A stretch of DNA of 64,000 nt from Clostridium sp. 12(A) (GTDB lineage Bacteria; Bacillota; Clostridia; Lachnospirales; Lachnospiraceae): NCBI GenBank assembly GCA_000526575.1, contig JAGI01000002.1, positions 124,001-188,000 of the forward strand. The letters run 5' to 3'. A model generated the notes under the pieces. The model searched no databases, had not been told where the DNA came from, and saw only the letters and a program-made list of their open reading frames with translations. This document shows positions 1 through 64,000 of the stretch, in pieces; within the stretch, counting starts at the first letter, position 1, and each line of letters begins with the position of its first letter. The position numbers and the translations under genes were made by a program.

Positions 1-2
1 TA

Positions 3-662
3 AAGCCAGAGGAATGCTATATGCCAGAGCTTGCCGGAAGCATACTGCTTGATGGGAATGATAGGTATCCCTCAAATGGCTATGGAGTACTGCCAAATGG
101 CGTAGGCTTTGCAGCAATTAAGATTGTACAGGAGGGAATTACGGATGAGATGATAAGAAACTATCAGGAGAACTTTGCCAACGACGAAAACTGCAACCTG
201 TTTTACAAGACCTGGTACCCAGGAGCCCATCTCATTCACTTTGATGATGGTGCGGTGGAGGATTTTGGCTGGGGAATGATGCGGATGGAGATGAATTGGG
301 ATTGCTTTCGTTTTAAACATCTTGGAATTGAAGAAGCAGATATCCCTCAGCGTGATCCTGGCTGCATCTTTCTCATGGGACTTGGAGGAAAAGCAGAGGA
401 GATATATGACAGGGAAGGGAAAGAAAGAGTCATGTGTATGGTACAGCATACAAAAGAAACGGACATTGGTAGGGAATTAAGAGTTCTCTACTGGAATGGC
501 CTGACCTTTAGGGAAGATGGGACACTAAAAGTCTCTCCAGAGCCTGATCCTCATAAGACCATGAATGAAATGAAACTGATGATGATTCACTGCATGACAG
601 AATATTGCAATCAATTGAAGCTGATTAAGATGTTTTGGAATAAGGAGATAAAGGAAGGATGA
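3..662 (+). CDS. DAPG/phloretin hydrolase-like protein (PhlG family), 5' end outside window
   Basis: The frame is open from base 3 with no stop, so the gene begins upstream of the window; the first internal Met is at 21. The visible 219 codons resemble the DAPG hydrolase (PhlG) family, which includes the gut enzyme phloretin hydrolase. These are zinc enzymes that hydrolyse a carbon-carbon bond between an acyl group and a phloroglucinol ring. Seen directly: a W-Y-P-G-A-H segment (H70 counted from Met21) and a C-terminal H-x3-E pair (H190, E194), which fit the family metal ligands. It is followed after 4 bases by an MFS transporter frame, so the two probably form an operon. The substrate is inferred only; the nearby C-glycoside genes make a flavonoid aglycone such as a dihydrochalcone plausible. 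Confidence 0.6.
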   Translation, partial: KPEECYMPELAGSILLDGNDRYPSNGYGVLPNGVGFAAIKIVQEGITDEMIRNYQENFANDENCNLFYKTWYPGAHLIHFDDGAVEDFGWGMMRMEMNWDCFRFKHLGIEEADIPQRDPGCIFLMGLGGKAEEIYDREGKERVMCMVQHTKETDIGRELRVLYWNGLTFREDGTLKVSPEPDPHKTMNEMKLMMIHCMTEYCNQLKLIKMFWNKEIKEG

Positions 663-666
663 GGAC

Positions 667-1810
667 TTGTTAGAGAGAACAAAGAAAAATAATATCATAC
701 TGTCTATTATTGGAATATCCTTCGTGCAGGGATTACAATTTAGCATATCACCGGTTTTTAGGCCAGATACAGCTCCATTATCCGGAAGTAAATGTAAGCC
801 TTATCCAGATGTTAATTACAGCGCCAACCCTGTTATCCATGGTCATGTCAGTTGCGGTTGGCACTCTGGTTGTAAGGATCAGTAAAAAAAAGCTGCTTTT
901 AATCGGCTGTTTCATTACAGGAATTGTTCCCTTTGTATGGGATAGTTTTATGCTTTTGTTTTTATCCAGAACGATATATGGAATCGGACTTGGGATGGCG
1001 ACTACACTGAATGCGGCTGTTGTTGCAGAGTTTTTTGAAGGGAAAGAGCGTGTTTCTGTTATGGGGATTCAGGCAGCCAGTGTGGGAGCCGGAATGGTAG
1101 TTATTACGGTTTGCAGCGGGTTGCTTGGGACTATAGGATTCCAATATGCTTATGTAATTCACATCATTGGTTTTATTGCAATGGTTTTAATCGCAGTGTG
1201 CCTTCCTGATACAGGTATTAAAAAGACGGATAGACCTGAGCCTGTTAAGCTTAACAAAAGGGTTGCTTCCATGGCAGTGGTTGGTTTTATGGAATTTCTG
1301 TTTCTGATTACATTCTCCACAAATTTATCCATGCACCTTAGTGGGAGTCTGGCTGGAAGCTCTTCGGTATCAGGTAATTTAACTGGCGTGTTTTCCGGTG
1401 CCCAGATTCTCATCGGACTAATTCTTGGCCTTTTAACGAATAAGTACACCATACCAACGGCTATGTTCAGTTTCAGCATTGGAGCGGTATTTCTCATTCT
1501 TTTCCCCTCCCAGGCGGCTCTTTTGATGATTGGAGCCATGTTCTGCGGTTTTTCCCAGGGGCTCTTTGTACCGACGGCTTTGGTTATAATTTCAAATGCA
1601 GTCAGACCAACGGCCGTAGCCATGGCGACTGCTTGCTTTAACGTTGCAGTCTACCTTGGACAGCTGCTGTCCCCAGCTATTTTAAATACGGTTTCAACAT
1701 TTATCTTTGGGGAAGTAACGACTTCCAATGTGTATATAATATCCTCCATAGGAATGGGGATTACAGCGTTTATTACAGTAATTATGATATCAAAGGAAGG
1801 AAAAGCTTAA
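667..1810 (+). pseudogene. MFS transporter interrupted by a +1 frameshift in a T5 run
   Basis: Two overlapping frames make up one major facilitator protein. The first begins at TTG 667, after the AAGGAAGG site at 652-659, and encodes the start of the first membrane helix (SFVQGLQFSISPV). The rest of the protein, including G-Q-I-Q-L and about eleven further hydrophobic helices, lies in the next frame to 1810. Dropping one T from the run at 755-759 joins them as P-V-L-G-Q, the expected helix-1/loop sequence. It is therefore either a recently broken gene or an assembly/sequencing error in a homopolymer. A product starting downstream would lack the first helix. It was probably the transporter partner of the upstream PhlG-like hydrolase. 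Confidence 0.7.
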
Positions 1811-1870
1811 AAAGATAAAAAGACCGTCAGAAACGAAACTATGGTTTCTGATGGTCTTTTTATCTTTTTT
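1811..1870. terminator. Bidirectional intrinsic terminator
   Basis: A stem of about 24 bp (1811-1834 against 1843-1866, one G-T pair) with a 9-base loop has A-rich and T-rich flanks on both sides. It ends the MFS gene on the plus strand and the AraC-GH39 gene on the minus strand. Confidence 0.85.
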
Positions 1871-4249
1871 CTAAACCTGCCTTATGATGTCCCATACACA
1901 TACATTGTGTGCAAGAATTGATGATTCCACCTCCAGGCAATCGTCTGCATGTAAGTAAATGTTCCTCTCTTCTGGAATACAGGCTTTTAAAAGATAATTC
2001 AACTGGGAGGCTGAGGGCAGTTTAATATCCATTAAATATTCTGTTTCACTTATGTTGCTTCTGACAAAACCTCCGATCCAGATATCCAGAATACTTCCAT
2101 GGGAGCGGTCTAATAGAAATCGGGATATCCGGTATTTGCCTGGGGTGATACCGTGTAAAAGAAAACGGAAGCTAACCCCAGGAACCTCTTCAAACAGCTT
2201 GTAAACATTGGAAAATGAGGAGTATTTCCCGTTTTCATAGAGACAGGAAGACCTGGGATGAGCATAATGAAAGCACATGATCTGATAGTGGTCAGGCCCC
2301 TTTCTGGTAATGCAAAAATTCTCCCCACGCTTAATAATCTCAATGCCCAGCCGCCCCAGCATTTGAAAGGCATAGAAGGCTGGCATGGCGATGTTATCCT
2401 TGTTAATGAGCCCGGAGCCCCAAAAGTAAAATGCTTTTTGTTTCATGGGACTTGATTGTGTGGTGGTATCACTAAACAGCCAATAGCCCATGAGATCACT
2501 TATGGAATTTAAATCCAGACATGTCTTACATATATAGGCCGACTGATAACAGGAATACTGTATGGGCAGCTCGGACAATGATATAGAATTCCATTCTGTG
2601 ATGTAAAACGGAGTGTGTACGTCATATTTGGAGATTATCTTTCTGATTTTCTGTGCCAGGTTAAGAGGAAGATTCTCATCCATACTAACAATTGCCTTGG
2701 AAGACTGCGGCTTTCTCATCAGGGAAAGATGAGCGGAGATAAAGGAGGGCTTCCCATCCCCTTTGTACAGACACCTTAAAATTTCCTCTAAATCTTTTAA
2801 ATCTTCTCTGGAATCAAAGCCAGGCCCGCCAAGGGAGACACCAGGAAGATATGAATGGATCATATCCTGAATCAGTCTGAAATCAGAGGCGTATTGCTGC
2901 GGCGTTTCCCTTGGTGATTTCCATAATTCGAATATCCATTGTGAAGTCCATTCTTTTGGGTAGCTTTGAGAGCAGAAGACTAAAAAAGCCTTTATTAGTT
3001 CAAAGAAACGGTTGTTTTTTAAAGAAACCAGAGAATCCTGTAAGGACCCGCCGGGTTCATAAAATGTATGGCTTAACCGGGTCAGATCGATGAATGGAAT
3101 CAGGTCGTGATCCAGCATAAAATGCATGATATCATCCAGATCAAGAAAATAGTAATTATAATCAGGCAATACCCTGGGGATAAAAGAGGAGCTAAGGATT
3201 CCCTGAATGCGAAGGTATTGAAAACCAAGAGATTTTCTCGACTCCAGAAGAAGTCTACTGTAATTTTCTGAAAGCAGGTTCTTTGCTGAGCTTACATTGA
3301 GTAACGTGGAGAAGTTATTTCTTAAGCCTTCCGTTTCATGGATATTCACATCAATCTGACTGCTATAAAGACAGCTGTTTTCAGAAACCAAGACCGAGTT
3401 GCTATACTCATCCAGCTGCTTGTATTCCTCTGCGAGCATATGGACGTGTTTGCTTTTCCGGAAGCTGCTGGGAGTCATCTTGTAGCTGGCCCGGAATGCT
3501 TTGCTAAACGCGGTCACATCGGAAAAACCATTACGGATAGCGATTTCTGTAATAGGGTCATCGGTATAGGAAACATCCCGGTAAGCATGGAACAGCCGTT
3601 TTTCCAGAAGATAGGTTTTAAAATTCTGATGTAAATACTTGTGAAAGAATTTAGACAAGTACTGAGGCGTTAAATAAAGGGCTTCTGAGAGTGATGTAAG
3701 GGTTATTGGCTCGTTATAATGGTGATCAATATAATCAATGATTTTATTGATGCGGGCCCCATGCTTTTCCGGAATTTTTTCATATAGTACAGGCTTGAAA
3801 TAATTGTCTTTTTTTAAGTGATCCATAAGCTGAAACATAAGACTTAAGATGTTTAAGTGATTCTCGGATGGTCCTTCCAGATACCTTGTTCCAATGTTTA
3901 TTAAGGCTTCTTTCAGCGCTGTATAGTTATTGCCTGGTTCCAGCACAGAGTCGCAAATCAGGGTTCCGTAGTTTCCAAGGCACTGTTCCACAAAATACGG
4001 GTGAATTCCCAGGTGGAAGATATTGCAGCTTTCCCCTGGAATCAGCGTGGCCCTCTTCATGGGACTTACAAGGCAGATATCACTGATAAAATACTGGGCC
4101 TCCTGCTCCGACAGGCCAATGGTCAGCTTTCCGGATACCACATAAATGAAGTCATAGGACTCATGCTGAAAGGTAAGCGGTTCCCGTATTTCCATGCTGT
4201 GAAAAAATATAATAGGAAGATTAGAAGGGAGATTTTGATACCAATTCAT
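1871..4249 (-). CDS. AraC-family regulator fused to a GH39-like domain (first copy)
   Basis: 792 residues. Residues 1-150 form a cupin-like sensor and 165-265 a complete AraC double helix-turn-helix (Y-L-S-K-F-F-H-K then G-F-S-D-V-T-A-F-S-K-A-F). Residues 310-760 resemble glycoside hydrolase family 39 (xylosidase type). Active GH39 enzymes have an F-E-x-W-N-E-P segment carrying the acid/base Glu; here it reads FELWKSP (440-446), so that Glu is lost, while the T-E-W strand (551-553) remains. It is probably a sugar-sensing regulator, not an enzyme. The start at 4249 has AAGGAGG eight bases upstream. It overlaps the end of the paralogous gene by 29 bases, so both are translated from one minus-strand message. 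The likely targets are the divergent transporter/C-glycoside genes at 6919. Confidence 0.85.
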   Translation of the reverse strand: MNWYQNLPSNLPIIFFHSMEIREPLTFQHESYDFIYVVSGKLTIGLSEQEAQYFISDICLVSPMKRATLIPGESCNIFHLGIHPYFVEQCLGNYGTLICDSVLEPGNNYTALKEALINIGTRYLEGPSENHLNILSLMFQLMDHLKKDNYFKPVLYEKIPEKHGARINKIIDYIDHHYNEPITLTSLSEALYLTPQYLSKFFHKYLHQNFKTYLLEKRLFHAYRDVSYTDDPITEIAIRNGFSDVTAFSKAFRASYKMTPSSFRKSKHVHMLAEEYKQLDEYSNSVLVSENSCLYSSQIDVNIHETEGLRNNFSTLLNVSSAKNLLSENYSRLLLESRKSLGFQYLRIQGILSSSFIPRVLPDYNYYFLDLDDIMHFMLDHDLIPFIDLTRLSHTFYEPGGSLQDSLVSLKNNRFFELIKAFLVFCSQSYPKEWTSQWIFELWKSPRETPQQYASDFRLIQDMIHSYLPGVSLGGPGFDSREDLKDLEEILRCLYKGDGKPSFISAHLSLMRKPQSSKAIVSMDENLPLNLAQKIRKIISKYDVHTPFYITEWNSISLSELPIQYSCYQSAYICKTCLDLNSISDLMGYWLFSDTTTQSSPMKQKAFYFWGSGLINKDNIAMPAFYAFQMLGRLGIEIIKRGENFCITRKGPDHYQIMCFHYAHPRSSCLYENGKYSSFSNVYKLFEEVPGVSFRFLLHGITPGKYRISRFLLDRSHGSILDIWIGGFVRSNISETEYLMDIKLPSASQLNYLLKACIPEERNIYLHADDCLEVESSILAHNVCVWDIIRQV

Positions 4250-6665
4250 CTGTGGGCCTCCTTAAAATCGCTGTTGGTGTAGTATGTAAGTCAAGGGTCA
4301 CGAGCTTGACTTCCCGGCGCCTTAGACTGATGGGATAGTTAAGCTGTCCGCTGTGGTCCACCTCTAAAGTAGTCAGCTTTGGAAGCATGGCGGAATTTTG
4401 CTTTAAGACCGATATATTTTCCGGTCGTGATACGGTCAAAAGGTTCATTTGCTTCCAGAGAAATAAAAGATTGCTTCTGCTGTCCGAGATGACATATTCC
4501 TTGACCAGATAAGTTCCTTCTGCCGCATTACGAATTTTGATTTCCCAGTGATCGGGATCCGTTGAGATAAAAAGGGCTCCATCTGTTTCAAAGTCTTCGA
4601 TCTGGACATTTCTGCTGGTATAAGAGGGATTAATATGCTCATAGTGGAAAAATAAAAAGCGAAAGCAGGAATTGGAGTCTGCAGTAAGCAGAAATTTCTT
4701 ATGGGCATATAACAGGTTTTTTCCCAACATAGAAAACATACGGTAAGCATGGTAAGACGGCTTTGGAATCCCGCTGTCTGTAAAGAGTCCCCACCCTCCA
4801 AACAGCATATCCATGGAGTCAGAATGGCGAAGAGGAACATCAGACAGCATGTAATACCCCAGGGCTTCGATATCGAGTTCCAGGGACTGAGATAAGCTCT
4901 TTGCAAGGAATTCCGATTGAAAGCTGGAATCGTTAAGCAGGTTGCGGGAGGAGATATTAGAGTTGAACTCTGTAATCCAAAGGCCGCAAGCAGGGGATAA
5001 GCTCTTTCCTATATCGCTGATTTCATGGATTCTTTTTATGGCAAGATCTTCATCCGGGGAAATGGAGGCATCAGCACCGTCACTGGTCAGCGGATATATA
5101 TATGCCGTTAGAAAATCAGGCACAGCGGATATCGTTTGCATCATTTCATACATTTTAATGAGAAGCTGAGGATTGTTCCACTGATTAAAGCCTGGGCCGC
5201 CCACCTGACACCCTGGGGCATAGGTCTTAATAATCTCTTTCAGCCGTTTAAAATACCGGATGTATTTTGGCAGAGGGAAGATCTCAGACAGCTCAATAAA
5301 GTCATAAATGGTATAGCTGATTTCAAAGCGCCAGGAATTTACGGACTCTTGCCCATAGCGGTTAATGCAGGACCGCATAAAGTTGGGAAGAATCTCTAAA
5401 AGCTGGTCAAAATAAGTAACTGTACTGCCAATCAGATTCTTTGCTATATTTTCTTTGGCAGAAAGCTGAATGCGAAAGAGCTTATTACTGAGCTCAAGAA
5501 ATGGGAGCATCCGGTTTTCGATTATATTGTCTAAGATCTGAAAGATCTGATTGTATTCATAAATGGTTTTCCCACTGATGGAATACTGGGAAACAAGATC
5601 AAAAAGTCTGCATATCCTCCCGTATGTAAATCCGATTTCTCTCTGGGTATTCTTTAGCTGGTCAAATATCTTAACATTGGAAAAATCCTGAGCATATCCC
5701 AGATTAATGAGACGGTTCCAAAAGTCCGGTACCTGGTGACCTTTTCTGACCTCAGTTTCAATCATCTCGTAAATACGAACCGTTTTTTCCTTTGGCGGTG
5801 TTTGCCCGCTCTTTATCTGTCTTAAATAAAGAAGACTGCTTTCAGAGGAAAGAGGCTTCATAAAAGGAGATAGAGAAAGAGGGGAATTGTTCAGTCTTTC
5901 TATGCCCTCTAAATCAATATACTCCTTAAGGCTGTCATGGATTGTCAGTCCTACCTTTTCGCATATCTTAGAAAGCTCTAAATCTGTATATCTGTAGTAA
6001 AGAGCTCCCTGCCTGCACTGTACTTCTTTTAGATAATTCTGAAAGGTCTGATTAAAATACTTCTGAAACAGACTGGACAGATATTGAGGTGTAATGGAAA
6101 AGAAAGACGCTGTTTTAGACAGGCCTGGATTGTCCTTGTAATTTTCCTCTAAATAAGTGGTAACCCGCTCCACTAAAAGCTCTTGCTTCGATCTCTCTTT
6201 TCGTATGGATTGGGGAGGCGTACTTGTCTTCACATAGGAATCTCTGGTGAGAATATCAAGAAGCTGCAAGGTAAGAGCTGACAGACGATATTGGTTCATG
6301 GCCTGGCCGCTTAAAGATACCTTTGCATATTCAACAAGAACAGGATGCATCAGCTCAGAGTCAGACAGGATATGAACAGGTGTATCCAGCAATGACTCAT
6401 GTAGTAATGTATCCAGTATACATTCTGGGTGGAGAGAAACCTTTAATATCAAGCATTCGTCTTCAGATGTTACGTTTATGGTACTGCCGGGCGCAAGTAT
6501 CAGGCAGTCTTTTGGGCCACAGCAGATGGTGGGCAGTTCGATTGTCGTGGTCCCCCGCAGGACTGTAATGAAATCCAATCCATGAACCGGAAGTGTTTGC
6601 GTTTTATTCAGGAGATAGAGATTGGCTGATTGTATAAAAGATTGAATTTCAGATATCGGATTCAT
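4221..6665 (-). CDS. AraC-family regulator fused to a GH39-like domain (second copy)
   Basis: 814 residues from the ATG at 6665. An ATG four codons earlier (6677) is less likely because GGGAGGAG lies between the two. The architecture matches its neighbour: sensor, helix-turn-helix (about 160-260), GH39-like barrel. The first helix-turn-helix (S-I-T-P-Q-Y-L-S-S-L-F-Q-K) is good. The second is degraded, lacking the usual G-F-x-x-x-x-Y-F-x-x-x-F-K-K pattern. The GH39 acid/base segment reads W-R-F-E-I-S-Y-T with no N-E-P, while I-T-E-F-N-S keeps the nucleophile strand. The gene diverges from the symporter at 6919, so it probably controls the promoter between them. The two paralogues may work as a heteromer; this is inference. 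Confidence 0.85.
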   Translation of the reverse strand: MNPISEIQSFIQSANLYLLNKTQTLPVHGLDFITVLRGTTTIELPTICCGPKDCLILAPGSTINVTSEDECLILKVSLHPECILDTLLHESLLDTPVHILSDSELMHPVLVEYAKVSLSGQAMNQYRLSALTLQLLDILTRDSYVKTSTPPQSIRKERSKQELLVERVTTYLEENYKDNPGLSKTASFFSITPQYLSSLFQKYFNQTFQNYLKEVQCRQGALYYRYTDLELSKICEKVGLTIHDSLKEYIDLEGIERLNNSPLSLSPFMKPLSSESSLLYLRQIKSGQTPPKEKTVRIYEMIETEVRKGHQVPDFWNRLINLGYAQDFSNVKIFDQLKNTQREIGFTYGRICRLFDLVSQYSISGKTIYEYNQIFQILDNIIENRMLPFLELSNKLFRIQLSAKENIAKNLIGSTVTYFDQLLEILPNFMRSCINRYGQESVNSWRFEISYTIYDFIELSEIFPLPKYIRYFKRLKEIIKTYAPGCQVGGPGFNQWNNPQLLIKMYEMMQTISAVPDFLTAYIYPLTSDGADASISPDEDLAIKRIHEISDIGKSLSPACGLWITEFNSNISSRNLLNDSSFQSEFLAKSLSQSLELDIEALGYYMLSDVPLRHSDSMDMLFGGWGLFTDSGIPKPSYHAYRMFSMLGKNLLYAHKKFLLTADSNSCFRFLFFHYEHINPSYTSRNVQIEDFETDGALFISTDPDHWEIKIRNAAEGTYLVKEYVISDSRSNLLFLWKQMNLLTVSRPENISVLKQNSAMLPKLTTLEVDHSGQLNYPISLRRREVKLVTLDLHTTPTAILRRPTDELVSKSPF

Positions 6666-6837
6666 AACTCCTCCCATAGATTACATTTTTTTCATTATAT
6701 CACAGATATTAACTAATTGTGATGTTCTTTAATCTTAAAAAATAATTAAATGGCTTATGAAAAATAAATGGTTAAAAAAGCACGGAAAAGAAGAGAAAAA
6801 AGCGGAATAGAGAAACGTTAGGAATAGCCTCCTTTGC

Positions 6838-6843
6838 TATAAT
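6838..6843 (+). promoter_or_regulatory. Possible activator-dependent -10 box upstream of the GPH symporter
   Basis: A consensus TATAAT lies 75 bases before the symporter start. No good -35 hexamer sits 17 bases upstream (ACGTTA), which would suit a promoter activated by the divergently encoded AraC-type regulators. The 6666-6918 intergenic region is otherwise AT-rich. Confidence 0.35.
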
Positions 6844-6918
6844 TAGAGCAAGAAATCGTATGGGAACAGCTGGATTTCAAATGCGCGCATGACACAAACA
6901 ATGAAAAGGAGAATAGAA

Positions 6919-8286
6919 ATGGGGACTAAAAGCAGTAAGATAGGACCGATGGAGTACGCTACCTATGGCATGGGGAATTTTGCCTCCCAACTTTCCTGGA
7001 CCATGGTAACGACTTACCTGGCAGTATTTTACACAGATGTTTTTGGATTAACCGCTGGTTCGGTAGCGGTACTTTTTCTGATAGCAAAAGTATGGAGCGG
7101 AATAAGTGATCCCTTAATGGGTGCATTGATGGAGCGTACCCATACCAGATTCGGACGGTTCCGTCCTTATATCGTCATCGGCGCCCCTCTGCTTGTCTTG
7201 TTTACCGTATTGACCTTTACGGTACCGGGATTTGGAGGGAAAGGAAAGCTTATTTATGCTTATATTACATACATCGGTCTTGGCATGTCTTATACCATTG
7301 CCAATGTACCATATCTGGCATTGCCAGCGGTTATGACGACAGACAGCAAGAAGATCAACCGCTTAAATACCGCTCAGATGATGGGGATGGTATTCGGGAT
7401 GATTTTGTTAAATCTCGTAACCCTGCCGTTAGTAAATCTCTTTGGCGGTGGTGATATGGGAGCTGGGTATCAGAGAACAGCCAGTGTATTTGCATTAATC
7501 GCTCTTCCCATCTTCTGGATGTGCGCGTGGAAATGCAAGGAAACGGTACAAGTACATAAAGAAGATCAGGTTTCCTTAAAAGAATCAGCAAAGCTGATTG
7601 TAAAGAACAAAAACTTAATTCTGATTGTGATCTATACCATTTTGAATATGGCGGGTATGCTTGGCCGAATCGGAGTGGCGGTTTATTTCTATTTATACGT
7701 GGTAAGAAATTATACGTTTATCACCATTTTTATGATGATGCAGATGCTGGTAGGGGCACTCATTATGCCATTTTCTCCTAAAGTCATGGAACGCTTCGGG
7801 AAAAAGAAGACCATTTATTTCTCTGGTCTCGTCCAGGCACTGGGTCTTATTATGATGGTATTTGGTCCTTATATGAACATTCCCTATCTGTTCTTATGCC
7901 ACATTGTATATGGTCTTGGTTATATTGCCGGTCCTTGCGGATCGTGTATGATCGTTGATGCAGTAGACGATGCAGATTTGAAAACAGGAGTCCGAACCGA
8001 TGGTACTGCATTTTCTTTAAATGGATTAGGCGGCTTGATCGGTACCGCCCTTGGAGGTGCTCTTGGAATTGCAATTATTGGCTGGTTTGGTTATGTAGCT
8101 GGTGAAGAAATTACAGATCAGGTGAAAACAGGTATTATCATTGCCACCAATGTTATGCCTGCAATTATCTATGTGCTCTCCCTGATTCCCATTGCCTGTT
8201 ACAGCTTAAAAGAGAGCGATATGACTGAAATCAGGGAAAAGCTTCGCATTAGAAATGAACAAAGAGATTTAGAACGATTGAAATAG
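6919..8286 (+). CDS. GPH-family glycoside/sugar:cation symporter
   Basis: 455 residues with about 12 hydrophobic segments. It belongs to the glycoside-pentoside-hexuronide:cation symporter branch of the major facilitator superfamily (MelB/XylP/UidP type), seen in the D-P-L-M-G-A-L-M-E-R-T-x-T-R-F-G-R-F-R-P loop near residue 75 and the A-D-L-K-T-G-V-R-T-D-G segment in the second half. It should import a glycoside with Na+ or H+. The start at 6919 is chosen because AAAAGGAG at 6904-6911 sits seven bases upstream; a Met 10 codons earlier lacks such a site. It is the first gene of the operon encoding the C-glycoside deglycosidase proteins and so is their likely uptake system. Confidence 0.88.
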   Translation: MGTKSSKIGPMEYATYGMGNFASQLSWTMVTTYLAVFYTDVFGLTAGSVAVLFLIAKVWSGISDPLMGALMERTHTRFGRFRPYIVIGAPLLVLFTVLTFTVPGFGGKGKLIYAYITYIGLGMSYTIANVPYLALPAVMTTDSKKINRLNTAQMMGMVFGMILLNLVTLPLVNLFGGGDMGAGYQRTASVFALIALPIFWMCAWKCKETVQVHKEDQVSLKESAKLIVKNKNLILIVIYTILNMAGMLGRIGVAVYFYLYVVRNYTFITIFMMMQMLVGALIMPFSPKVMERFGKKKTIYFSGLVQALGLIMMVFGPYMNIPYLFLCHIVYGLGYIAGPCGSCMIVDAVDDADLKTGVRTDGTAFSLNGLGGLIGTALGGALGIAIIGWFGYVAGEEITDQVKTGIIIATNVMPAIIYVLSLIPIACYSLKESDMTEIREKLRIRNEQRDLERLK

Positions 8287-8303
8287 GAAAGGAAGAAACA
8301 AAT

Positions 8304-9407
8304 ATGAAGAAATTAAGAATTGGTATTGTTGGCTGCGGTGGAATTGCAAATCAGAAGCATATGCCTTCTTTAAAAGCAAATGGAGAGATAAACGAGATCG
8401 TTGCATTCTGTGATATCGTGGAAGAGAGGGCTGTGAAAGCAGCCAGAGAATACGGCACTCCTGATGCAAAGGTGTACACCAACTATATGGACCTGGTAAA
8501 TTCCCCCGATGTGGATGTGGTTCATGTCTGTACACCTAATGTGGCTCACTGTCCCATAACCGTTGCTGCTTTTTCGGCGGGAAAGCATGTTATGTGCGAA
8601 AAACCAATGGCACACACTACAGAGGATGCAGAAAAAATGCTGGAGGCCTGGAAAAAGTCAGGAAAAAAATTCACCATCGGTTATCAGAATCGTCTGCGGG
8701 ACGATACCCAGACCTTACATGGTTCTTGTGCAGCCAATGAGCTGGGAGAAATCTATTTTGCAAAAGCCCATGCCTTAAGAAGAAGAGCTGTACCAACCTG
8801 GGGAGTATTCCCGGATAAATCACTCCAGGGCGGGGGTCCCCTGATTGATATTGGAACCCATGCACTGGATATTACCCTTTGGATGATGGATAACTATGAG
8901 CCGTTATCGGTTTCCGGCCAGGTATATTATAAGCTGGGACGCCAGGCTGATGGACCGGATGGCAATGTGTTTGGGCCATGGGACCCGGAAACGTTTGAGG
9001 TGGAGGATTCCGCGTTTGGACTCGTAAAGATGAAAAATGGAGCTACCATCTATCTGGAAGCATCCTGGGCACTGAATGTCTTAAAATCCATGGAGGCATC
9101 CACCACCCTTTGCGGAACAAAAGGGGGCGCAGAGATTCATCACGGCGGAAGCTATCCAAAGGATGAGCTGATCTATAATACCGTAGAACACAACACGCTC
9201 ATGGAGAAGACCATTTCTCCTGCCGGAGTGGTGGATTTCTTTGAGGGAGGTGCTTCAGCAGAAGGCGTCAGGGAGCAGAAGCAGTGGCTGACTGCAATCT
9301 TAGAGGATAAGGATCCTCTTGTAAAACCAGAGCAGGCGTTTGTAGTAACGCAGATTTTAGAGGGTATCTATCAGTCTGCCGAAACCGGGAAGGAAGTTTT
9401 TTTCTAA
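8304..9407 (+). CDS. Gfo/Idh/MocA oxidoreductase, candidate glycoside 3-oxidase of C-glycoside cleavage
   Basis: 367 residues. An N-terminal Rossmann fold (G-C-G-G-I-A, residues 9-14) binds NAD(P), followed by the family C-E-K-P segment (near 93) and the catalytic-domain G-G-G-P-L-I-D-I-G-T-H-A-L-D segment (about 175-190). Family members oxidise or reduce sugar hydroxyls. The next two genes encode DUF6379 and TIM-barrel proteins. In known gut puerarin degraders an oxidoreductase of this family first makes the 3''-oxo-C-glycoside that the two-subunit lyase then splits. The same role is proposed here from gene order. It lies 17 bases after the symporter, with GGAAAGGAAG upstream of its ATG. Confidence 0.85.
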   Translation: MKKLRIGIVGCGGIANQKHMPSLKANGEINEIVAFCDIVEERAVKAAREYGTPDAKVYTNYMDLVNSPDVDVVHVCTPNVAHCPITVAAFSAGKHVMCEKPMAHTTEDAEKMLEAWKKSGKKFTIGYQNRLRDDTQTLHGSCAANELGEIYFAKAHALRRRAVPTWGVFPDKSLQGGGPLIDIGTHALDITLWMMDNYEPLSVSGQVYYKLGRQADGPDGNVFGPWDPETFEVEDSAFGLVKMKNGATIYLEASWALNVLKSMEASTTLCGTKGGAEIHHGGSYPKDELIYNTVEHNTLMEKTISPAGVVDFFEGGASAEGVREQKQWLTAILEDKDPLVKPEQAFVVTQILEGIYQSAETGKEVFF

Positions 9408-9436
9408 ACTAAAATAGTGAAAGGAGCCTGATCATT

Positions 9437-9823
9437 ATGTTTCCAAAACAGATGTTCCATCCTCTTGGTTTTAAGAACATTGAGGAAGACGGCAGGATTA
9501 CAGGGTTCTGCTTTGAAATGAAGATTCAGTATTACCGGGGAATTACCCTTTCCATTTTACGAAATATAGAGGTCCTTGTTGATGGCACAGAGTATCCCAG
9601 AGAATCCATACGGTTTACCGTGAATGGAGAGACCTTTACCCTGGATGAGATGAGAACTGTCATAAGCAACCGCTGGCTGTTTGGCCAGTATGGAACGGTC
9701 ACAGTCCTGACAGAGGGGGGGCTTACCCCTGGCAGCCATCATATAACATGTACCCAGACAATCGCACCTTCCTACATGCCCCATATTCTGGTTCATGCAG
9801 GAGAGTATGATTTTGATCTTTGA
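9437..9823 (+). CDS. C-glycoside deglycosidase beta-subunit-like protein (DUF6379)
   Basis: 128 residues, no signal peptide. It resembles the DUF6379 family, now described as the small beta subunit of C-glycoside deglycosidases. Features include a conserved start (M-F-P-x-Q-M-F-H-P-L-G-F), an internal R-N-I-E-V-L-V-D-G-x-x-Y-P strand pair and a D-E-M-R-T segment. In the known complexes it pairs with a metal-dependent TIM-barrel alpha subunit and cleaves the C-C bond of a 3-oxo-C-glycoside to release the aglycone. It sits between its expected partners: the oxidoreductase is 29 bases upstream and the alpha subunit 17 bases downstream. The family call is from memory of the sequence pattern and context. 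Confidence 0.78.
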   Translation: MFPKQMFHPLGFKNIEEDGRITGFCFEMKIQYYRGITLSILRNIEVLVDGTEYPRESIRFTVNGETFTLDEMRTVISNRWLFGQYGTVTVLTEGGLTPGSHHITCTQTIAPSYMPHILVHAGEYDFDL

Positions 9824-9840
9824 AAATGGGAGGAAATGTG

Positions 9841-10893
9841 ATGGATAACAAGATAAAAAGAAGTGTATCCCTGTATAGCTACCAGCAGGAATATTACGAA
9901 GGAAAGCTTAATCTGGAGGGCTGTATCCGTGAAACAGCCAAAACAGGAGCCACAGGCATTGAGCTGCTGGCAGAACAAATGGTAGATGATTTTCCGATAA
10001 TCACCCCGGAGTTTAAAGAAACGTGGTTTGGCTGGATGAAAAAGTATGGAACAGAACCAACCTGTTACGATGCGTTTCTGGAAAACCGAATCTATGATAA
10101 CCGCGTTTGTACTTTACGGGAGCAGATTCAGATGATGAAGCGGGATATAGATAATGCCAGCCAGCTTGGTTTTCAAACCTTAAGAACCCTGGTTTCCACT
10201 CCCATGGATGTGATTGAAGGGAGTATCCCATTTGCAGAAGAAAAGAATATTAAAATCTGCATTGAGGTCCATTCTCCTTTCTCCCTTAATTCTGGCTGGG
10301 CTGACGGCTATATGGAAATGATACATAAGACCGGGACCAAGCATTTTGGTTTTATGCCTGATTTTGGAATATTCTGCCGCCAGATTCCAGATATACTGAC
10401 GGCTCAGGCTGTTCGGAATGGCTGTAGAGAAGAAGTGATAAAAATCGTGGAGGATGCCTTCCAGGAGCGTGTAAGCAAAGGTTTTATGAAGATTAAATAT
10501 GATTTAAATCTGGGAAGAGCCCACGGAGAGTATATGAAGGCCAATGGATATCCTAAATTGATGGAGGCACTGGAGAAGATCCATGCCACACCAGCGGAAC
10601 TGGCCTATGCAGGTTCCACCTTTGATTATACCTGGTGCGACCCGAAAGACATTATTGATAATATCCAGTATACCTACCATACCCATGCTAAGTTCTATCA
10701 CATGAATGAAGCTTATGAAGAGACCTCTATTCCCATAAAGGAAGTGGTCGAGGCTTATAAAAAAGCTGGATATAACGGTTATCTTTCCTCTGAATACGAA
10801 GGAAACCGGATGTTAAATGATGTCCTGGAGGTTGACAGCATAGAACAGGTAAGGCGTCAGCAGGAGGCACTGAGAAGAGCCATAGAGGAATAG
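9841..10893 (+). CDS. C-glycoside deglycosidase alpha-subunit-like TIM-barrel protein
   Basis: 350 residues of the xylose-isomerase-like TIM-barrel (sugar phosphate isomerase/epimerase) superfamily. The four expected metal ligands are visible as E142 (C-I-E-V-H), D174 (M-P-D-F-G), H287 (F-Y-H-M-N) and E318 (S-S-E-Y-E). In the C-glycoside deglycosidases this subunit holds the metal and, with the DUF6379 subunit, performs the beta-elimination. ATG 9841 is chosen because GGGAGG (9828-9833) is correctly spaced; a TTG at 9820 would overlap the previous stop. It ends the first operon and is followed by a terminator. A plain sugar isomerase/epimerase is the alternative, but the adjacent DUF6379 gene argues for the deglycosidase role. 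Confidence 0.8.
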   Translation: MDNKIKRSVSLYSYQQEYYEGKLNLEGCIRETAKTGATGIELLAEQMVDDFPIITPEFKETWFGWMKKYGTEPTCYDAFLENRIYDNRVCTLREQIQMMKRDIDNASQLGFQTLRTLVSTPMDVIEGSIPFAEEKNIKICIEVHSPFSLNSGWADGYMEMIHKTGTKHFGFMPDFGIFCRQIPDILTAQAVRNGCREEVIKIVEDAFQERVSKGFMKIKYDLNLGRAHGEYMKANGYPKLMEALEKIHATPAELAYAGSTFDYTWCDPKDIIDNIQYTYHTHAKFYHMNEAYEETSIPIKEVVEAYKKAGYNGYLSSEYEGNRMLNDVLEVDSIEQVRRQQEALRRAIEE

Positions 10894-10901
10894 GGGTGAA
10901 A

Positions 10902-10954
10902 AGTACCGGAGGAATCAAAGTGTATCAGTACTTTGGTTCTCCGGTATTTTTATC
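10902..10954 (+). terminator. Intrinsic terminator of the C-glycoside operon
   Basis: Arms 10902-10920 and 10931-10948 pair (about 17 bp, with G-T pairs) around a 10-base loop, followed by a T run. It separates the deglycosidase operon from the redox operon. The AT-rich 10955-11155 stretch must hold the next promoter, but no convincing -35/-10 pair was found. Confidence 0.8.
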
Positions 10955-11155
10955 GTAATGATATAAATGAGAGATAAATATTAATAAAAACATAAAATGA
11001 TGAATGTTATGATTTTGGAATAATTTGAATAAATGAAATGGATTAAAAATACTTGGATATTATTCCTTATAAATATGAAAATGCCGAGAAGGTTTCTAAA
11101 TAGAATTATATAATGATACTTGTCAAACGGATTGTTCGGAAAGGAAGTTACATAT

Positions 11156-12631
11156 ATGAAAGAATATGAAGCACAGGTTGGAGTCATTGCGGCAGGTCCT
11201 TCCGGACTGGCGGCTGCTGTTCAGGCGGCCCAGCTGGGGGCAAGTGTGGTGGTGCTTGAAAAGTCAGCCGCAGTCGGCGGCGCTGCCAATATGGGAATGG
11301 GTCCTTTGGGAATCGGGACCTCATATCAGAAAAGACAGATGATTGATATCAGTGTAGAAAAAGCGTTTAACATGTTTATGGATTACACCCATTACAACGT
11401 GGATGCCAGGCTGGTAAAGCGGTATTTTGCCCAGTCCGGAGAGACCATACAGTGGCTTGAGGATATGGGCGTTGAGTTTGAGGGCGCATTCCGCTACTTT
11501 CCCCAGTCAGAAGCAACCTGGCACGTTGTGAAAACAGATACGGGTATCGGGCCGAGGGCAGCTTCCTTTATGAATCGCGCCATGTATGAGAAGGCGCTGG
11601 AGCTTGGGGTAACAATACTGCTGGAGCACTCTGCCAAGAAAATTATAAAGGAACATGGTAAAGTGACGGGGATCATAGGAACGGCTCCTGACGGGCAGGA
11701 AGTTAGAGTCAGCTGCCATGCAGCAATTATCTGTACCGGAGGAGCCGGGGCCAATAAGGATATGATTAAGGAACTGACTGGTCTGGAGCATGGAAAGGAT
11801 GTCTTTCATTTTGCCATACCCGGATTAATGGGGGATGGACTTAGAATGGCCTGGGAAGCAGGGGCAGATCAGACCCAGATGAGAATAGAGATGGCCAGTG
11901 ATTTGGGTGGGGGAGAGCCCACGACCGGAGGGGTCACCAATATTATGAAGCAGCCCAATCTGCTGGTGAATGCCTTTGGTAAAAGGGTCATGAATGAGGA
12001 TTATATGCAGAACACCACATACCTGTCCAATGTAGCAAATCATCAAAAGAATAAGGTCTGCTTTTCCATTGTGGACAGCTCCATCGTGAATTACTACGTC
12101 AGCCATGGCGTGGATGTGACAAGTCTGGTTACTCCAAATTCTGATGTATCTGATTTTTATGAAGGCATAGAAATGCTTAAGAAAAATGGAAGCAGGCATT
12201 ATTTTGTAGCGGATACCATAGAGGAGCTGGCACAAAAAGCAGGAATTGATGAAGCTAATTTAAAGGAGACCATTGATAATTATAACTACTTCTGTGACAG
12301 CAGAGATCTTGAATTTTATAAGGATCCAAAATATCTAAGGCCTCTGTTTAAAGCTCCTTATTATGCGGCAGCTATACATCCTGGCGGCTATGGAACCGTA
12401 GGAGGCATTCGGATCAACGAAAACTGTGAAGCCTGCGATAAGGAGTATCAGCCAGTGCCTGGACTTTACTGTGCCGGTGCAGATTCCTGTAACATTTACG
12501 ATGACAGCTATATGTTTCTGCTGCCTGGAAATTCCATGGGCTATGCGGTAAATACAGGACGCATTGCAGCCCTCAGTGCGGTAGAATACATAAGAAAAGA
12601 AGGTAAGAATGGGAGGGTATTATGCCAGTAA
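11156..12631 (+). CDS. FAD-dependent reductase, fumarate-reductase/urocanate-reductase type
   Basis: 491 residues from ATG 11156, with GGAAAGGAAG upstream. The N-terminal dinucleotide fold reads A-A-G-P-S-G-L-A-A-A followed by V-V-L-E-K. The C-terminus has the family close P-V-P-G-L-Y-C-A-G-A-D plus L-P-G-N-S-M-G-Y-A-V-N-T-G-R. This is the FAD_binding_2 family (fumarate, urocanate, hydroxycinnamate and 3-ketosteroid reductases/dehydrogenases). No heme or FMN domain and no signal peptide are present, so it is cytoplasmic and needs an electron donor, plausibly the Fe-S proteins of the next genes. It overlaps the next gene by 10 bases, indicating translational coupling. The substrate is unknown; reduction of an activated C=C bond of an aglycone or enone sugar would fit. 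Confidence 0.8.
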   Translation: MKEYEAQVGVIAAGPSGLAAAVQAAQLGASVVVLEKSAAVGGAANMGMGPLGIGTSYQKRQMIDISVEKAFNMFMDYTHYNVDARLVKRYFAQSGETIQWLEDMGVEFEGAFRYFPQSEATWHVVKTDTGIGPRAASFMNRAMYEKALELGVTILLEHSAKKIIKEHGKVTGIIGTAPDGQEVRVSCHAAIICTGGAGANKDMIKELTGLEHGKDVFHFAIPGLMGDGLRMAWEAGADQTQMRIEMASDLGGGEPTTGGVTNIMKQPNLLVNAFGKRVMNEDYMQNTTYLSNVANHQKNKVCFSIVDSSIVNYYVSHGVDVTSLVTPNSDVSDFYEGIEMLKKNGSRHYFVADTIEELAQKAGIDEANLKETIDNYNYFCDSRDLEFYKDPKYLRPLFKAPYYAAAIHPGGYGTVGGIRINENCEACDKEYQPVPGLYCAGADSCNIYDDSYMFLLPGNSMGYAVNTGRIAALSAVEYIRKEGKNGRVLCQ

Positions 12632-14739
12632 TAACAATCGATGGTATAAAAATTCAGGTACCGGAAGATTCCTGTGTGCTGGAAGGGGCGTTAAAGGCAG
12701 GAGTTTACATTCCTCATCTGTGCCACCATCCCGATCTTTTGGAACACAACTCCTGCCGGCTGTGCATTGTAGAGGTAGAAGGAGAGGACCAGGTGGTGAC
12801 CTCCTGTACCTTAAAGCCAAGGGACGGTATGGTAATTCAAACGAAAAGTGAAAGGATTAACAGGCTTCGGTCCCTGGCACTAGATCTTCTTTTAGCGGGT
12901 CACCCGGAAGACTGTTCCACCTGTCCAAAGTATGGGAACTGCGAGCTTCAGACACTGATTCAGTATTTAGGCGGAGCCAGTTCACGGATGAAGCACCGGG
13001 TAAAAGGCTTCCGTTCCATAGAAGAGAATCCCCTTCTGGCTCACGATATGAACCGGTGTGTCTTATGCGGCCGCTGTGTCAGGGCCTGCAAGGATTTACG
13101 AGGGGTGGGAATTTTAAAATATTCCACAGAAAACATGGAAACCTACATAGGTACGCTTCATGATAAGCTTCTAAAGGAGGAAGACTGCCGCTTTTGTCAG
13201 GCCTGTGCCGAGGTTTGTCCAACCGGAACCATTCGTGACAAGCGTTCTCCTATGGAAGCGGATAAAACAAGGGAAGAGATGATTGTACCCTGCCGGGCCG
13301 CTTGTCCAGCCCATACGGACGTTCCCCGCTATATCTATCTGGTAAAGGAGGGGAGATATGGGGAAGCCGCCGCTGTGATTCGGGAAAAGGTACCATTTCC
13401 AAAGGTTCTTGGCTACATCTGCAATCATGTATGCGAAATGCAGTGCAAGCGAAGTGAGGTCAATGAGGCCATGTCCATTCGGGAAATCAAGCGGTTTGCA
13501 GCAGAAGCAGATACCGGTACCTTTTGGAGAGGAAAAGGAAAACAGCTTCCCCTTACAGGAAAGAAGGTCTGTATTGCAGGGGCGGGACCGGCTGGTATGA
13601 CGGCTGCCTATTACTTAAGAAAGCAGGGGCATGAGGTGACAGTACTGGAAGCGAACGAAAAGGCAGGAGGAATGCTTCGCTATGGAATTCCTGAGTATCG
13701 TCTTCCGGGAAATATTATTGAGGAAGAATTACAGGTAATGATGGACGCCGGTGTAAAAGTGGAATGCAATAAAAGGGTGGAAGATCCCATTGCCCTGAAA
13801 GAGGAATACGATGCGGTGCTTTTAGCGATGGGAACTCATAAAGGCGTGCGGCTTCCCATAGAAGGCTCTGAGCTTAGAGGGGTGTTTGTAAATACTGAGT
13901 TTCTCAAAGCTGTCTCAGAAAAAAGGGAGAGTGGAATGGGAGAACGGGTGGTTGTTCTTGGGGGAGGCAATGTAGCCTTCGATTGTGCAAGAACAGCAAA
14001 GCGCCTTGGTGCCATAGAGGTTCATCTGGCCTGTTTGGAACGCAGAGAAAACATGCCTGCGGATGAAGAGGAAATTACACAGGCAACGGAAGAAGGAATC
14101 CTGATACATCCTGGACGGACCTTTGAACGCATTACGGGAGAGACCCAGGCAAATGGAGTTGAGTTTATGGAGGTCCTGACCTTTGCATTTGATAAGAATG
14201 GCCGTCCGGTGGTTACAAAAAAGGAAAACTCGAAATCCTCTATACAGGCTGATACCGTAATTTTTGCAGTTGGACAGCGTCCGGAGCTAAGGAAAGAAAA
14301 CGGTCTGCCCCTCACTCCGGGTGGTTACATAGCAGTGGATGAAAATACACTGAGAACCGGAATTGATGGAATCTTTGCAGCAGGAGATGTGATCTATGGA
14401 ACCAGGTCTGTCATAGAAGCTATTGCCTCCGGACGAAAAGCCGCTGCCTCCATCGACCGGTATCTGGGTGGTGATGGTGATATAAGTGAGATACTCGCCC
14501 CTGTTACAGAGAGAGAGGACTTCATCGGGAAAATAGAGGGCTTTGGGGATAAAACGAGGGCAAAAGAACAAATCGTCTCTGCAGATGAGCGGGTAAGCAG
14601 CTTTCAGCCATATCATGGAGGTATCTGCGGTGAGGATATCTGCAAAGAAGCAAACAGGTGCCTGCAGTGCGATCTAAGGCTTAAGATCACGCCTCCAAGA
14701 CTTTGGGGCAGCTTTGACCGGGAGGAGGAAGTTCAATGA
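12622..14739 (+). CDS. NuoG-N/ferredoxin-GltD fusion: Fe-S flavoprotein NAD(P)H oxidoreductase
   Basis: 705 residues in three parts. Residues 1-120 look like the NuoG/HydA N-terminus: a [2Fe-2S] site (C34, C45, C48, C62) and a His-Cys3 cluster (H94, C98, C101, C107). Residues 140-200 carry two [4Fe-4S] motifs (C146/149/152/156 and C189/192/195/199). From 220 the protein is like the glutamate synthase small subunit: N-terminal cysteines 224, 228, 267, 271, 275, a FAD site G-A-G-P-A-G at 320, a second dinucleotide site G-G-G-N-V-A-F-D, and a closing C-L-Q-C. It should move electrons from NAD(P)H through flavin and Fe-S centres to the flavoprotein encoded just upstream. The overlap of 10 bases upstream and 4 bases downstream supports one complex. 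Confidence 0.82.
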   Translation: MPVITIDGIKIQVPEDSCVLEGALKAGVYIPHLCHHPDLLEHNSCRLCIVEVEGEDQVVTSCTLKPRDGMVIQTKSERINRLRSLALDLLLAGHPEDCSTCPKYGNCELQTLIQYLGGASSRMKHRVKGFRSIEENPLLAHDMNRCVLCGRCVRACKDLRGVGILKYSTENMETYIGTLHDKLLKEEDCRFCQACAEVCPTGTIRDKRSPMEADKTREEMIVPCRAACPAHTDVPRYIYLVKEGRYGEAAAVIREKVPFPKVLGYICNHVCEMQCKRSEVNEAMSIREIKRFAAEADTGTFWRGKGKQLPLTGKKVCIAGAGPAGMTAAYYLRKQGHEVTVLEANEKAGGMLRYGIPEYRLPGNIIEEELQVMMDAGVKVECNKRVEDPIALKEEYDAVLLAMGTHKGVRLPIEGSELRGVFVNTEFLKAVSEKRESGMGERVVVLGGGNVAFDCARTAKRLGAIEVHLACLERRENMPADEEEITQATEEGILIHPGRTFERITGETQANGVEFMEVLTFAFDKNGRPVVTKKENSKSSIQADTVIFAVGQRPELRKENGLPLTPGGYIAVDENTLRTGIDGIFAAGDVIYGTRSVIEAIASGRKAAASIDRYLGGDGDISEILAPVTEREDFIGKIEGFGDKTRAKEQIVSADERVSSFQPYHGGICGEDICKEANRCLQCDLRLKITPPRLWGSFDREEEVQ

Positions 14740-15929
14740 ATACGTTTCAAAAAGCGAAGGAAGCAGGGCGGGAAGCCTTGATAGAACGGGTAAAAATGAA
14801 TGAAATTCCTTTTGGCTTGACGACTGGGAAGAACACCGTTACCATTGTGACCGGCCTTAAAAATCACGACAGAGAGCATGTGCTTCTTCGTATCCTGGAA
14901 CAAGACCCGGAGGTGGTTTTGCAGGGACTTGCAATAGCCGGTTTTATTATGAAGGCTACAGAACTTCTATGTTATGTTCCAGAAGAGAAAGCGGAGCTTA
15001 AGGAGCTTTTAGAGGAAAAGGCCGCTGAGCTTGAGATTGAAGTGAGGGTGGAGACGGGTAAGATTCCGGCAGATATTCTTTATTCAGGTCTTTATTGCAG
15101 TTTTATTATGCTGAAAGGGTTATACGAAACGGTAGAAGAAACATATGAACCGGAATATTATCTGTGTACAAAATACAAAAGAGGAAAAGAGGAATGGTAC
15201 GGAACCCCACAATGGGTGAAGTCAGGTACGCCATTCAACGAAATGATTGAGATGGACCCAAAGAGAATCAAGGCAATTCAGCTTGGAACTCATCTGTATT
15301 TACCAGACATACTGGAGGAATCGGTTGCTGAATCAGAGGTATGGAACCTGGATACGGGCGTAATCACCGTATTCGATGAGAGCTGCTGTATGATTCATGA
15401 AGCAGAAGAAAACCTGTATGGAGGGCGCAGGGAATGCTGTGGCAAATGTACCTTCTGTCGGGAGGGCTTATTGCAGCTCCATACCAGGGTTCATGACATT
15501 ACCTCGAAAAACGGGGAATGGATCAGTATGGAAATCATGAAAGAACTGGCGGAGGCCATGTCTTACAGCTCTCAGTGCTCTGTTGGCAATACCGGAGCGG
15601 ATTTTTTACTGGACACATTCCGGCTTTTTGAACAGGAATATGTGGAGCATATAAAAAAGCACACATGTGCAGAAGGTATCTGCTCTGCCTTCACCAATAT
15701 CTATATTGCACCCGATGGATGTGTTGGATGTGGAAGCTGTATCAAAGAATGCCCGGAGGATTGCATCGAGGGGCTGCCAGGGTACATTCATATGATCGAA
15801 GGATTAAAATGTACCAAATGCTTAAGGTGTGCAAAAGCCTGTCCCCAGCAAGTGATTTTTTCCACGACTGGCAAAATTCCTTCCATACCGGACCGCCTGA
15901 CACGGGTAGGACGATTTAAACGATATTAA
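14736..15929 (+). CDS. Degenerate NuoF-like Fe-S protein with C-terminal 2[4Fe-4S] ferredoxin
   Basis: 397 residues. Residues 40-75 match the D-P-E-V-V-L-x-G-L-A-I-A-G part of NuoF/HoxF. Residues 235-281 match its C-terminal cluster domain (C235, C238, C241, C281), and 329-369 form an eight-cysteine ferredoxin. The glycine-rich NADH/FMN segments of NuoF (G-R-G-G-A-G-F and G-E-E-T-A-L) are absent and the region before the cluster is shortened. It probably cannot bind NADH/FMN normally and may be a wire between the GltD-type fusion upstream and the flavoproteins. Its start overlaps the previous stop by 4 bases. Confidence 0.7.
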   Translation: MNTFQKAKEAGREALIERVKMNEIPFGLTTGKNTVTIVTGLKNHDREHVLLRILEQDPEVVLQGLAIAGFIMKATELLCYVPEEKAELKELLEEKAAELEIEVRVETGKIPADILYSGLYCSFIMLKGLYETVEETYEPEYYLCTKYKRGKEEWYGTPQWVKSGTPFNEMIEMDPKRIKAIQLGTHLYLPDILEESVAESEVWNLDTGVITVFDESCCMIHEAEENLYGGRRECCGKCTFCREGLLQLHTRVHDITSKNGEWISMEIMKELAEAMSYSSQCSVGNTGADFLLDTFRLFEQEYVEHIKKHTCAEGICSAFTNIYIAPDGCVGCGSCIKECPEDCIEGLPGYIHMIEGLKCTKCLRCAKACPQQVIFSTTGKIPSIPDRLTRVGRFKRY

Positions 15930-15953
15930 TTGATGATAAAGGAGAATAAGAGA

Positions 15954-16919
15954 ATGAAAGTATTAGGAATTAATTTTGGCGGGCGTGCCATGAAATGCGG
16001 AGAAATTATGGTGAAGGAAGCGTTATTTGCAGCAAAAGAAGCGGGTGCAGAGGTGGAATTTGTTCGTACCATCGGGATTCGGATTGACCCATGTCTTGGT
16101 TGCGGTGTTTGCAGCCAGAAGCGGGATCAGGGAGACAATGTACATTGCATTATTAAGGATGATTACGATAAGCTGGTGGAAAAGGTTCTGGATGCAGATG
16201 GAATTATTGTTGCAGCACCTGTATTTTCTGTAGGTCCAACCGGTCAGATCAAAAATTTCATAGACCGCTTTGGCGCTTCCCATGACCGGGCCGCCCTTGA
16301 TGAGATCCAGAAAAAGAGAATCGAAGAGGGAAAAAGCGGCGAGGAGCTGTTAGATCCCCGTTATTTTAAGAAACGGTATGTTGCATATATGTCCATAGGC
16401 GGTGCAGATACTCCTCACTGGGTAGCCTTAGGCTTGCCTACCATGGCTGAGTTCGGCACTTCCATCCATATGAAGGTAGTTGGTCAGCTGGATGCGTATG
16501 GACAGGGTCAGAGAGCCAATCCGTTGTTTGATGATAAGCTTATGAGCCAGTGCCGGGAGCTTGGAAAGAGAGTGGCTGAGGCTTATGGAAAAGAGTACGA
16601 TGAAATTGAATGGTATGGAGAAGAAGGGGTTTGTCCCGTTTGTCATGGAAAATCCTTTATGCTGGATCAGGCGCCTGACATTTACTGTGTGACCTGCGGG
16701 GTGAAAGGAACCATGGACTTTAAGGATGGCTCCATGAAGATTCATTTTGCTCCCGAGGATAAAAAGATATCAAGGACCTCCATGGAAGGCCTCTATGATC
16801 ATTACTGGGAAATTGAAAATATGAAAAAGGTCTGCATTCCGAAAATCATGGAAAATAAGGAATGGCTGGAAGAGCATTTACAAAAATATAAGGACTTTGA
16901 CAAGGTTATTGCAGAGTAA
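15954..16919 (+). CDS. Iron-sulfur flavoprotein-like NAD(P)H/FMN reductase
   Basis: 321 residues; AAAGGAG (15938-15944) fixes ATG 15954 rather than the TTG at 15930. The N-terminal flavodoxin-like fold of the NADPH-dependent FMN reductase family is followed by a compact cysteine motif (C47, C50, C53, C65), as in iron-sulfur flavoproteins (Isf). The FMN loop A-A-P-V-F-S-V-G-P-T-G-Q-I-K-N-F-I-D-R follows. The C-terminal third has two C-x2-C pairs (C-P-V-C and C-V-T-C) resembling a small zinc ribbon, which is unusual in this family. It is probably an electron carrier or the terminal reductase of the operon. The partner and substrate are unknown. Confidence 0.7.
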   Translation: MKVLGINFGGRAMKCGEIMVKEALFAAKEAGAEVEFVRTIGIRIDPCLGCGVCSQKRDQGDNVHCIIKDDYDKLVEKVLDADGIIVAAPVFSVGPTGQIKNFIDRFGASHDRAALDEIQKKRIEEGKSGEELLDPRYFKKRYVAYMSIGGADTPHWVALGLPTMAEFGTSIHMKVVGQLDAYGQGQRANPLFDDKLMSQCRELGKRVAEAYGKEYDEIEWYGEEGVCPVCHGKSFMLDQAPDIYCVTCGVKGTMDFKDGSMKIHFAPEDKKISRTSMEGLYDHYWEIENMKKVCIPKIMENKEWLEEHLQKYKDFDKVIAE

Positions 16920-16932
16920 AAGGAGGGGCATA

Positions 16933-17853
16933 ATGAAACTTGGATTTGTCAGCGCAATACTGGATGGCAGCAGCTTTGAGGAGATGATGGATCTTGCCTC
17001 CAGTCTTGGCTTTGAATGTGTGGAGGTAGCCTGCTGGCCGAAGGAAAAAGCCCAAAGACGGTACGCAGGAGTATCCCATATTGATGTGGACCGTGTCGTA
17101 AAGGAACCAGACTACGCCAGCTATATCAAAGCTTACGCAAAGAAAAAAGGAATTACCATCTCCTCACTGGCTTATTATCCTAATCCTCTCGATGGAGATA
17201 GAAAGAAAGGAGAGGCGGCTGTAGAACACTTAGAGACAATGATAAAGGCCAGCAGAATTCTCTCCGTGGGCATGGTGACCACATTCATTGGTAGAGATCA
17301 GAATAAGAGTATAGAGGAAAATCTGGAGCTGATAAAAGAAGTCTGGCCGCCGATTCTAACACTGGCAGAGGAAGAGAATATAAAGATTGCAATTGAAAAT
17401 TGTCCTATGCTGTTTGGAAGAGATCAATGGCCTGGAGGACAGAATTTAATGACAACGCCCTCCATCTGGAAAAAAGTGTTTGAACTGCTTCCAAGCGACC
17501 ATCTTGGCCTTAACTATGATCCTTCTCACTTCGTCTGGCTGATGATTGATTACATAAAGCCCATGTATGAATTTGCAGATAAAATCTTTCATGTACATTA
17601 TAAGGACATAAAAGTTTATAAAGATAAGCTTAATCAGGTTGGAATTATGGCGTACCCTCTGGACTTCATGTCACCGAAGCTTCCTGGCCTTGGTGATGTA
17701 AATTGGGGCAGATATGTGAGCGCTCTCTATGACATTGGTTTTGAAGGCTGTACTTGTATTGAAATTGAAGATAAGGCGTTTGAAGGAACAAAGGAAATGA
17801 TCCTAAAAAGCCTTGAGCTAAGCAAAAAATATATGGAACAATTTGTGATATAG
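16933..17853 (+). CDS. Sugar phosphate isomerase/epimerase-type TIM-barrel protein
   Basis: 306 residues; AGGAGGGG (16921-16928) supports ATG 16933. It is of the xylose-isomerase-like superfamily with metal-ligand candidates E155 (A-I-E-N), D196 (N-Y-D-P-S-H), H222 (H-V-H-Y-K-D) and E277 (C-I-E-I-E-D). Members isomerise, epimerise or eliminate on keto-sugars. It lies 13 bases after the flavoprotein gene and 10 bases before a Gfo/Idh/MocA oxidoreductase. This pair is typical of catabolism through 3-keto sugars, perhaps of the anhydro-enulose released by C-glycoside cleavage. It lacks a DUF6379 neighbour, so a deglycosidase role is less likely than for the gene at 9841. Confidence 0.78.
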   Translation: MKLGFVSAILDGSSFEEMMDLASSLGFECVEVACWPKEKAQRRYAGVSHIDVDRVVKEPDYASYIKAYAKKKGITISSLAYYPNPLDGDRKKGEAAVEHLETMIKASRILSVGMVTTFIGRDQNKSIEENLELIKEVWPPILTLAEEENIKIAIENCPMLFGRDQWPGGQNLMTTPSIWKKVFELLPSDHLGLNYDPSHFVWLMIDYIKPMYEFADKIFHVHYKDIKVYKDKLNQVGIMAYPLDFMSPKLPGLGDVNWGRYVSALYDIGFEGCTCIEIEDKAFEGTKEMILKSLELSKKYMEQFVI

Positions 17854-17863
17854 GAGGAAATGA

Positions 17864-18913
17864 ATGGAGAAAATAAAAATTGGAATCGCAGGCTTTGGTT
17901 TTATGGGGCATTGTCATGCAGATACCTTAAAAACCATAGAAGAGATAGAACTGACGGCAGTTGCAGATATTAATCCGGAGCAGTTAAAGGATGCTCCGGC
18001 TGGAGTTAAGGTATTTAACAGCATGGAGGAGATGCTAAAAGGAGCCGATATGGACGCAGTCATTATATCGACTCCCAATATCTCACATCTGGAAATGGTG
18101 GAGATGGCTGCAAAAGCGAAAAAAGCAATTATCTGTGAAAAGCCTGCCGCAATGTCAGTAAAAGAATTTGATCAGATGACTGCTGTGACAAGGGAGAACA
18201 ATGTCCATTTTACCGTGCACCAACAGAGGCGATGGGATACGGATTACTGCATTATGAAAGAGGTCTATGATAAAAATATGGTTGGTGATGTCTATGTGAT
18301 CAAATCCCAGCTCTATGGCTTCAATGGTTACATGCACGATTGGCACGTGTTCCCAGAATTAGGCGGCGGAATGCTCTACGACTGGGGCGTACACTTAATT
18401 GACCAGATCTTAAACATGGTAAATGCTCCCATGGAGTCCCTCTATGCGGATTTGAAACATGTGATTAATGAGAATGTGGATGATTATTTTAATATCATGA
18501 TCCGGTTTACAAATGGAGTCACAGCTGAGATCGAACTGGGGACTTATTACCTGACACCGAAGAGAGCATGGTTCATCGGGGGAAATAAAGGCTCTGCCAT
18601 GATTGACGGTTTCGCCGGAGAGGGAAAGATTGTACGCACCTCTCATTTGCTTCAAAATGTTCCAGGTAAAATTACAATGACAGCGGCTGGTCCCACCAGA
18701 AGCTTCGGACCCGCTGCACCAGGGCTGTTAGTGGAAGAGCCGTTGCCTCAGGTCAATGTCTCTCATAGAGATTATTTTCTGCATTTTATCCGCGCCTATT
18801 ATCAGAAAGAGGAAATAATGATAAAGCCGGAGCAGGTAAGAAAAGTTCTCTGTGTTATGGATGCAGTCAGGGAATCTGCAAGGACAGGAAAATCCATCTC
18901 ATTTGAATCATAA
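17864..18913 (+). CDS. Gfo/Idh/MocA-family oxidoreductase (second copy)
   Basis: 349 residues. The NAD(P) site reads G-F-G-F-M-G near residue 10, followed by the C-E-K-P-A segment (about 90) and the G-G-G-M-L-Y-D-W-G-V-H-L-I-D catalytic region (about 170). The last gene of the redox operon, it follows the TIM-barrel gene after 10 bases with GGAGG upstream. It probably oxidises or reduces a sugar C3 carbonyl/hydroxyl and may recycle the keto-sugar product. It is only distantly similar to the copy at 8304, so the two are not a recent duplication. Confidence 0.82.
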   Translation: MEKIKIGIAGFGFMGHCHADTLKTIEEIELTAVADINPEQLKDAPAGVKVFNSMEEMLKGADMDAVIISTPNISHLEMVEMAAKAKKAIICEKPAAMSVKEFDQMTAVTRENNVHFTVHQQRRWDTDYCIMKEVYDKNMVGDVYVIKSQLYGFNGYMHDWHVFPELGGGMLYDWGVHLIDQILNMVNAPMESLYADLKHVINENVDDYFNIMIRFTNGVTAEIELGTYYLTPKRAWFIGGNKGSAMIDGFAGEGKIVRTSHLLQNVPGKITMTAAGPTRSFGPAAPGLLVEEPLPQVNVSHRDYFLHFIRAYYQKEEIMIKPEQVRKVLCVMDAVRESARTGKSISFES

Positions 18914-19170
18914 AGAAAGCCGCATAAAATATATACAAAGAAGATTCCTTTTTCAATGACTTTGCGGAGGAATGTTGTATAAAAACAATCCTCAAATCAG
19001 AGGGAAAATTAGAAAAAAGACGGCTTACTGAGCCACTAAAAATTCTCTTTCCTAAAAAAGAGAGAAACTAGATCCTCCTAATTGTGGAAACAACCAGATG
19101 ATGCTAAAATTTAAATATGGTTATAATAAAAAGCATATAAAAGTTGAGTTCTCCAAAGGAGGTGCCGGAT

Positions 19171-19329
19171 ATGGCCGAAAATAAAAACGTTATTTCTAAA
19201 AACAAACTTAAAGATAGACTATACCATTATATTTCTGATAACATGGGGCTCATTGCAATTGGAATGCTTTCCATGAATGGTAATTTTACAAAACAGTCTT
19301 ATATATCTCATTGCAATATCAATAAATAA
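19171..19329 (+). CDS. Small protein of unknown function
   Basis: 52 codons, from an ATG with a strong ribosome site (AAAGGAGGTG, 19155-19164, six bases upstream). The product is basic and polar at its N-terminus with a short hydrophobic patch (G-L-I-A-I-G-M-L). I do not recognise it. It was originally followed by the intrinsic terminator now split by the insertion element. The 257 bases between it and the previous operon show no gene. It could be a short peptide gene or the remnant of a longer one. Confidence 0.4.
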   Translation: MAENKNVISKNKLKDRLYHYISDNMGLIAIGMLSMNGNFTKQSYISHCNINK

Positions 19330-19377
19330 TAAGATCCTAAAACGAAACAAACAAAACGTTAATCATATTTAAAACAG

Positions 19378-19392
19378 AAAAAGCGGTTGCAC
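19378..19392 (+). terminator. Left arm of an intrinsic terminator split by the IS element
   Basis: AAAAAGCGGTTGCAC here pairs with GTGCAGCCGCTTTTTT at 20962-20977. Without the insertion the two would form a stem of about 15 bp with a loop of roughly 22 bases and a T run, ending the small upstream gene. Confidence 0.75.
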
Positions 19393-19488
19393 TTTCAGGC
19401 GGTTTAAAGTGGTCCCCATGTCAAGGACATTTAAAAAAAAGAGTATGATAAAGCGTCACAGCTAGTAATTGTAGTTGTGACGCTTTTG

Positions 19489-20427
19489 CTATACCTCTAT
19501 AGGATAATAACCTGTTTTCAAATATTCTGCATATTGGTTAGGAGAAAGCTTTGCCAGTTCCCATTGATAACGTTCATTATTGTAGTAATCCATGTAATCA
19601 TTGATTTCTGTATATAGTTCCTCATAAGTAGTACATCCGGCAAGATGGATTTCGTCTTTCATATGTCCGAAAAAAGATTCCTGTGGAGCATTATCCCAGC
19701 AGTTACCACGTCTGGACATTGACTGTCTTAGTTCTTTATCTTTCAGTAGCTGTCTGAATGAAATACTTGTATAATGGCAGCCTTGATCTGAGTGTAATAT
19801 TGCATCGGTCTGAAGGGCTTTTTTATGATTTTTGATTAACATATTTATTGTATCGAGTACAAAATCAACTTCAAGGGATTCGCTAAGAACATAGGCTAAT
19901 ACCTGTTTCCTATAGGCATCCTTTATTACAGATAAATATGCTTTGCACCCATGGTTGTAAAATAGATATGTAATATCGGTGAGAAGGATTTTTCCTGCAC
20001 CATGTTCTGAAAACTCGCGTTGTACAAGATTATCAGATACAGCATCTGTTTTTAAAGCTTTTGCCATTCTTCGATATGGATTAGCTTTACGTATAGGGCA
20101 AAACAAGTTGAATTTCTTCATTAAACGACTGATTTTCTTTTGATTCATACGTACTCCCATATGAAGCAAGCGCATGTAGATACTACGCCTTCCTTTATCA
20201 TAACCACGATACAGATATGCTTTAAGAATCAAATCAAAATCAGCTTTATCTCTAGCATCTTTTTCATTTCGTTTATCCTTAGAATTTAACCAGTTATAAT
20301 AACCACTTCTGGATACACTTGCCGAGTCACAGAGCCAGCTGATGTTTAGTTCATTATTATCCCGTGAAATCATTTCTTGAATGAGTCTGAATTTTTCTTC
20401 TGATGTTGCTTCCGTTTTTCTGTCCAT
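19489..20427 (-). CDS. IS3-family transposase OrfB (DDE integrase domain)
   Basis: 312 residues read from the first ATG. An N-terminal HTH_21-like region (S-R-S-G-Y-Y-N-W) is followed by an rve integrase core with the catalytic triad in L-L-T-D-I-T-Y, H-S-D-Q-G-C-H-Y-T and N-A-P-Q-E-S-F-F. The signature S-R-R-G-N-C-W-D-N-A is typical of IS3/IS150 elements. It overlaps orfA by 58 bases and is probably made as an OrfAB fusion by -1 frameshifting at the A-rich run 20453-20460; the orfB frame is open back to that point. It catalyses copy-out/paste-in transposition. Confidence 0.93.
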   Translation of the reverse strand: MDRKTEATSEEKFRLIQEMISRDNNELNISWLCDSASVSRSGYYNWLNSKDKRNEKDARDKADFDLILKAYLYRGYDKGRRSIYMRLLHMGVRMNQKKISRLMKKFNLFCPIRKANPYRRMAKALKTDAVSDNLVQREFSEHGAGKILLTDITYLFYNHGCKAYLSVIKDAYRKQVLAYVLSESLEVDFVLDTINMLIKNHKKALQTDAILHSDQGCHYTSISFRQLLKDKELRQSMSRRGNCWDNAPQESFFGHMKDEIHLAGCTTYEELYTEINDYMDYYNNERYQWELAKLSPNQYAEYLKTGYYPIEV

Positions 20428-20828
20428 TCGGCTTTTTTGTCTATAAAATTGATTTTTTTTAAAAACTCATTTTCCTGTTTTAAATATTTTACTTGATGTT
20501 CTAGATGTGCAATACGTTCCTGTTCAGATAATTGTTTAGTTGAAGGGCGTCCCGAATTATTTTTACGTGTGTCTTCAAACCCTTCTGCTCGAAGACTGAA
20601 TTTCTTTATGCGTCTTGTAATTGTATCGATTCTACGTTTACCAAGCAGTTGTGGGTCAATACCCATAGCACGTAAAATAGAAGAAGGCAATCTCCCGGTC
20701 TCATATTCTGTGGCAAATTTTCTTCTAAACTCAGTTGTATATGTAATTGCTTTCTCAGAAACGCGTTCAATATATGGATTATTACGAAGCTGTTCCTGTT
20801 GTTTCTGTGTAAAATAATTTTTCCCCAT
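20370..20828 (-). CDS. IS3-family transposase OrfA (helix-turn-helix, leucine zipper)
   Basis: 152 residues with AAGGAG upstream of the ATG. The N-terminal half is a helix-turn-helix (Y-T-T-E-F-R-R-K-F-A near 30; R-A-M-G-I-D-P-Q-L-L-G). It is followed by a coiled coil with heptad leucines (H-L-E-H-Q-V-K-Y-L-K-Q-E-N-E-F-L) used for oligomerisation. OrfA binds the terminal repeats. The A8 slippery run in the message (complement of 20453-20460) lies just after the coiled coil, the usual place for programmed -1 frameshifting into orfB. Confidence 0.9.
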   Translation of the reverse strand: MGKNYFTQKQQEQLRNNPYIERVSEKAITYTTEFRRKFATEYETGRLPSSILRAMGIDPQLLGKRRIDTITRRIKKFSLRAEGFEDTRKNNSGRPSTKQLSEQERIAHLEHQVKYLKQENEFLKKINFIDKKAEWTEKRKQHQKKNSDSFKK

Positions 20829-20961
20829 AAAGTACGCTCCTTAATTTATGCTATGAGTATAACAAAAATAGACCCTACAAGGTAGAGTAAGTTAAAATAT
20901 AAGCAATTTACGCTTTTTTTAACTGTCTATCTTATAGGGACCACTTTAGTTTACGACTAAG

Positions 20962-20977
20962 GTGCAGCCGCTTTTTT
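20962..20977 (+). terminator. Right arm and T run of the IS-split terminator
   Basis: This is the downstream half of the hairpin begun at 19378. The 208 bases from here to the next gene hold no other recognisable signal beyond its ribosome site (AAAGGGAGAT before 21186). Confidence 0.7.
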
Positions 20978-21185
20978 GTTAACTGAATCTTTTTTTCATA
21001 GCGGCATACTATATTAATTTGTTCATTTTTCGTTCAGAGGGTAAAATGGAGCCCTTTTGAAGTGGCTGCATAAACTGGTAGGGGGAGGTGGTTAATCAGA
21101 GATTAACAAGAACAATAATTCACTGTCTAAAGAAAGATGGAATGTTTCCGGGCAGAAAACTGAATTAAAGGGAGATCGTATTTTT

Positions 21186-22100
21186 ATGAAAAAATCAATG
21201 AGTGCAACAGCGATAGCAAACCCAACATGGTATGTAGATGAGAGAGTTATTTTCCATGGCCAGGCAAGACCTTATGATTATTATGGTGCAAAAGATCCTA
21301 CCATCGTGTATTATGGAGGTAAGTATCATGTATTTTATACTGGTGCCAATCAGGGCGGTGGCTGGCAGATGCTTTATACGTCAGCATCCACCCTTTCAGG
21401 CCTTAAGAATGCTCCCCGCACCTTTATGAGTTCCATTAATGAGAGCTATTTTTGCGCACCTCAGGTATTTTATTTCGAACCAAAGAAATTATGGTATCTG
21501 ATTTATCAGGATGGCACATTTGGTGCAGCGTATGCCACAACATCAAATATTGCAGATCCTAAATCCTGGTCAGGACCAAAATCCTTAGGTATGTCAGGAA
21601 ATATGGGTTGGGATTATTATGTTATTTGTGATAACTCCTATGCATATATGTATAATACACCAAGTGATGGTTCTGGAAAATTGTATGTAAGAAGAACTTC
21701 ACTCGCTAATTTCCCTAACGGCTGGGGAGCTCCATCCGTTGCACTGGGGGATACCTTTGAAGGCGCAAACGTCTATAAATCCTTAGCAGATGGTAAGTAT
21801 TACCTGACGATTGAGGATCAAAAGGATGGACGTTACTATGAATTATGGACATCCAATAGTGCAGGAGGACCATGGAATAAGGTTGCTGAGAAGTGGGCGT
21901 GGAGAGGTAATTTAAGCTACAAAGCAGACAGATGGACCACCAATGTATCCCACGGTGAAATTATCCGTGCAGGCTATAATCAGAAGATGGAAATAAACAA
22001 TATAGACCGAGTTGAGTTTTTGATTCAAGGTACGAACAGCCTGTCAGGGCCTTATCAGCAGATCATCTGGGATTTAGGAGTTATCAGAAATTACAAGTGA
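21186..22100 (+). CDS. GH62-type alpha-L-arabinofuranosidase, cytoplasmic
   Basis: 304 residues, a five-bladed beta-propeller enzyme by similarity to GH62, which removes alpha-1,2/1,3-arabinofuranose from (arabino)xylan. Visible signatures: K-D-P-T-I-V-Y-Y-G-G-K-Y-H with D37 as probable base, W-D-Y-Y-V-I-C-D-N (142-150) for the pKa-tuning Asp, and F-E-G-A-N-V-Y-K with E192 as probable acid. GH62 enzymes are normally secreted, but here no signal peptide or carbohydrate-binding module is present and the N-terminus is polar. It may act on imported arabino-oligosaccharides. The GH127-type gene follows after a terminator. Confidence 0.8.
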   Translation: MKKSMSATAIANPTWYVDERVIFHGQARPYDYYGAKDPTIVYYGGKYHVFYTGANQGGGWQMLYTSASTLSGLKNAPRTFMSSINESYFCAPQVFYFEPKKLWYLIYQDGTFGAAYATTSNIADPKSWSGPKSLGMSGNMGWDYYVICDNSYAYMYNTPSDGSGKLYVRRTSLANFPNGWGAPSVALGDTFEGANVYKSLADGKYYLTIEDQKDGRYYELWTSNSAGGPWNKVAEKWAWRGNLSYKADRWTTNVSHGEIIRAGYNQKMEINNIDRVEFLIQGTNSLSGPYQQIIWDLGVIRNYK

Positions 22101-22140
22101 TAACAGGACAGGCCTGAAAAGGTCCGGATTTTGATAATAA

Positions 22141-22171
22141 ATCACCCGGCGATAAAACGCCGGGTGTTTTA
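22141..22171 (+). terminator. Intrinsic terminator after the GH62 gene
   Basis: CACCCGGC (22143-22150) pairs with GCCGGGTG (22159-22166) and is followed by TTTT. It may let only part of transcription continue into the GH127-type gene. Confidence 0.8.
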
Positions 22172-22213
22172 TCATATAAAGGTAATCTAAAATTATTATG
22201 GTGGGAGGAAACT

Positions 22214-24856
22214 ATGTTGTTTGAAGAAGTAAACAGTTCATTATTATCAGAAGGTTCCGGTTTAAAAGAGTTTGATATGGAGCAGGTGAAGCTGACTGAT
22301 TCCTATTATGTAAATGCCCTTGAAAAAGACTTAAATTACATTCTCTCTCTGGATGTTAACCGGCTCCTGGCAGGCTTTCAGGCTGTTTCGGAAGGAAAGG
22401 ATCCCAAAAACACATCAGGTCTTAATTTATACGGGGGCTGGGAAGGCGGCTGGAGCTTATTAAGGGGACATACTCTGGGGCATTATCTGACTGCTATGGC
22501 CCAGGCCTTTAAACAGACACGAAGCAATGACCCGACCCGGAATGCGCAGATAAAACAGAAGCTGGATTATGCCATAAGCCAATTAAAAAAGTTTCAGGAT
22601 AAGAGCAGCAATGGTTATCTGTTTGCATCCTTTGAAGTGCACTTTGATATTATTGAGGGAAAAGCAACAGGAGATAACTGGGTTCCATGGTATACCATGC
22701 ATAAGCTGATTGCAGGTCTTGTAGATGTTTATAGATATGTAGGAAATGCTACCGCCTTATCGGTTGCAGGAAGGCTGGGAGACTGGGCATATAAAAGAAC
22801 TTCTGCCTGGGACAGTTCTCTTCAGAAGAAAGTATTGAATGTGGAATATGGCGGAATGAACGACTGCTTATATGAGCTTTATAAATACACGAAGAATCCA
22901 AATCATTTGGCAGCCGCTCATAAATTCGATGAAGATTCTTTATTTACGCCCATTGGAAACGGCCGGAATGTATTGGAAAACCTCCATGCCAATACTCAGA
23001 TTCCGAAATTTGTTGGTGCATTGAACCGTTATCGTACCCTGGGAGGAAGTGAAAGCTTTTATTTGAATGCAGCCGCTCAGTTTTTTGCTACTGTAGTAAG
23101 AGACCATACCTATGTGACCGGAGGAAACAGCGAGAATGAACGCTTCCGGGCACCTTTAAAGCTGGACGCCACAAGAAATAACATTAACAATGAATCCTGT
23201 AATACCTACAACATGTTAAAGCTTGCAAGAGAATTATTTAAGGTCACCGGGGATGTAAAATATGCGGATTATTATGAGAATGCATTTATCAATGAAGTCA
23301 TGTCAGCCATCAATCCGGAAACAGGAATGACAACTTATTTTAAACCCATGGGAACCGGATATTTTAAGTTATTTGGAACGGAAACAAATTCATTCTGGTG
23401 CTGTACCGGCAGCGGGATGGAGAATTATACGAAATTAAATGACAGTCTTTATTTTTATAGTGGCAATGATCTATACGTAAATATGTATATAAGCTCAGAA
23501 CTGAATTGGATCGGGAAAAACTTCTCACTTATCCAGACTTCCGATATTCCACAATCTGAGAAGGCAGTATTTACTATAAATACAGCACCAGGGTCCGCAG
23601 TTACCATTAAATTCAGGGTGCCCTCCTGGATTGCAGAGGGTAAAAACATTACCATTAAGATAAATAATACGGTGTTCTATGGGGTAAAAAAGGATGGGTA
23701 TGTGGATATCAGCAGAGTCTTTCGGTCTGGAGATCAGATTGAACTCAATCTTCCCATGGAGATTAAGGCATCAAGACTTCCTGATAATAAACAGGCAGTT
23801 GCTTTCCAATATGGACCAGTCGTTTTAAGTGCAGGCCTTGGAACCGAAAAGATGGTATCTGCATCTCATATGGCATCTGCAAAGGCAACCATACCTGATG
23901 GCGTTATGATAAAAGACTATATTTTAATAAAGGATACATCTGTAGATGCATGGATTGCAGGCTTAAAAAACAATCTGGTACAAAAGCCAGGAAAGTTTGA
24001 ATTTACCTTAAGAAATACAGATGAAGACAACCGGTTAAAATTCACCCCCCATTATAAAAGGTATACTGACCGGTATGGGATTTATTTTATATTGTCAGCC
24101 ATTGATTCTCCGGAATTTCAGGAGAGTATCAAAAACAGCAAGAACGCAGCCAAAAAACTGGAAGCGACCATTGATGAAGTTCAAGTCACCAACGATCAGC
24201 ATGAATTGGTCCATAATTTACAGGGCAATTCCTCTGGCGGTTCCTTTGGCGGATATAATTACCGCCATGTCCATGGAACAGCCGATGGGCAGGGCTGGTT
24301 TAGCTATGATATGAGCGTCAATCCCTCGGTGACCAACTATATCAGTGCAAAGTATTATAGCGGTGATGCAGGAAGAACCTTTAATGTATTCGTGGATAAT
24401 CGTCTGTTGGTGCAGGAAACGATACAGGCGAAAACCCCCACAGGCTTTTATGACGTCCGCTATCAGATTCCTAAAGATTGGCTGAATGGTAAATCCAAAA
24501 TCACAGTGAAGTTCTCCAACCGGGGAAACAGCTATGTTGGAGGTGTATTTGATACGTTATCCATTCTAAAGGATTATAACAGCAATGCCAGCTTAAAAAG
24601 CATTACAGTAAATGGAACAGAAGCTGGTTTATCAGAAGACTCCTATAAAAGCTATGTAAATAGAGATGTGGAATACGCGGATTTAAAATTCACGCCGGAA
24701 CGCAGTCATGCTCTCGTCTATGTGAATAATATTTTAATTGATGATACGGCAGTCAGACGGGTCACTTTGACCTCAGATACAACTGTATTCGAACTTAAAG
24801 TTGTTGCAGAAGATGGAAATACGAAAACATATACATTAAGTATCATAAAAGCATAA
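22214..24856 (+). CDS. GH127/GH146-type beta-L-arabinofuranosidase with C-terminal accessory domains
   Basis: 880 residues. An (alpha/alpha)6-barrel DUF1680 catalytic domain covers about 25-520. The zinc-thiolate catalytic set is visible: E327 and C329 (N-E-S-C-N-T-Y) and C396/C397 (W-C-C-T-G-S-G-M-E-N), with C397 or its neighbour as the nucleophile by analogy with HypBA1, plus G-G-N-S-E-N-E-R-F near 304. Beta-sandwich accessory domains follow to about 790, then a cadherin-like/Ig-like end (S-L-K-S-I-T-V-N-G). No signal peptide is present although such accessory domains usually belong to secreted enzymes. GGGAGG precedes the ATG. It likely releases beta-L-arabinofuranose, complementing GH62. 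Confidence 0.85.
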   Translation: MLFEEVNSSLLSEGSGLKEFDMEQVKLTDSYYVNALEKDLNYILSLDVNRLLAGFQAVSEGKDPKNTSGLNLYGGWEGGWSLLRGHTLGHYLTAMAQAFKQTRSNDPTRNAQIKQKLDYAISQLKKFQDKSSNGYLFASFEVHFDIIEGKATGDNWVPWYTMHKLIAGLVDVYRYVGNATALSVAGRLGDWAYKRTSAWDSSLQKKVLNVEYGGMNDCLYELYKYTKNPNHLAAAHKFDEDSLFTPIGNGRNVLENLHANTQIPKFVGALNRYRTLGGSESFYLNAAAQFFATVVRDHTYVTGGNSENERFRAPLKLDATRNNINNESCNTYNMLKLARELFKVTGDVKYADYYENAFINEVMSAINPETGMTTYFKPMGTGYFKLFGTETNSFWCCTGSGMENYTKLNDSLYFYSGNDLYVNMYISSELNWIGKNFSLIQTSDIPQSEKAVFTINTAPGSAVTIKFRVPSWIAEGKNITIKINNTVFYGVKKDGYVDISRVFRSGDQIELNLPMEIKASRLPDNKQAVAFQYGPVVLSAGLGTEKMVSASHMASAKATIPDGVMIKDYILIKDTSVDAWIAGLKNNLVQKPGKFEFTLRNTDEDNRLKFTPHYKRYTDRYGIYFILSAIDSPEFQESIKNSKNAAKKLEATIDEVQVTNDQHELVHNLQGNSSGGSFGGYNYRHVHGTADGQGWFSYDMSVNPSVTNYISAKYYSGDAGRTFNVFVDNRLLVQETIQAKTPTGFYDVRYQIPKDWLNGKSKITVKFSNRGNSYVGGVFDTLSILKDYNSNASLKSITVNGTEAGLSEDSYKSYVNRDVEYADLKFTPERSHALVYVNNILIDDTAVRRVTLTSDTTVFELKVVAEDGNTKTYTLSIIKA

Positions 24857-24959
24857 GGTGGACTTTACAGATACACTATTTCTATATTATACTTTTAATA
24901 TTGAAACCAGAGGTGTTTCTATTGAAGCAGCTGTCATTACAGGTAAAAGGAGAAAAAAT

Positions 24960-25232
24960 ATGGAGATAGTTACTGTAACTGTAACAAACCCATTTGGTCT
25001 GCATGCAAGGCCAGCCAGCCTTTTGTCAATATTTATCAAAGACTTTGCAAGCGATATTATGGTCTATAAGAATGGAGACTCTTCCGGGAAGATCAATGCG
25101 AAAAGCGTCCTTTCCGTAATGGATCTAAATGCATCTATGGGGGATGAACTGACCTTTGAAGCTTGTGGAGAAGATGAGGAGAAAGCAATCCGGGCAATTG
25201 AAGGATTTGCAAAAAACGGTTTCGGAGAATAG
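24960..25232 (+). CDS. HPr-like PTS phosphocarrier protein
   Basis: 90 residues from ATG 24960, fixed by AAAAGGAG at 24945-24952; the frame is open further upstream but without a start signal. The active-site histidine is H15 in F-G-L-H-A-R-P-A-S. The regulatory serine equivalent to Ser46 is S49 (N-A-K-S-V-L-S-V-M), displaced by a three-residue insertion (D-S-S region) in the preceding loop. It is therefore able in principle to carry both EI-dependent His phosphorylation and HPr kinase Ser phosphorylation. It lies 103 bases after the arabinofuranosidase gene and 11 before a metallo-hydrolase gene. It may be the general HPr or a dedicated paralogue. Confidence 0.85.
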   Translation: MEIVTVTVTNPFGLHARPASLLSIFIKDFASDIMVYKNGDSSGKINAKSVLSVMDLNASMGDELTFEACGEDEEKAIRAIEGFAKNGFGE

Positions 25233-25243
25233 GAGATAAGGGT

Positions 25244-25954
25244 ATGAGACTGAAAAAGTTAACAGAACATATTTTATATACGGAATGCGATTCCAGCAGC
25301 GATCGTCCTGTATTAGGATATATTAATGGGGAAAAGTTTTCTGTTATGATTGACGCGGGGAATTCAGCAAACCATGTGAGAGAGTACAATTCTCTGATTG
25401 AAAATCATGGACTTAAAAAACCGAAGTACTGCATTATTACACATTGGCATTGGGATCATACCTTTGGTATGCATGCTCTGGAAGCAGAAACAATTGCACA
25501 CTTTAAAACAAGTGATGAGTTGGCAAGAATGTCTTCCTGGGTCTGGAATGATTTAAAGATGAAGGAGCGGCTGCGAACCGGAGAAGAGATTCCATTTGCC
25601 GATGAGCATATAAGGGCGGAATATGAAAATTTAGATGAGATTAAAGTAGCACCTGCCGTTTTGACCTTTGCTCAAAAAATTGTAATCGACTTAGGCGGAG
25701 TTACCTGTGAATGCATGCATTTAACGTCAGCTCATAGCGAAGATTCCGTGGCAATATTAGTACCAGAAGAAAACATTATATTCCTTGGGGATGTCTACAA
25801 TGATGATTTTTATCAGAATCATTACAGGGATTTGGAGAAAACAAAACTGCTTTATGAGGAACTTAGTGCGATACCGTTTGAGCTTGCAGTGGTAGGTCAC
25901 AGTGAACCTGTAAGGAAAAGCGAAATCCTTAACTTTCTTCAAAAATTTTTATAA
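25244..25954 (+). CDS. Metallo-beta-lactamase-fold hydrolase
   Basis: 236 residues with the metal motif H67-W-H69-W-D71-H72 (T-H-W-H-W-D-H-T) and later ligand candidates H in L-T-S-A-H-S-E-D-S, D in F-L-G-D-V and H in V-V-G-H-S-E. It has the fold of glyoxalase II/lactonase-like hydrolases. No membrane or signal segments. It is co-transcribed with HPr (gap 11 bases). The substrate cannot be read from the sequence; resistance to beta-lactams is not implied. Confidence 0.85.
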   Translation: MRLKKLTEHILYTECDSSSDRPVLGYINGEKFSVMIDAGNSANHVREYNSLIENHGLKKPKYCIITHWHWDHTFGMHALEAETIAHFKTSDELARMSSWVWNDLKMKERLRTGEEIPFADEHIRAEYENLDEIKVAPAVLTFAQKIVIDLGGVTCECMHLTSAHSEDSVAILVPEENIIFLGDVYNDDFYQNHYRDLEKTKLLYEELSAIPFELAVVGHSEPVRKSEILNFLQKFL

Positions 25955-25967
25955 GGCTTTGGGTGAA

Positions 25968-26010
25968 GAAAAGAACTGCCGACTATTATTTAGCCGGCAG
26001 TTCTTTTCTA
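25968..26010 (+). terminator. Intrinsic terminator
   Basis: AAAAGAACTGCCG pairs with CGGCAGTTCTTTT around an 11-13 base loop, ending the HPr/hydrolase unit. Confidence 0.85.
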
Positions 26011-26158
26011 AAAATAGATGTTCATTTTTCGTATGCAAAAGGAAGAAAAGGTCTTTATAATGTGAATTATAATTACAAGAAACAATTAACAATAGTAATG
26101 ATATGATAAACTGGACTGCAGATTATATTCTGCTTTTGAACTTTTAAGAGGATGAACG

Positions 26159-27220
26159 ATGATAGAAGATGAGAAAATCAAAAAGAAATATTATGATGCA
26201 TTGGTAAATAAAGATGCCAATTATGACGGTATATTTTTCGCAGCCATTAAAACAACAGGCGTATTCTGCCATGCCACCTGCCCGGCAAAAAAGCCCAAAT
26301 ATGAGAATTGCCTCTTTTTTCAGGATGCTCAGTCCGCTTTACTGGCTGGTTTTAGGCCATGTAAACGCTGTAACCCTCTTTCCTATCCCCATGAGTTATC
26401 CCCTCTTGTGAAAGAGATCGTATCCATGGTGGAACAAAATCCAGAAAAGCGGTGGAAGGATGAAGACTTTAAAGTGCTGGGGGCACACCCCGCCACTGCA
26501 AGGCGGCAATTTAAACAGGCCTATGGTATGACCTTTGTCCAATATGCCAGGGCCAGACGAATGGGGCTTGCCCTGCAATCCATCCGTTTAGGGGAAAAGG
26601 TCATCGATGCTCAGCTTAATGCTGGTTATGATTCAGCCAGTGGATTTAACGATGCCTTTTCAAAAATTATGGGAAATCCACCAATTAAAAAAGGAGAGAT
26701 TAACGTGCTGTACGCCAAATGGATCAACACAAAGCTTGGTCCCATGCTGAGTATTTCTGATGAAGAGTTTCTATATCTGCTTGAATTTGTTGACCGGCGC
26801 GGATTGGAGCGGGAGATTGAACGTTTAAGAAACAGGCGAAAGGCCACTATATTACCCGGAGAAACTAAGATATCAAGGCAGATAGAGGAGGAGCTGTCCC
26901 TGTACTTTGAGAATAAGCTGATTCATTTTCAGACCCCTGTCTTTTTTTTAGGATCTGATTTTCAAAAGAAAGTATGGAATGCATTACTTAAAATTCCGGC
27001 AGGAGAGGTATCCACCTATAAAAAAATAGCATCTGAAATCGGCACTCCTGATGGTGTGAGAGCCGTAGGTAATGCAAATGGAGCCAATCAGCTGGCAATT
27101 ATAATACCTTGTCACAGGGTGATTCAGACCAGTGGAGAGATCGGTGGCTATGGCGGAGGACGGGAGCGGAAACAATGGCTTCTGGACCATGAACAGAACT
27201 TTCATAAGGAAAATTTATAA
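26159..27220 (+). CDS. ada: Ada: methyl-phosphotriester sensor and O6-methylguanine-DNA methyltransferase
   Basis: 353 residues, full three-part Ada. The zinc methyl-acceptor domain has C37, C41, C68 and C71, matching E. coli C38/C42/C69/C72. An AraC-type helix-turn-helix lies at about 85-185 (Q-F-K-Q-A-Y-G-M-T-F-V-Q-Y-A-R). The methyltransferase domain has the acceptor C318 in I-I-P-C-H-R-V. It repairs alkylated DNA and, once methylated at its N-terminus, activates transcription. Its stop overlaps the convergent sigma-factor gene by 6 bases. Confidence 0.95.
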   Translation: MIEDEKIKKKYYDALVNKDANYDGIFFAAIKTTGVFCHATCPAKKPKYENCLFFQDAQSALLAGFRPCKRCNPLSYPHELSPLVKEIVSMVEQNPEKRWKDEDFKVLGAHPATARRQFKQAYGMTFVQYARARRMGLALQSIRLGEKVIDAQLNAGYDSASGFNDAFSKIMGNPPIKKGEINVLYAKWINTKLGPMLSISDEEFLYLLEFVDRRGLEREIERLRNRRKATILPGETKISRQIEEELSLYFENKLIHFQTPVFFLGSDFQKKVWNALLKIPAGEVSTYKKIASEIGTPDGVRAVGNANGANQLAIIIPCHRVIQTSGEIGGYGGGRERKQWLLDHEQNFHKENL

Positions 27221-28078
27221 AAAATCCACCAGGTATTTGCTGCGTTTTGCCACGCGAAGCCTGCCTAAGGCCCTGGTCTCAATCTGCCTGATACGTTCTC
27301 TTGTTACACCAATATGGTTTCCTACTTCCTCCAAAGTATGAGGGATATGTCCATTGAGTCCAAATCTCATATTTAATACGATCTGCTCCCTCGGATTTAA
27401 AGACGATAATTGCTTATTGATTTCTTCTTTCAGCATAACATCAGTTACACATTCTTCGGGAGATGTAATGGTTTTATCTTCAATTAAATCACCTAAAAAG
27501 GCTGAATTATCATCACCAATGGGAGTATCAAGTGAGACAATGGATGCAGAATTTAACATAATCTTGTCTATCTTTTCTACAGAAAATCCTGTCAGATCAG
27601 ACACATCCTGGGTGGTAAAGAATCCTTGCTCATGATCCAGCTGACGCAGAGCGAGTTGGACCAGGTTCACGTCATCTTTGTAATGTACCGGTAAACGAAT
27701 GGTACGGTCCTGGTCTGCGATTCCCCGAGTGATTGCCTGCCGAATCCACCAGGTAGCGTAGGTGGAAAAACGATATCCCAGGGAATAATCATACCGTTCC
27801 ACCGCTTTCATAAGGCCGATGTTTCCTTCCTGAATTAAGTCAAGTAAGGTCAAGGATTGTACATAGGCCTCATGTTTTTTTGCAATGCTGATGACAAGCC
27901 TGAGATTAGAGCTGACAAGTCGGTTTTTCGCTTCCTTATTTCCCTGGGCGGAAAGTTTGGCGAGCTTTAGTTCTTCCTGCTGTGTCAGCAAAGGGGATTT
28001 ACCTGCTTGCAATAAATACATTTTAATAGAATCGTCTGTATAGGTATCGGGTTGTTTTGTTTGAATTGCTGCTTGCAT
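27215..28078 (-). CDS. Group-2 (RpoD-like) sigma-70 factor
   Basis: 287 residues without region 1.1. Region 1.2 (S-I-K-M-Y-L-L-Q-A-G) is followed by region 2 with the core-binding and -10 helices (D-L-I-Q-E-G-N-I-G-L-M-K-A-V; Y-A-T-W-W-I-R-Q-A-I), region 3, and region 4 (T-L-E-E-V-G and V-T-R-E-R-I-R-Q-I-E). It is shorter than the housekeeping RpoD (about 370 residues), so it is an accessory primary-like sigma. An AGGAGGAG ribosome site lies before the ATG. It is 101 bases downstream of the L25/Ctc gene on the same strand, so the two may share the ctc promoter. Pairing of a stress L25 and a sigma factor suggests a general-stress unit; this is inference. Confidence 0.9.
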   Translation of the reverse strand: MQAAIQTKQPDTYTDDSIKMYLLQAGKSPLLTQQEELKLAKLSAQGNKEAKNRLVSSNLRLVISIAKKHEAYVQSLTLLDLIQEGNIGLMKAVERYDYSLGYRFSTYATWWIRQAITRGIADQDRTIRLPVHYKDDVNLVQLALRQLDHEQGFFTTQDVSDLTGFSVEKIDKIMLNSASIVSLDTPIGDDNSAFLGDLIEDKTITSPEECVTDVMLKEEINKQLSSLNPREQIVLNMRFGLNGHIPHTLEEVGNHIGVTRERIRQIETRALGRLRVAKRSKYLVDFL

Positions 28079-28179
28079 ATGACTCCTCCTTCTTTCTGAA
28101 ATAAAACACAGAGCCTCTCATGTCTTATGGCAAATCGACAATCAAGGCTCCTATGGAATCCATCATTTCTAAGTATTCA

Positions 28180-28749
28180 TTATCCAGCTGCTTCTGCTTC
28201 TTCCTTTACAGCGGAAGATCTCTTTTCCGATATTCTTAATATAATGCTGTCTGCATCCACCTGCAGATCAATGCTGTCATTCATGAATTCGGGTATATCT
28301 GCGACTGTTATCGTTGTTCCAACAGCCTTACCTTCTAAACTTATTGTAACTGTATCAATCATATCCTTTGGTAAAGAGGCGTATGGGATTTCCATTAGCA
28401 TTTTATCCAGGATACCAGTAACAACATCACTGTTTTCCAAAATGATGTGTGCCACACTGTTAACTTTTGTCTGTGGGTCCAATGCCTGAAAATCAATATG
28501 CTCTACTTTACCATTGGCAAAGTATTTATCCTTGATCTGTGTGATTATGTTCTGGTCCTCTAAATTAAGTTGAACCTTGCTTCCCAGTCGTAATTTTCGA
28601 AGCAGTTTGTCGGCAGTTCTTTGTTCCATCTGGATTGAGATAGAATCAGTGAGACCGCCTCCATATACACAGCAAGGTACAATGCCTTTTCTTCGCAATT
28701 GCTTTGCCTTTAATTGATCATTACGTTTCTCTACAGTAATAATGTCCAT
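28180..28749 (-). CDS. ctc: Ribosomal protein L25 / general stress protein Ctc
   Basis: 189 residues. The N-terminal L25 beta-barrel (about 1-90; R-R-K-G-I-V-P-C-C-V-Y-G-G) binds 5S rRNA. The C-terminal TL5/Ctc domain (about 95-180; E-I-P-Y-A-S-L-P-K-D-M-I-D) is followed by an acidic tail. AAGGAGG precedes the ATG. Its promoter is at 28884-28912 and the message has a leader of about 125 bases with a terminator-like hairpin. The sigma-factor gene follows on the same strand. Confidence 0.9.
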   Translation of the reverse strand: MDIITVEKRNDQLKAKQLRRKGIVPCCVYGGGLTDSISIQMEQRTADKLLRKLRLGSKVQLNLEDQNIITQIKDKYFANGKVEHIDFQALDPQTKVNSVAHIILENSDVVTGILDKMLMEIPYASLPKDMIDTVTISLEGKAVGTTITVADIPEFMNDSIDLQVDADSIILRISEKRSSAVKEEAEAAG

Positions 28750-28794
28750 TGTGATCCTCCTTGTGAATTGTATGGTATAAAAGGCCTGTTACTG

Positions 28795-28851
28795 AAAAAG
28801 AAGGGCCTTCATTGTCTCATCATAAAATGAAACGAACAAAAGCCCTTCTTC
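28795..28851 (-). promoter_or_regulatory. Terminator-like hairpin in the ctc leader (possible attenuator)
   Basis: In the minus-strand message AAGAAGGGC (complement of 28842-28850) pairs with GCCCTTCTT (complement of 28798-28806) followed by a U run. It lies between the ctc promoter and its start codon, and no minus-strand gene lies upstream, so it should act within the ctc leader. Confidence 0.5.
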
Positions 28852-28883
28852 AACAGACGGTTCTTTTATATCCAATTGTTCTT

Positions 28884-28912
28884 AGTATACCATATATATA
28901 AAATAAAAGCAA
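28884..28912 (-). promoter_or_regulatory. Sigma-A-type promoter of ctc
   Basis: On the minus strand TTGCTT (28907-28912), a 17-base spacer and TATACT (28884-28889). The predicted start near 28877 leaves a leader of about 125 bases. The plus-strand sequence 28913-29121 is AT-rich with no gene. Confidence 0.65.
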
Positions 28913-29121
28913 GTCTATTTCGGAAATCGTCTGTATTTTGGGTAAAAATATAAAAATAAATAAGAAAAAAATCAGTTTTTTTTCTGCTGTAAGTATTATT
29001 TGGTATCAGCTTTTTATTAGCTGCACTTATGATTTATGTAAGGAGACTTAGATTATTTTACAAGTGATTAACGTGAGGTATCTTTGGCTGGCAGCTGGAA
29101 TATTCAACTCATTCATTTTGC

Positions 29122-29150
29122 TTGACAGATATATCATTATAATATATTAT
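29122..29150 (+). promoter_or_regulatory. Promoter of the PadR operon
   Basis: TTGACA (29122-29127), 17 bases, TATTAT (29145-29150). The spacer and -10 lie inside the PadR palindrome. Confidence 0.8.
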
Positions 29151-29160
29151 GATGATATAT
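29129..29160. promoter_or_regulatory. 32-bp palindromic PadR operator
   Basis: A nearly perfect 32-bp inverted repeat (one mismatched pair, positions 29138 and 29151) with outer arms ATATATCAT and its complement. It covers the -10 box 19 bases before the PadR start codon, so autorepression is the natural reading. Confidence 0.7.
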
Positions 29161-29178
29161 AAAGAGTGAGGTATAATA

Positions 29179-29760
29179 ATGAGAGAAAACACAGGAAAAT
29201 CCAAATATGTAATGCTGGGAATGCTTGCCCGCATGCCTTTGACTGGTTATATGATTAAGAAATGGCTGGAGAATGAGTACAGTCATTTCTGGCAGGAAAG
29301 CTATGGGCAGATTTACCCCACCCTTAAAAAGATTGTGGAAGAGGGGCTTGCAGTCAGCTCTGAAAGTTCAGAACGGAGAAACGGCAGAGGCCAGATTTTA
29401 TATACCATTACAGACGCGGGTAAAAAAGAGCTTTCTGACTGGCTTTCAAAAGAGCCCGAGATCGAGAAGCTAAGATATGAAATACTGCTTAAAATTTCTT
29501 TTGGCGACAATACCACGAAAGATGTGCTTCTCGGTCATCTGGATGAATTTATTCAAAGGAATGAGAAACTCATTAAGGATATGAATGGTTACATAGAAGA
29601 GATTGAAGGAGCCAGCGGGCTGGATTTTGACTGCTCCTACAGCAAGCTGACAGCACTTTGCGGAATTCATATCTATACTGCTATGAAAGCCTGGGCCATA
29701 GAAGCAAAGGACATCATTGCCGCGAAAGGGGAAAAAGACCATGAGACAAAGAATCCGTAA
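29179..29760 (+). CDS. PadR-family transcriptional regulator
   Basis: 193 residues. An N-terminal winged helix (M-L-G-M-L-A-R-M-P-L-T-G-Y-M-I-K; Y-G-Q-I-Y-P-T-L-K-K; G-R-G-Q-I-L-Y-T-I-T wing) is followed by a longer helical C-terminal dimerisation domain (PadR subfamily with Vir_act_alpha_C). It likely represses its own operon through the palindrome at 29129-29160. The downstream membrane ferredoxin gene starts 20 bases before its stop. Confidence 0.9.
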   Translation: MRENTGKSKYVMLGMLARMPLTGYMIKKWLENEYSHFWQESYGQIYPTLKKIVEEGLAVSSESSERRNGRGQILYTITDAGKKELSDWLSKEPEIEKLRYEILLKISFGDNTTKDVLLGHLDEFIQRNEKLIKDMNGYIEEIEGASGLDFDCSYSKLTALCGIHIYTAMKAWAIEAKDIIAAKGEKDHETKNP

Positions 29761-30496
29761 AGGCATACTTGCATTTTCCATGTTAATGTTTCCCCTTACC
29801 TTTTTCCTGTTATCGCCCTATGTCATTATTTTGTCTGCCTCCACAGGGGTAATCAATGGCAGTGCCATGGTTTTTGGTTCCCTTTTTCTGTTCTCTTTTT
29901 TATTCAGCCGCATCTATTGTGGCTGGCTCTGCCCTGGCGGAGCAGTCCAGGATATGATCTCTGGAGCTAACAAAAGAAACTGGAATAGCAAAGGGAAAAA
30001 CGTATCAAAATATATTATCTGGGCGGTATGGTTGTCACTCATTCTATTACTCTGGCTGAAACATCTTCCCTTAAAGGGAGATTTTCTGTTCTTATATAAG
30101 TTCGATGGGCATTATATCATGATATATACCATTGTTATGACGATTATTTACCTGTTTGCAATTAGTACGGGACGGCGGGGAATGTGCCACAGTCTTTGCT
30201 GGATGGCTCCATTTATGGTGATAGGAGAAACCGTATCCGATTTTCTCCACATCCCAAGGTTCCGGCTAAAACCAAAGCCCGATGCTTGTGTTTCCTGCGG
30301 AAAGTGTACAAAAGAATGTCCTATGGGATTAGACATTTCCCGGATGGTAAAGTCCGGGAACACGGATTCCACGGAGTGCATTAGTTGTCTGGCATGTGTT
30401 GATATCTGTCCGAAGCATGCCATCGGTTTTGGAATTTCTCAAAAGCAAAGTCATTTGTTAGAACAAGAAACCATTCTTAGAAAGAAGGAGAATTAG
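29741..30496 (+). CDS. NapH/NosR-like membrane 4Fe-4S protein
   Basis: 251 residues from ATG 29741, inside the end of the PadR gene (AAAGGGGAAAAAG upstream). Four hydrophobic segments (about 8-28, 35-55, 85-105, 122-142) include the C-G-W-L-C-P-G-G motif of the NapH/YccM/NosR family. Two C-terminal [4Fe-4S] motifs follow: C-V-S-C-G-K-C-T-K-E-C-P and C-I-S-C-L-A-C-V-D-I-C-P. It should pass electrons across or along the membrane. The partner is plausibly the flavodoxin-like protein encoded 2 bases later. Confidence 0.85.
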   Translation: MRQRIRKGILAFSMLMFPLTFFLLSPYVIILSASTGVINGSAMVFGSLFLFSFLFSRIYCGWLCPGGAVQDMISGANKRNWNSKGKNVSKYIIWAVWLSLILLLWLKHLPLKGDFLFLYKFDGHYIMIYTIVMTIIYLFAISTGRRGMCHSLCWMAPFMVIGETVSDFLHIPRFRLKPKPDACVSCGKCTKECPMGLDISRMVKSGNTDSTECISCLACVDICPKHAIGFGISQKQSHLLEQETILRKKEN

Positions 30497-30497
30497 A

Positions 30498-30980
30498 ATG
30501 AAAGCTCTGGTGGTGTATTTTTCATTTGAAGGCAATACGAAATTAGTTGCTGAAAAGATTTCTGAAGCAATCAAAGGCGATCTGGTAGAACTAAAGACCA
30601 GCAAGGTATATCCAAAGGAAGGCGTGGGGAAATTCTTTTGGGGTGGAAAAAGTGTTCTTTTCGGGGAAGAACCGGAGCTGATAAACCCACCTATTGATAT
30701 GGGTCAGTATGATACCGTTATCATCGGCACCCCAGTTTGGGCAGGATCATTTGCACCGCCTATTAAAAGTCTGATCAGCCAATATCATATAGCAGGAAAG
30801 AGGATCGGAATATTTGCCTGCCATGGCGGGGGAGGCGCTGCAAAATGCTTTGATAAGCTAAAGAAAGCCCTTCCTGGAAATGAGTTCCTCGGTCAAATAG
30901 ATTTTGTGGAGCCGAAGAGAAAGTCTGAGGAAAACTGCCAGAAAGCAGTCACATGGGCCAGCGGTTTTAGCTCCTTATAA
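30498..30980 (+). CDS. Flavodoxin-family protein
   Basis: 160 residues with a flavodoxin FMN loop at the N-terminus (V-V-Y-F-S-F-E-G-N-T-K) and the second flavin loop T-P-V-W-A-G-S-F-A-P-P (about 77-87). It is the last gene of the PadR operon, 2 bases after the membrane ferredoxin. It is likely an electron shuttle or small quinone/flavin reductase; the substrate is unknown. Confidence 0.85.
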   Translation: MKALVVYFSFEGNTKLVAEKISEAIKGDLVELKTSKVYPKEGVGKFFWGGKSVLFGEEPELINPPIDMGQYDTVIIGTPVWAGSFAPPIKSLISQYHIAGKRIGIFACHGGGGAAKCFDKLKKALPGNEFLGQIDFVEPKRKSEENCQKAVTWASGFSSL

Positions 30981-31045
30981 TCAGATTCATATGATTGGTT
31001 TGTAATATATTCTGTATAAGTCTGTTGGAGAGAAGTTGATGTAAA

Positions 31046-31086
31046 AAAATATAAAACCGAGTAACATCGGTTTTATATTTTTTTTG
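31046..31086 (+). terminator. Strong intrinsic terminator
   Basis: A 13-bp stem (31048-31060 against 31067-31079) with a six-base loop and a run of T closes the PadR operon. Confidence 0.9.
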
Positions 31087-31125
31087 GAATATTATAAAGG
31101 ACAATCATTTTTCCAATTGGTCATA

Positions 31126-31170
31126 TGTATGCTTGACATACAACTCTTTCTATTGTATACTTGGCATACA
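31126..31170. promoter_or_regulatory. Two tandem 17-bp operator-like inverted repeats over the promoter
   Basis: TGTATGCTTGACATACA (31126-31142) and TGTATACTTGGCATACA (31154-31170) match at 15 of 17 positions. Both have arms TGTAT/ATACA and start 28 bp apart. The first contains the -35 and the second the -10, so a repressor bound here would block polymerase. The cognate protein is not identified. Confidence 0.55.
31133..31161 (+). promoter_or_regulatory. Promoter of the methyltransferase-MarR operon
   Basis: TTGACA (31133-31138), 17-base spacer, TATACT (31156-31161): a near-consensus sigma-A promoter. The expected start is near 31168. Confidence 0.85.
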
Positions 31171-31175
31171 ATTAG

Positions 31176-31191
31176 GTTAGTCAAAACTAAC
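31176..31191. promoter_or_regulatory. MarR-type operator, copy 1
   Basis: GTTAGTCAAAACTAAC has perfect 6-bp arms and a 4-base spacer, just downstream of the start point. The same sequence apart from one spacer base occurs at 34035-34050. Confidence 0.7.
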
Positions 31192-31273
31192 AAAAAGATA
31201 TTCGTTACCTATAAAAAACAGATGTCGGAAGTGTTTTGGGTCATATAAATGCACATAATAAAGGAGTGGAAAA

Positions 31274-32308
31274 ATGGTGAAACCACAATTAAGTCCCGGT
31301 CAATATTACAAATTGCTTCATCAAAAAAGAGTCACAGAGCTTTTTTTATCTGGTCTGCGCCTTCACATATTTACAGAATTAGAAGGATGGGAAACTCCAG
31401 CTTCCGTGGCAGCGAGAACAGGCCTTAACGAGCGCAATGTCTCCCTGTTCTTGAATGCCCTTGCCAGCATCGGAATGCTCGAAAAGGATGGGACACGCTT
31501 TTGCAATACCCCAGAGAGCAATGAATTTCTAAATGAAACCAGTCCCCATTATCTGGGGGAATGCCTCTTGTTCCGGGAGAATATGATGTCACTTCATAGT
31601 ATTGACGAAAAGGTGAAAAACGGTCCTGACATCCAGACACTTCATCAAAATGTTGGAGCGGAGGTATACGATTTTTGCGAAATGGCACGGGTGACAGTTC
31701 CTGAGATGTACACCGGCAGAGTTCAGTCTCTCCTTGCCGCTGTGAAAGAATTGTTCATAGACCGGCAGCCAGGTAAGATTCTTGATTTGGGAGGCGGAAG
31801 CGGAGTATTTGCAATGGAACTGGTTGCTGCATTTCCTGAGAGCAAAGGCGTGGTATTTGAACACCCCAAGGTGACAGCTTTACCCAGACGTCTCATAACG
31901 GAACGGGGCCTGAGCTCCCGGATTGAAGTCATGGAGGGGGATTTTAATAAGGATGGAATTGGTGAAGACTATGATTTAATTATAGCATCCGGTGTACTGG
32001 ATTTTGCAAAGGATCATCTGGATTCTTTTCTTGAAAAGTTAAAACATGCGCTTTCGGCCAATGGCTACTTATATATCGTCACCCATGAGGTGAGTGAAGA
32101 TTATCAAAATCCGCCAGAAAGCATCCTTGGATGGCTGTCCAGTCATTTAGATGGTCTTGATCTTCTTTTGACAAAGAATACCATAGAACAGGCCCTTATG
32201 AAGCATGGCTTCCATTGCATGGAAAAGCGTGATGTCGGTGGTATGTTTAAAGGCTTGCCGGGGAAGTTCTATCAGGTAATAAAGGAAGAGGAACACCAGG
32301 ATGATTGA
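31274..32308 (+). CDS. SAM-dependent O-methyltransferase-like protein
   Basis: 344 residues. The N-terminal winged-helix dimerisation domain (about 10-95; A-A-R-T-G-L-N-E-R-N-V-S-L-F-L-N-A-L) is as in plant-type/CrtF O-methyltransferases. It is followed by the SAM-binding fold with motif I I-L-D-L-G-G-G-S-G (169-177), the acidic loop V-F-E-H-P-K-V and a later D-L-I-I-A-S-G-V-L. It likely methylates a small hydroxylated molecule; the substrate is unknown. It overlaps the MarR gene by 8 bases and sits under an elaborately controlled promoter, which suggests an inducible response to a toxic phenolic or antibiotic-like compound (inference). Confidence 0.8.
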   Translation: MVKPQLSPGQYYKLLHQKRVTELFLSGLRLHIFTELEGWETPASVAARTGLNERNVSLFLNALASIGMLEKDGTRFCNTPESNEFLNETSPHYLGECLLFRENMMSLHSIDEKVKNGPDIQTLHQNVGAEVYDFCEMARVTVPEMYTGRVQSLLAAVKELFIDRQPGKILDLGGGSGVFAMELVAAFPESKGVVFEHPKVTALPRRLITERGLSSRIEVMEGDFNKDGIGEDYDLIIASGVLDFAKDHLDSFLEKLKHALSANGYLYIVTHEVSEDYQNPPESILGWLSSHLDGLDLLLTKNTIEQALMKHGFHCMEKRDVGGMFKGLPGKFYQVIKEEEHQDD

Positions 32309-32753
32309 TAAAAAAACTTTGGTGGTCAATGATTTTATCCGTTTGACGGAGCGGGTCGCCAATGGAAAAATGAATGTTTTAAATTTCGGGTCAGAGGATA
32401 TGACCTTTTACCGGGGAGAAATTCATATGATTAAGATGGTGGGAGATTATCCTGGTATCTTTATTTCAGAAATGGCCAGAAATTTCAGTATAACCCGGGC
32501 AGTGGTAGCCAAGACCATTCATAAGCTGGAAGAAAAAGGCTTGATTCAAAAAGTAGAAGATGAAAATGATAAAAAAAGACTTTGCCTCTATTTAACAGAC
32601 AAAGGAAAAGAAGCGTATCAGCTCCATCAGGAGTATCATAAAAAGTATGACAGCCCATTGTTTGATTACCTTGACAGCTTAAATTCAGATGAACTGGAAC
32701 TGATACAAACGTTTTTAAAACATGCCAATGATTTAGTGGGTCATCATTTCTAA
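32301..32753 (+). CDS. MarR-family transcriptional regulator
   Basis: 150 residues with the MarR winged helix: G-I-F-I-S-E-M-A-R-N-F-S-I-T-R-A-V-V as recognition region and the wing D-E-N-D-K-K-R-L-C-L-Y-L-T-D-K-G. It is translated from an ATG inside the end of the methyltransferase gene. Two matching palindromes, one at its own operon promoter (31176) and one at the promoter of the ferric-reductase-like gene (34035), are probable binding sites. Confidence 0.9.
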   Translation: MIDKKTLVVNDFIRLTERVANGKMNVLNFGSEDMTFYRGEIHMIKMVGDYPGIFISEMARNFSITRAVVAKTIHKLEEKGLIQKVEDENDKKRLCLYLTDKGKEAYQLHQEYHKKYDSPLFDYLDSLNSDELELIQTFLKHANDLVGHHF

Positions 32754-32822
32754 CATTGGATTATCTCCCCAGCATACTTTCCTTGAAAATACAGAGACTA
32801 TGGAAAGACAGGAGGTATTATC

Positions 32823-33038
32823 ATGGCAAAAGCAGGAATGAGAAGACCAAGTCCCTATGATTCCAACAATCATGGAACAGAGAATCATGAAAAAATGCAC
32901 CGTCCCCAAAATGAACAGGCTAAGGTGCCAGAGATTCAGGGAGCTGCAAAAAATGGAAATGAAAAAGCCGGCCCCATTAATGCCCCCAACTGGGCTAGAG
33001 ACGATTATAAAATGGGAAATAAGCACGACGGCAAATAA
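32823..33038 (+). CDS. Small hydrophilic protein of unknown function
   Basis: 71 residues, very polar, rich in Asn, His, Lys and Pro (S-N-N-H-G-T-E-N-H-E-K), with no cysteine and no membrane segment. GGAGGTATTATC precedes the ATG and a strong terminator follows the stop, so it is very likely a real gene. It resembles short disordered proteins common in Clostridia, but I cannot assign a function. It may belong to the MarR operon (gap 69 bases). Confidence 0.6.
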   Translation: MAKAGMRRPSPYDSNNHGTENHEKMHRPQNEQAKVPEIQGAAKNGNEKAGPINAPNWARDDYKMGNKHDGK

Positions 33039-33046
33039 AAAAGAAA

Positions 33047-33085
33047 TAAAGAAAAGCGGCTGACACTTAGCCGCTTTTCTTTTTA
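33047..33085 (+). terminator. Intrinsic terminator
   Basis: AGAAAAGCGGCT pairs with AGCCGCTTTTCT around a short loop, with TTTTT after. From here to 33262 there is no gene, only an imperfect inverted repeat CCGGCAG/CTGCCGG near 33123-33149. Confidence 0.88.
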
Positions 33086-33262
33086 TCAGTTATATTAATA
33101 AGCAAGATATGGACATGGAGGGACCGGCAGAACCCTTTGGATCCTGCCGGCTGAAGTATGAAAAAGTATATTACGAAAAGGTTCGTCGCCTCTTGTGATA
33201 TTTACTATATCTGGAAAATGTGACAGGATTTTGATAAAAGTGTGAAGAGATTGTGAAAGGGT

Positions 33263-33985
33263 CTACGTTCTTACTTTGTCCAGACGATATTTTCTGATTC
33301 TCAAAATAAAATAACCTACAAAAACAAGGGTATAAATCACAACAGACAGAATGTAATTCACCTTATAAAACATACTAAGTTCTGAGGCAGGATCAAAAGA
33401 TTCCATGACCGTGGGAATAAAGAGGACCATTAGATATATGTAAAGAAGGGCAAACCAGGGATAGGCAAGCCTCTGGACATTCTTCCATACCTTAGGTTTC
33501 ATCTTTCTTCGCACCTTTATAAAAGACGTAACCATCAATATAATCATAATCGTAAATAAAGGGAGGGTGATGATCAGAGCTATGATTCCTCTAAGATCCA
33601 GTTCCTGAGGATTTTTGATCATAGTTGGTATGTAATAAGCTCCATAGGCAAAGGAATGAGCTAAGGTAATGAGACAGGCGATGATGGATAAATACCCTCT
33701 AATGGGCATCAAAGCCTTAACGATTTTACTTTTTCGATCCAAAGCGCCAATGTACATAACAATCACAAATAAAGCAGTAGCAAAGGCACCTCTCCAGAAT
33801 ACAGAAATGATGTAGGTATAAGTCCATTCAGGAAAAACGGTGTAAAGATTCATGATCTTGTAGCAGGCACAAAATGCTATGATTGCTACGGAAAGAACGT
33901 AAAAAACTCCTGGGTGTTTTTTGATTGCACCTTTGCAGAAATACACGAAAACAAATGCTTCCAATAGTGCAGTTAAAAATATCAT
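33263..33985 (-). CDS. Ferric-reductase-like (YedZ/MsrQ-type) transmembrane protein
   Basis: 240 residues with about seven hydrophobic helices. The segment M-P-I-R-G-Y-L-S-I-I-A-C-L-I-T-L-A-H-S-F-A-Y (about 94-115) resembles the heme-binding helix of the ferric-reductase transmembrane domain. Basic stretches (V-R-R-K-M-K-P-K-V-W) mark cytoplasmic loops. It likely takes part in membrane electron transfer. TAAAGGAG lies before the ATG. The promoter at 34057-34085 carries the same palindrome as the MarR operon, so it is probably part of the MarR regulon. Confidence 0.75.
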   Translation of the reverse strand: MIFLTALLEAFVFVYFCKGAIKKHPGVFYVLSVAIIAFCACYKIMNLYTVFPEWTYTYIISVFWRGAFATALFVIVMYIGALDRKSKIVKALMPIRGYLSIIACLITLAHSFAYGAYYIPTMIKNPQELDLRGIIALIITLPLFTIMIILMVTSFIKVRRKMKPKVWKNVQRLAYPWFALLYIYLMVLFIPTVMESFDPASELSMFYKVNYILSVVIYTLVFVGYFILRIRKYRLDKVRT

Positions 33986-34034
33986 TGATTTATTTTCTCC
34001 TTTAGGATGTTGCAGTTATACGCTGCGGATTAGT

Positions 34035-34050
34035 GTTAGTCATAACTAAC
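34035..34050. promoter_or_regulatory. MarR-type operator, copy 2
   Basis: GTTAGTCATAACTAAC, identical to the site at 31176 except for one spacer base and extended to 7-bp arms by the flanking T and A. It sits over the predicted start point of the minus-strand promoter. Confidence 0.72.
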
Positions 34051-34056
34051 AAAATA

Positions 34057-34085
34057 GGTATAACACATGCATAATCCACCGTCAA
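34057..34085 (-). promoter_or_regulatory. Promoter of the ferric-reductase-like gene
   Basis: On the minus strand TTGACG (34080-34085), 17-base spacer, TATACC (34057-34062), with the operator just downstream. Confidence 0.75.
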
Positions 34086-34180
34086 GTATTTTATTAGCAA
34101 AATTGTACCTGAATAATTCAAGCTGGATTTGAAACACTAAAATGTAAAGAAAGTAAGAAAAAAGACAGGAGGGAAATATA

Positions 34181-34483
34181 ATGGAGGACAACAAATTCAG
34201 TGGTACAGCAAACGATCTTCCCATGATGGCACTTAGCGATATTCCAGTCCCAAACGCAGATGCAAAGCAGATAGTTGCGCTGGTAAAGGAAAGCGGACGG
34301 GTTACCGGATACAAGCTTTCCGATGGAAGAGTCCTTAACAAAGAAGAAGGTGTGGAGCTTGCCAAACAAGGCGGTATAGAGGGAGTGGGAGTCTCTTCCA
34401 GAAATGGGAATGAGTATTTAAAATCTCTTCCAGATGGCAGTGAGAGCAATAATTTAAGCAGCTTGCCTTCCGTTACAAATTAA
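34181..34483 (+). CDS. DUF3892-domain protein
   Basis: 100 residues with the DUF3892 pattern: I-V-A-L-V-K-E-S-G-R-V-T-G-Y-K-L-S-D-G (about 31-49) then E-G-V-E-L-A-K-Q-G-G-I-E-G-V-G-V (57-72). The N- and C-terminal ends are polar. AGGAGGG precedes the ATG. Function unknown; many Clostridia have one. It stands alone, before the antiterminator operon. Confidence 0.75.
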   Translation: MEDNKFSGTANDLPMMALSDIPVPNADAKQIVALVKESGRVTGYKLSDGRVLNKEEGVELAKQGGIEGVGVSSRNGNEYLKSLPDGSESNNLSSLPSVTN

Positions 34484-34536
34484 AACTGGAAATTAGTAAT
34501 AGTGAATAGTAATTATTTGAAATTCAAAAAAATATG

Positions 34537-34565
34537 TTGCTAAAAATGTAATCTTCCACTATACT
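34537..34565 (+). promoter_or_regulatory. Promoter of the licT-type operon
   Basis: TTGCTA (34537-34542), 17 bases, TATACT (34560-34565). The transcript would start near 34572, just before the RAT sequence. Confidence 0.72.
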
Positions 34566-34574
34566 GTAGTCAGT

Positions 34575-34668
34575 GGATGGTGATTGCGCTAGCAAGCTAT
34601 ACCTGTTTATTATGTTATTTTGGCTTTTTTTGCCTATAATAGCATGGTAAACAGGTTTTTTTTCGCTA
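34575..34668 (+). promoter_or_regulatory. RAT antiterminator site and overlapping terminator
   Basis: The 29-base sequence 34575-34603 matches the ribonucleic antiterminator (RAT) pattern GGAT-G-TTGC-GCA-GC-ACC. Its last bases form the start of the stem of a terminator (34601-34624 with 34632-34656), followed by eight T. Binding of the LicT-type protein encoded next should stabilise RAT and let transcription proceed in the presence of a beta-glucoside. Confidence 0.85.
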
Positions 34669-34717
34669 AAAATACAAAATTCAAGAGGATTTATTACTTT
34701 AGACAGGGGTGATGGCC

Positions 34718-35560
34718 ATGATCATTTACAAAATTTTCAATAACAATGCAGTCGTAATAAAAGATGAAAACGGAGTGGAAAAGGTTGTTATGGGCTGCGG
34801 TCTTGCCTTTAAAAAGAAGAACGGAGATGAGCTGGATGAAAGTAAGATTGATAAGATCTTTGTCCTGTCCGATCCCCTTATTAACAACCGGTTTCAGGAG
34901 CTTGTCGCAAGCATTCCCATTGATTATGTGGAGCTTGGGGAAGAGATTATTGAATATGCGGCATCGATTCTGGAGGTGGATTTAAATGATACCATCTACT
35001 TGTCCCTCATCGACCACCTGTATTCTGCTGTGAAACGATTCCAGGAAGGCATTGGGATAAAAAACGCCATTCTCTGGGACATAAAAAAGTTTTACAAAAA
35101 GGAATTTGACATCGGGTTGAAAGCACTGGAGATGATAGAAAAACGATTTTGCCTTCGATTGCCAGAAGACGAAGCAGGATTCATTGCCATTCACCTTGTG
35201 GAAGCGGTTACCAGAAAGGGTGCTCAGGATATCCACCAGGTGGCTGAAATCATCTCTGAAATCACCAGCATTGTATCGTACCATTTTCACATATTTTTTA
35301 ATGAAGATTCCTTATACTATTTCCGGTTCATCACTCATCTTAAATTTTTCGCCCAGAGACTTTTAGAGGGAAAGACCTACCTTGATGATGAACAGGATGA
35401 TCTTCTCCTTATTATAAAGAAAAAATATGTGAATGCCTATGAGTGTGCGGAAAAGATATGTGAGTTTCTTAAAAAGAAATATAACTATAACGTTTCCAAT
35501 GATGAAAAGCTTTACCTCACCCTGCACATCGAACGAGTTGTTTATAAGACTGTTTTATGA
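34718..35560 (+). CDS. licT: LicT/BglG-family transcription antiterminator
   Basis: 280 residues. The N-terminal RNA-binding domain (1-55) is followed by two PTS regulation domains with the four phosphorylatable histidines visible in L-I-D-H-L-Y, A-I-H-L-V-E-A, F-I-T-H-L-K and T-L-H-I-E-R. ATG 34718 (M-I-I-Y-K-I-F-N-N-N) is chosen over the GTG at 34709 because AGGGG (34705-34709) is the ribosome site. It prevents termination at 34601-34668 when the PTS substrate is being imported, and is phosphorylated and inactivated by the PTS enzyme II otherwise. Confidence 0.93.
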   Translation: MIIYKIFNNNAVVIKDENGVEKVVMGCGLAFKKKNGDELDESKIDKIFVLSDPLINNRFQELVASIPIDYVELGEEIIEYAASILEVDLNDTIYLSLIDHLYSAVKRFQEGIGIKNAILWDIKKFYKKEFDIGLKALEMIEKRFCLRLPEDEAGFIAIHLVEAVTRKGAQDIHQVAEIISEITSIVSYHFHIFFNEDSLYYFRFITHLKFFAQRLLEGKTYLDDEQDDLLLIIKKKYVNAYECAEKICEFLKKKYNYNVSNDEKLYLTLHIERVVYKTVL

Positions 35561-35628
35561 CGAGATGGTTACATTAAGTTGGCTAAACTTTCATATTTCA
35601 AATAAAAAGAAAAATGGAGGATTTAACA

Positions 35629-37455
35629 ATGGGAAAATATGACCTGTTGGCAAAAGACATTATTAAAAAAGTCGGCGGCAAGGATAATATCATAAGCCTT
35701 GTCCACTGTGTCACCCGTCTGCGTTTCAACTTAAAAGACGAAAGCCTTGCAGATGATGAAGCACTCAAACAAATGGAAGGTGTCATAACAGTCATGCACA
35801 GCTCCGGACAGTATCAGGTGGTCATCGGAAACCATGTACCCCAGGTATTTACAGATGTCTGCAGGCTGGCTAATATTTCATCAGAAACAGCAACTGAAAA
35901 AAAGAAGATGAGCTTCCGGGAAAAATCTCTGGATCTTATTTCAGGAATCATGATGCCAGCCATCGGAATCCTGTGCGCCTGCGGTATGTTAAAAGGACTC
36001 AATTCCATTCTTTTATACCTTGGGCTTTACTCTGATGCCGATGGAATCTATATCTTGCTTAACGCTATAGGAGATTCCATCTTTTTCTTCTTTCCTGTTG
36101 TCATCGGTTTTAACACGGCAAAGAAACTTGATATGAATCCCTTCCTGGGTCTTATTATCGGTGCGGCACTGTGCTATCCTACGATCAACGGCACCGATGT
36201 ACCTTTATTTGGTCATATGATTAATGTAACCTATACGTCTACATTGCTTCCGGTAATTCTTATTGTGGCACTGGCTAAGCCCCTGGAGAGCTTTTTTAAC
36301 CGGGTGATCCCTGATATGGTAAAGACCTTTATCACACCGATGCTGGTGCTCCTTATCGCACTTCCCGTTGGTTTTGTGGTGATTGGACCCATTGCGAATC
36401 TCATTTCCAATGGAATTTCACAGGGAGTGTTATCCATATATAAGCTAAGCCCGATATTTGCAGGTTTTCTGGTGGGCGGATTATGGCAGGTCATGATTGT
36501 ATTTGGTGTTCATATTGTGCTGGTGGTTTTATGTATCACCAATATTATATCAGGTACACCAGACCCAATTCTTGCTTTTACTACGTTCGTGACCTTTACC
36601 ACCACCGGTATGATATTTGCCATGTGGCTGAAAACCAAAGACAAGACCTTAAAGCAGATTGCACTTCCAGCCTGGATTTCCGGATTTTTTGGAGTGACCG
36701 AGCCAGCGATTTACGGTATCTTGTTACCAAGAATGAAGCATTTCGTTCTTTCCTGTCTTTGCGGTGCCGTTGCAGGTGCAGCAACCGCAGCGTTAGGATT
36801 AAAGTATCACACCATGGCAGGTATGGGACTCTTTGAGATACCAGCTCTTCTGGATCCCACCCAGCCTGGAAAAAGCCTGGTGCATGCCCTGATTGCGGCA
36901 GCCATATCACTTATTGTAGGATTTGCTGTAACCTTTATTACCTTTAAAGATGAGGCGCCTTCTGAGACAAAAGAAGGGGAACTTTCAGATAAATGCAGAA
37001 AAGAAGTGATTGCATGTCCTCTTTCCGGTACGGTCATGGCACTTGATCAGGTAAAGGATGCTGCATTTGCCAATGGAACTTTGGGACAGGGAATGGCGGT
37101 TTCACCAACAGAAGGAAAGGTCACTGCTCCATTTGACGGTACAGTCATGATGCTGTTTCCTACCAGGCATGCCGTTGGACTTATGTCTGACAATGGCTGT
37201 GAGGTAATCATTCATATTGGCATGGATACTGTACAGTTAAATGGAAAATATTTTGAGGCACACGTAAACGAAGGAGATAAGGTGAAAAAGGGAGACCTTC
37301 TTATTACTTTTGATAAGGATGCCATTGAAAGAGAAGGGTATTCTTTGGATACTCCGGTTTTGGTCACAAATACAAAGGATTATATGGAGGTCGTTGCGAT
37401 GAACCGCTGTGGTTCTAAAGTCCATTGCGGCGATGAAGTAATAACCTTATTATAA
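35629..37455 (+). CDS. bglP: Beta-glucoside-type PTS enzyme IIBCA
   Basis: 608 residues, all three domains fused. IIB has phospho-Cys C27 (S-L-V-H-C-V-T-R-L-R-F). IIC has about ten hydrophobic segments (105-450, with G-V-T-E-P-A-I-Y-G). IIA has the phospho-His in E-V-I-I-H-I-G-M-D-T-V. It imports and phosphorylates an aryl- or disaccharide beta-glucoside and signals to LicT. TGGAGG at 35615-35620 places the start at 35629. It lies between the antiterminator and a phospho-beta-glucosidase. Confidence 0.93.
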   Translation: MGKYDLLAKDIIKKVGGKDNIISLVHCVTRLRFNLKDESLADDEALKQMEGVITVMHSSGQYQVVIGNHVPQVFTDVCRLANISSETATEKKKMSFREKSLDLISGIMMPAIGILCACGMLKGLNSILLYLGLYSDADGIYILLNAIGDSIFFFFPVVIGFNTAKKLDMNPFLGLIIGAALCYPTINGTDVPLFGHMINVTYTSTLLPVILIVALAKPLESFFNRVIPDMVKTFITPMLVLLIALPVGFVVIGPIANLISNGISQGVLSIYKLSPIFAGFLVGGLWQVMIVFGVHIVLVVLCITNIISGTPDPILAFTTFVTFTTTGMIFAMWLKTKDKTLKQIALPAWISGFFGVTEPAIYGILLPRMKHFVLSCLCGAVAGAATAALGLKYHTMAGMGLFEIPALLDPTQPGKSLVHALIAAAISLIVGFAVTFITFKDEAPSETKEGELSDKCRKEVIACPLSGTVMALDQVKDAAFANGTLGQGMAVSPTEGKVTAPFDGTVMMLFPTRHAVGLMSDNGCEVIIHIGMDTVQLNGKYFEAHVNEGDKVKKGDLLITFDKDAIEREGYSLDTPVLVTNTKDYMEVVAMNRCGSKVHCGDEVITLL

Positions 37456-38913
<1,458 letters not shown>

Positions 38914-38922
38914 ACCCATAAT

Positions 38923-38974
38923 GGCAGGGATGGGTGGATCCTTTCGCATCCATCCTCGTCCCTGCCTTATTTTT
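38923..38974 (+). terminator. Intrinsic terminator of the beta-glucoside operon
   Basis: A long stem (38923-38939 with 38948-38966, one bulge) has a short loop and a T-rich tail. Confidence 0.88.
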
Positions 38975-39082
38975 ATGTAATCTCTGACCATCAAAAGGGC
39001 AGCAGGCGGGAACGACTGGATACGATGAAAGATTCTAAATCAGCTTTGTCAAAACTAATAATGAATATAGGGGTAAAGCGAG

Positions 39083-41218
39083 ATGAAGTTATTTTATACC
39101 AAACCGGCAGCGAAATGGGAAGAAACCTTACCCATTGGAAATGGCAGTCTTGGTGCCATGATATGGGGGGAAACAAAGAGAGAATGTCTGGGACTCAATG
39201 AGGAGAGCCTTTGGTCTGGTTATTACCGTGACAAGAATAACCATAAGGCGTCAAAGCATTTGGAAGAGTGCCGCAGGCTGGTAGAACAGGAAGAGTATGA
39301 AAAGGCGGAGAAAGTCATTCGTGAGACCATGCTGGGGGAATATAATGAATCCTATATGCCTCTTGGCAATCTTTATTTCACCTTTAATCATACCGAAGAC
39401 ATTACAAATTATAAGCGAACCCTTGATTTAGATCACTCTGTTTCAGAAGTCAGCTACCAGACCGGAGGGCATAGCTATACAAGGGAATACTTTTCAAGCT
39501 ATCCTGGAAAAGCTATCTTTATTAAGCTTCAATGTGACAGTCCAGCCTTAGATTTCAAGATTTCCTTTGAGTCGCAGATGGTCTGTAAAACAGAATATAC
39601 TTCAGTCGGTTTAAACATAAAAGGGACTTGTCCCGAACATGTGGACCCATCCTACATAGATATCCATAAAAATCCCATCATTCAGGGGGATAAAGGCATG
39701 AAGTTCCATGCCGAATGTAACGTTCTTCATTGTGACGGAACCATAGAAGAGGAAGAACAGTGCATAAGCATCTCTAAGGCATCGGTTGTGACTTTGGTAT
39801 TTTCAGCGGTGAAAGAACCAGAATTTAATCCTGCCATGTCTTATGATGAGATCAAGGAGATACATATTAAAGATTACAGAAGCTTATATGAGAAGGTGGA
39901 GCTGTATCTGGGGGAAGAAATCAATCTTCCTACAGATGAACGGCTGGAACGGCTGAGAAAAGGAGAGAAGGACAATGATTTATATGCTCTGTTTTTCCAG
40001 TATGGAAGATATCTTCTTATCAGTTCTTCCAGAGAGGGGAGCCTCCCAGCCAATCTTCAGGGAATCTGGAGCTGGCAGTTCCGTGCGCCATGGAGCTGTA
40101 ACTGGACCACCAACATCAATGCCCAGATGAATTACTGGCTGGCTCAAAGCTGTAACTTAAAGGAATGTCTGCCTCCTTATTTTGAGCTGGTGAAAAAGCT
40201 TTGTGAGGAAGGGAAAAAGACAGCAAAAATTCATTATAACTGCAGAGGCTTTGTTCACCATCACAACGCGGATTATTGGTGCAACACAAATCCTATGGGC
40301 ATGCCATATGGAGAAGATCATGGAGAGAAAGAAGCCGTTACCTGGTCCATGTGGCCGATGGGTGGTGCCTGGCTGACCAGTGAGCTGTTCCGGCATTACG
40401 AATATAATCCCAATGCGGAATTTTTAAAGAACACAGTTTATCCGGTTCTAAAGGAAGCTGCCCTGTTCTTAATCGACTGGCTTTACGAATATGAAGGAAG
40501 CTATGTTACCTGTCCGTCAACGTCTCCGGAGAACATGTTTAAGACTCCAACCGGAGACTCCTGTGCTGTTGCCATGTCATCCGCCATGGATCTTGCTATC
40601 ATTCGGGAGGTGTTCGGGAACTTTAAGAGGACCTGTGAGATTTTAAAGCTGGATGATGAGATATTAGAAGAGATATCCGAACGGCTTTCAAAGCTTACAC
40701 CTTTTAAAGTGGGAAGCAAAGGACAGCTTCTTGAATGGAATAAGGAATTTGAAGAATGCGAGCCTGGCCATCGTCATCTGTCTCATCTATACGGTATGTT
40801 CCCGGGTGAGCTATTTGAAGGCGATAAAGTGCTTACCGAGGCCTGCAAAAAATCCTTGTCCCTTCGTTTGAGCAGTGGCAGCGGACATACGGGCTGGAGC
40901 TGTGCGTGGATCATTAACTTATTTGCCGTGTTAGGAGATGGAGAAAATGCATACCATTTTCTAAATACCCTGCTGACCCGCTCCACCTATGAAAATCTCT
41001 GGTCCGCCCATCCGCCGTTCCAGATTGATGGAAACTTTGGAGGAGCTGCTGGCCTGGCAAATATGCTGGTGCAGGATCGAAACGGTGAAATTAAGATTTT
41101 ACCCGCAATGCCTTCCCAGTTTGACAGTGGATATGTGAAGGGGCTCAGAATTAAGAACGGTAAAACAGTGGATATCAAGTGGGATAATGGGGAGCTTGAC
41201 ACTTACCGGATCTATTGA
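39083..41218 (+). CDS. GH95-family alpha-L-fucosidase/galactosidase, cytoplasmic
   Basis: 711 residues. The N-terminal beta-domain (P-I-G-N-G-S-L-G-A-M-I-W-G; L-N-E-E-S-L-W-S-G) is followed by an (alpha/alpha)6 barrel with the GH95 segments W-T-T-N-I-N-A-Q-M-N-Y-W (active-site Asn/Gln region), C-P-S-T-S-P-E-N, H-L-S-H-L-Y-G-M-F-P-G and H-T-G-W-S. The family hydrolyses alpha-1,2-L-fucose or, in plant-polymer degraders, alpha-L-galactose. There is no signal peptide, so it acts on imported oligosaccharides. It is shorter than secreted GH95 enzymes because it lacks extra modules. It is a single gene with its own terminator. Confidence 0.88.
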   Translation: MKLFYTKPAAKWEETLPIGNGSLGAMIWGETKRECLGLNEESLWSGYYRDKNNHKASKHLEECRRLVEQEEYEKAEKVIRETMLGEYNESYMPLGNLYFTFNHTEDITNYKRTLDLDHSVSEVSYQTGGHSYTREYFSSYPGKAIFIKLQCDSPALDFKISFESQMVCKTEYTSVGLNIKGTCPEHVDPSYIDIHKNPIIQGDKGMKFHAECNVLHCDGTIEEEEQCISISKASVVTLVFSAVKEPEFNPAMSYDEIKEIHIKDYRSLYEKVELYLGEEINLPTDERLERLRKGEKDNDLYALFFQYGRYLLISSSREGSLPANLQGIWSWQFRAPWSCNWTTNINAQMNYWLAQSCNLKECLPPYFELVKKLCEEGKKTAKIHYNCRGFVHHHNADYWCNTNPMGMPYGEDHGEKEAVTWSMWPMGGAWLTSELFRHYEYNPNAEFLKNTVYPVLKEAALFLIDWLYEYEGSYVTCPSTSPENMFKTPTGDSCAVAMSSAMDLAIIREVFGNFKRTCEILKLDDEILEEISERLSKLTPFKVGSKGQLLEWNKEFEECEPGHRHLSHLYGMFPGELFEGDKVLTEACKKSLSLRLSSGSGHTGWSCAWIINLFAVLGDGENAYHFLNTLLTRSTYENLWSAHPPFQIDGNFGGAAGLANMLVQDRNGEIKILPAMPSQFDSGYVKGLRIKNGKTVDIKWDNGELDTYRIY

Positions 41219-41237
41219 TGAAGTAACAGAAATTAGG

Positions 41238-41288
41238 AAAATCGGTGTAAATAAGTTTCTGAATCAGGACTTTGTTTGCACCGTTTTT
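41238..41288 (+). terminator. Intrinsic terminator after GH95
   Basis: CGGTGTAAA (41243-41251) pairs with TTTGCACCG (41275-41283), followed by TTTTT. Confidence 0.75.
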
Positions 41289-41384
41289 CCATACTTAAAT
41301 CATAAAATACGTAGAAAGTGTTAATCCAGCATAAAAGTCATTCATACTAAATGGGAAGAACGGGCTAAGAAAGGGAGACAGATC

Positions 41385-42110
41385 GTGAAATTAGGTCATC
41401 GAGTGGGGATTGGTAATACAGCAGACGTCTATCATTGGGAAGGTAAGACCGTTATTAAGTTGTTTCATTCCGGATATCCAAAAGACAGCGTTATGAGGGA
41501 ATTCTCAAATGTAGCAATTGTCAGTAAGATGGATTTTCCAAAGCCTATGGCATATGATGTCATTGAGGTGGAGGGAAGATTGGGTATTATTTATGACAGC
41601 GTAATGGGAGAGTCTTTACTGGACTGGCTGTTAAGAACAAAAGATTTAGAACGGGGAGGAGAGATACTGGCTCAGCTTCATAAAAGGATGCTGGCCCATA
41701 AGGTTACATCTGCTCCCAGTTACAAAGATTTTCTATACCGGAATCTGGAACGGGCAGCAAGAAACTCTGAAGAGAAATTTGAGGGTCTTTTTGGGCAGCT
41801 TCAAAAACTTCCAGATGGGGATACCTTTTGCCATGGGGATTTTCATCCAGGCAATGTAATTTTAAGCATTGAAAACCCGGTTGTCATTGATTTTATGAAT
41901 GTATGTGCAGGAGATTATTTCTATGACGTTGCAAGGACGGTTTTTCTGATTGAATATACTCCAGTTCCTCAGATTCCGGGAGCGGTAGAAGATCTGTTAA
42001 GGTTAAAAACAGCACTGGCAGATCAGTACCTGATTCATATGAAGGTGGACCGGGAGCAGATATCAGACTTTTTAGAGGTGATCATTTCCTCCAGGCCGGG
42101 TGAATCTTAA
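41385..42110 (+). CDS. APH-type phosphotransferase of unknown substrate
   Basis: 241 residues of the aminoglycoside phosphotransferase/choline kinase fold. An ATP loop G-H-R-V-G-I-G-N-T-A-D-V-Y sits at the N-terminus, followed by the Brenner motif C-H-G-D-F-H-P-G-N (about 150) and the metal-binding D in V-I-D-F-M-N (about 168). It is shorter than the true aminoglycoside kinases and like the TIGR02172-type family. Drug resistance should not be assumed; the substrate may be a small metabolite. It is a single gene. Confidence 0.8.
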   Translation: MKLGHRVGIGNTADVYHWEGKTVIKLFHSGYPKDSVMREFSNVAIVSKMDFPKPMAYDVIEVEGRLGIIYDSVMGESLLDWLLRTKDLERGGEILAQLHKRMLAHKVTSAPSYKDFLYRNLERAARNSEEKFEGLFGQLQKLPDGDTFCHGDFHPGNVILSIENPVVIDFMNVCAGDYFYDVARTVFLIEYTPVPQIPGAVEDLLRLKTALADQYLIHMKVDREQISDFLEVIISSRPGES

Positions 42111-42137
42111 AAGGTACAAAGAAATGAAAACCGTGGT

Positions 42138-42166
42138 TTGACTTTATTAAATTAATGTGATAGTAT
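42138..42166 (+). promoter_or_regulatory. Promoter of the riboswitch-controlled symporter
   Basis: TTGACT (42138-42143), 17 bases, TAGTAT (42161-42166). Confidence 0.72.
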
Positions 42167-42189
42167 AGAAAATGAAGTATCATCAACAA

Positions 42190-42364
42190 GTGAAGTTTGT
42201 AGGAAAATGGCTATAGCCTACCGAAGGAGTAACACTCTCAGGTGCCTGGAAAACCAGGTGTGGACTATAAATGGATGTAACTCTGGAGAATCCCTTGATT
42301 GGGTGCCGAAGGTGTAAGGGGCGGATTTATCCGCTTTAATCTCTCAGGCAAAAGGACAGAGAAC
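42190..42364 (+). ncRNA. Tandem glycine riboswitch
   Basis: Two consecutive aptamer modules. The first has CTACCGAAGGAGTAA with CTCTCAGGTGCC. The second has GTGCCGAAGGTGTAA with the hallmark TCTCAGGCAAAAGGACAGAG at 42343-42362. The modules pair through their P1 stems. It is followed by a terminator and the AGCS symporter gene, the usual target. Glycine binding is expected to prevent termination (ON switch). Confidence 0.93.
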
Positions 42365-42404
42365 CTTTATAAATTTATTTTTGGGGTCTTTTTGTGCATA
42401 TCCG

Positions 42405-42436
42405 GAGTCAAACCATATTTTTGGTTTGGCTTTTTT
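42405..42436 (+). terminator. Riboswitch expression-platform terminator
   Basis: CAAACCA (42408-42414) pairs with TGGTTTG (42422-42428), followed by a T run, between the aptamers and the symporter start. Confidence 0.82.
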
Positions 42437-42513
42437 ATTTGTTGATGCATTCAGGACATTCTGATTTACAGCTTCAGAATATCCATGCAAAAATAATAAG
42501 GAGTGTTACGAGT

Positions 42514-43905
42514 ATGGAATGGTTTTCGGCTTTGGTTGTCAGTATTAACAAAGTGTTATGGAATGTGTTTTTGATTGTTGTTCTTTGCGGTGTAGGTCTT
42601 TACTTTACCATAAGAACGAGAGGAATTCAGTTTCGCAGGTTTAAGCAAAGCTTTCGTATGACCTTTGGCTCCATTACCTTAAGAGGAAAGGATGCCAGTG
42701 AAAAAGAGGGTATGACTTCTTTTCAGTCACTGCTTACCTCAATATCCGCACAGATCGGTACGGGAAATCTTGCAGGTGTGGCAACCGCAATGGTTTCGGG
42801 AGGACCTGGTTCCGTGTTCTGGATGTGGGTCAGTGCAATTTTAGGTATGGCGACTATTTACTCGGAGGCAACTCTGGCTCAGCGTTATAAGACTGTGGTA
42901 AACGGAGAACTGGTAGGTGGGCCTGTCTATTATATCCGGGCGGCTATCAAAGGGCCGGCTGGTAAAGTAGTAGCGGCTACATTTTCTGTGCTCATTATCA
43001 TTGCCCTTGGATTTATGGGAAATATGGTTCAGGCAAATTCCGTAGGAGGAGCCATGGAAGCAGCGTTTGGGGTTCGTTCTGAGTACGTGGGAGTCGCCCT
43101 GGCTATCTTATCCCTGCTTGTATTTTTAGGCGGAGTCAAACGAATCGTTGCTGTGGCAGAAAAGGTAGTTCCTTTTATGGCAGTGTTCTTTACTCTATCT
43201 TCCTTAATTATCATGGTAGTAAATTTTCGCAGCATCATTCCTGCTTTTTATGATATTTTTGTCGGTGCATTTAATCCGCAGGCAGTTTTAGGCGGGGTAC
43301 TTGGAGTATCTGTACAGAAATCCATTCGTTTTGGAATCGCCAGAGGCTTATTCACCCATGAAGCCGGTATGGGATCCACACCTCATGCCCATGCCCTTGC
43401 CCGCGTAAAAAATCCGTGTGAACAGGGACTGGTTGCCATGATGGGAGTCTTTGTGGATACCATTGTACTTTTACCATTAACAGTTCTTGCTATCTTAACC
43501 TCCGGAGTCCTGGGCTCCAGAGATGTAAAAGGAGAGTTTGTAACGGGAATCGAACTGACCCAGTCTGCGTTTGCTCAGGTCTTTGGCCATTTTGGCTATG
43601 TGGTCATTGCTATCTGTGTGTTCTTCTTTGCATTTGCTACCATCATGGGCTGGTACTTTTTCGGCCTTGCCAATGTGAAGTATCTCTTTGGTAAAAAGGC
43701 CATTCCATTTTATGCGGTCATGGTATCCATTTTCGTAGGTGTGGGCTGTGCGCTGAAAGTAGATCTGGTCTGGAATCTTGCCGACCTTTTCAATGGTCTG
43801 ATGGTGATACCTAATATACTGTCTCTCCTATTACTTGGTGGAGTTGTCATCAAGCTGACAAAAGACTGGGAAGCTGGAAAGCCATATGACAGCGAAATAA
43901 AATAA
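42514..43905 (+). CDS. AGCS-family sodium:alanine/glycine symporter
   Basis: 463 residues with about ten to eleven helices and family motifs G-T-G-N-L-A-G-V-A-T-A (near 93-103), G-G-P-V-Y-Y-I (about 132) and F-T-H-E-A-G-M-G-S-T-P-H-A-H-A. It imports glycine or alanine with Na+. ATG 42514 with ATAAGGAG is chosen; an in-frame ATG at 42394 would lie inside the terminator of the leader and is rejected. Control by the glycine riboswitch indicates that glycine is a substrate, fitting an organism that ferments or detoxifies glycine. Confidence 0.93.
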   Translation: MEWFSALVVSINKVLWNVFLIVVLCGVGLYFTIRTRGIQFRRFKQSFRMTFGSITLRGKDASEKEGMTSFQSLLTSISAQIGTGNLAGVATAMVSGGPGSVFWMWVSAILGMATIYSEATLAQRYKTVVNGELVGGPVYYIRAAIKGPAGKVVAATFSVLIIIALGFMGNMVQANSVGGAMEAAFGVRSEYVGVALAILSLLVFLGGVKRIVAVAEKVVPFMAVFFTLSSLIIMVVNFRSIIPAFYDIFVGAFNPQAVLGGVLGVSVQKSIRFGIARGLFTHEAGMGSTPHAHALARVKNPCEQGLVAMMGVFVDTIVLLPLTVLAILTSGVLGSRDVKGEFVTGIELTQSAFAQVFGHFGYVVIAICVFFFAFATIMGWYFFGLANVKYLFGKKAIPFYAVMVSIFVGVGCALKVDLVWNLADLFNGLMVIPNILSLLLLGGVVIKLTKDWEAGKPYDSEIK

Positions 43906-43922
43906 AGAAAATAATATACTTA

Positions 43923-43960
43923 ATATCCTCGTCAACCGGGCTGGTTGGCGGGGATTTTTT
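43923..43960 (+). terminator. Intrinsic terminator
   Basis: ATCCTCGTCAACC pairs with GGTTGGCGGGGAT, followed by six T. Confidence 0.85.
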
Positions 43961-44116
43961 AATTGTTATAATTTTGTAAACATATACAAAAAAACTTAAA
44001 ATTAATTAATGCTTACTTAATGGCATTCTAAAAATAAAAGTATATAATAGGTCTTTGTGGTTCCTGTTTGGTCAATCTAAAACGCCACAAACGTACAGCA
44101 TGAGGAGGACAAAAGA

Positions 44117-45511
44117 GTGGCATTCAGTAGTTTAGAATTTATTTTTCGTTTTTTTCCGGCATTTCTGGCACTCTATTATGTTGCGCCTTATAAGCATCGA
44201 AACAAAGTCCTTCTTATAGGAAGTCTTTGTTTTTATGCCCTGGGAGATTTCCGGTATCTTCCTCTGATTTTAGCATCAGTTGGAATCAATTATCTCATTG
44301 TCAGACAGATGATCCGTCATCGGGATCATGAAAAGATCTGGCTTCTTTTATCCCTGGTATATAATATAGGGACCTTGTTTTTCTTTAAATATTCAAATTT
44401 CTTAATTGAAAATATAAATGCCATAGCGCAGGTGTTTCACTGGGAGAAAGAATTGCCCGTGTTAAATCTTTCACTCCCCCTGGGGATCAGCTTTTATACC
44501 TTTCAGGTGATTTCCTGTGTGATCGATGTATATCGTAAGGAAATCGGTGAAGAGCTTACGTTCTTAAATTTTGCTACGTATGTCACCATGTTTCCTAAAA
44601 TATTATCCGGGCCAATTACTTCCTATGGAGAAATTTCAGAGGAGCTGTCCGTCAGAAAATATAACATCTTTAAGTTAGAGATCGGACTAAGGTATTTTAT
44701 TCTTGGCTTGGGCATGAAGGTGTTGGTGGCAGACCGCATCGGGCTGTTATGGAACGACATTCAGACCATAGGCTTTCAGAGTATTTCCACTCCTCTGGCA
44801 TGGCTGGGTTCTCTGGCATACAGTCTCCAGATTTATCTGGATTTTCAGGGCTATTCCCTTATGGCAATCGGTGTGGGAAGAATGCTGGGCTTTCACCTCC
44901 CGGCCAACTTTAACCACCCCTATATGTCAAAATCCATTACGGAATTCTGGCGCAGGTGGCATATGACCCTTGGCATGTGGTTTCGCAGCTATGTATATAT
45001 ACCGCTGGGAGGAAACCGGTATGGCTTAAAACGCCTTGCCGCCAATCTTTTTGCAGTATGGATTCTTACCGGCTTATGGCATGGTGCCAGCTGGAATTTT
45101 GTCTTGTGGGGAATTCTTTTGTTCCTGTTAATTCTTCTGGAAAAGCTTTTTTATAAACCACTTCTTGACCGGTCAAAGATTCTGGCGAGACTTTATATGC
45201 TTTTTGTAATACCTGTTACCTGGATTATCTTTGCGGTCAATCATTTGAAAGACCTCATGATTTACTTGGGCAGGATGTTTGGCATATACCAGGGGGTCAA
45301 TGTAAATCCAAACGACTACGTTCGGTATTTCAGTCAGTATAAATGGATATTTCTCATTGGAGGTTTTCTTTGCTTTCCTTATGGAAAACGTATATTTAAC
45401 CGATTTCAGAACAGCTGGGCATGTACTTTATTCTTGCTGGCAATATTCTGGTATTCTGTTTACTTCATTTCCAATGGGGCAAATAATCCCTTCCTATATT
45501 TTAAATTTTAG
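44117..45511 (+). CDS. MBOAT-family O-acyltransferase (AlgI/DltB-like)
   Basis: 464 residues, GTG start after GAGGAGG. About 10-12 membrane helices. The catalytic MBOAT histidine lies in L-T-G-L-W-H-G-A-S-W-N-F (about 315), with the family R-R-W-H-M-T-L-G-M-W-F-R before it. It transfers acetyl or another acyl group from the cytoplasm towards an extracellular acceptor. The next gene encodes an SGNH protein, as in AlgI-AlgJ/PatA-PatB pairs, so together they probably O-acetylate a cell-surface polymer. Confidence 0.9.
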   Translation: MAFSSLEFIFRFFPAFLALYYVAPYKHRNKVLLIGSLCFYALGDFRYLPLILASVGINYLIVRQMIRHRDHEKIWLLLSLVYNIGTLFFFKYSNFLIENINAIAQVFHWEKELPVLNLSLPLGISFYTFQVISCVIDVYRKEIGEELTFLNFATYVTMFPKILSGPITSYGEISEELSVRKYNIFKLEIGLRYFILGLGMKVLVADRIGLLWNDIQTIGFQSISTPLAWLGSLAYSLQIYLDFQGYSLMAIGVGRMLGFHLPANFNHPYMSKSITEFWRRWHMTLGMWFRSYVYIPLGGNRYGLKRLAANLFAVWILTGLWHGASWNFVLWGILLFLLILLEKLFYKPLLDRSKILARLYMLFVIPVTWIIFAVNHLKDLMIYLGRMFGIYQGVNVNPNDYVRYFSQYKWIFLIGGFLCFPYGKRIFNRFQNSWACTLFLLAIFWYSVYFISNGANNPFLYFKF

Positions 45512-45538
45512 GAGTACATATAATACGAAAGGAAGCGT

Positions 45539-46558
45539 ATGAAACATTTAGGAGACTTTAAACGATACCGTCTGCTTGCCCTGGTTTTGCTCAGCTCCCT
45601 GGCATTATCTTTGATAGGATTCGCAGGGAAAAATACGGTTTACGCAGATGATACCGTGGATATATTAAAAGCCCCTCAGCTAATGGTGGTGTTGGAAGGT
45701 TTAAAACAGGGCAGATATCCGTGGGATATCCTGACCCATGGAGTGAGACCGGCGGAAGTATCTGAAGATCCTGGACTCATAGGAGAGACAGGGATTACAA
45801 AAGAGACAGAAGGCACAAAAGAAACAGAGGCCATGAAAGAGTCAGAAGCCTTGAAGGAATCAGAGGATAATAGCCAGGAAAACCAGGCTGTGGAACCGGA
45901 ACAGACAGAAGCGTCTGTAGAAGAAGAGAAGTCCCCTCCATCTGAAGTCCCAAACAAGAGTCCTTTTACAAGAGTAGATGAGAGCTATTTTGATGATGCA
46001 CTATTTATCGGAGACTCAAGGACTGTGGGCTTATCCCAGTATTCCAATTGGAAAAATCCTGCATATTATGCAGACGTAGGTCTTACGGTTTATTCCGTAT
46101 TTGATAAAAAGGTTGCAACGGTAAATGGGGAGACCATGACCATAGACCAGGCTCTAAAAAGGCAGAAGTTTGGAAAAATCTATATCATGCTTGGAATCAA
46201 TGAACTTGGAAGAGGAACGACAGAGACTTTTGCAAAGAAGTATAGTGAAGTAATTGGAAGAATTAAGGAGCTTCAGCCCGATGCCATTATATTTATAGAA
46301 GGAATCATGGGAGTATCAAAAAAGAAGTCAGATTCCGATCCGATCTTCAATAACAGAAATATACAGGAGAGAAATGCCGCAATTCAGTCTCTGGCAGATG
46401 ATACGTCTTTATTCTATATTGATGTAAATCAGGTGATTATGGATGGTACAGGTGGGATTCCTTCTGATTATACGTTTGATAACGTCCATCTAAAGGCAGC
46501 TTACTATAAAATCTGGACAGAGTTTCTTTTGGACCATGGAGTCATAAGAAAACCTTAA
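45539..46558 (+). CDS. Membrane-anchored SGNH/GDSL-type esterase or acetyltransferase
   Basis: 339 residues. An N-terminal signal anchor or signal peptide (about 8-30, L-L-A-L-V-L-L-S-S-L-A-L-S-L-I-G) is followed by a Glu/Thr/Lys-rich low-complexity linker (about 80-140) with near-repeats of K-E-T-E and K-E-S-E. The SGNH domain follows: F-I-G-D-S-R-T-V-G (Ser), M-L-G-I-N-E-L-G (Asn) and D-N-V-H-L-K (Asp/His). It acts outside the membrane, 27 bases after the MBOAT gene, and is the likely second half of a polymer O-acetylation system. Confidence 0.85.
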   Translation: MKHLGDFKRYRLLALVLLSSLALSLIGFAGKNTVYADDTVDILKAPQLMVVLEGLKQGRYPWDILTHGVRPAEVSEDPGLIGETGITKETEGTKETEAMKESEALKESEDNSQENQAVEPEQTEASVEEEKSPPSEVPNKSPFTRVDESYFDDALFIGDSRTVGLSQYSNWKNPAYYADVGLTVYSVFDKKVATVNGETMTIDQALKRQKFGKIYIMLGINELGRGTTETFAKKYSEVIGRIKELQPDAIIFIEGIMGVSKKKSDSDPIFNNRNIQERNAAIQSLADDTSLFYIDVNQVIMDGTGGIPSDYTFDNVHLKAAYYKIWTEFLLDHGVIRKP

Positions 46559-46700
46559 GGAAACAAAATAAAAATTATAATAATCGGGGGATTCTCATAA
46601 TTGCTTTTTTATATTATAATTAAGTCAGTGTGCTTAATTTGACGATAAATGGTACATAATGGATAAAACCCGTATTTTGGGGGATAGAAAGGCATTCTAG

Positions 46701-47717
46701 ATGGATCGATTCGGTGATATTTTTAGTAATACGGTTGTTAAAAAGGTTTTTAGTATTTTACTCCTCGCTTTGTTCATGTATTTGTTCCGGGGTATGTTCA
46801 ATCAGCTTCTCCTTATTTTTATTATTACCTTTATCTTCGGTCAGCTGCAAAAATATATCTATGATAAGGTAAATGCCAGGATAAAAGTAAGCCGTAAACT
46901 GATCACCATAATGATGTATGCAGTGATTCTTCTTATTTTTACCATCAGTGGTATTGTATACATTCCTAAAGTGACCCAGCAGCTGTTTGATATCGTCAAT
47001 TTGATATCGAAATTTGATTTGAACCAGTTGCAGTCGGAGATTAACATCAATCTCATTAGCAGCATTCCCAAGGAGCAGATTGACGGATATATCCGAATGG
47101 CAGAAAGTCATCTTCTCAGCTTTGTTGCAACGGCTGGTACATTCAGCATTAATCTGGTTCTTTCCTTTTTAATCAGCTTCCTCTTTTTATTGGAGAGAGA
47201 TGAGATTATTGGCTTTTTAAAGCACATGGAGAATAGTAAGGTATCTTTTCTTTTTGAATATTCTGTTTACTATGGAAAGAAGTTTTTAAATTCCTTTGGT
47301 AAAGTCATTGAATTACAGATTGTCATTGCTTTTATTAACTCCGTATTATCTGTACTTGCTCTGACTCTAATGGGATTTCCTCAGACCTTGGGACTGGGAG
47401 CCATGATTTTCATTCTGGGACTGATTCCTGTAGCTGGTGTGATTATTTCACTGATTCCGCTTACTATTATTGCATTTAACATCGGTGGTGCCATTAAGAT
47501 TATTGAGGTCATTGTTATGATCGTGGTGCTTCATTCTCTGGAGACCTACGTCCTAAATCCTAAGTTAATGTCAGCTAAAACAAAGATTCCAGTATTTCTG
47601 GTGTTTTTAATCTTGTTAGTCAGCGAGCATTATATCGGGGTATGGGGATTGCTGTTCGGGATTCCGCTTTTTATGTTCTTGCTGGATATTTTAGATATTA
47701 AAGTGAAAGAGAAATAA
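46701..47717 (+). CDS. AI-2E/PerM-family membrane protein
   Basis: 338 residues with about seven to eight membrane helices and a central soluble stretch (about 85-140), as in the AI-2E transporter (PerM/YdiK) family. The C-terminal repeats of the family (F-L-G-L-I-P-V-A-G-like I-L-G-L-I-P-V-A-G-V near 245; L-E-T-Y-V-L-N-P-K near 285) are clear. Export of autoinducer-2 is established only for a few members; others are Na+/H+ antiporters or unknown. The ATG is preceded by a weak ribosome site (GAAAGG). Confidence 0.88.
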   Translation: MDRFGDIFSNTVVKKVFSILLLALFMYLFRGMFNQLLLIFIITFIFGQLQKYIYDKVNARIKVSRKLITIMMYAVILLIFTISGIVYIPKVTQQLFDIVNLISKFDLNQLQSEININLISSIPKEQIDGYIRMAESHLLSFVATAGTFSINLVLSFLISFLFLLERDEIIGFLKHMENSKVSFLFEYSVYYGKKFLNSFGKVIELQIVIAFINSVLSVLALTLMGFPQTLGLGAMIFILGLIPVAGVIISLIPLTIIAFNIGGAIKIIEVIVMIVVLHSLETYVLNPKLMSAKTKIPVFLVFLILLVSEHYIGVWGLLFGIPLFMFLLDILDIKVKEK

Positions 47718-47733
47718 AAATAATGATATTGGA

Positions 47734-47767
47734 AAGCCAGCCCTTCTTACTTAAGAACGGCTGGCTT
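47734..47767. terminator. Terminator hairpin between convergent genes
   Basis: AAGCCAGCC-TTCTTA pairs with TAAGAA-GGCTGGCTT (one mismatched C-C). The T runs are weak on both sides; it probably serves both convergent units. Confidence 0.6.
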
Positions 47768-47770
47768 AAC

Positions 47771-48895
47771 TTATTCTGAAAATATAGCCTTATATTCCTG
47801 GTCACTCAACTCTCTTCCTTTCGTAGTAAGTTTTATGACCTCATTTTCAATACTCACATTACCTTCTTTTAATAAGTATTTTACAATTTTATTTGTAAAC
47901 GCTTCATCCCAATGAAAATGGGCGGAAAGAGTATGAAGGCCGGCTTCCTGGCTTTCTGCCTCGCTTCCTTCGTGTTGGTATAGATGAAAGAGCAATGTTT
48001 TCATGCTGAAATCCAGTTTTTGCCTTTTGTGTCTTCGGATGGAGCTTATAAAGCCCTTTTTTGGTGCCGTAATAAATACAAGAAAGAATACAAATCCAGT
48101 CATAACAGCCATACTGCCTGAGATAGAAGCATCCAGCCAGGAAGCCAGATAAAAGCCTGAGATGCCATTGACAGCACCGATTCCTGTACTGAGCATCAGC
48201 ATATGCTTTAAGTCATCGGTCAAAAGATAAGCCGTAGCAGGCGGTCCAATCATAAAGGCAACCACCAGTACAGAACCAACTGCTTCAAAAGCTCCTACGG
48301 TTGTCATGGAAACCAGCAACATCAACCCATAATGAATGAGAGTCGGAGAGATTCCCAGTACCGCGGACAGGATAGGATCAAAGGTAACTACTTTTAATTC
48401 CTTAAAAAATACTATGATACAAATCAGATTAATAAGGAGCAAGGTCAGTGTGCTGTAAATTGCTTTCGCACCAATGTCATAGCCAAACAAGATCATTCGG
48501 TTAAATGGAGCAAATGCAAGCTCACCTAACAAAACGGAATCCGTATCCAGATGCACAGAACCTGCGTATCTGGTAATCAGTATGATGGCTATGGAAAATA
48601 ACAGGGGAAATACAATCCCAATGGAAGCATCCTCAGAAAGGAGCTTTGTACGGTTTAATGTTTCTGTCAGCCATACGGTTGCAAGGCCCATAAAGGCAGC
48701 TCCTGCAATCAGAAGCGGGGAAGATAAGTCGTGGGTCAGGAAAAAGGCAAGGACAATACCTAGAAGAATGGTATGAGTAATGGAATCAGACATCATTGAC
48801 ATTTTCCTTAATACAAGAAATACTCCAGGCAGGGAGCAGGCAACGGCCACGATGACCGCAATCAGTTGAATTTCAAATTGTGGAGACATCTTCAT
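47771..48895 (-). CDS. mntD: Metal ABC transporter permease fused to a C-terminal winged helix
   Basis: 374 residues. Residues 1-275 are a typical ABC-3 permease for Mn2+/Zn2+/Fe2+ (about eight helices; P-G-V-F-L-V-L-R-K-M-S-M-M-S-D-S-I-T-H-T near 24-43). The last 85 residues are soluble and look like a winged helix of the DtxR/MarR kind (L-S-A-H-F-H-W-D-E-A-F-T-N-K-I-V-K-Y-L then K-L-T-T-K-G-R-E-L). Such fusions exist in Firmicutes but their role is unclear. It is the last gene of the operon and overlaps the other permease gene by 23 bases. Mn is favoured because of the MntR-type regulator, but Zn is possible. Confidence 0.85.
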   Translation of the reverse strand: MKMSPQFEIQLIAVIVAVACSLPGVFLVLRKMSMMSDSITHTILLGIVLAFFLTHDLSSPLLIAGAAFMGLATVWLTETLNRTKLLSEDASIGIVFPLLFSIAIILITRYAGSVHLDTDSVLLGELAFAPFNRMILFGYDIGAKAIYSTLTLLLINLICIIVFFKELKVVTFDPILSAVLGISPTLIHYGLMLLVSMTTVGAFEAVGSVLVVAFMIGPPATAYLLTDDLKHMLMLSTGIGAVNGISGFYLASWLDASISGSMAVMTGFVFFLVFITAPKKGFISSIRRHKRQKLDFSMKTLLFHLYQHEGSEAESQEAGLHTLSAHFHWDEAFTNKIVKYLLKEGNVSIENEVIKLTTKGRELSDQEYKAIFSE

Positions 48896-49796
48896 TCCCT
48901 CCTCTTCTTTTTATCATCTGTTTTAAGTTCCTTCTATGAATCATCTTTTGTAAGATACCTCTTCCCGGAGCAAACAGGATACTGAATATGACAATGCAGC
49001 TGATAAACACAACAATGGCAGGTCCTGTTGGCAGTTTTGCAGTCAGAGAGCTGGCAATGGTTCCAAGGATTCCAGATACAGCACCAAAGACGGCAGACAG
49101 CATGACCATGACCCATAAGCGGTCGGTCCATTGCCTGGCAGCAACTGCGGGAGCGATCAGCATGGCGCTCATTAATATGACACCTACGGTCTGCAGGCCA
49201 ATAATAATTGCCATAACAATCATAAATGACAGCAGAAGATTAATTTTATTGGCTGGAAGACCAAGGCTCCTGGCATATTCCATATCAAAGATAAATAGCT
49301 TAAATTCTTTCCAGAACAGGAGTACCAGGATAAGAAGTATGACTCCGCACAGGCTCATAAAGATCACGTCTCTTTGCAGCAGGGTAGAAGCCTGCCCGAA
49401 GATAAAGCGTTTTAATCCGGCCTGATTGGAGTTTGGTATTTTCTGAACAAAGGTGAGGAGTACCAGCCCAAATCCAAAGAATACAGACATGACAAGGGCG
49501 AGTGCGCTGTCAAATTTGATTCTGGTATGTTTTACAATGCTGATGATAAATAAAGTGGCCATTAAGCCTGAGACCAAGGCTCCAAGAAGAAGCACTTCCG
49601 TGTGCTTGGAGCCGGTTAGTATGAACGCCAGTATGACACCAGGCAAAGCGGCATGGGACACACCGTCACCTAAAAGACTTTGCTTACGAAGGACTGCGAA
49701 GCTTCCTAATATACCGCTTAATAAGCCTAAAATGGCTGAGCCAAGGGCCACGGTCTGAAACGTGTAGTCTTTAAAAAGGGTAAATACCTGTTCCAT
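48873..49796 (-). CDS. mntC: Metal ABC transporter permease
   Basis: 307 residues of the ABC-3 family with about eight helices and the conserved S-L-L-G-D-G-V-S-H-A-A-L-P-G (35-48). It forms the membrane channel with the second permease, whose gene overlaps its end by 23 bases. It follows the ATPase gene after 14 bases. Confidence 0.9.
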   Translation of the reverse strand: MEQVFTLFKDYTFQTVALGSAILGLLSGILGSFAVLRKQSLLGDGVSHAALPGVILAFILTGSKHTEVLLLGALVSGLMATLFIISIVKHTRIKFDSALALVMSVFFGFGLVLLTFVQKIPNSNQAGLKRFIFGQASTLLQRDVIFMSLCGVILLILVLLFWKEFKLFIFDMEYARSLGLPANKINLLLSFMIVMAIIIGLQTVGVILMSAMLIAPAVAARQWTDRLWVMVMLSAVFGAVSGILGTIASSLTAKLPTGPAIVVFISCIVIFSILFAPGRGILQKMIHRRNLKQMIKRRGGNEDVSTI

Positions 49797-49810
49797 ATTT
49801 ATGCACCTCC

Positions 49811-50569
<759 letters not shown>

Positions 50570-50593
50570 ATGGTTTCCTCCTTACTGAAATAA

Positions 50594-51526
50594 CTATTTT
50601 AAAGCTCCTACGATAGTGTCAACATTGGCTTTTACTGTGAGAAGGTAGGTTTCAGCGCCGGAATTTTTGCCTCCCAGGGAATCTGAGTAAAGCTCTCCGC
50701 CTATGGCAACATCAAACCCCTTTGATTTAACTGCCGCCTGAAGGGCCTCTATGGTTTTAGGCGGAACAGAAGATTCCACAAAAACGGCTTTTATCTTACG
50801 CTTGGTAATAAAATCTGCCAGGGTGCTTACATCGGCAGTTCCTGCCTCCGCATCCGTACTGATTCCCTGTAGTCCTCTTACTTCAAGACCATATGCCTTG
50901 CCAAAATATTGAAACGCATCATGTGCTGTGATGAGAACTCTCTGATCTTTTGGTATTTCATTGATTCTGTCCCTTATGTAGGTATCCAGTTTTTCCAGCT
51001 CTAAGGTATAGGCTTCTAAGTTTTTCTTATAAGCCTGGGCATGACTGGGATCTGCTTCTGACAGACGGTCTGCTACCGTTTTTGCTGCTGATTTCCACAG
51101 GGAAACCTGAAACCAGATATGTGGATCATGGACAGAGCTGTCGTCCTCCCAGGATAATAATTGATCTTTTGGAAGGCCATCTTCAATACAGATTACGGTA
51201 CTGCCGCGATCTGTGAGGGACTGAAAAATCTCACCCATCTTTCCTTCCAGATGCAAGCCATTGTAAACAACGACATCAGCATTTTGCATCAATGTAACAT
51301 CTCCGGCACTTGCCTGGTATAAATGGGGATCAATTCCAGGCCCCATAAGCCCATCTACATTTACATGTTCTCCACCAATGACTCTGGATAAGTCAGCAAG
51401 CATAGTGGTGGTGGCTACAATGTTTAAGGTATCACTGGTTTTCTTCTGTTCTGCTTTTTGGCATCCTGTTATCATCATTACTGTCATAAGGCAGAAACTT
51501 AACAAAACCATACATTTTTTCATCAT
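50594..51526 (-). CDS. mntA: Metal-binding lipoprotein of the ABC transporter (ZnuA/MntA family)
   Basis: 310 residues. A lipoprotein signal ends in M-I-T-G-C (C22). The cluster A-I fold has metal-ligand candidates H in G-I-D-P-H-L-Y and H in H-D-P-H-I-W, H in I-T-A-H-D-A-F-Q-Y-F and an acidic residue near the C-terminus. There is no long His-rich loop, which favours Mn over Zn. GGAGG precedes the first ATG. It is the second gene of the operon, 14 bases after the regulator gene. Confidence 0.9.
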   Translation of the reverse strand: MMKKCMVLLSFCLMTVMMITGCQKAEQKKTSDTLNIVATTTMLADLSRVIGGEHVNVDGLMGPGIDPHLYQASAGDVTLMQNADVVVYNGLHLEGKMGEIFQSLTDRGSTVICIEDGLPKDQLLSWEDDSSVHDPHIWFQVSLWKSAAKTVADRLSEADPSHAQAYKKNLEAYTLELEKLDTYIRDRINEIPKDQRVLITAHDAFQYFGKAYGLEVRGLQGISTDAEAGTADVSTLADFITKRKIKAVFVESSVPPKTIEALQAAVKSKGFDVAIGGELYSDSLGGKNSGAETYLLTVKANVDTIVGALK

Positions 51527-51540
51527 AAATATCCTCCATT

Positions 51541-52209
51541 CTATTCTTTGTTTTTAGTTTCACTCCTGGCAGCTACATAAATCTGACAGGCGGCTTTATG
51601 GCTGATCCGTATTTTTTTATCTCCAAGTGTCAGGGTAAAGGGACCTTCATAATCATCCACCGAAAGGACTGTTATCTGGCTTCCTATTTCAATTCCCTGT
51701 GTCTGCAGGTAATCAAGAAGTTCTTTTTCTTCCTGCACCTTTTTTATAATGGCTGTTTTACCAGCTGTAAGTGTGGAAAGAAGTGTTAAGGCCCCTTCCT
51801 TTATCTGTCCCATCTGGTTCGGTATTGCATTGCCATGGGGGCAGTACTCCGGATAATTCAAGAAACCCTCCAGCCGGTTCGTAAGCCGGACAGGAGATAC
51901 GTGCTCTAATAATTCAGCATCTTCATGTGCTTCACTCCAGGAATATCCCAGATGCCGGATAAGGAATACCTCCCACAAGCGGTGTCCACGCAAAAGTGAA
52001 ACAGCAATTTCAATTCCTTCCTTTGTCAGCTTTGCTCCTTTATATGGCTCCGTGACAAGCAGTGCTTCCTGACTTAGCTTTGCAAGCATCTCAGATACAG
52101 AAGCCGGTGCTATTTTTAAAGCCTGAGATAGCTGTTTGTTGTTGATAAGATGCTCTGAGCCGCCCAGTTTATATAGTTCTTTTAAATAATCTTCTTTATT
52201 TGGTGTCAT
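51541..52209 (-). CDS. mntR: DtxR/MntR-family metal-dependent regulator
   Basis: 222 residues. The N-terminal winged helix (K-E-D-Y-L-K-E-L-Y-K-L-G; A-P-A-S-V-S-E-M-L-A-K-L-S) is followed by the dimerisation/metal domain (E-x-x-H-x-H-like G-H-R-L-W-E-V-F-L and A-H-E-D-A-E-L-L-E-H-V) and a C-terminal FeoA/SH3-like domain (about 150-218). With bound metal it should repress the operon by binding the palindrome at 52225. It is the first gene of the transporter operon. Confidence 0.9.
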   Translation of the reverse strand: MTPNKEDYLKELYKLGGSEHLINNKQLSQALKIAPASVSEMLAKLSQEALLVTEPYKGAKLTKEGIEIAVSLLRGHRLWEVFLIRHLGYSWSEAHEDAELLEHVSPVRLTNRLEGFLNYPEYCPHGNAIPNQMGQIKEGALTLLSTLTAGKTAIIKKVQEEKELLDYLQTQGIEIGSQITVLSVDDYEGPFTLTLGDKKIRISHKAACQIYVAARSETKNKE

Positions 52210-52224
52210 ATCATCGCCTCCATT

Positions 52225-52240
52225 TTTAGGTATACCTAAA
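52225..52240. promoter_or_regulatory. MntR/DtxR-type operator
   Basis: TTTAGGTATACCTAAA is a perfect 16-bp palindrome 15 bases before the mntR start codon and at the predicted start point of its promoter. The sequence fits the TTTAGG/CCTAAA half-sites of DtxR-family operators. Confidence 0.85.
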
Positions 52241-52248
52241 TTAATTAT

Positions 52249-52277
52249 ATTATATGCCTAAAAATGAAGAAGTGCAA
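52249..52277 (-). promoter_or_regulatory. Promoter of the mntR-metal ABC operon
   Basis: On the minus strand TTGCAC (52272-52277), 17 bases, TATAAT (52249-52254); the expected start falls next to the operator. Confidence 0.8.
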
Positions 52278-52319
52278 GATGTATCACAAAAATAGGAGTG
52301 ATTATCTTTATCATTAAAA

Positions 52320-52430
52320 AAGTTAGCTCAGGCTAAAAAAGTTTCCTGAGACTAATATATATTAAATGAATCAAAGTGTTACAGAAATCCAGCCATTATT
52401 TTTCAGTAAATTGGCTGGATTTCTTTTTTA
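52320..52430 (+). ncRNA. Possible small RNA ending in an orphan terminator
   Basis: An inverted repeat (TTAGCTCAGG near 52325 with CCTGAGACTAA near 52348) is followed by a strong plus-strand terminator (52383-52429: AGAAATCCAGCCA with TGGCTGGATTTCT, then T6). No plus-strand gene lies upstream and the promoter of the next operon (52491) lies downstream of the terminator, so the terminator must end a separate short transcript or block antisense read-through. No clear promoter was found for it. Confidence 0.35.
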
Positions 52431-52490
52431 TCTTTTTTTATATATTGGTTAAATGTATAGATGAGAGAAAGATTGATATATATTTTGAAT

Positions 52491-52519
52491 TTGTTTCCAA
52501 TATACCCCAATGATATAAT
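52491..52519 (+). promoter_or_regulatory. Promoter of the amino-acid ABC operon
   Basis: TTGTTT (52491-52496), 17 bases, TATAAT (52514-52519), 38 bases before the first start codon. Confidence 0.75.
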
Positions 52520-52556
52520 TATTTTAGAATTTATCATACCTAAAGGAGTATAGAAC

Positions 52557-53219
52557 TTGTTTGACTTCACTTATTTTCTAAATGTGTTTCCAACGATTGC
52601 ATCTAAATTACAGGTGACGCTAACGCTGACCTTGACGGCGGCAATGTTCTCCATTCTCATCGGTGTCACCGTAGCCGTTATCGGATATTATAAAATAAAG
52701 ATTCTTTATCCCCTTACCCGTTTTTATTTGTCCATATTAAGGGGAACCCCTCTGGTGGCTCAGTTGTATTTTTTTTATTATGGGCTGGCAAGAGTCAGTG
52801 AGATTGTGCTTAATATGAAGCCGCTGACTGCGGTGGCCTTGGTATTGAGCTTAAATACCGGAGCCTTTATGTCTGAAAGCATTCGTGGAGCCCTTCTGTC
52901 GGTTGACTCTGGGCAAAAGGAAGCTGCCGCCATGCTTGGAATGACAGAGCTTCAGACCATTAGACGGATTGTATTGCCACAGGCGTTTCGCGTGTCATTG
53001 CCGGCCTTATTTAACGATCTGATTAATCTTTTAAAGGCAACATCACTGGCATTCATGCTTGGTGTCAGAGATATTATGGGACAGGCAAAGAGTGAAGGCG
53101 CGCAGTCCTTTCGCTACTTTGAAATCTACCTTGCTGTTATGATTATTTACTGGCTTTTAGTTTTGGGATTTTCTCATCTTCATAAGATTATGGATAGAAA
53201 ATGTATGGAAATGTACTGA
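52557..53219 (+). CDS. Polar amino-acid ABC transporter permease
   Basis: 220 residues, TTG start with AAAGGAG at 52542-52548. Five helices and the HisM-type motif with E-A-A-A-M-L-G-M-T-E and R-I-V-L-P-Q-A (EAA loop, about 121-145) show the family for glutamine, cystine or basic amino acids. It is the first gene of a three-gene transporter unit (permease, binding protein, ATPase). The substrate cannot be told from the sequence. Confidence 0.9.
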   Translation: MFDFTYFLNVFPTIASKLQVTLTLTLTAAMFSILIGVTVAVIGYYKIKILYPLTRFYLSILRGTPLVAQLYFFYYGLARVSEIVLNMKPLTAVALVLSLNTGAFMSESIRGALLSVDSGQKEAAAMLGMTELQTIRRIVLPQAFRVSLPALFNDLINLLKATSLAFMLGVRDIMGQAKSEGAQSFRYFEIYLAVMIIYWLLVLGFSHLHKIMDRKCMEMY

Positions 53220-53246
53220 CAACCATCAAATATTGGGAGGAAAAAA

Positions 53247-54104
53247 ATGAAAAAAGGATTACCAATTCTCCTGCTAATGGCAGCAATGACGCTTGCAGGA
53301 TGCAGCAGCAATACTTCAGCCAAAGCAGCAGATGCAGAGAAAACAACGGCAGAGAGCACAAAATCAGAAAATGGATCAGAGCAAAGTTCAGCCGAAAAAC
53401 GTAAAGTCATAATTGCCACAGGCGGCACAGGAGAACCCTACAGCCTCCTTAGCAGTGATGGAAAGGAATGGACTGGAATTGATTCAGAGATGTGGAGTGA
53501 GATTGCAAAACGTACCGGTTGGGATATTGAAGTGAAGCAGGCGGAATTCTCATCCTTGTTTGGCGAACTGGATGCCGGACGGGTTGACGTTGCCGCAAAT
53601 TGCTTTGCGACAACAAAAGCGAGAATGGATAAATATTTGACTTCTCACCCCTATTACGGAGATGCCCAGTGTGTGATTGTGAACGAAGACAAAGCAGACA
53701 TCAATACCTTTGAGGCATTGAAAGGCGTTACCATCGGAGTTACCCAGGGGCAGGCTTCCCAGGTATCCGTAGAGAAGATGGCAGAAACATATGGCTGGAA
53801 TGTAGTCGTTTATGAAACAAGTGATACGGGATATCAGGATCTTCATTTGAAAAGAATTGATGCCATGGCGACAACAGACAGCCTTGTCCATAAATATGAG
53901 AAGACGCAAAACATGAAGTTTCATATTCTGGAGACCAGGCTTCTTGCAAATAATGTAGCATATTACTTCCAGCAAAATGAGAAGGGAAAAGAGCTTTGTG
54001 AAGAAGTAAATCAGGTCTTGGATAAGATGATGGAAGATGGAACCACTTCAAAGATAATTACAAAATGGATGTATTCCGATATGACTCAAATGATTCATGA
54101 CTAA
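53247..54104 (+). CDS. Amino-acid-binding lipoprotein (SBP family 3)
   Basis: 285 residues. The lipoprotein signal ends in L-A-G-C (C19), followed by a Ser/Ala/Glu-rich spacer (about 20-50). The type-II periplasmic fold has G-T-G-E-P-Y-S-L near 60, W-T-G-I-D-S-E-M-W and the R-V-D-V-A-A-N-C-F-A-T-T-K-A-R segment that normally holds the carboxylate-binding Arg. GGGAGG precedes the ATG. It is the receptor of the neighbouring ABC transporter. Confidence 0.9.
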   Translation: MKKGLPILLLMAAMTLAGCSSNTSAKAADAEKTTAESTKSENGSEQSSAEKRKVIIATGGTGEPYSLLSSDGKEWTGIDSEMWSEIAKRTGWDIEVKQAEFSSLFGELDAGRVDVAANCFATTKARMDKYLTSHPYYGDAQCVIVNEDKADINTFEALKGVTIGVTQGQASQVSVEKMAETYGWNVVVYETSDTGYQDLHLKRIDAMATTDSLVHKYEKTQNMKFHILETRLLANNVAYYFQQNEKGKELCEEVNQVLDKMMEDGTTSKIITKWMYSDMTQMIHD

Positions 54105-54124
54105 GTGGAGGAAGAGGTAAAAAA

Positions 54125-54862
54125 GTGGTTGAAATCAGTCATTTATGGAAGTCCTTTGACGGACAAACAGATATTTTAAAGGATATAAATGTCTCCATTA
54201 AAAAAGGTGAGATTGTTGCCATTCTTGGTTCTTCCGGAACTGGAAAATCCACATTGCTCAGATGTTTGAATTATCTGACAAAGCCAACGGCTGGAAGCAT
54301 CCGTATTGGATCTACAACCATAGATGCAAAGAATCATAGGAATAAAGATATTATGGAGCTGCGGGGGCATTCCGCCATGGTTTTCCAAAATTACAACTTG
54401 TTTAAGAATAAAACAGCGTTGGAAAATATTATGGAAGCGCTGATGATTGTGGCCGGAAAAAGCAGGAAGGAAGCCCAGGAATTGGGGTTAAAGCTTCTTA
54501 AAAAGGTTGGAATGCTGGAACGGAAGGACTATTATCCCTCTAAGCTTTCCGGCGGACAGCAGCAGCGGATTGGCATAGCCAGAGCTCTGGCAGTGAGTCC
54601 GGAGGTCCTATTGTTTGACGAACCGACCTCTGCCCTTGACCCGGAACTGGTGGGGGAGGTTTTAAACACCATTCAACAGGTGGCAGAAGACGGATCTACC
54701 ATGATACTTGTCACCCATGAGATTATGTTTGCGCGCAGGATTGCTACTAGAATATTATTTATGGCAGATGGAACCATTGTGGGGGATGGGGAACCAGAAG
54801 AAATACTGGATAATCCTAAAGATGAGAGACTGAAACGCTTTCTGGACTACAATTTAAAATAA
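54125..54862 (+). CDS. Amino-acid ABC transporter ATP-binding protein
   Basis: 245 residues, GTG start. Walker A G-S-S-G-T-G-K-S-T-L (35-44), Q-loop V-F-Q-N-Y-N-L-F, signature L-S-G-G-Q-Q-Q-R, Walker B V-L-L-F-D-E-P-T, switch V-T-H-E. It is closest in pattern to GlnQ/HisP/TcyC ATPases. It completes the transporter; the double-cubane reductase gene follows after 51 bases. Confidence 0.93.
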   Translation: MVEISHLWKSFDGQTDILKDINVSIKKGEIVAILGSSGTGKSTLLRCLNYLTKPTAGSIRIGSTTIDAKNHRNKDIMELRGHSAMVFQNYNLFKNKTALENIMEALMIVAGKSRKEAQELGLKLLKKVGMLERKDYYPSKLSGGQQQRIGIARALAVSPEVLLFDEPTSALDPELVGEVLNTIQQVAEDGSTMILVTHEIMFARRIATRILFMADGTIVGDGEPEEILDNPKDERLKRFLDYNLK

Positions 54863-54913
54863 TTACTGTTCTAATATACAAATCACAGGGTCATATTTGA
54901 AAGGAGTCAAACC

Positions 54914-56071
54914 ATGATTGAGATGAAAAGAGAACTGCCTCAGGTATTTGAAAGTTTTGCAGAGGCAAGAAAAAACGGATTTCTGGCAGTTAAGAAAATA
55001 AAAGATTCCGGTAAGGGAGTCGTTGGACAGTTTTGTACCTATACACCTCTTGAGATTTTTATGGCGGCTGGCCTGGTATCGGTAAGCCTTTGTTCCACCA
55101 GTGATGAAACGATTCCAGATGCGGAAAAAGAGCTGCCAGGCAATTTATGTCCCCTGATTAAATCAAGCTATGGATTTGCAGTAACGGATAAATGTCCTTA
55201 TATGTATTTTGCAGATTTAGTGGTTGGTGAAACAACCTGCGACGGCAAGGTGAAGATGTATGAGCTCCTTGCAAAAAAGAAAAACCTGCATGTTCTTCAG
55301 CTTCCCCGCAATCAGTTCACTCCAGAGTCAAAAGCTCTTTGGAGGTCTGAAGTCCTTCGCCTAAAGGAGCGGGTAGAAAAAGATTTTGGTGTGACCATCA
55401 CCGATGAGATGTTAAGAGATGCCATTCAAAAACGCAATGAGGAACGTAGGCTGTTAAAAGAGCTGTATGAGCTTAGCACCTTATGTCCTCCGCCGATTAC
55501 TGGTCTGCGCCAGCTCCAGATTTTATTTGGCTCTCAGTTTAAATTTGACTGGAAGGAGAAAACAGAAGAAATCCAGAATGCCATCCATAATATAAAAGCT
55601 GCCTATGAGGCAGGTGAACGGCCAGTATCGAAAGATGCTCCCCGTATCCTTATTACAGGCTGTCCCATGGGAGGAGTAACGGAAAAAGTCGTAAAGGTCA
55701 TTGAGGAAGCAGGTGCTGTTGTGGTCGCATATGAAAACTGTACCGGTGCAAAGCAGATGGACCGTCAGTGCTCCGAAGAGGGAGATCCTATTGCCAATAT
55801 TGCAGATCACTACCTACAGATTGGCTGTTCCATTATGACTCCCAACCCCAACCGGTTTGAACTCCTGGGAAGACTGTGTGAGCAGTTTAAGGTAGACGGA
55901 GTGGTGGAAATGACCCTTCAGGCATGTCATACTTATGCGGTAGAGTCAAGTACCGTAAAAACGTTTTTAAAAGAAAGAAACATACCCTATCTTCAATTAG
56001 AAACTGATTATAGTACGGCTGATATCGGACAGCTGTCAACAAGAGCCGGAGCATTTGTGGAGATGTTATAA
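54914..56071 (+). CDS. Double-cubane-cluster protein (YjiM type, 2-hydroxyacyl-CoA dehydratase family)
   Basis: 385 residues of the HgdB/FldB/BcrC superfamily, in the single-gene YjiM branch. Cysteines likely binding clusters lie in G-Q-F-C-T-Y-T-P, N-L-C-P-L-I-K, D-K-C-P-Y-M-Y-F-A-D, E-T-T-C-D-G-K, I-T-G-C-P-M-G-G and Y-E-N-C-T-G-A. Relatives carry an [8Fe-9S] double cubane and perform low-potential reductions driven by an ATP-dependent activase, which is encoded 3 bases downstream. AAAGGAG lies upstream of the ATG. The natural substrate is unknown; its position after an amino-acid transporter suggests an amino-acid-derived compound (inference). Confidence 0.85.
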   Translation: MIEMKRELPQVFESFAEARKNGFLAVKKIKDSGKGVVGQFCTYTPLEIFMAAGLVSVSLCSTSDETIPDAEKELPGNLCPLIKSSYGFAVTDKCPYMYFADLVVGETTCDGKVKMYELLAKKKNLHVLQLPRNQFTPESKALWRSEVLRLKERVEKDFGVTITDEMLRDAIQKRNEERRLLKELYELSTLCPPPITGLRQLQILFGSQFKFDWKEKTEEIQNAIHNIKAAYEAGERPVSKDAPRILITGCPMGGVTEKVVKVIEEAGAVVVAYENCTGAKQMDRQCSEEGDPIANIADHYLQIGCSIMTPNPNRFELLGRLCEQFKVDGVVEMTLQACHTYAVESSTVKTFLKERNIPYLQLETDYSTADIGQLSTRAGAFVEML

Positions 56072-56074
56072 AGA

Positions 56075-56830
56075 ATGGAACAGATAACAGTAGGAATTGA
56101 CTGCGGTTCTGCCGCCTGTAAGGGAATCCTTTTAAAAGGCGGCAGGATTGCCGCGTCTTGTGTAAAGCCAACAGGCTGGAATCCAAAAGAAACTGCAAGA
56201 GCGGTGCTTAAAGATCTATTGCAGCAGGAGAATAGAACGGATGAAGACATACGTGTGGCAGCAACTGGTTATGGAAGAGTGGGAATTGACTTTGCTCATA
56301 AGAAAATAACTGAAATTACCTGTCATGCAGCAGGGGCAGATTACCTCCTGCCAGAGGTTCGTACTATTATTGACATTGGGGGACAGGATTCCAAGGTCAT
56401 ATCCGTAGAGAATGGAAAGGTAGTTTCATTTCAGATGAATGATAAATGCGCGGCTGGCACCGGAAGATTTCTTGAGATGTCTGCCCACCGTATGGGGATT
56501 GATTTATCTGATTTTCCAAAGCTGTTAGAAGAGGGGAAATGCTGTTCCCTAAGCAGTATGTGCGCGGTATTTGCCGATTCTGAAATTGTATCCTTGCTGG
56601 CGGCGGGAAAAAGCCGGGAAGAGATCGCCGGAGGGATTGTTCAATCCGTGGTCACAAGAGTGATGGCGCTGGCCGGAAGAATTGGAATCGAGTCCCCCAT
56701 TCTTTTAACCGGTGGATTGGCACAATTGGAAGGACTTAGAAACGTGCTGGAGCAGCAGACGGGGTACCCTGTTAACGTTTCCCATTATTCCCGTTATGCT
56801 GGAGCCATTGGAGCTGCTTTAAAAGCTTAA
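56075..56830 (+). CDS. ATP-dependent activase of the double-cubane protein (HgdC/YjiL type)
   Basis: 251 residues of the ASKHA fold: G-I-D-C-G-S-A-A-C-K-G (phosphate 1), D-I-G-G-Q-D-S-K (phosphate 2), and the two cysteines that hold the dimer-bridging [4Fe-4S] cluster in N-D-K-C-A-A-G-T-G-R-F and L-S-S-M-C-A-V-F-A-D-S-E. It hydrolyses ATP to inject one low-potential electron into the partner encoded just upstream. It ends the operon with a terminator. Confidence 0.93.
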   Translation: MEQITVGIDCGSAACKGILLKGGRIAASCVKPTGWNPKETARAVLKDLLQQENRTDEDIRVAATGYGRVGIDFAHKKITEITCHAAGADYLLPEVRTIIDIGGQDSKVISVENGKVVSFQMNDKCAAGTGRFLEMSAHRMGIDLSDFPKLLEEGKCCSLSSMCAVFADSEIVSLLAAGKSREEIAGGIVQSVVTRVMALAGRIGIESPILLTGGLAQLEGLRNVLEQQTGYPVNVSHYSRYAGAIGAALKA

Positions 56831-56865
56831 TATCAGCTTTAGATATTAAAAAAGCGAATGTAAAA

Positions 56866-56901
56866 TGCACAACTACTGATAGGTAATTGTGCGTTTTTTT
56901 T
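56866..56901 (+). terminator. Intrinsic terminator
   Basis: TGCACAA (56866-56872) pairs with TTGTGCG (56887-56893), followed by a run of T. The stretch from here to 57183 holds no gene but contains the large palindrome at 57039-57090. Confidence 0.75.
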
Positions 56902-57038
56902 GTTTTGTTTCTCTTTGTTACAACATTTTAGTTGTTGAAAATACACATAATATATCTTAAAAAGTGTTGTATTATAGATAATTTTAATAAGTTGAGCCGG
57001 TTATATAACTATTAATCGCTTGTAAAAGATAACTTGTT

Positions 57039-57090
57039 CAATTATGATTGTAATGTAGATTGTAGACAATCTACATTACAATCATAATTG
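57039..57090. promoter_or_regulatory. 52-bp perfect palindrome upstream of selD
   Basis: Two 25-bp arms (57039-57063 and 57066-57090) are exact reverse complements around AG. It contains the 17-mer ATTGTAGACAATCTACA (57059-57075), which recurs upstream of the tRNA-Sec gene. There is no T run after it, so it is not a terminator; an operator for a dimeric or tetrameric regulator, possibly the LysR-type protein encoded nearby, is likely. It ends 93 bases before the selD start. Confidence 0.6.
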
Positions 57091-57183
57091 TTTATCAGGC
57101 TAACGGGGGAGGGGGCAGTGTTTCTATTTTTTATGGGAAATTTGGGAACAATTTTACAAATCAGATTGGTTTAAGGAGAAGTT

Positions 57184-58215
57184 ATGGATGTTCGAAAAAT
57201 CAACAAGTTTACCTCTTGTGGAGGGTGCATTGCCAAACTGCCTCAGGGAATGTTAAAAGAAGCATTGTTAAATATACCTCTTTTTGATGACAAGAATCTT
57301 ATTGTAGGATTTGATACATCGGATGATGGGGCTGTCTATCGGTTAACGGATGAATTGGCTATCATTCAAACCCTTGATTTCTTCCCGCCTATGGTGGAAG
57401 ACCCCTATTTATTTGGGAAAATTGCGGCAGCTAATGCATTAAGTGATATATACGCAATGGGGGGAGAAGTTAAGGTTGCTCTTAACATGGTATGTTTTCC
57501 AGAGGATGAAGACCCTGCTATTCTAGGTGAGATATTAAGGGGCGGGGCAGAAAAAGTAAAAGAAGCAGGAGGAGTACTCTGCGGAGGCCATTCCATTGCA
57601 GATAAGGAACCAAAGTATGGACTTTCAGTCACCGGCATTGTAAATCCTCAAAGAATTATGAGAAATAATAATTGCTCCATTGGTGATGATATTATACTTA
57701 CCAAGCCCCTTGGGGTGGGCCTGGTGACCTCTTCTTATAAAGCGGGAGAGGCTTCTATAAAAAGCTTCGAACAAGCGGTTGACAGCATGCAGACATTGAA
57801 CAAGTACGGAGCAGAGGCAAGTAAAAAATACCGGGTACATGCAAGCACTGATGTGACCGGATTTGGCTTTTTAGGACATTTAAATGAAATGGTTACAGAG
57901 GAATATACCATTTTAGTAGACTGCTCTAAGATACATTATATAGAAGAAGCTTATAGACTGGCGGAGGAATATTTGATCACAGGCGGAGGTCAGAAAAACA
58001 GAAAATATCTAAAAGATAAACTGCGGTTTGAGCATGTTTCCCAGCCAATGCAGGAAATATTGTTTGATCCTCAGACGTCAGGCGGTCTTTTGTTCAGTGT
58101 TGATTCCAGAGATACTGAGGCTCTATTAAAAGACCTGGGTGACATGGGAATCGTAAGCTCTTACGTTGCCTCTGTGATAACACGTCAAGATAAAAACCTG
58201 ATTATATCAGGGTAA
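57184..58215 (+). CDS. selD: Selenide, water dikinase (selenophosphate synthetase)
   Basis: 343 residues. It makes selenophosphate from selenide and ATP. The catalytic site G-G-C-I-A-K has Cys15 and Lys18; many relatives have Sec at this Cys, but here the codon is TGC. Gly-rich and Asp loops G-F-D-T-S-D-D-G-A-V, A-L-S-D-I-Y-A-M-G-G and S-T-D-V-T-G-F-G-F-L-G-H are typical of the PurM/SelD fold. The gene starts the selenium cluster. AAGGAGAAGTT precedes the ATG. Confidence 0.95.
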   Translation: MDVRKINKFTSCGGCIAKLPQGMLKEALLNIPLFDDKNLIVGFDTSDDGAVYRLTDELAIIQTLDFFPPMVEDPYLFGKIAAANALSDIYAMGGEVKVALNMVCFPEDEDPAILGEILRGGAEKVKEAGGVLCGGHSIADKEPKYGLSVTGIVNPQRIMRNNNCSIGDDIILTKPLGVGLVTSSYKAGEASIKSFEQAVDSMQTLNKYGAEASKKYRVHASTDVTGFGFLGHLNEMVTEEYTILVDCSKIHYIEEAYRLAEEYLITGGGQKNRKYLKDKLRFEHVSQPMQEILFDPQTSGGLLFSVDSRDTEALLKDLGDMGIVSSYVASVITRQDKNLIISG

Positions 58216-58262
58216 TACATTACATATTGGAAGGAATCTTTTGGTTGAAAGGTTGTGTCACT

Positions 58263-59171
58263 ATGGATTTAAAGCAACTTGAAGCATTTGTTTATGTGGC
58301 GAAGCTGAACAGTTTCTCAAAAGCGGCTGATACCATTTATTTATCTCAGCCTACGATCAGTTCCCATATTAATTCTTTGGAAAAAGAATTGGGTACACAG
58401 CTGTTGATACGCTCTACAAAGGAAGTTTACCCTACAAAAAGCGGATTGGATTTTTTTGTTTATGCGCAAAACATGCTGGCTCTTCGTGATGAAGCCATTC
58501 ATACGGTATCCCAGGGAGGAAGCAGCATAAGAGGAGAAATCTCTCTTTTGGCTTCCAGTGTTCCCGCTCAATATCTGCTGCCGTCCCTGATTGCTGTATT
58601 TCAAAAAAGCTATCCCGATATCTTTTTTAAAGTCAGGCAAAGTGACAGTGAACAAGTAGGAAAGCTGCTTTCTAACTGTATTTTTGATTTTGGTATCACA
58701 GGAACAAAGCTTTCCGGCAACAGGTTTGTACAAACTCCATTCTACCACGATACATTGGTGCTTGCTGTTCCTTCTGGTTTTAAAACCCCGGAGAATATAT
58801 CACCGGAGGTGTTGATAAAGCTCCTTCGTACTCAACCTTTTATTATGAGAGAAGACGGATCAGGAACCAGAAAGGAGCTGGAAAAAATCCTGCTCTCTTT
58901 GGATTTAACAATTGATCAATTAATCACCGCCTGTTCCTTTAACAATACACATGGTGTTTTACAGGCAGTTTCAAGCGGCATCGGTATTTCATTTGTATCC
59001 CGGGCTTCGACTGCCATGTATACCCAAATGGGATTGATAAAGACCATTGAATTAAAAGATTTTACGTTTAAAAGGAATTTCTATTTATTATCGAAAAAAG
59101 AAATGATATTACAGCCAGTGCAAAAATTATTTCACACATATCTTCTTAATTATTATAAAGAACTGCAGTAA
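58263..59171 (+). CDS. LysR-family transcriptional regulator in the selenium cluster
   Basis: 302 residues from ATG 58263 (M-D-L-K-Q-L-E-A-F), preferred to a TTG 12 codons earlier because LysR proteins begin with this segment. The helix-turn-helix (S-F-S-K-A-A-D-T-I-Y-L-S-Q-P-T-I-S-S-H-I) is followed by a substrate-binding fold. It is inside the sel cluster, 47 bases after selD, so it may sense selenium or sulfur status and bind the repeated palindromes at 57039 and 61359; this is inference. CysL/CysB-like sensing is another possibility. Confidence 0.88.
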   Translation: MDLKQLEAFVYVAKLNSFSKAADTIYLSQPTISSHINSLEKELGTQLLIRSTKEVYPTKSGLDFFVYAQNMLALRDEAIHTVSQGGSSIRGEISLLASSVPAQYLLPSLIAVFQKSYPDIFFKVRQSDSEQVGKLLSNCIFDFGITGTKLSGNRFVQTPFYHDTLVLAVPSGFKTPENISPEVLIKLLRTQPFIMREDGSGTRKELEKILLSLDLTIDQLITACSFNNTHGVLQAVSSGIGISFVSRASTAMYTQMGLIKTIELKDFTFKRNFYLLSKKEMILQPVQKLFHTYLLNYYKELQ

Positions 59172-59236
59172 CGAAATTTAGATTCTATATAAAATAGGAA
59201 TATCAGACCAGGGCTGATATCAGAAAGGATTTAGTT

Positions 59237-60340
59237 ATGTATTTTGATAGTGCTGCTACTTCAATGCCCAAGCCGCAATGCGTGATTGATGCGGTTACAA
59301 CTGCAATGCTTTCCTACGGTAATTCCTCCAGAGGGGTGAATAAGTCTTCCATGGAAGGACTTCGATGTATAACAAGCGCAAGGCAGGAAATTGCCCGCTT
59401 TGTGGGGGGAGAAAACGAGATACACGTTGCATTCTGTCAAAACGCCACCATGGCGTTGAACCAGACGATCGGGTCTATACAGAGACACATTGTTACGACT
59501 GCTGCGGAACATAATAGCGTACTCAGACCCATTTATCGAAGAGGAGATTTTACGATTGTTCCTGTGGATGAAAAAGGAAGGCTTGATTTGATGGAGCTGG
59601 AAGGTGCCATTCGTCCGGATACCGATGCAATTGTAATGACTCATGCGTCAAATGTAACTGGGAATGGATATGACATTTCAGCAGTTGGAGAACTCTGTAA
59701 GAGAAAAGGCATCTTTTTTATTGTGGATGCATCCCAATCGGTAGGGCTTTTGCCAATTGATATGAAAGCCATGAACATAACTGCACTTTGTTTCAGCGGA
59801 CATAAATCTCTGTATGGTCCTCAGGGAACCGGCTGTATATGCGTAAAGCCGGAATTTTCCATATCACCCCTTTATACGGGAGGAAGTGGAAGTAATACCT
59901 ATTCAAAAACAGGGCCGGAAGAGATGCCGGAGCGTTTGGAGGCAGGGACCCAAAACTGCCATGGCATTGCAGGCCTTTTGGCAGGCGTTCGTTATGTAAG
60001 TGATAAAAGAGAACTGTTTTTGAACCAGGCTTTGGAGCTTGCAGATTATTTTGTGACGGAATTAAAGAAGATGCACTCCATTACCGTTTACGGTGATTTT
60101 AATTCTGTTTCACGGACTCCAGTGGTATCGATTAATGCAGCTGATATTGGCAGCAGCGAGCTGGCATATGAGTTGAATGAAAGATATGATATCAGCGTAC
60201 GTGCCGGAGCACATTGTGCTCCGCTTATGCATGAGGCCCTGGGAACGAAGGATAAGGGAGCGGTCCGCTTTTCCTTCTTCCATATGAATACCTTAGAAGA
60301 AGTGGAATTTGCTATAAAAGCGTTACGCGACTTAACTTAA
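59237..60340 (+). CDS. Cysteine desulfurase-family protein (selenium-associated, EF2568-like)
   Basis: 367 residues, PLP class V aminotransferase fold. The start reads M-Y-F-D-S-A-A-T-S-M-P-K-P. PLP-lysine is in S-G-H-K-S-L-Y-G-P-Q-G-T-G and the catalytic Cys in R-A-G-A-H-C-A-P-L. The H-N-S-V-L-R-P segment and D-A-S-Q-S-V-G hold the cofactor. It belongs to the subgroup regularly found beside SelD and YedF. It probably supplies selenium (or sulfur) as a persulfide/perselenide to the following small carriers. A 7-bp-arm inverted repeat (59200-59220) lies just upstream. Confidence 0.88.
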   Translation: MYFDSAATSMPKPQCVIDAVTTAMLSYGNSSRGVNKSSMEGLRCITSARQEIARFVGGENEIHVAFCQNATMALNQTIGSIQRHIVTTAAEHNSVLRPIYRRGDFTIVPVDEKGRLDLMELEGAIRPDTDAIVMTHASNVTGNGYDISAVGELCKRKGIFFIVDASQSVGLLPIDMKAMNITALCFSGHKSLYGPQGTGCICVKPEFSISPLYTGGSGSNTYSKTGPEEMPERLEAGTQNCHGIAGLLAGVRYVSDKRELFLNQALELADYFVTELKKMHSITVYGDFNSVSRTPVVSINAADIGSSELAYELNERYDISVRAGAHCAPLMHEALGTKDKGAVRFSFFHMNTLEEVEFAIKALRDLT

Positions 60341-60360
60341 TCCAAAAGGAGTTAACCGAT

Positions 60361-60981
60361 ATGAAAATAATCGATGCGATGGGAAAAGCCTGCCCGGTAC
60401 CAGTGGTATTAGCCAAAAAAGCAGCCGCAGAACTTGCGCTGGAGGGTGGAGAAATACAGGTTCTTGTAGACAATCAGCCTGCATGTGATAATTTGAAAAA
60501 TATGGCAGAAGGAAACGGCTATACAGCCGAGGAAGAAATGCTTCATTCTGGAAGCTATCGGGTTACCATAAAGGTTCCGGCCAAGGCACAGGAGCAGCTC
60601 ATGATCCAGTCTGTTAAAGAGGGGATTCCTATTCGGAAAAAGGATAGCGGGTTAGTGGTTGTTGTTAGTAAAAATTACATGGGACAGGGAAGTGAGGAGC
60701 TTGGCAAAATTCTGATAAAAGGATTTCTGTTCTCACTCACCCAGCTAGAGACTCCGCCAAAGGCAGTATTGTTTTTTAATTCAGGCGTTCTTCTTACGGT
60801 GGAGGGGGCCAATACATTAGATGATCTTTTAGAGCTTGAGAAGGCTGGAACCCAGATTAAAATCTGCGGAACGTGTGCAGATTACTATTCTGTGAAATCG
60901 ACCCTGGGGGTCGGACAAATCGTGAACATGATGGCGATTACGGAACAGATGGCATCAGCAGGTTCTGTCATTAACATCTAA
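60361..60981 (+). CDS. yedF: Selenium metabolism protein YedF (TusA-like + DsrE-like)
   Basis: 206 residues. The N-terminal TusA/SirA domain has the C-P-x-P motif (A-C-P-V-P-V-V, Cys11), followed by a DsrE-like second half (about 95-200) with cysteines in K-I-C-G-T-C-A-D-Y. This two-domain form is a known marker of selenium use. It likely receives and passes on selenium. It follows the desulfurase gene after 20 bases with AAAAGGAG upstream. Confidence 0.92.
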   Translation: MKIIDAMGKACPVPVVLAKKAAAELALEGGEIQVLVDNQPACDNLKNMAEGNGYTAEEEMLHSGSYRVTIKVPAKAQEQLMIQSVKEGIPIRKKDSGLVVVVSKNYMGQGSEELGKILIKGFLFSLTQLETPPKAVLFFNSGVLLTVEGANTLDDLLELEKAGTQIKICGTCADYYSVKSTLGVGQIVNMMAITEQMASAGSVINI

Positions 60982-61017
60982 AGTCGTTTTAATCATTCAC
61001 GTGTGGGAGAATGTCTT

Positions 61018-61281
61018 ATGGAAGAAATATTGTTTACTTTTTATAATACTCATCATTCAATCATGGCTGAGCAGATGTTACTTGATGCAAAGATACCTGT
61101 TAAGGTTATGCCTATGCCAGAAGCAATTACGGCTGGATGCGGGCTTTGTCTGCGAATACAGGAGTCAGATAGTGGATTCGCCTTTCAAGTGTTGGATCAG
61201 GGCGGAATCACCCCCCGGGGCGTGTATAAAAAAATATCAGGGGGATATACAAATATGCCAATGGTAACATTCCAATTATAA
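61018..61281 (+). CDS. DUF3343 putative Se/S carrier-like protein
   Basis: 87 residues from ATG 61018, with GGGAGA (61005-61010); a GTG at 61003 overlaps that site and is less likely. The start M-E-E-I-L-F-T-F-Y-N-T-H-H-S and the C-G-L-C-L-R-I motif (about 39-45) are those of DUF3343, a family that co-occurs with SelD/YedF. The conserved Cys pair suggests a chalcogen carrier. The terminator is not obvious; the tRNA-Sec promoter follows. Confidence 0.8.
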   Translation: MEEILFTFYNTHHSIMAEQMLLDAKIPVKVMPMPEAITAGCGLCLRIQESDSGFAFQVLDQGGITPRGVYKKISGGYTNMPMVTFQL

Positions 61282-61323
61282 AAAAAATCAATAAAGTTGC
61301 ATAAATATATAGCCATTACTTTG

Positions 61324-61351
61324 TTGATAATGATTTTTAGAATGATATAAT
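61324..61351 (+). promoter_or_regulatory. Promoter of tRNA-Sec (selC)
   Basis: TTGATA (61324-61329), 16 bases, TATAAT (61346-61351). The expected start (about 61358) is the first base of the palindrome at 61359. Confidence 0.75.
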
Positions 61352-61358
61352 TACCATA

Positions 61359-61383
61359 TGAATTGTAGACAATCTACAATTCA
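61359..61383. promoter_or_regulatory. Palindromic operator at the selC start site
   Basis: TGAATTGTAGA (61359-61369) and TCTACAATTCA (61373-61383) are perfect 11-bp arms around CAA. Its 17-mer 61362-61378 is identical to 57059-57075 in the selD palindrome. Confidence 0.6.
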
Positions 61384-61393
61384 AACTAAGAAT

Positions 61394-61489
61394 GGAAACA
61401 GAGAGGTAACTGGTGTGCCTACCGGTCTTCAAAACCGTGTTGCGGTATTAACTGCCGTGGGTGGGTTCGATTCCCATATGTTTCCGCCA
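61394..61489 (+). tRNA. selC: tRNA-Sec (anticodon TCA)
   Basis: 96 bases including an encoded CCA. The acceptor strand GGAAACA pairs with TGTTTCC, with discriminator G. The anticodon loop C-T-T-C-A-A-A has TCA at 61429-61431. A long extra arm (GCGGTA with TGCCGT) and the T arm GGTTCGATTCC follow. Reading of UGA and the long extra arm identify selenocysteine tRNA. selB follows after 40 bases. Confidence 0.96.
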
Positions 61490-61529
61490 AAAATAATTCA
61501 CATTTACATATAGATTTACGGGGGATTCC

Positions 61530-63395
61530 ATGGATAGCATTATTGTGGGGACAGCAGGTCATATTGACCACGGAAAGACAGCCTTGGTAAAAGCACTTAC
61601 CGGCTGTGATACGGATACGCTGGCAGAAGAGAAGAAACGAGGAATTTCAATCAATCTTGGCTTTGCCAGCTTTCGGCTGCCTAATGGACGGAATCTTGGA
61701 ATTGTGGATGTTCCGGGCCATGAGAAATTTATTAAAAATATGCTGGCAGGAGCAACCGGAATTGATCTCGCACTGATTGTCATAGCGGCAACAGAAGGTA
61801 TTATGCCACAGACAAGGGAGCACATAGAAATTCTTGGATACTTGGGAATTCAGAAATATTTGATTGTGCTTACCAAAGTCGATATGGTGGATGAAGAATT
61901 TAAGGAATTGGTAATAGAAGACATCAGAGACTTTATAAAAGGAACGTTTCTTACTGGTACCAGGATTGTTGAGGTTGATTCTATCAGTCGTAAGGGATTT
62001 CATACCCTCATTGGGGAACTGGAGCGTTTGACTTCTGATATACAGGAACGAAGCTTTACGAAAAAACCTCGCATGAATGTAGACAGAGTTTTTTCCATAA
62101 AGGGGTACGGGACGGTGGTAACAGGAACTCTTATGGAGGGAGTCATTAAGGTGAATGATGAGCTCACTGTTTATCCCCAGGGATTTTCTGCAAAAGTGCG
62201 AAACCTTCAGGTTCATGACCACAGTGTGGAAGAAGCGTATGCGGGTCAGAGAACAGCCATTAACTTATCCGGGGTTTCCTTAGAAGAATTAAAACGAGGA
62301 AACACGGTGGCTGCAAAAGACAGTGTATATGTAACAAATATCATCGATGTAAAGTTTCGCATCGTCCAGGATACCAAGTTCGAACTAAAGAGATTTTCCC
62401 GTTTGAAGCTTTATGTAGGCTCATCGGAAGTACTTGCTAAAATCGTTCCGATTACACACAAAACAGTGAAATCAAAAGATGAGGGCTATGCCCAGATCAT
62501 TTTGGATCACGATATTGTTGTATTAAAAGGAGACCGGTTCGTCTTACGAACCATAACCCCGGTAACCACCATAGGAGGCGGCATGATCATTGATCCCAAG
62601 CCTCAGCGATATAAGAAATTTACAGAAGAATTAATAAGGTCTGTCAGTTTAAAGGATTCCTCTTCTGTAGATGAAATTATGGAAGAATACCTAAAAGGAC
62701 ATCCTTTTTCGGTTCTGGAAGAAATCGCTTCATTTATCAATGGAGAAACGGTGGAAAAAGAGCTTAGTCATCTGATAGAAGAAGGAACTGTCATACAGAT
62801 TGGAAAGCAGTATTTACATAAAGAATTCCTGATTCGGTTCCAATCCGGGGCCGAGTCCATATTGATGGACTATCATGAAAGCAATCCACTTAGAAGCGGG
62901 ATGCCAAAGGCAGAGCTCCTTGATAAGTTTCATTTACCAAACAAAAAACAGGGAGAGATTCTACTGCAGTACCTGACGGAAGTAAAACGGTTAAAGCTGG
63001 AGCAAAATCTCGTATCCTTGTTCTATTTTAAGCCTGAGCTGACACAAAATCAGCAAAAAATAAAGGAAGATTTGTTAGGCAGGATACACTTAAGCGGTTA
63101 CTCGCTTATGACCATCTCAGAGCTTACGGAGAATAATAAAGATAGGCAGCAAGTGCTTGAATTTATGTTAAAGGAAGAATTACTCCTGTTCCCAGGTCAA
63201 TACATACTGGACCGAGGTCAATATGAGGGAGTAAGAGGGAAAGCCAAGGATCTATTCGATGAGAAGGGTATTATAAAGCTTTCGGATTTTAGGGATATGG
63301 TTGGAACCAGCCGAAAGTTTGCGTTAATACTATTGGAACGGTTTGACCAGGAAAAGTATACCAAACGCCAGGGAGAAGATCGAATCATCGTCTAA
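61530..63395 (+). CDS. selB: Selenocysteine-specific elongation factor SelB
   Basis: 621 residues. EF-Tu-like GTPase: G1 G-T-A-G-H-I-D-H-G-K-T (7-17), D-V-P-G-H-E, T-K-V-D, then beta-barrel domains II-III/IV (175-345). C-terminal winged helices (about 400-621) bind the SECIS hairpin of selenoprotein messages. It delivers Sec-tRNA to in-frame UGA. It lies directly after its tRNA gene. selA, which usually neighbours selB, is not in the window. Confidence 0.96.
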   Translation: MDSIIVGTAGHIDHGKTALVKALTGCDTDTLAEEKKRGISINLGFASFRLPNGRNLGIVDVPGHEKFIKNMLAGATGIDLALIVIAATEGIMPQTREHIEILGYLGIQKYLIVLTKVDMVDEEFKELVIEDIRDFIKGTFLTGTRIVEVDSISRKGFHTLIGELERLTSDIQERSFTKKPRMNVDRVFSIKGYGTVVTGTLMEGVIKVNDELTVYPQGFSAKVRNLQVHDHSVEEAYAGQRTAINLSGVSLEELKRGNTVAAKDSVYVTNIIDVKFRIVQDTKFELKRFSRLKLYVGSSEVLAKIVPITHKTVKSKDEGYAQIILDHDIVVLKGDRFVLRTITPVTTIGGGMIIDPKPQRYKKFTEELIRSVSLKDSSSVDEIMEEYLKGHPFSVLEEIASFINGETVEKELSHLIEEGTVIQIGKQYLHKEFLIRFQSGAESILMDYHESNPLRSGMPKAELLDKFHLPNKKQGEILLQYLTEVKRLKLEQNLVSLFYFKPELTQNQQKIKEDLLGRIHLSGYSLMTISELTENNKDRQQVLEFMLKEELLLFPGQYILDRGQYEGVRGKAKDLFDEKGIIKLSDFRDMVGTSRKFALILLERFDQEKYTKRQGEDRIIV

Positions 63396-63425
63396 AATAC
63401 AAATTCAAACAAATGGGGGTATCAA

Positions 63426-64000
63426 GTGAAAATTTATGATGTTGTAATCATTGGTGGGGGACCAGCCGGACTTTCAGCCGGTCTTTATGCAGGCAGAGCA
63501 AGGCTGAATGCTTTGCTCATTGAAAAAGAAAAGGATGGAGGACAGATTGTCATCACATCTGAGATCGAAAATTACCCAGGATGTCTTCCAGAGGAATCAG
63601 GAAGCTCCCTGGTAAAGAGAATGTCAAAGCAGGTAGAGACATTTGGAATTGAGAGAGCTGCAGACTGTGTGGAATCTGTAGATTTTACAAAGGATGTAAA
63701 AGTACTGCACGGCAAAAAAAGTGATTATTACGCCAAGACAGTCATTATAGCAACCGGAGCATTTCCAAGACCCATCGGCTGTGAGGGTGAAAAAGATTAC
63801 ATAGGAAAAGGTGTATCCTACTGCGCCACCTGTGATGGAAATTTCTTTGAAGATTTTGAAATTTATGTGGTGGGCGGGGGAGATACCGCAGTGGAAGAAG
63901 CAATCTATCTCACCAAGTTTGGACGTAAAGTCACCATTATCCATAGAAGAGACGAATTAAGAGCTGCAAAATCCATACAGGAAAAGGCATTCAAAAATAA
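63426..64000 (+). CDS. trxB: Thioredoxin-disulfide reductase-like flavoprotein, 3' end outside window
   Basis: GTG start with a GGGGGTATC ribosome site; 191 codons are visible before the window ends. FAD site [10 protein letters not shown], redox motif C-A-T-C-D-G (about 138-143), and NADPH site [11 protein letters not shown]. It reduces thioredoxin or a glutaredoxin-like partner with NADPH. In Clostridia trxB often heads the glycine/sarcosine/betaine reductase genes, which contain selenoproteins, so such genes may lie just beyond the window (inference). Confidence 0.92.

Follow-up and report, generated by a model that had tools for sequence, protein, structure and literature searches.

A gene cluster in Clostridium sp. 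12(A) probably encodes a pathway for C-glycosyl polyphenols, running from uptake through C3 oxidation and beta-elimination to sugar salvage and NAD(P)H-driven reduction of the aglycone; we put the probability of this reading at roughly two in three. The cluster lies in the window, by which we mean the whole 64,000-nt stretch that was analysed (Table 1). Families, active-site residues, gene order and conservation were read from sequence or predicted fold, and every activity, metal, substrate class and electron path was assigned from relatives. The C-glycoside deglycosidase (CGD) core is already known; the linked reductase module is the new element.

A sequence-only reading of this DNA had proposed a CGD operon that was complete at 10893. 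The operon is supported: both CGD subunits are encoded, as are a transporter, a DgpA-like oxidoreductase and divergent regulators. The gene set does not end there: sugar-salvage candidates and a reductase module continue to 18913.

Table 1. Features of the cluster and its left flank, in window coordinates.
Feature	Coordinates	Strand	Evidence
DAPG/phloretin-hydrolase-family gene, 3' part	21..662	+	PF18089; pathway membership putative
MFS transporter, directly after hydrolase gene	710..1810	+	PF07690 118.8 bits; pathway membership putative
AraC-type regulator with GH39-like domain	1871..4249	-	PF01229 90 bits, PF12833 68.5 bits
AraC-type regulator with GH39-like domain, weak HTH match	4221..6677	-	PF01229 113.6 bits
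GPH-family sugar/glycoside:cation symporter, probable importer	6919..8286	+	TIGR00792, PF13347
DgpA-like Gfo/Idh/MocA glycoside C3 dehydrogenase (GfoA), predicted	8304..9407	+	match to 7xr9 DgpA
CGD beta subunit, 128 aa, predicted	9437..9823	+	PF19906; 7bvs_B DfgB E 2.6e-20
CGD alpha subunit, TIM barrel, predicted	9841..10893	+	8qvc_A E 5.9e-73; fold matches; metal and catalytic residues
Terminator-like hairpin and T tail, after first block	10904..10951	+	pattern match; folding energy
FAD reductase (FADred), fumarate-reductase/vinyl-phenol-reductase superfamily	11156..12631	+	PF00890 163.3 bits
NuoG-type Fe-S domain fused to GltD-type NAD(P)H/FAD domain	12622..14739	+	profiles; 9bov_A, 9n5u_A, 8oh5_C
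NuoF/HydB-like Fe-S protein, divergent N-terminal half and 2[4Fe-4S] ferredoxin domain	14736..15929	+	profiles, predicted fold
FLR-type flavodoxin-fold ene-reductase homologue	15954..16919	+	7d38_A E 5.1e-44
Second xylose-isomerase-type TIM barrel (TIM2), proposed 2-hydroxy-3-keto-glucal hydratase	16933..17853	+	PF01261 121.1 bits; same family set as the levoglucosan pathway (PMC7676230, available part)
Second Gfo/Idh/MocA enzyme (GfoB), proposed 3-keto-glucose reductase	17864..18913	+	PF01408 82.1 bits

The C-deglycosidase core

The tight order of symporter, Gfo/Idh/MocA oxidoreductase, beta and alpha genes described in the sequence-only reading holds, with successive gaps of 17, 29 and 17 bp. 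The oxidoreductase GfoA matched DgpA (7xr9) over residues 1-362 with 566.9 bits (E 1.8e-169) and by this sequence criterion is a DgpA-type glycoside 3-dehydrogenase, an activity it would share with its relatives. That reading had hinged on placing the 128-residue protein in the CGD beta family; in a profile search the protein scored 136.8 bits against PF19906 (CGDB), for which the cut-off is 27.6. It is the sole CGDB match in the genome, and the same search of 14 control genomes returned none.

The alpha gene likely starts at the ATG at 9841, with GGGAGG upstream. Its predicted structure (pLDDT 92.2) was used in a fold search, in which the top 16 PDB matches were all solved C-deglycosidases (E 9.1e-35 to 1.4e-22) and the next match followed at E 1.4e-11. 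The available part of the account of AgCGD2 gives E147, D179, H269, K271 and E305 as metal ligands and H149/E307 as the catalytic pair, and notes that in PuCGD the Lys makes no direct metal contact (PMC8563793). These ligands map to E142, D174, H282, K284 and E318 of the window's alpha subunit and the catalytic pair to H144/E320 (numbered from ATG 9841), and all seven residues were invariant in 11 of 11 rows of one alignment and 54 of 54 of a larger one. Of the four ligands first named, E142, D174 and E318 stand. The fourth, H287, was rejected: its column is variable in the 11-row alignment (N 7, H 2, D 1, E 1), and H282, together with K284, fits the ligands published for AgCGD2. By family, fold and residue criteria, the products of 9437-9823 and 9841-10893 are a CGD alpha-beta pair, which, like its relatives, would cleave a C-C bond.

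In a tree the alpha subunit fell within a 28-row clade (support 100/100) that contains none of 7bvr, 7bvs, 8qrz and 8qvc, the PDB rows being partial sequences on long branches. It lies outside the DgpC and DfgA subgroups and apart from the Deinococcus and Microbacterium enzymes, and its substrate therefore cannot be read from any of these. For the distinct substrate range that the sequence-only reading had suggested, this separate clade is indirect support.

Transport, regulation and the left flank

The symporter scored 347.4 bits against TIGR00792 (cut-off 231.35) and starts at the ATG at 6919, with AGGAG just upstream. The two regulators that had been said to diverge from the transporter were borne out: both are AraC-type genes with a GH39-like domain, on the minus strand. 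The HTH of the 4221..6677 protein matched PF12833 at 21.4 bits, under the cut-off of 33.6.

At the left edge, the hydrolase-family reading frame (288 aa) begins 205 bases before the window start. The whole protein scored 42 bits against PF18089 (cut-off 22.7), aligned over profile positions 10-69 of 223 only. A full ring-cleavage route through this PhlG-family gene was set aside as a main claim: such a gene was close to alpha in 2 of 80 loci, the two closest relatives only, and near alpha in none of nine genomes with alpha orthologues.

The second block and its reductase module

FADred scored 283.7 bits against the vinyl phenol reductase VprA model NF053717, under its curated cut-off of 600. 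The substrate residues of Fcc3 fumarate reductase, which we take to be H365, R402, H504 and R544, had no counterparts in FADred in a pairwise alignment to 1d4d read by eye. Fcr-type C-ring cleavage catalysed by FADred is possible.

The model of the adjacent NuoF-like protein (pLDDT 87.2) gave HydB, NfnB and NuoF fold matches. On inspection the NuoF FMN motif was absent from the NuoF-like half, while the model retains the NuoF fold; the protein thus seems to be without its FMN site. No match to a NuoE-type protein was found among the cluster proteins scanned. Electron bifurcation, raised by the Stn, Hyd and Nfn relatives, was set aside on these two grounds, the missing NuoE-type gene in the cluster and a NuoF-like half that looks degenerate.

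The FLR-type product is homologous over residues 1-277 (95/277 identical) to 7d38, which we take to be flavone reductase FLR of Flavonifractor plautii. The key substrate residues of FLR, G106, W149, H271 and I275, are all present, with G106 not among the conserved columns of a 29-row alignment; several FMN contacts differ, M10, S14, N15, E91 and K92 being replaced by R, C, G, S and V. For TIM2, annotated relatives are weak only.

The hairpin between the two blocks folds at -30.2 kcal/mol (z -7.1; none of 200 shuffles was equally low) and can be aligned in the two closest relatives. A terminator-like hairpin in this position may make co-transcription of both blocks doubtful. Promoter-like sites were not enriched (27, against a shuffle mean of 25.3).

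Conservation of the cluster

Ten genes stand in identical order in another genome of the family (L035), where the alpha and FADred reading frames abut, and L093 and L094, the two closest relatives, keep this order as well. Given a ten-gene order kept in a relative, the arrangement exceeds chance. In [Clostridium] aerotolerans DSM 5434 the same genes are present and alpha is 98% identical.

We kept 80 of 112 loci found, some of them near-duplicates, and 39 of these are at least 19 kb long. FADred, at 50% identity or more, occurs in 20 of the 39 long loci, with none within ~10 kb in the other 19; corresponding counts were 25 for GfoA, 25 for GfoB, 15 for TIM2, 12 for NuoG/GltD and, at any identity, 21 for an FLR-type gene. 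Where present, FADred was on the same strand as alpha in 30 of 31 loci and the FLR-type gene in 33 of 33. When lists were compared by hand, 25 of 28 NuoG/GltD matches lay beside a FADred-family gene.

At the level of whole genomes, FADred orthologues (63-79%) were found in eight of the nine other sampled family genomes that carry alpha orthologues (60-74%), and in none of the 289 sampled family genomes that carry no alpha of the window's clade. In five of these eight, FADred is clustered with the window-clade alpha, whose gene in G170 is split over two contig ends; in G110 and G292 the CGD pair next to FADred belongs to another clade, so that FADred adjoins some CGD in seven of eight. In Catenibacillus scindens (G067), FADred lies ~107 kb from alpha on the same contig, with no CGD in the surrounding 20 kb.

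None of ten stretches around distant CGDs (L042-L051) contained FADred. FADred orthologues do adjoin distant-clade CGDs in L086 and L089, and in G144 a distant CGD has a FADred-family/NuoG pair ~13 kb away, slightly beyond the limit of the counted stretch; the clade-based case for a role on the aglycone is therefore weakened. FADred-NuoG pairs with no CGD nearby also exist, among them L083 and L084 in the window's own genome. The paralogous set at L084 includes an FLR-type gene and has no CGD, TIM2 or Gfo match.

A proposed pathway and its alternatives

In the pathway that we favor, the GPH symporter would import the C-glycoside and GfoA would oxidise its sugar at C3, with NAD+ as acceptor. 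The CGD alpha-beta pair would then break the C-C bond by beta-elimination, releasing the aglycone and 2-hydroxy-3-keto-glucal, at a site where a divalent metal sits on E142/D174/H282/K284/E318, H144 acts as base and E320 as helper. TIM2 may hydrate 2-hydroxy-3-keto-glucal to 3-keto-glucose, which GfoB may reduce to glucose, so that the sugar branch would be redox-neutral. Oxidation, elimination, hydration and reduction by two Gfo-type and two isomerase-type proteins are described for levoglucosan in the available part of PMC7676230. The aglycone would be reduced by the FLR-type ene-reductase and the FAD reductase, with electrons predicted to pass from NAD(P)H to the GltD-type flavin domain, along the Fe-S chain that the NuoG- and NuoF-like proteins would form and on to the FAD reductase.

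The reductase block could instead be a functionally unrelated neighbour of a plain DgpABC-type operon (6919-10893), as the intervening terminator-like hairpin, the 19 of 39 long loci with no FADred within ~10 kb and the FADred-NuoG pairs that occur away from CGDs would suggest. We consider this decidedly improbable, since the ten-gene order with abutting alpha and FADred frames in L035, the genome co-occurrence (8/9 against 0/289), the shared strand (30/31) and the presence of FADred beside some CGD in 7/8 orthologue genomes all argue against it. Alternatively, the FAD reductase module might act as an electron sink on the sugar-derived enone 2-hydroxy-3-keto-glucal rather than on the aglycone. 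The elimination product of a CGD is an enone, the FADred superfamily includes enone-active steroid enzymes, FADred is without the fumarate-binding residues of Fcc3, and its orthologues lie beside other-clade CGDs (L086, L089). However, the same sugar product is expected from all CGDs, yet FADred was found at 0/10 distant CGDs against 20/39 long loci of the window's clade; the cluster already encodes a putative hydratase and a putative reductase for the sugar, and the L084 set keeps its FLR-type gene with no CGD, TIM2 or Gfo match. A sugar target is thus unlikely.

Cleavage of oxidised O-glycosides by the alpha-beta pair, either instead of C-glycosides or in addition to them, would be in keeping with the oxidation of C- and O-glycosides alike by D3dgpA (PMC11239390) and with a sequence-unrelated O-glycoside beta-eliminase (PMC10628242), as far as the available parts of these accounts go. 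The CGDB subunit, the full set of CGD metal and catalytic residues and top fold matches that are all C-deglycosidases make this very improbable.

We therefore retain the route from C-glycoside to reduced aglycone. Only tentatively, with the odds against it, do we extend it to a general scheme in which an anaerobe CGD clade has a dedicated partner, a multi-subunit FAD reductase driven by NAD(P)H: a NuoG/GltD and NuoF-like Fe-S chain would feed an exchangeable terminal reductase, the polyphenol would serve as electron acceptor and the sugar as carbon source, and the donor module would recur with other terminal reductases. Such a recurring donor module, if the scheme is true, would amount to an ene-reductase platform of general use in anaerobes. 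As a unit that recurs, NuoG/GltD, the NuoF-like protein and the FAD reductase would mark out an anaerobic reductase family, with substrates perhaps predictable from its neighbours.

C-glycosides belong to the most stable glycosides of plants, and their anaerobic use decides which polyphenol metabolites are met by the host or soil community. If the cluster combines cleavage of the C-C bond with salvage of the sugar and reduction of the aglycone, it offers genes through which the entire route could be tested in bacteria that can be cultured, such as [Clostridium] aerotolerans DSM 5434.

Comparison with known systems

Among titles and abstract openings in the literature, no published link of a C-glycoside cluster to an ene-reductase or fumarate-reductase was found. 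Dorea PUE likewise has a DgpA-like dehydrogenase and an alpha-beta CGD (DgpA, 7xr9; DgpB-C, 7bvr) with identical metal and catalytic residues, but its alpha is ~30% identical to that of the window and belongs to another clade, and the available part of the published account of the dgp cluster mentions no comparable reductase module. The closest solved alpha by sequence and fold is that of the Deinococcus aerius C-glucosyl deglycosidase (8qvc, 8umc), which likewise has a separate DUF6379 beta chain; at 35% identity it lies outside the window's alpha clade. The best solved match of the window's beta is Eubacterium cellulosolvens DfgA-B (7bvs), whose alpha is in another clade.

The reductase module has NuoG-, GltD- and NuoF/HydB-type parts in common with the electron-bifurcating StnABC, NfnABC and HydABC complexes; unlike them, it has no NuoE-type gene, its divergent NuoF-like half is without the FMN motif, and its neighbour is a FAD reductase. 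The LgdA/B1/B2/C levoglucosan pathway of Bacillus smithii follows the same four-step logic with isomerase- and Gfo-type proteins, whereas its substrate is an anhydrosugar with an O-linkage and the available part of its description mentions no CGDB subunit (PMC7676230). The CGD homologue of Catenibacillus scindens (L101) has an alpha that is 72% identical to that of the window and in the same clade; this species is reported, in the available part of PMC11170127, to C-deglycosylate polyphenols.

The deglycosidase core and its active site

Every gene that the sequence-only reading had named in a C-glycoside deglycosidase (CGD) operon was found in its place. The beta subunit, which that reading had linked to the CGD beta family, clearly matched Pfam CGDB (136.8 bits; cut-off 27.6), the sole match in the 4.6-Mb genome. 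The closest solved relative of the alpha subunit was 8qvc_A, titled Deinococcus aerius C-glucosyl deglycosidase. A structure model of alpha built from a 54-sequence alignment (mean pLDDT 92.2) retrieved exclusively C-deglycosidases at ranks 1-16 of a fold search, with E weakening from 1.4e-22 to 1.4e-11 at the first protein of another kind.

The metal ligands reported for AgCGD2 are E147, D179, H269, K271 and E305 and its catalytic residues H149 and E307; in PuCGD the lysine at the metal is replaced by water (PMC8563793). Through alignment to DgpC, the ligands correspond to E142, D174, H282, K284 and E318 of alpha, and the catalytic pair to H144 and E320. All seven were invariant in a smaller alignment (11/11 rows) and a larger one (54/54 rows: the window plus 53 of 78 full-length named sequences). 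H287, proposed earlier as a metal ligand, is not conserved: the 11-row alignment has N in seven rows, H in two, and D and E in one each.

A second block of oxidoreductases

Alpha is followed by a hairpin with a T tail (-30.2 kcal/mol, z -7.1; 0/200 shuffles as low), alignable in the two closest relatives; a second block begins at ATG 11156. Pfam and NCBIfam models identified there an FAD_binding_2 reductase (FADred), a NuoG/GltD fusion, a NuoF/ferredoxin-like protein and an FMN_red protein, with a second AP_endonuc_2 barrel (TIM2) and then a second Gfo/Idh/MocA enzyme (GfoB) 3' of the FMN_red gene.

The FMN_red protein matched PDB 7d38 (E 5.1e-44). The PDB record names that molecule 'Cd1'; we take it to be the flavone reductase FLR because 16 of 16 checked FLR residues bear the expected letter at the expected number (19 are named in PMC7862272, the other three lying beyond the aligned stretch). 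Mutation of G106, W149, H271 or I275 significantly reduced or abolished FLR activity (PMC7862272), and the window's FLR-type protein keeps all four. Across 29 rows (the window, a paralogue from locus L084 elsewhere in the genome, and 27 of the 31 full-length homologues that named CGD loci supplied), W149 and H271 were invariant and I275 at least 90% conserved; G106 was not among the conserved columns.

NuoG/GltD fusions were found in 28 rows across 24 genomes, and 25 of the 28, compared by hand, adjoin an FADred-family row (misses: G050:C19, G210:C49 and G224:C46). In genomes G291, G021, G159, G230, G103, G265 and G126 the fusion is 61-67% identical to the window's, the neighbouring FADred just 45-49%, which is what a single donor module with interchangeable terminal reductases would be expected to show. 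The NuoF-like model has a HydB/NuoF fold (TM-scores, by query length, of 0.56-0.77 among the 50 matches listed) and the protein retains its cysteines. Its residues 1-200 are divergent, and no motif of the type GRGG-x-GFPTG, which we take to be the FMN motif of NuoF, was visible in them; NAD(P)H entry is therefore more likely at the GltD-type domain than at the NuoF-like site. The genome that contains the window also holds paralogous FLR-type, FADred, NuoG/GltD and NuoF-like genes at L084 (G000:C2 ~57.3-63.0 kb), and NuoG/GltD, NuoF-like and FADred genes at L083 (~1557-1561 kb), whose NuoF-like protein mostly lacks the divergent region. CGD genes were absent from the fetched stretches of both.

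Conservation of the cluster

In a BLAST survey, one locus (L035, genome G287) held all ten genes in identical order. Scanning genome contigs for alpha relatives kept the best 80 of 112 loci, 39 of them at least 19 kb long; neighbours were counted at 60 bits or more, and some loci are near-duplicates, the counts not being independent. At 50% identity or above, these 39 held GfoA (the DgpA-like Gfo/Idh/MocA enzyme) in 25, GfoB in 25, FADred in 20, TIM2 in 15, NuoG/GltD in 12 (15 at any identity), the FLR-type gene in 7 (21), the GPH symporter in 5 (10) and the NuoF-like gene in 2 (14).

A tree of 54 alpha sequences has a clade of 28 rows, supported at 100/100, that includes the window's sequence and none of the four PDB rows; the order of the deep branches is unsure because those rows are partial and long-branched. 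Members include Catenibacillus scindens DSM 106146 (72%), Anaerobium acetethylicum, Clostridium puniceum, Lacrimispora defluvii, Faecalicatena and Agathobacter ruminis, along with MAGs of various kinds. Two Treponema-binned contigs, one of which is in the tree, stood among the best 80 loci; both (L104, L110) hold GfoA, CGD beta, CGD alpha, FLR-type, GfoB and FADred genes, reflecting either inter-phylum transfer or mis-binning. Alpha copies from different clades share a locus in L032/L097 (A. acetethylicum), L099, L113, L120 and L141, with three copies each in L097 and L141, which suggests several substrates per cluster.

Nine other genomes carry alpha orthologues (60-74%), and eight of these also have an FADred orthologue (63-79%), against 0 of the 289 remaining sampled genomes (Fisher p 6e-15, uncorrected for relatedness). 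FADred is clustered with a window-clade alpha in five of the eight (G287, G148, G036, G075 and G170, the last with alpha split across the ends of two contigs), adjoins a CGD pair of another clade in G110 and G292 (L086, L089), and in C. scindens (G067) adjoins an FLR-type gene ~107 kb from alpha.

The substrate of FADred

Ten stretches around distant CGDs (L042-L051, a count that excludes other distant-copy loci, namely L032, L033, L086, L089 and some short ones) contained FLR-type genes in five, GfoB in five (one at 35% identity), GfoA in five (one at 26%) and TIM2 in three, and FADred and NuoG/GltD in 0/10. FADred goes mainly, not only, with the window's alpha clade, since it is present at L086 and L089, both chosen because of FADred, and in G144 an FADred-family/NuoG pair lies beyond the counted stretch, ~13 kb away from the CGD.

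The sugar product should be the same from one CGD to another, yet FADred occurs mainly with one clade, which points weakly to the aglycone as its substrate; the sugar enone is a real rival. A neutral substrate is likely, because the fumarate-binding histidines and arginines of Fcc3, at what we presume to be their positions, were absent from FADred in a pairwise alignment read by eye.

Flanking features

Of the two GH39-like regulator domains (1871-6677), one has WKSP in place of the acid/base motif WNEP and the other no recognisable form of it; an ITEW/ITEF motif remains. The domains are probably sensors, not enzymes. The PhlG-family gene, found in 2 of the 39 long loci at 50% identity or above, is not conserved with the cluster. 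Phloretin hydrolase has been placed in the DAPG hydrolase superfamily (PMC11868195), and ring cleavage is possible in this strain.

Features flanking the cluster or elsewhere in the window
Feature	Coordinates	Remarks
PhlG-family gene	G000:C2:123796-124662	288 aa; 5' of regulators
MFS gene		left edge, 5' of regulators
IS3-family transposase gene	19489-20828	directly 3' of cluster; match covers 19489-20427, overlapping frame 20370-20828
Adjoining GH62-like and GH127-like arabinofuranosidase genes	21186-24856	
Glycine riboswitch aptamer	42273-42369	just upstream of sodium:alanine symporter family gene
Selenocysteine machinery	57184-63395	AIR-synthase-type protein (perhaps SelD), class V aminotransferase, TusA-like protein, tRNA-Sec at 61394, SelB

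Comparison with known systems

CGDs accompanied by DgpA-type partners are already known, with several predicted in Catenibacillus (PMC11170127). Among the open-literature papers listed by the searches, no title or abstract opening described a CGD together with a linked unit of NuoG/GltD, NuoF-like protein and FAD reductase, which is weak evidence of absence; we class the core as a CGD and its linkage to the reductase unit as the apparently new part of the whole. For the sugar, CGDs are proposed to yield 1,5-anhydro-D-erythro-hex-1-en-3-ulose (PMC8563793), and a mangiferin study has the CGD-derived enone hydrated, then reduced to glucose (PMC12101588). The same enone is the elimination product of the levoglucosan pathway, in which the Lgd set of Bacillus smithii converts levoglucosan to glucose by oxidation, elimination, hydration and reduction; LgdA is levoglucosan dehydrogenase, LgdB1/LgdB2 are annotated sugar phosphate isomerases and LgdC belongs to the Gfo/Idh/MocA family (PMC7676230). 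Sequence searches gave TIM2 and GfoB no closer assignment; by analogy with the levoglucosan pathway, they belong to the families that would be expected for its hydration and reduction steps.
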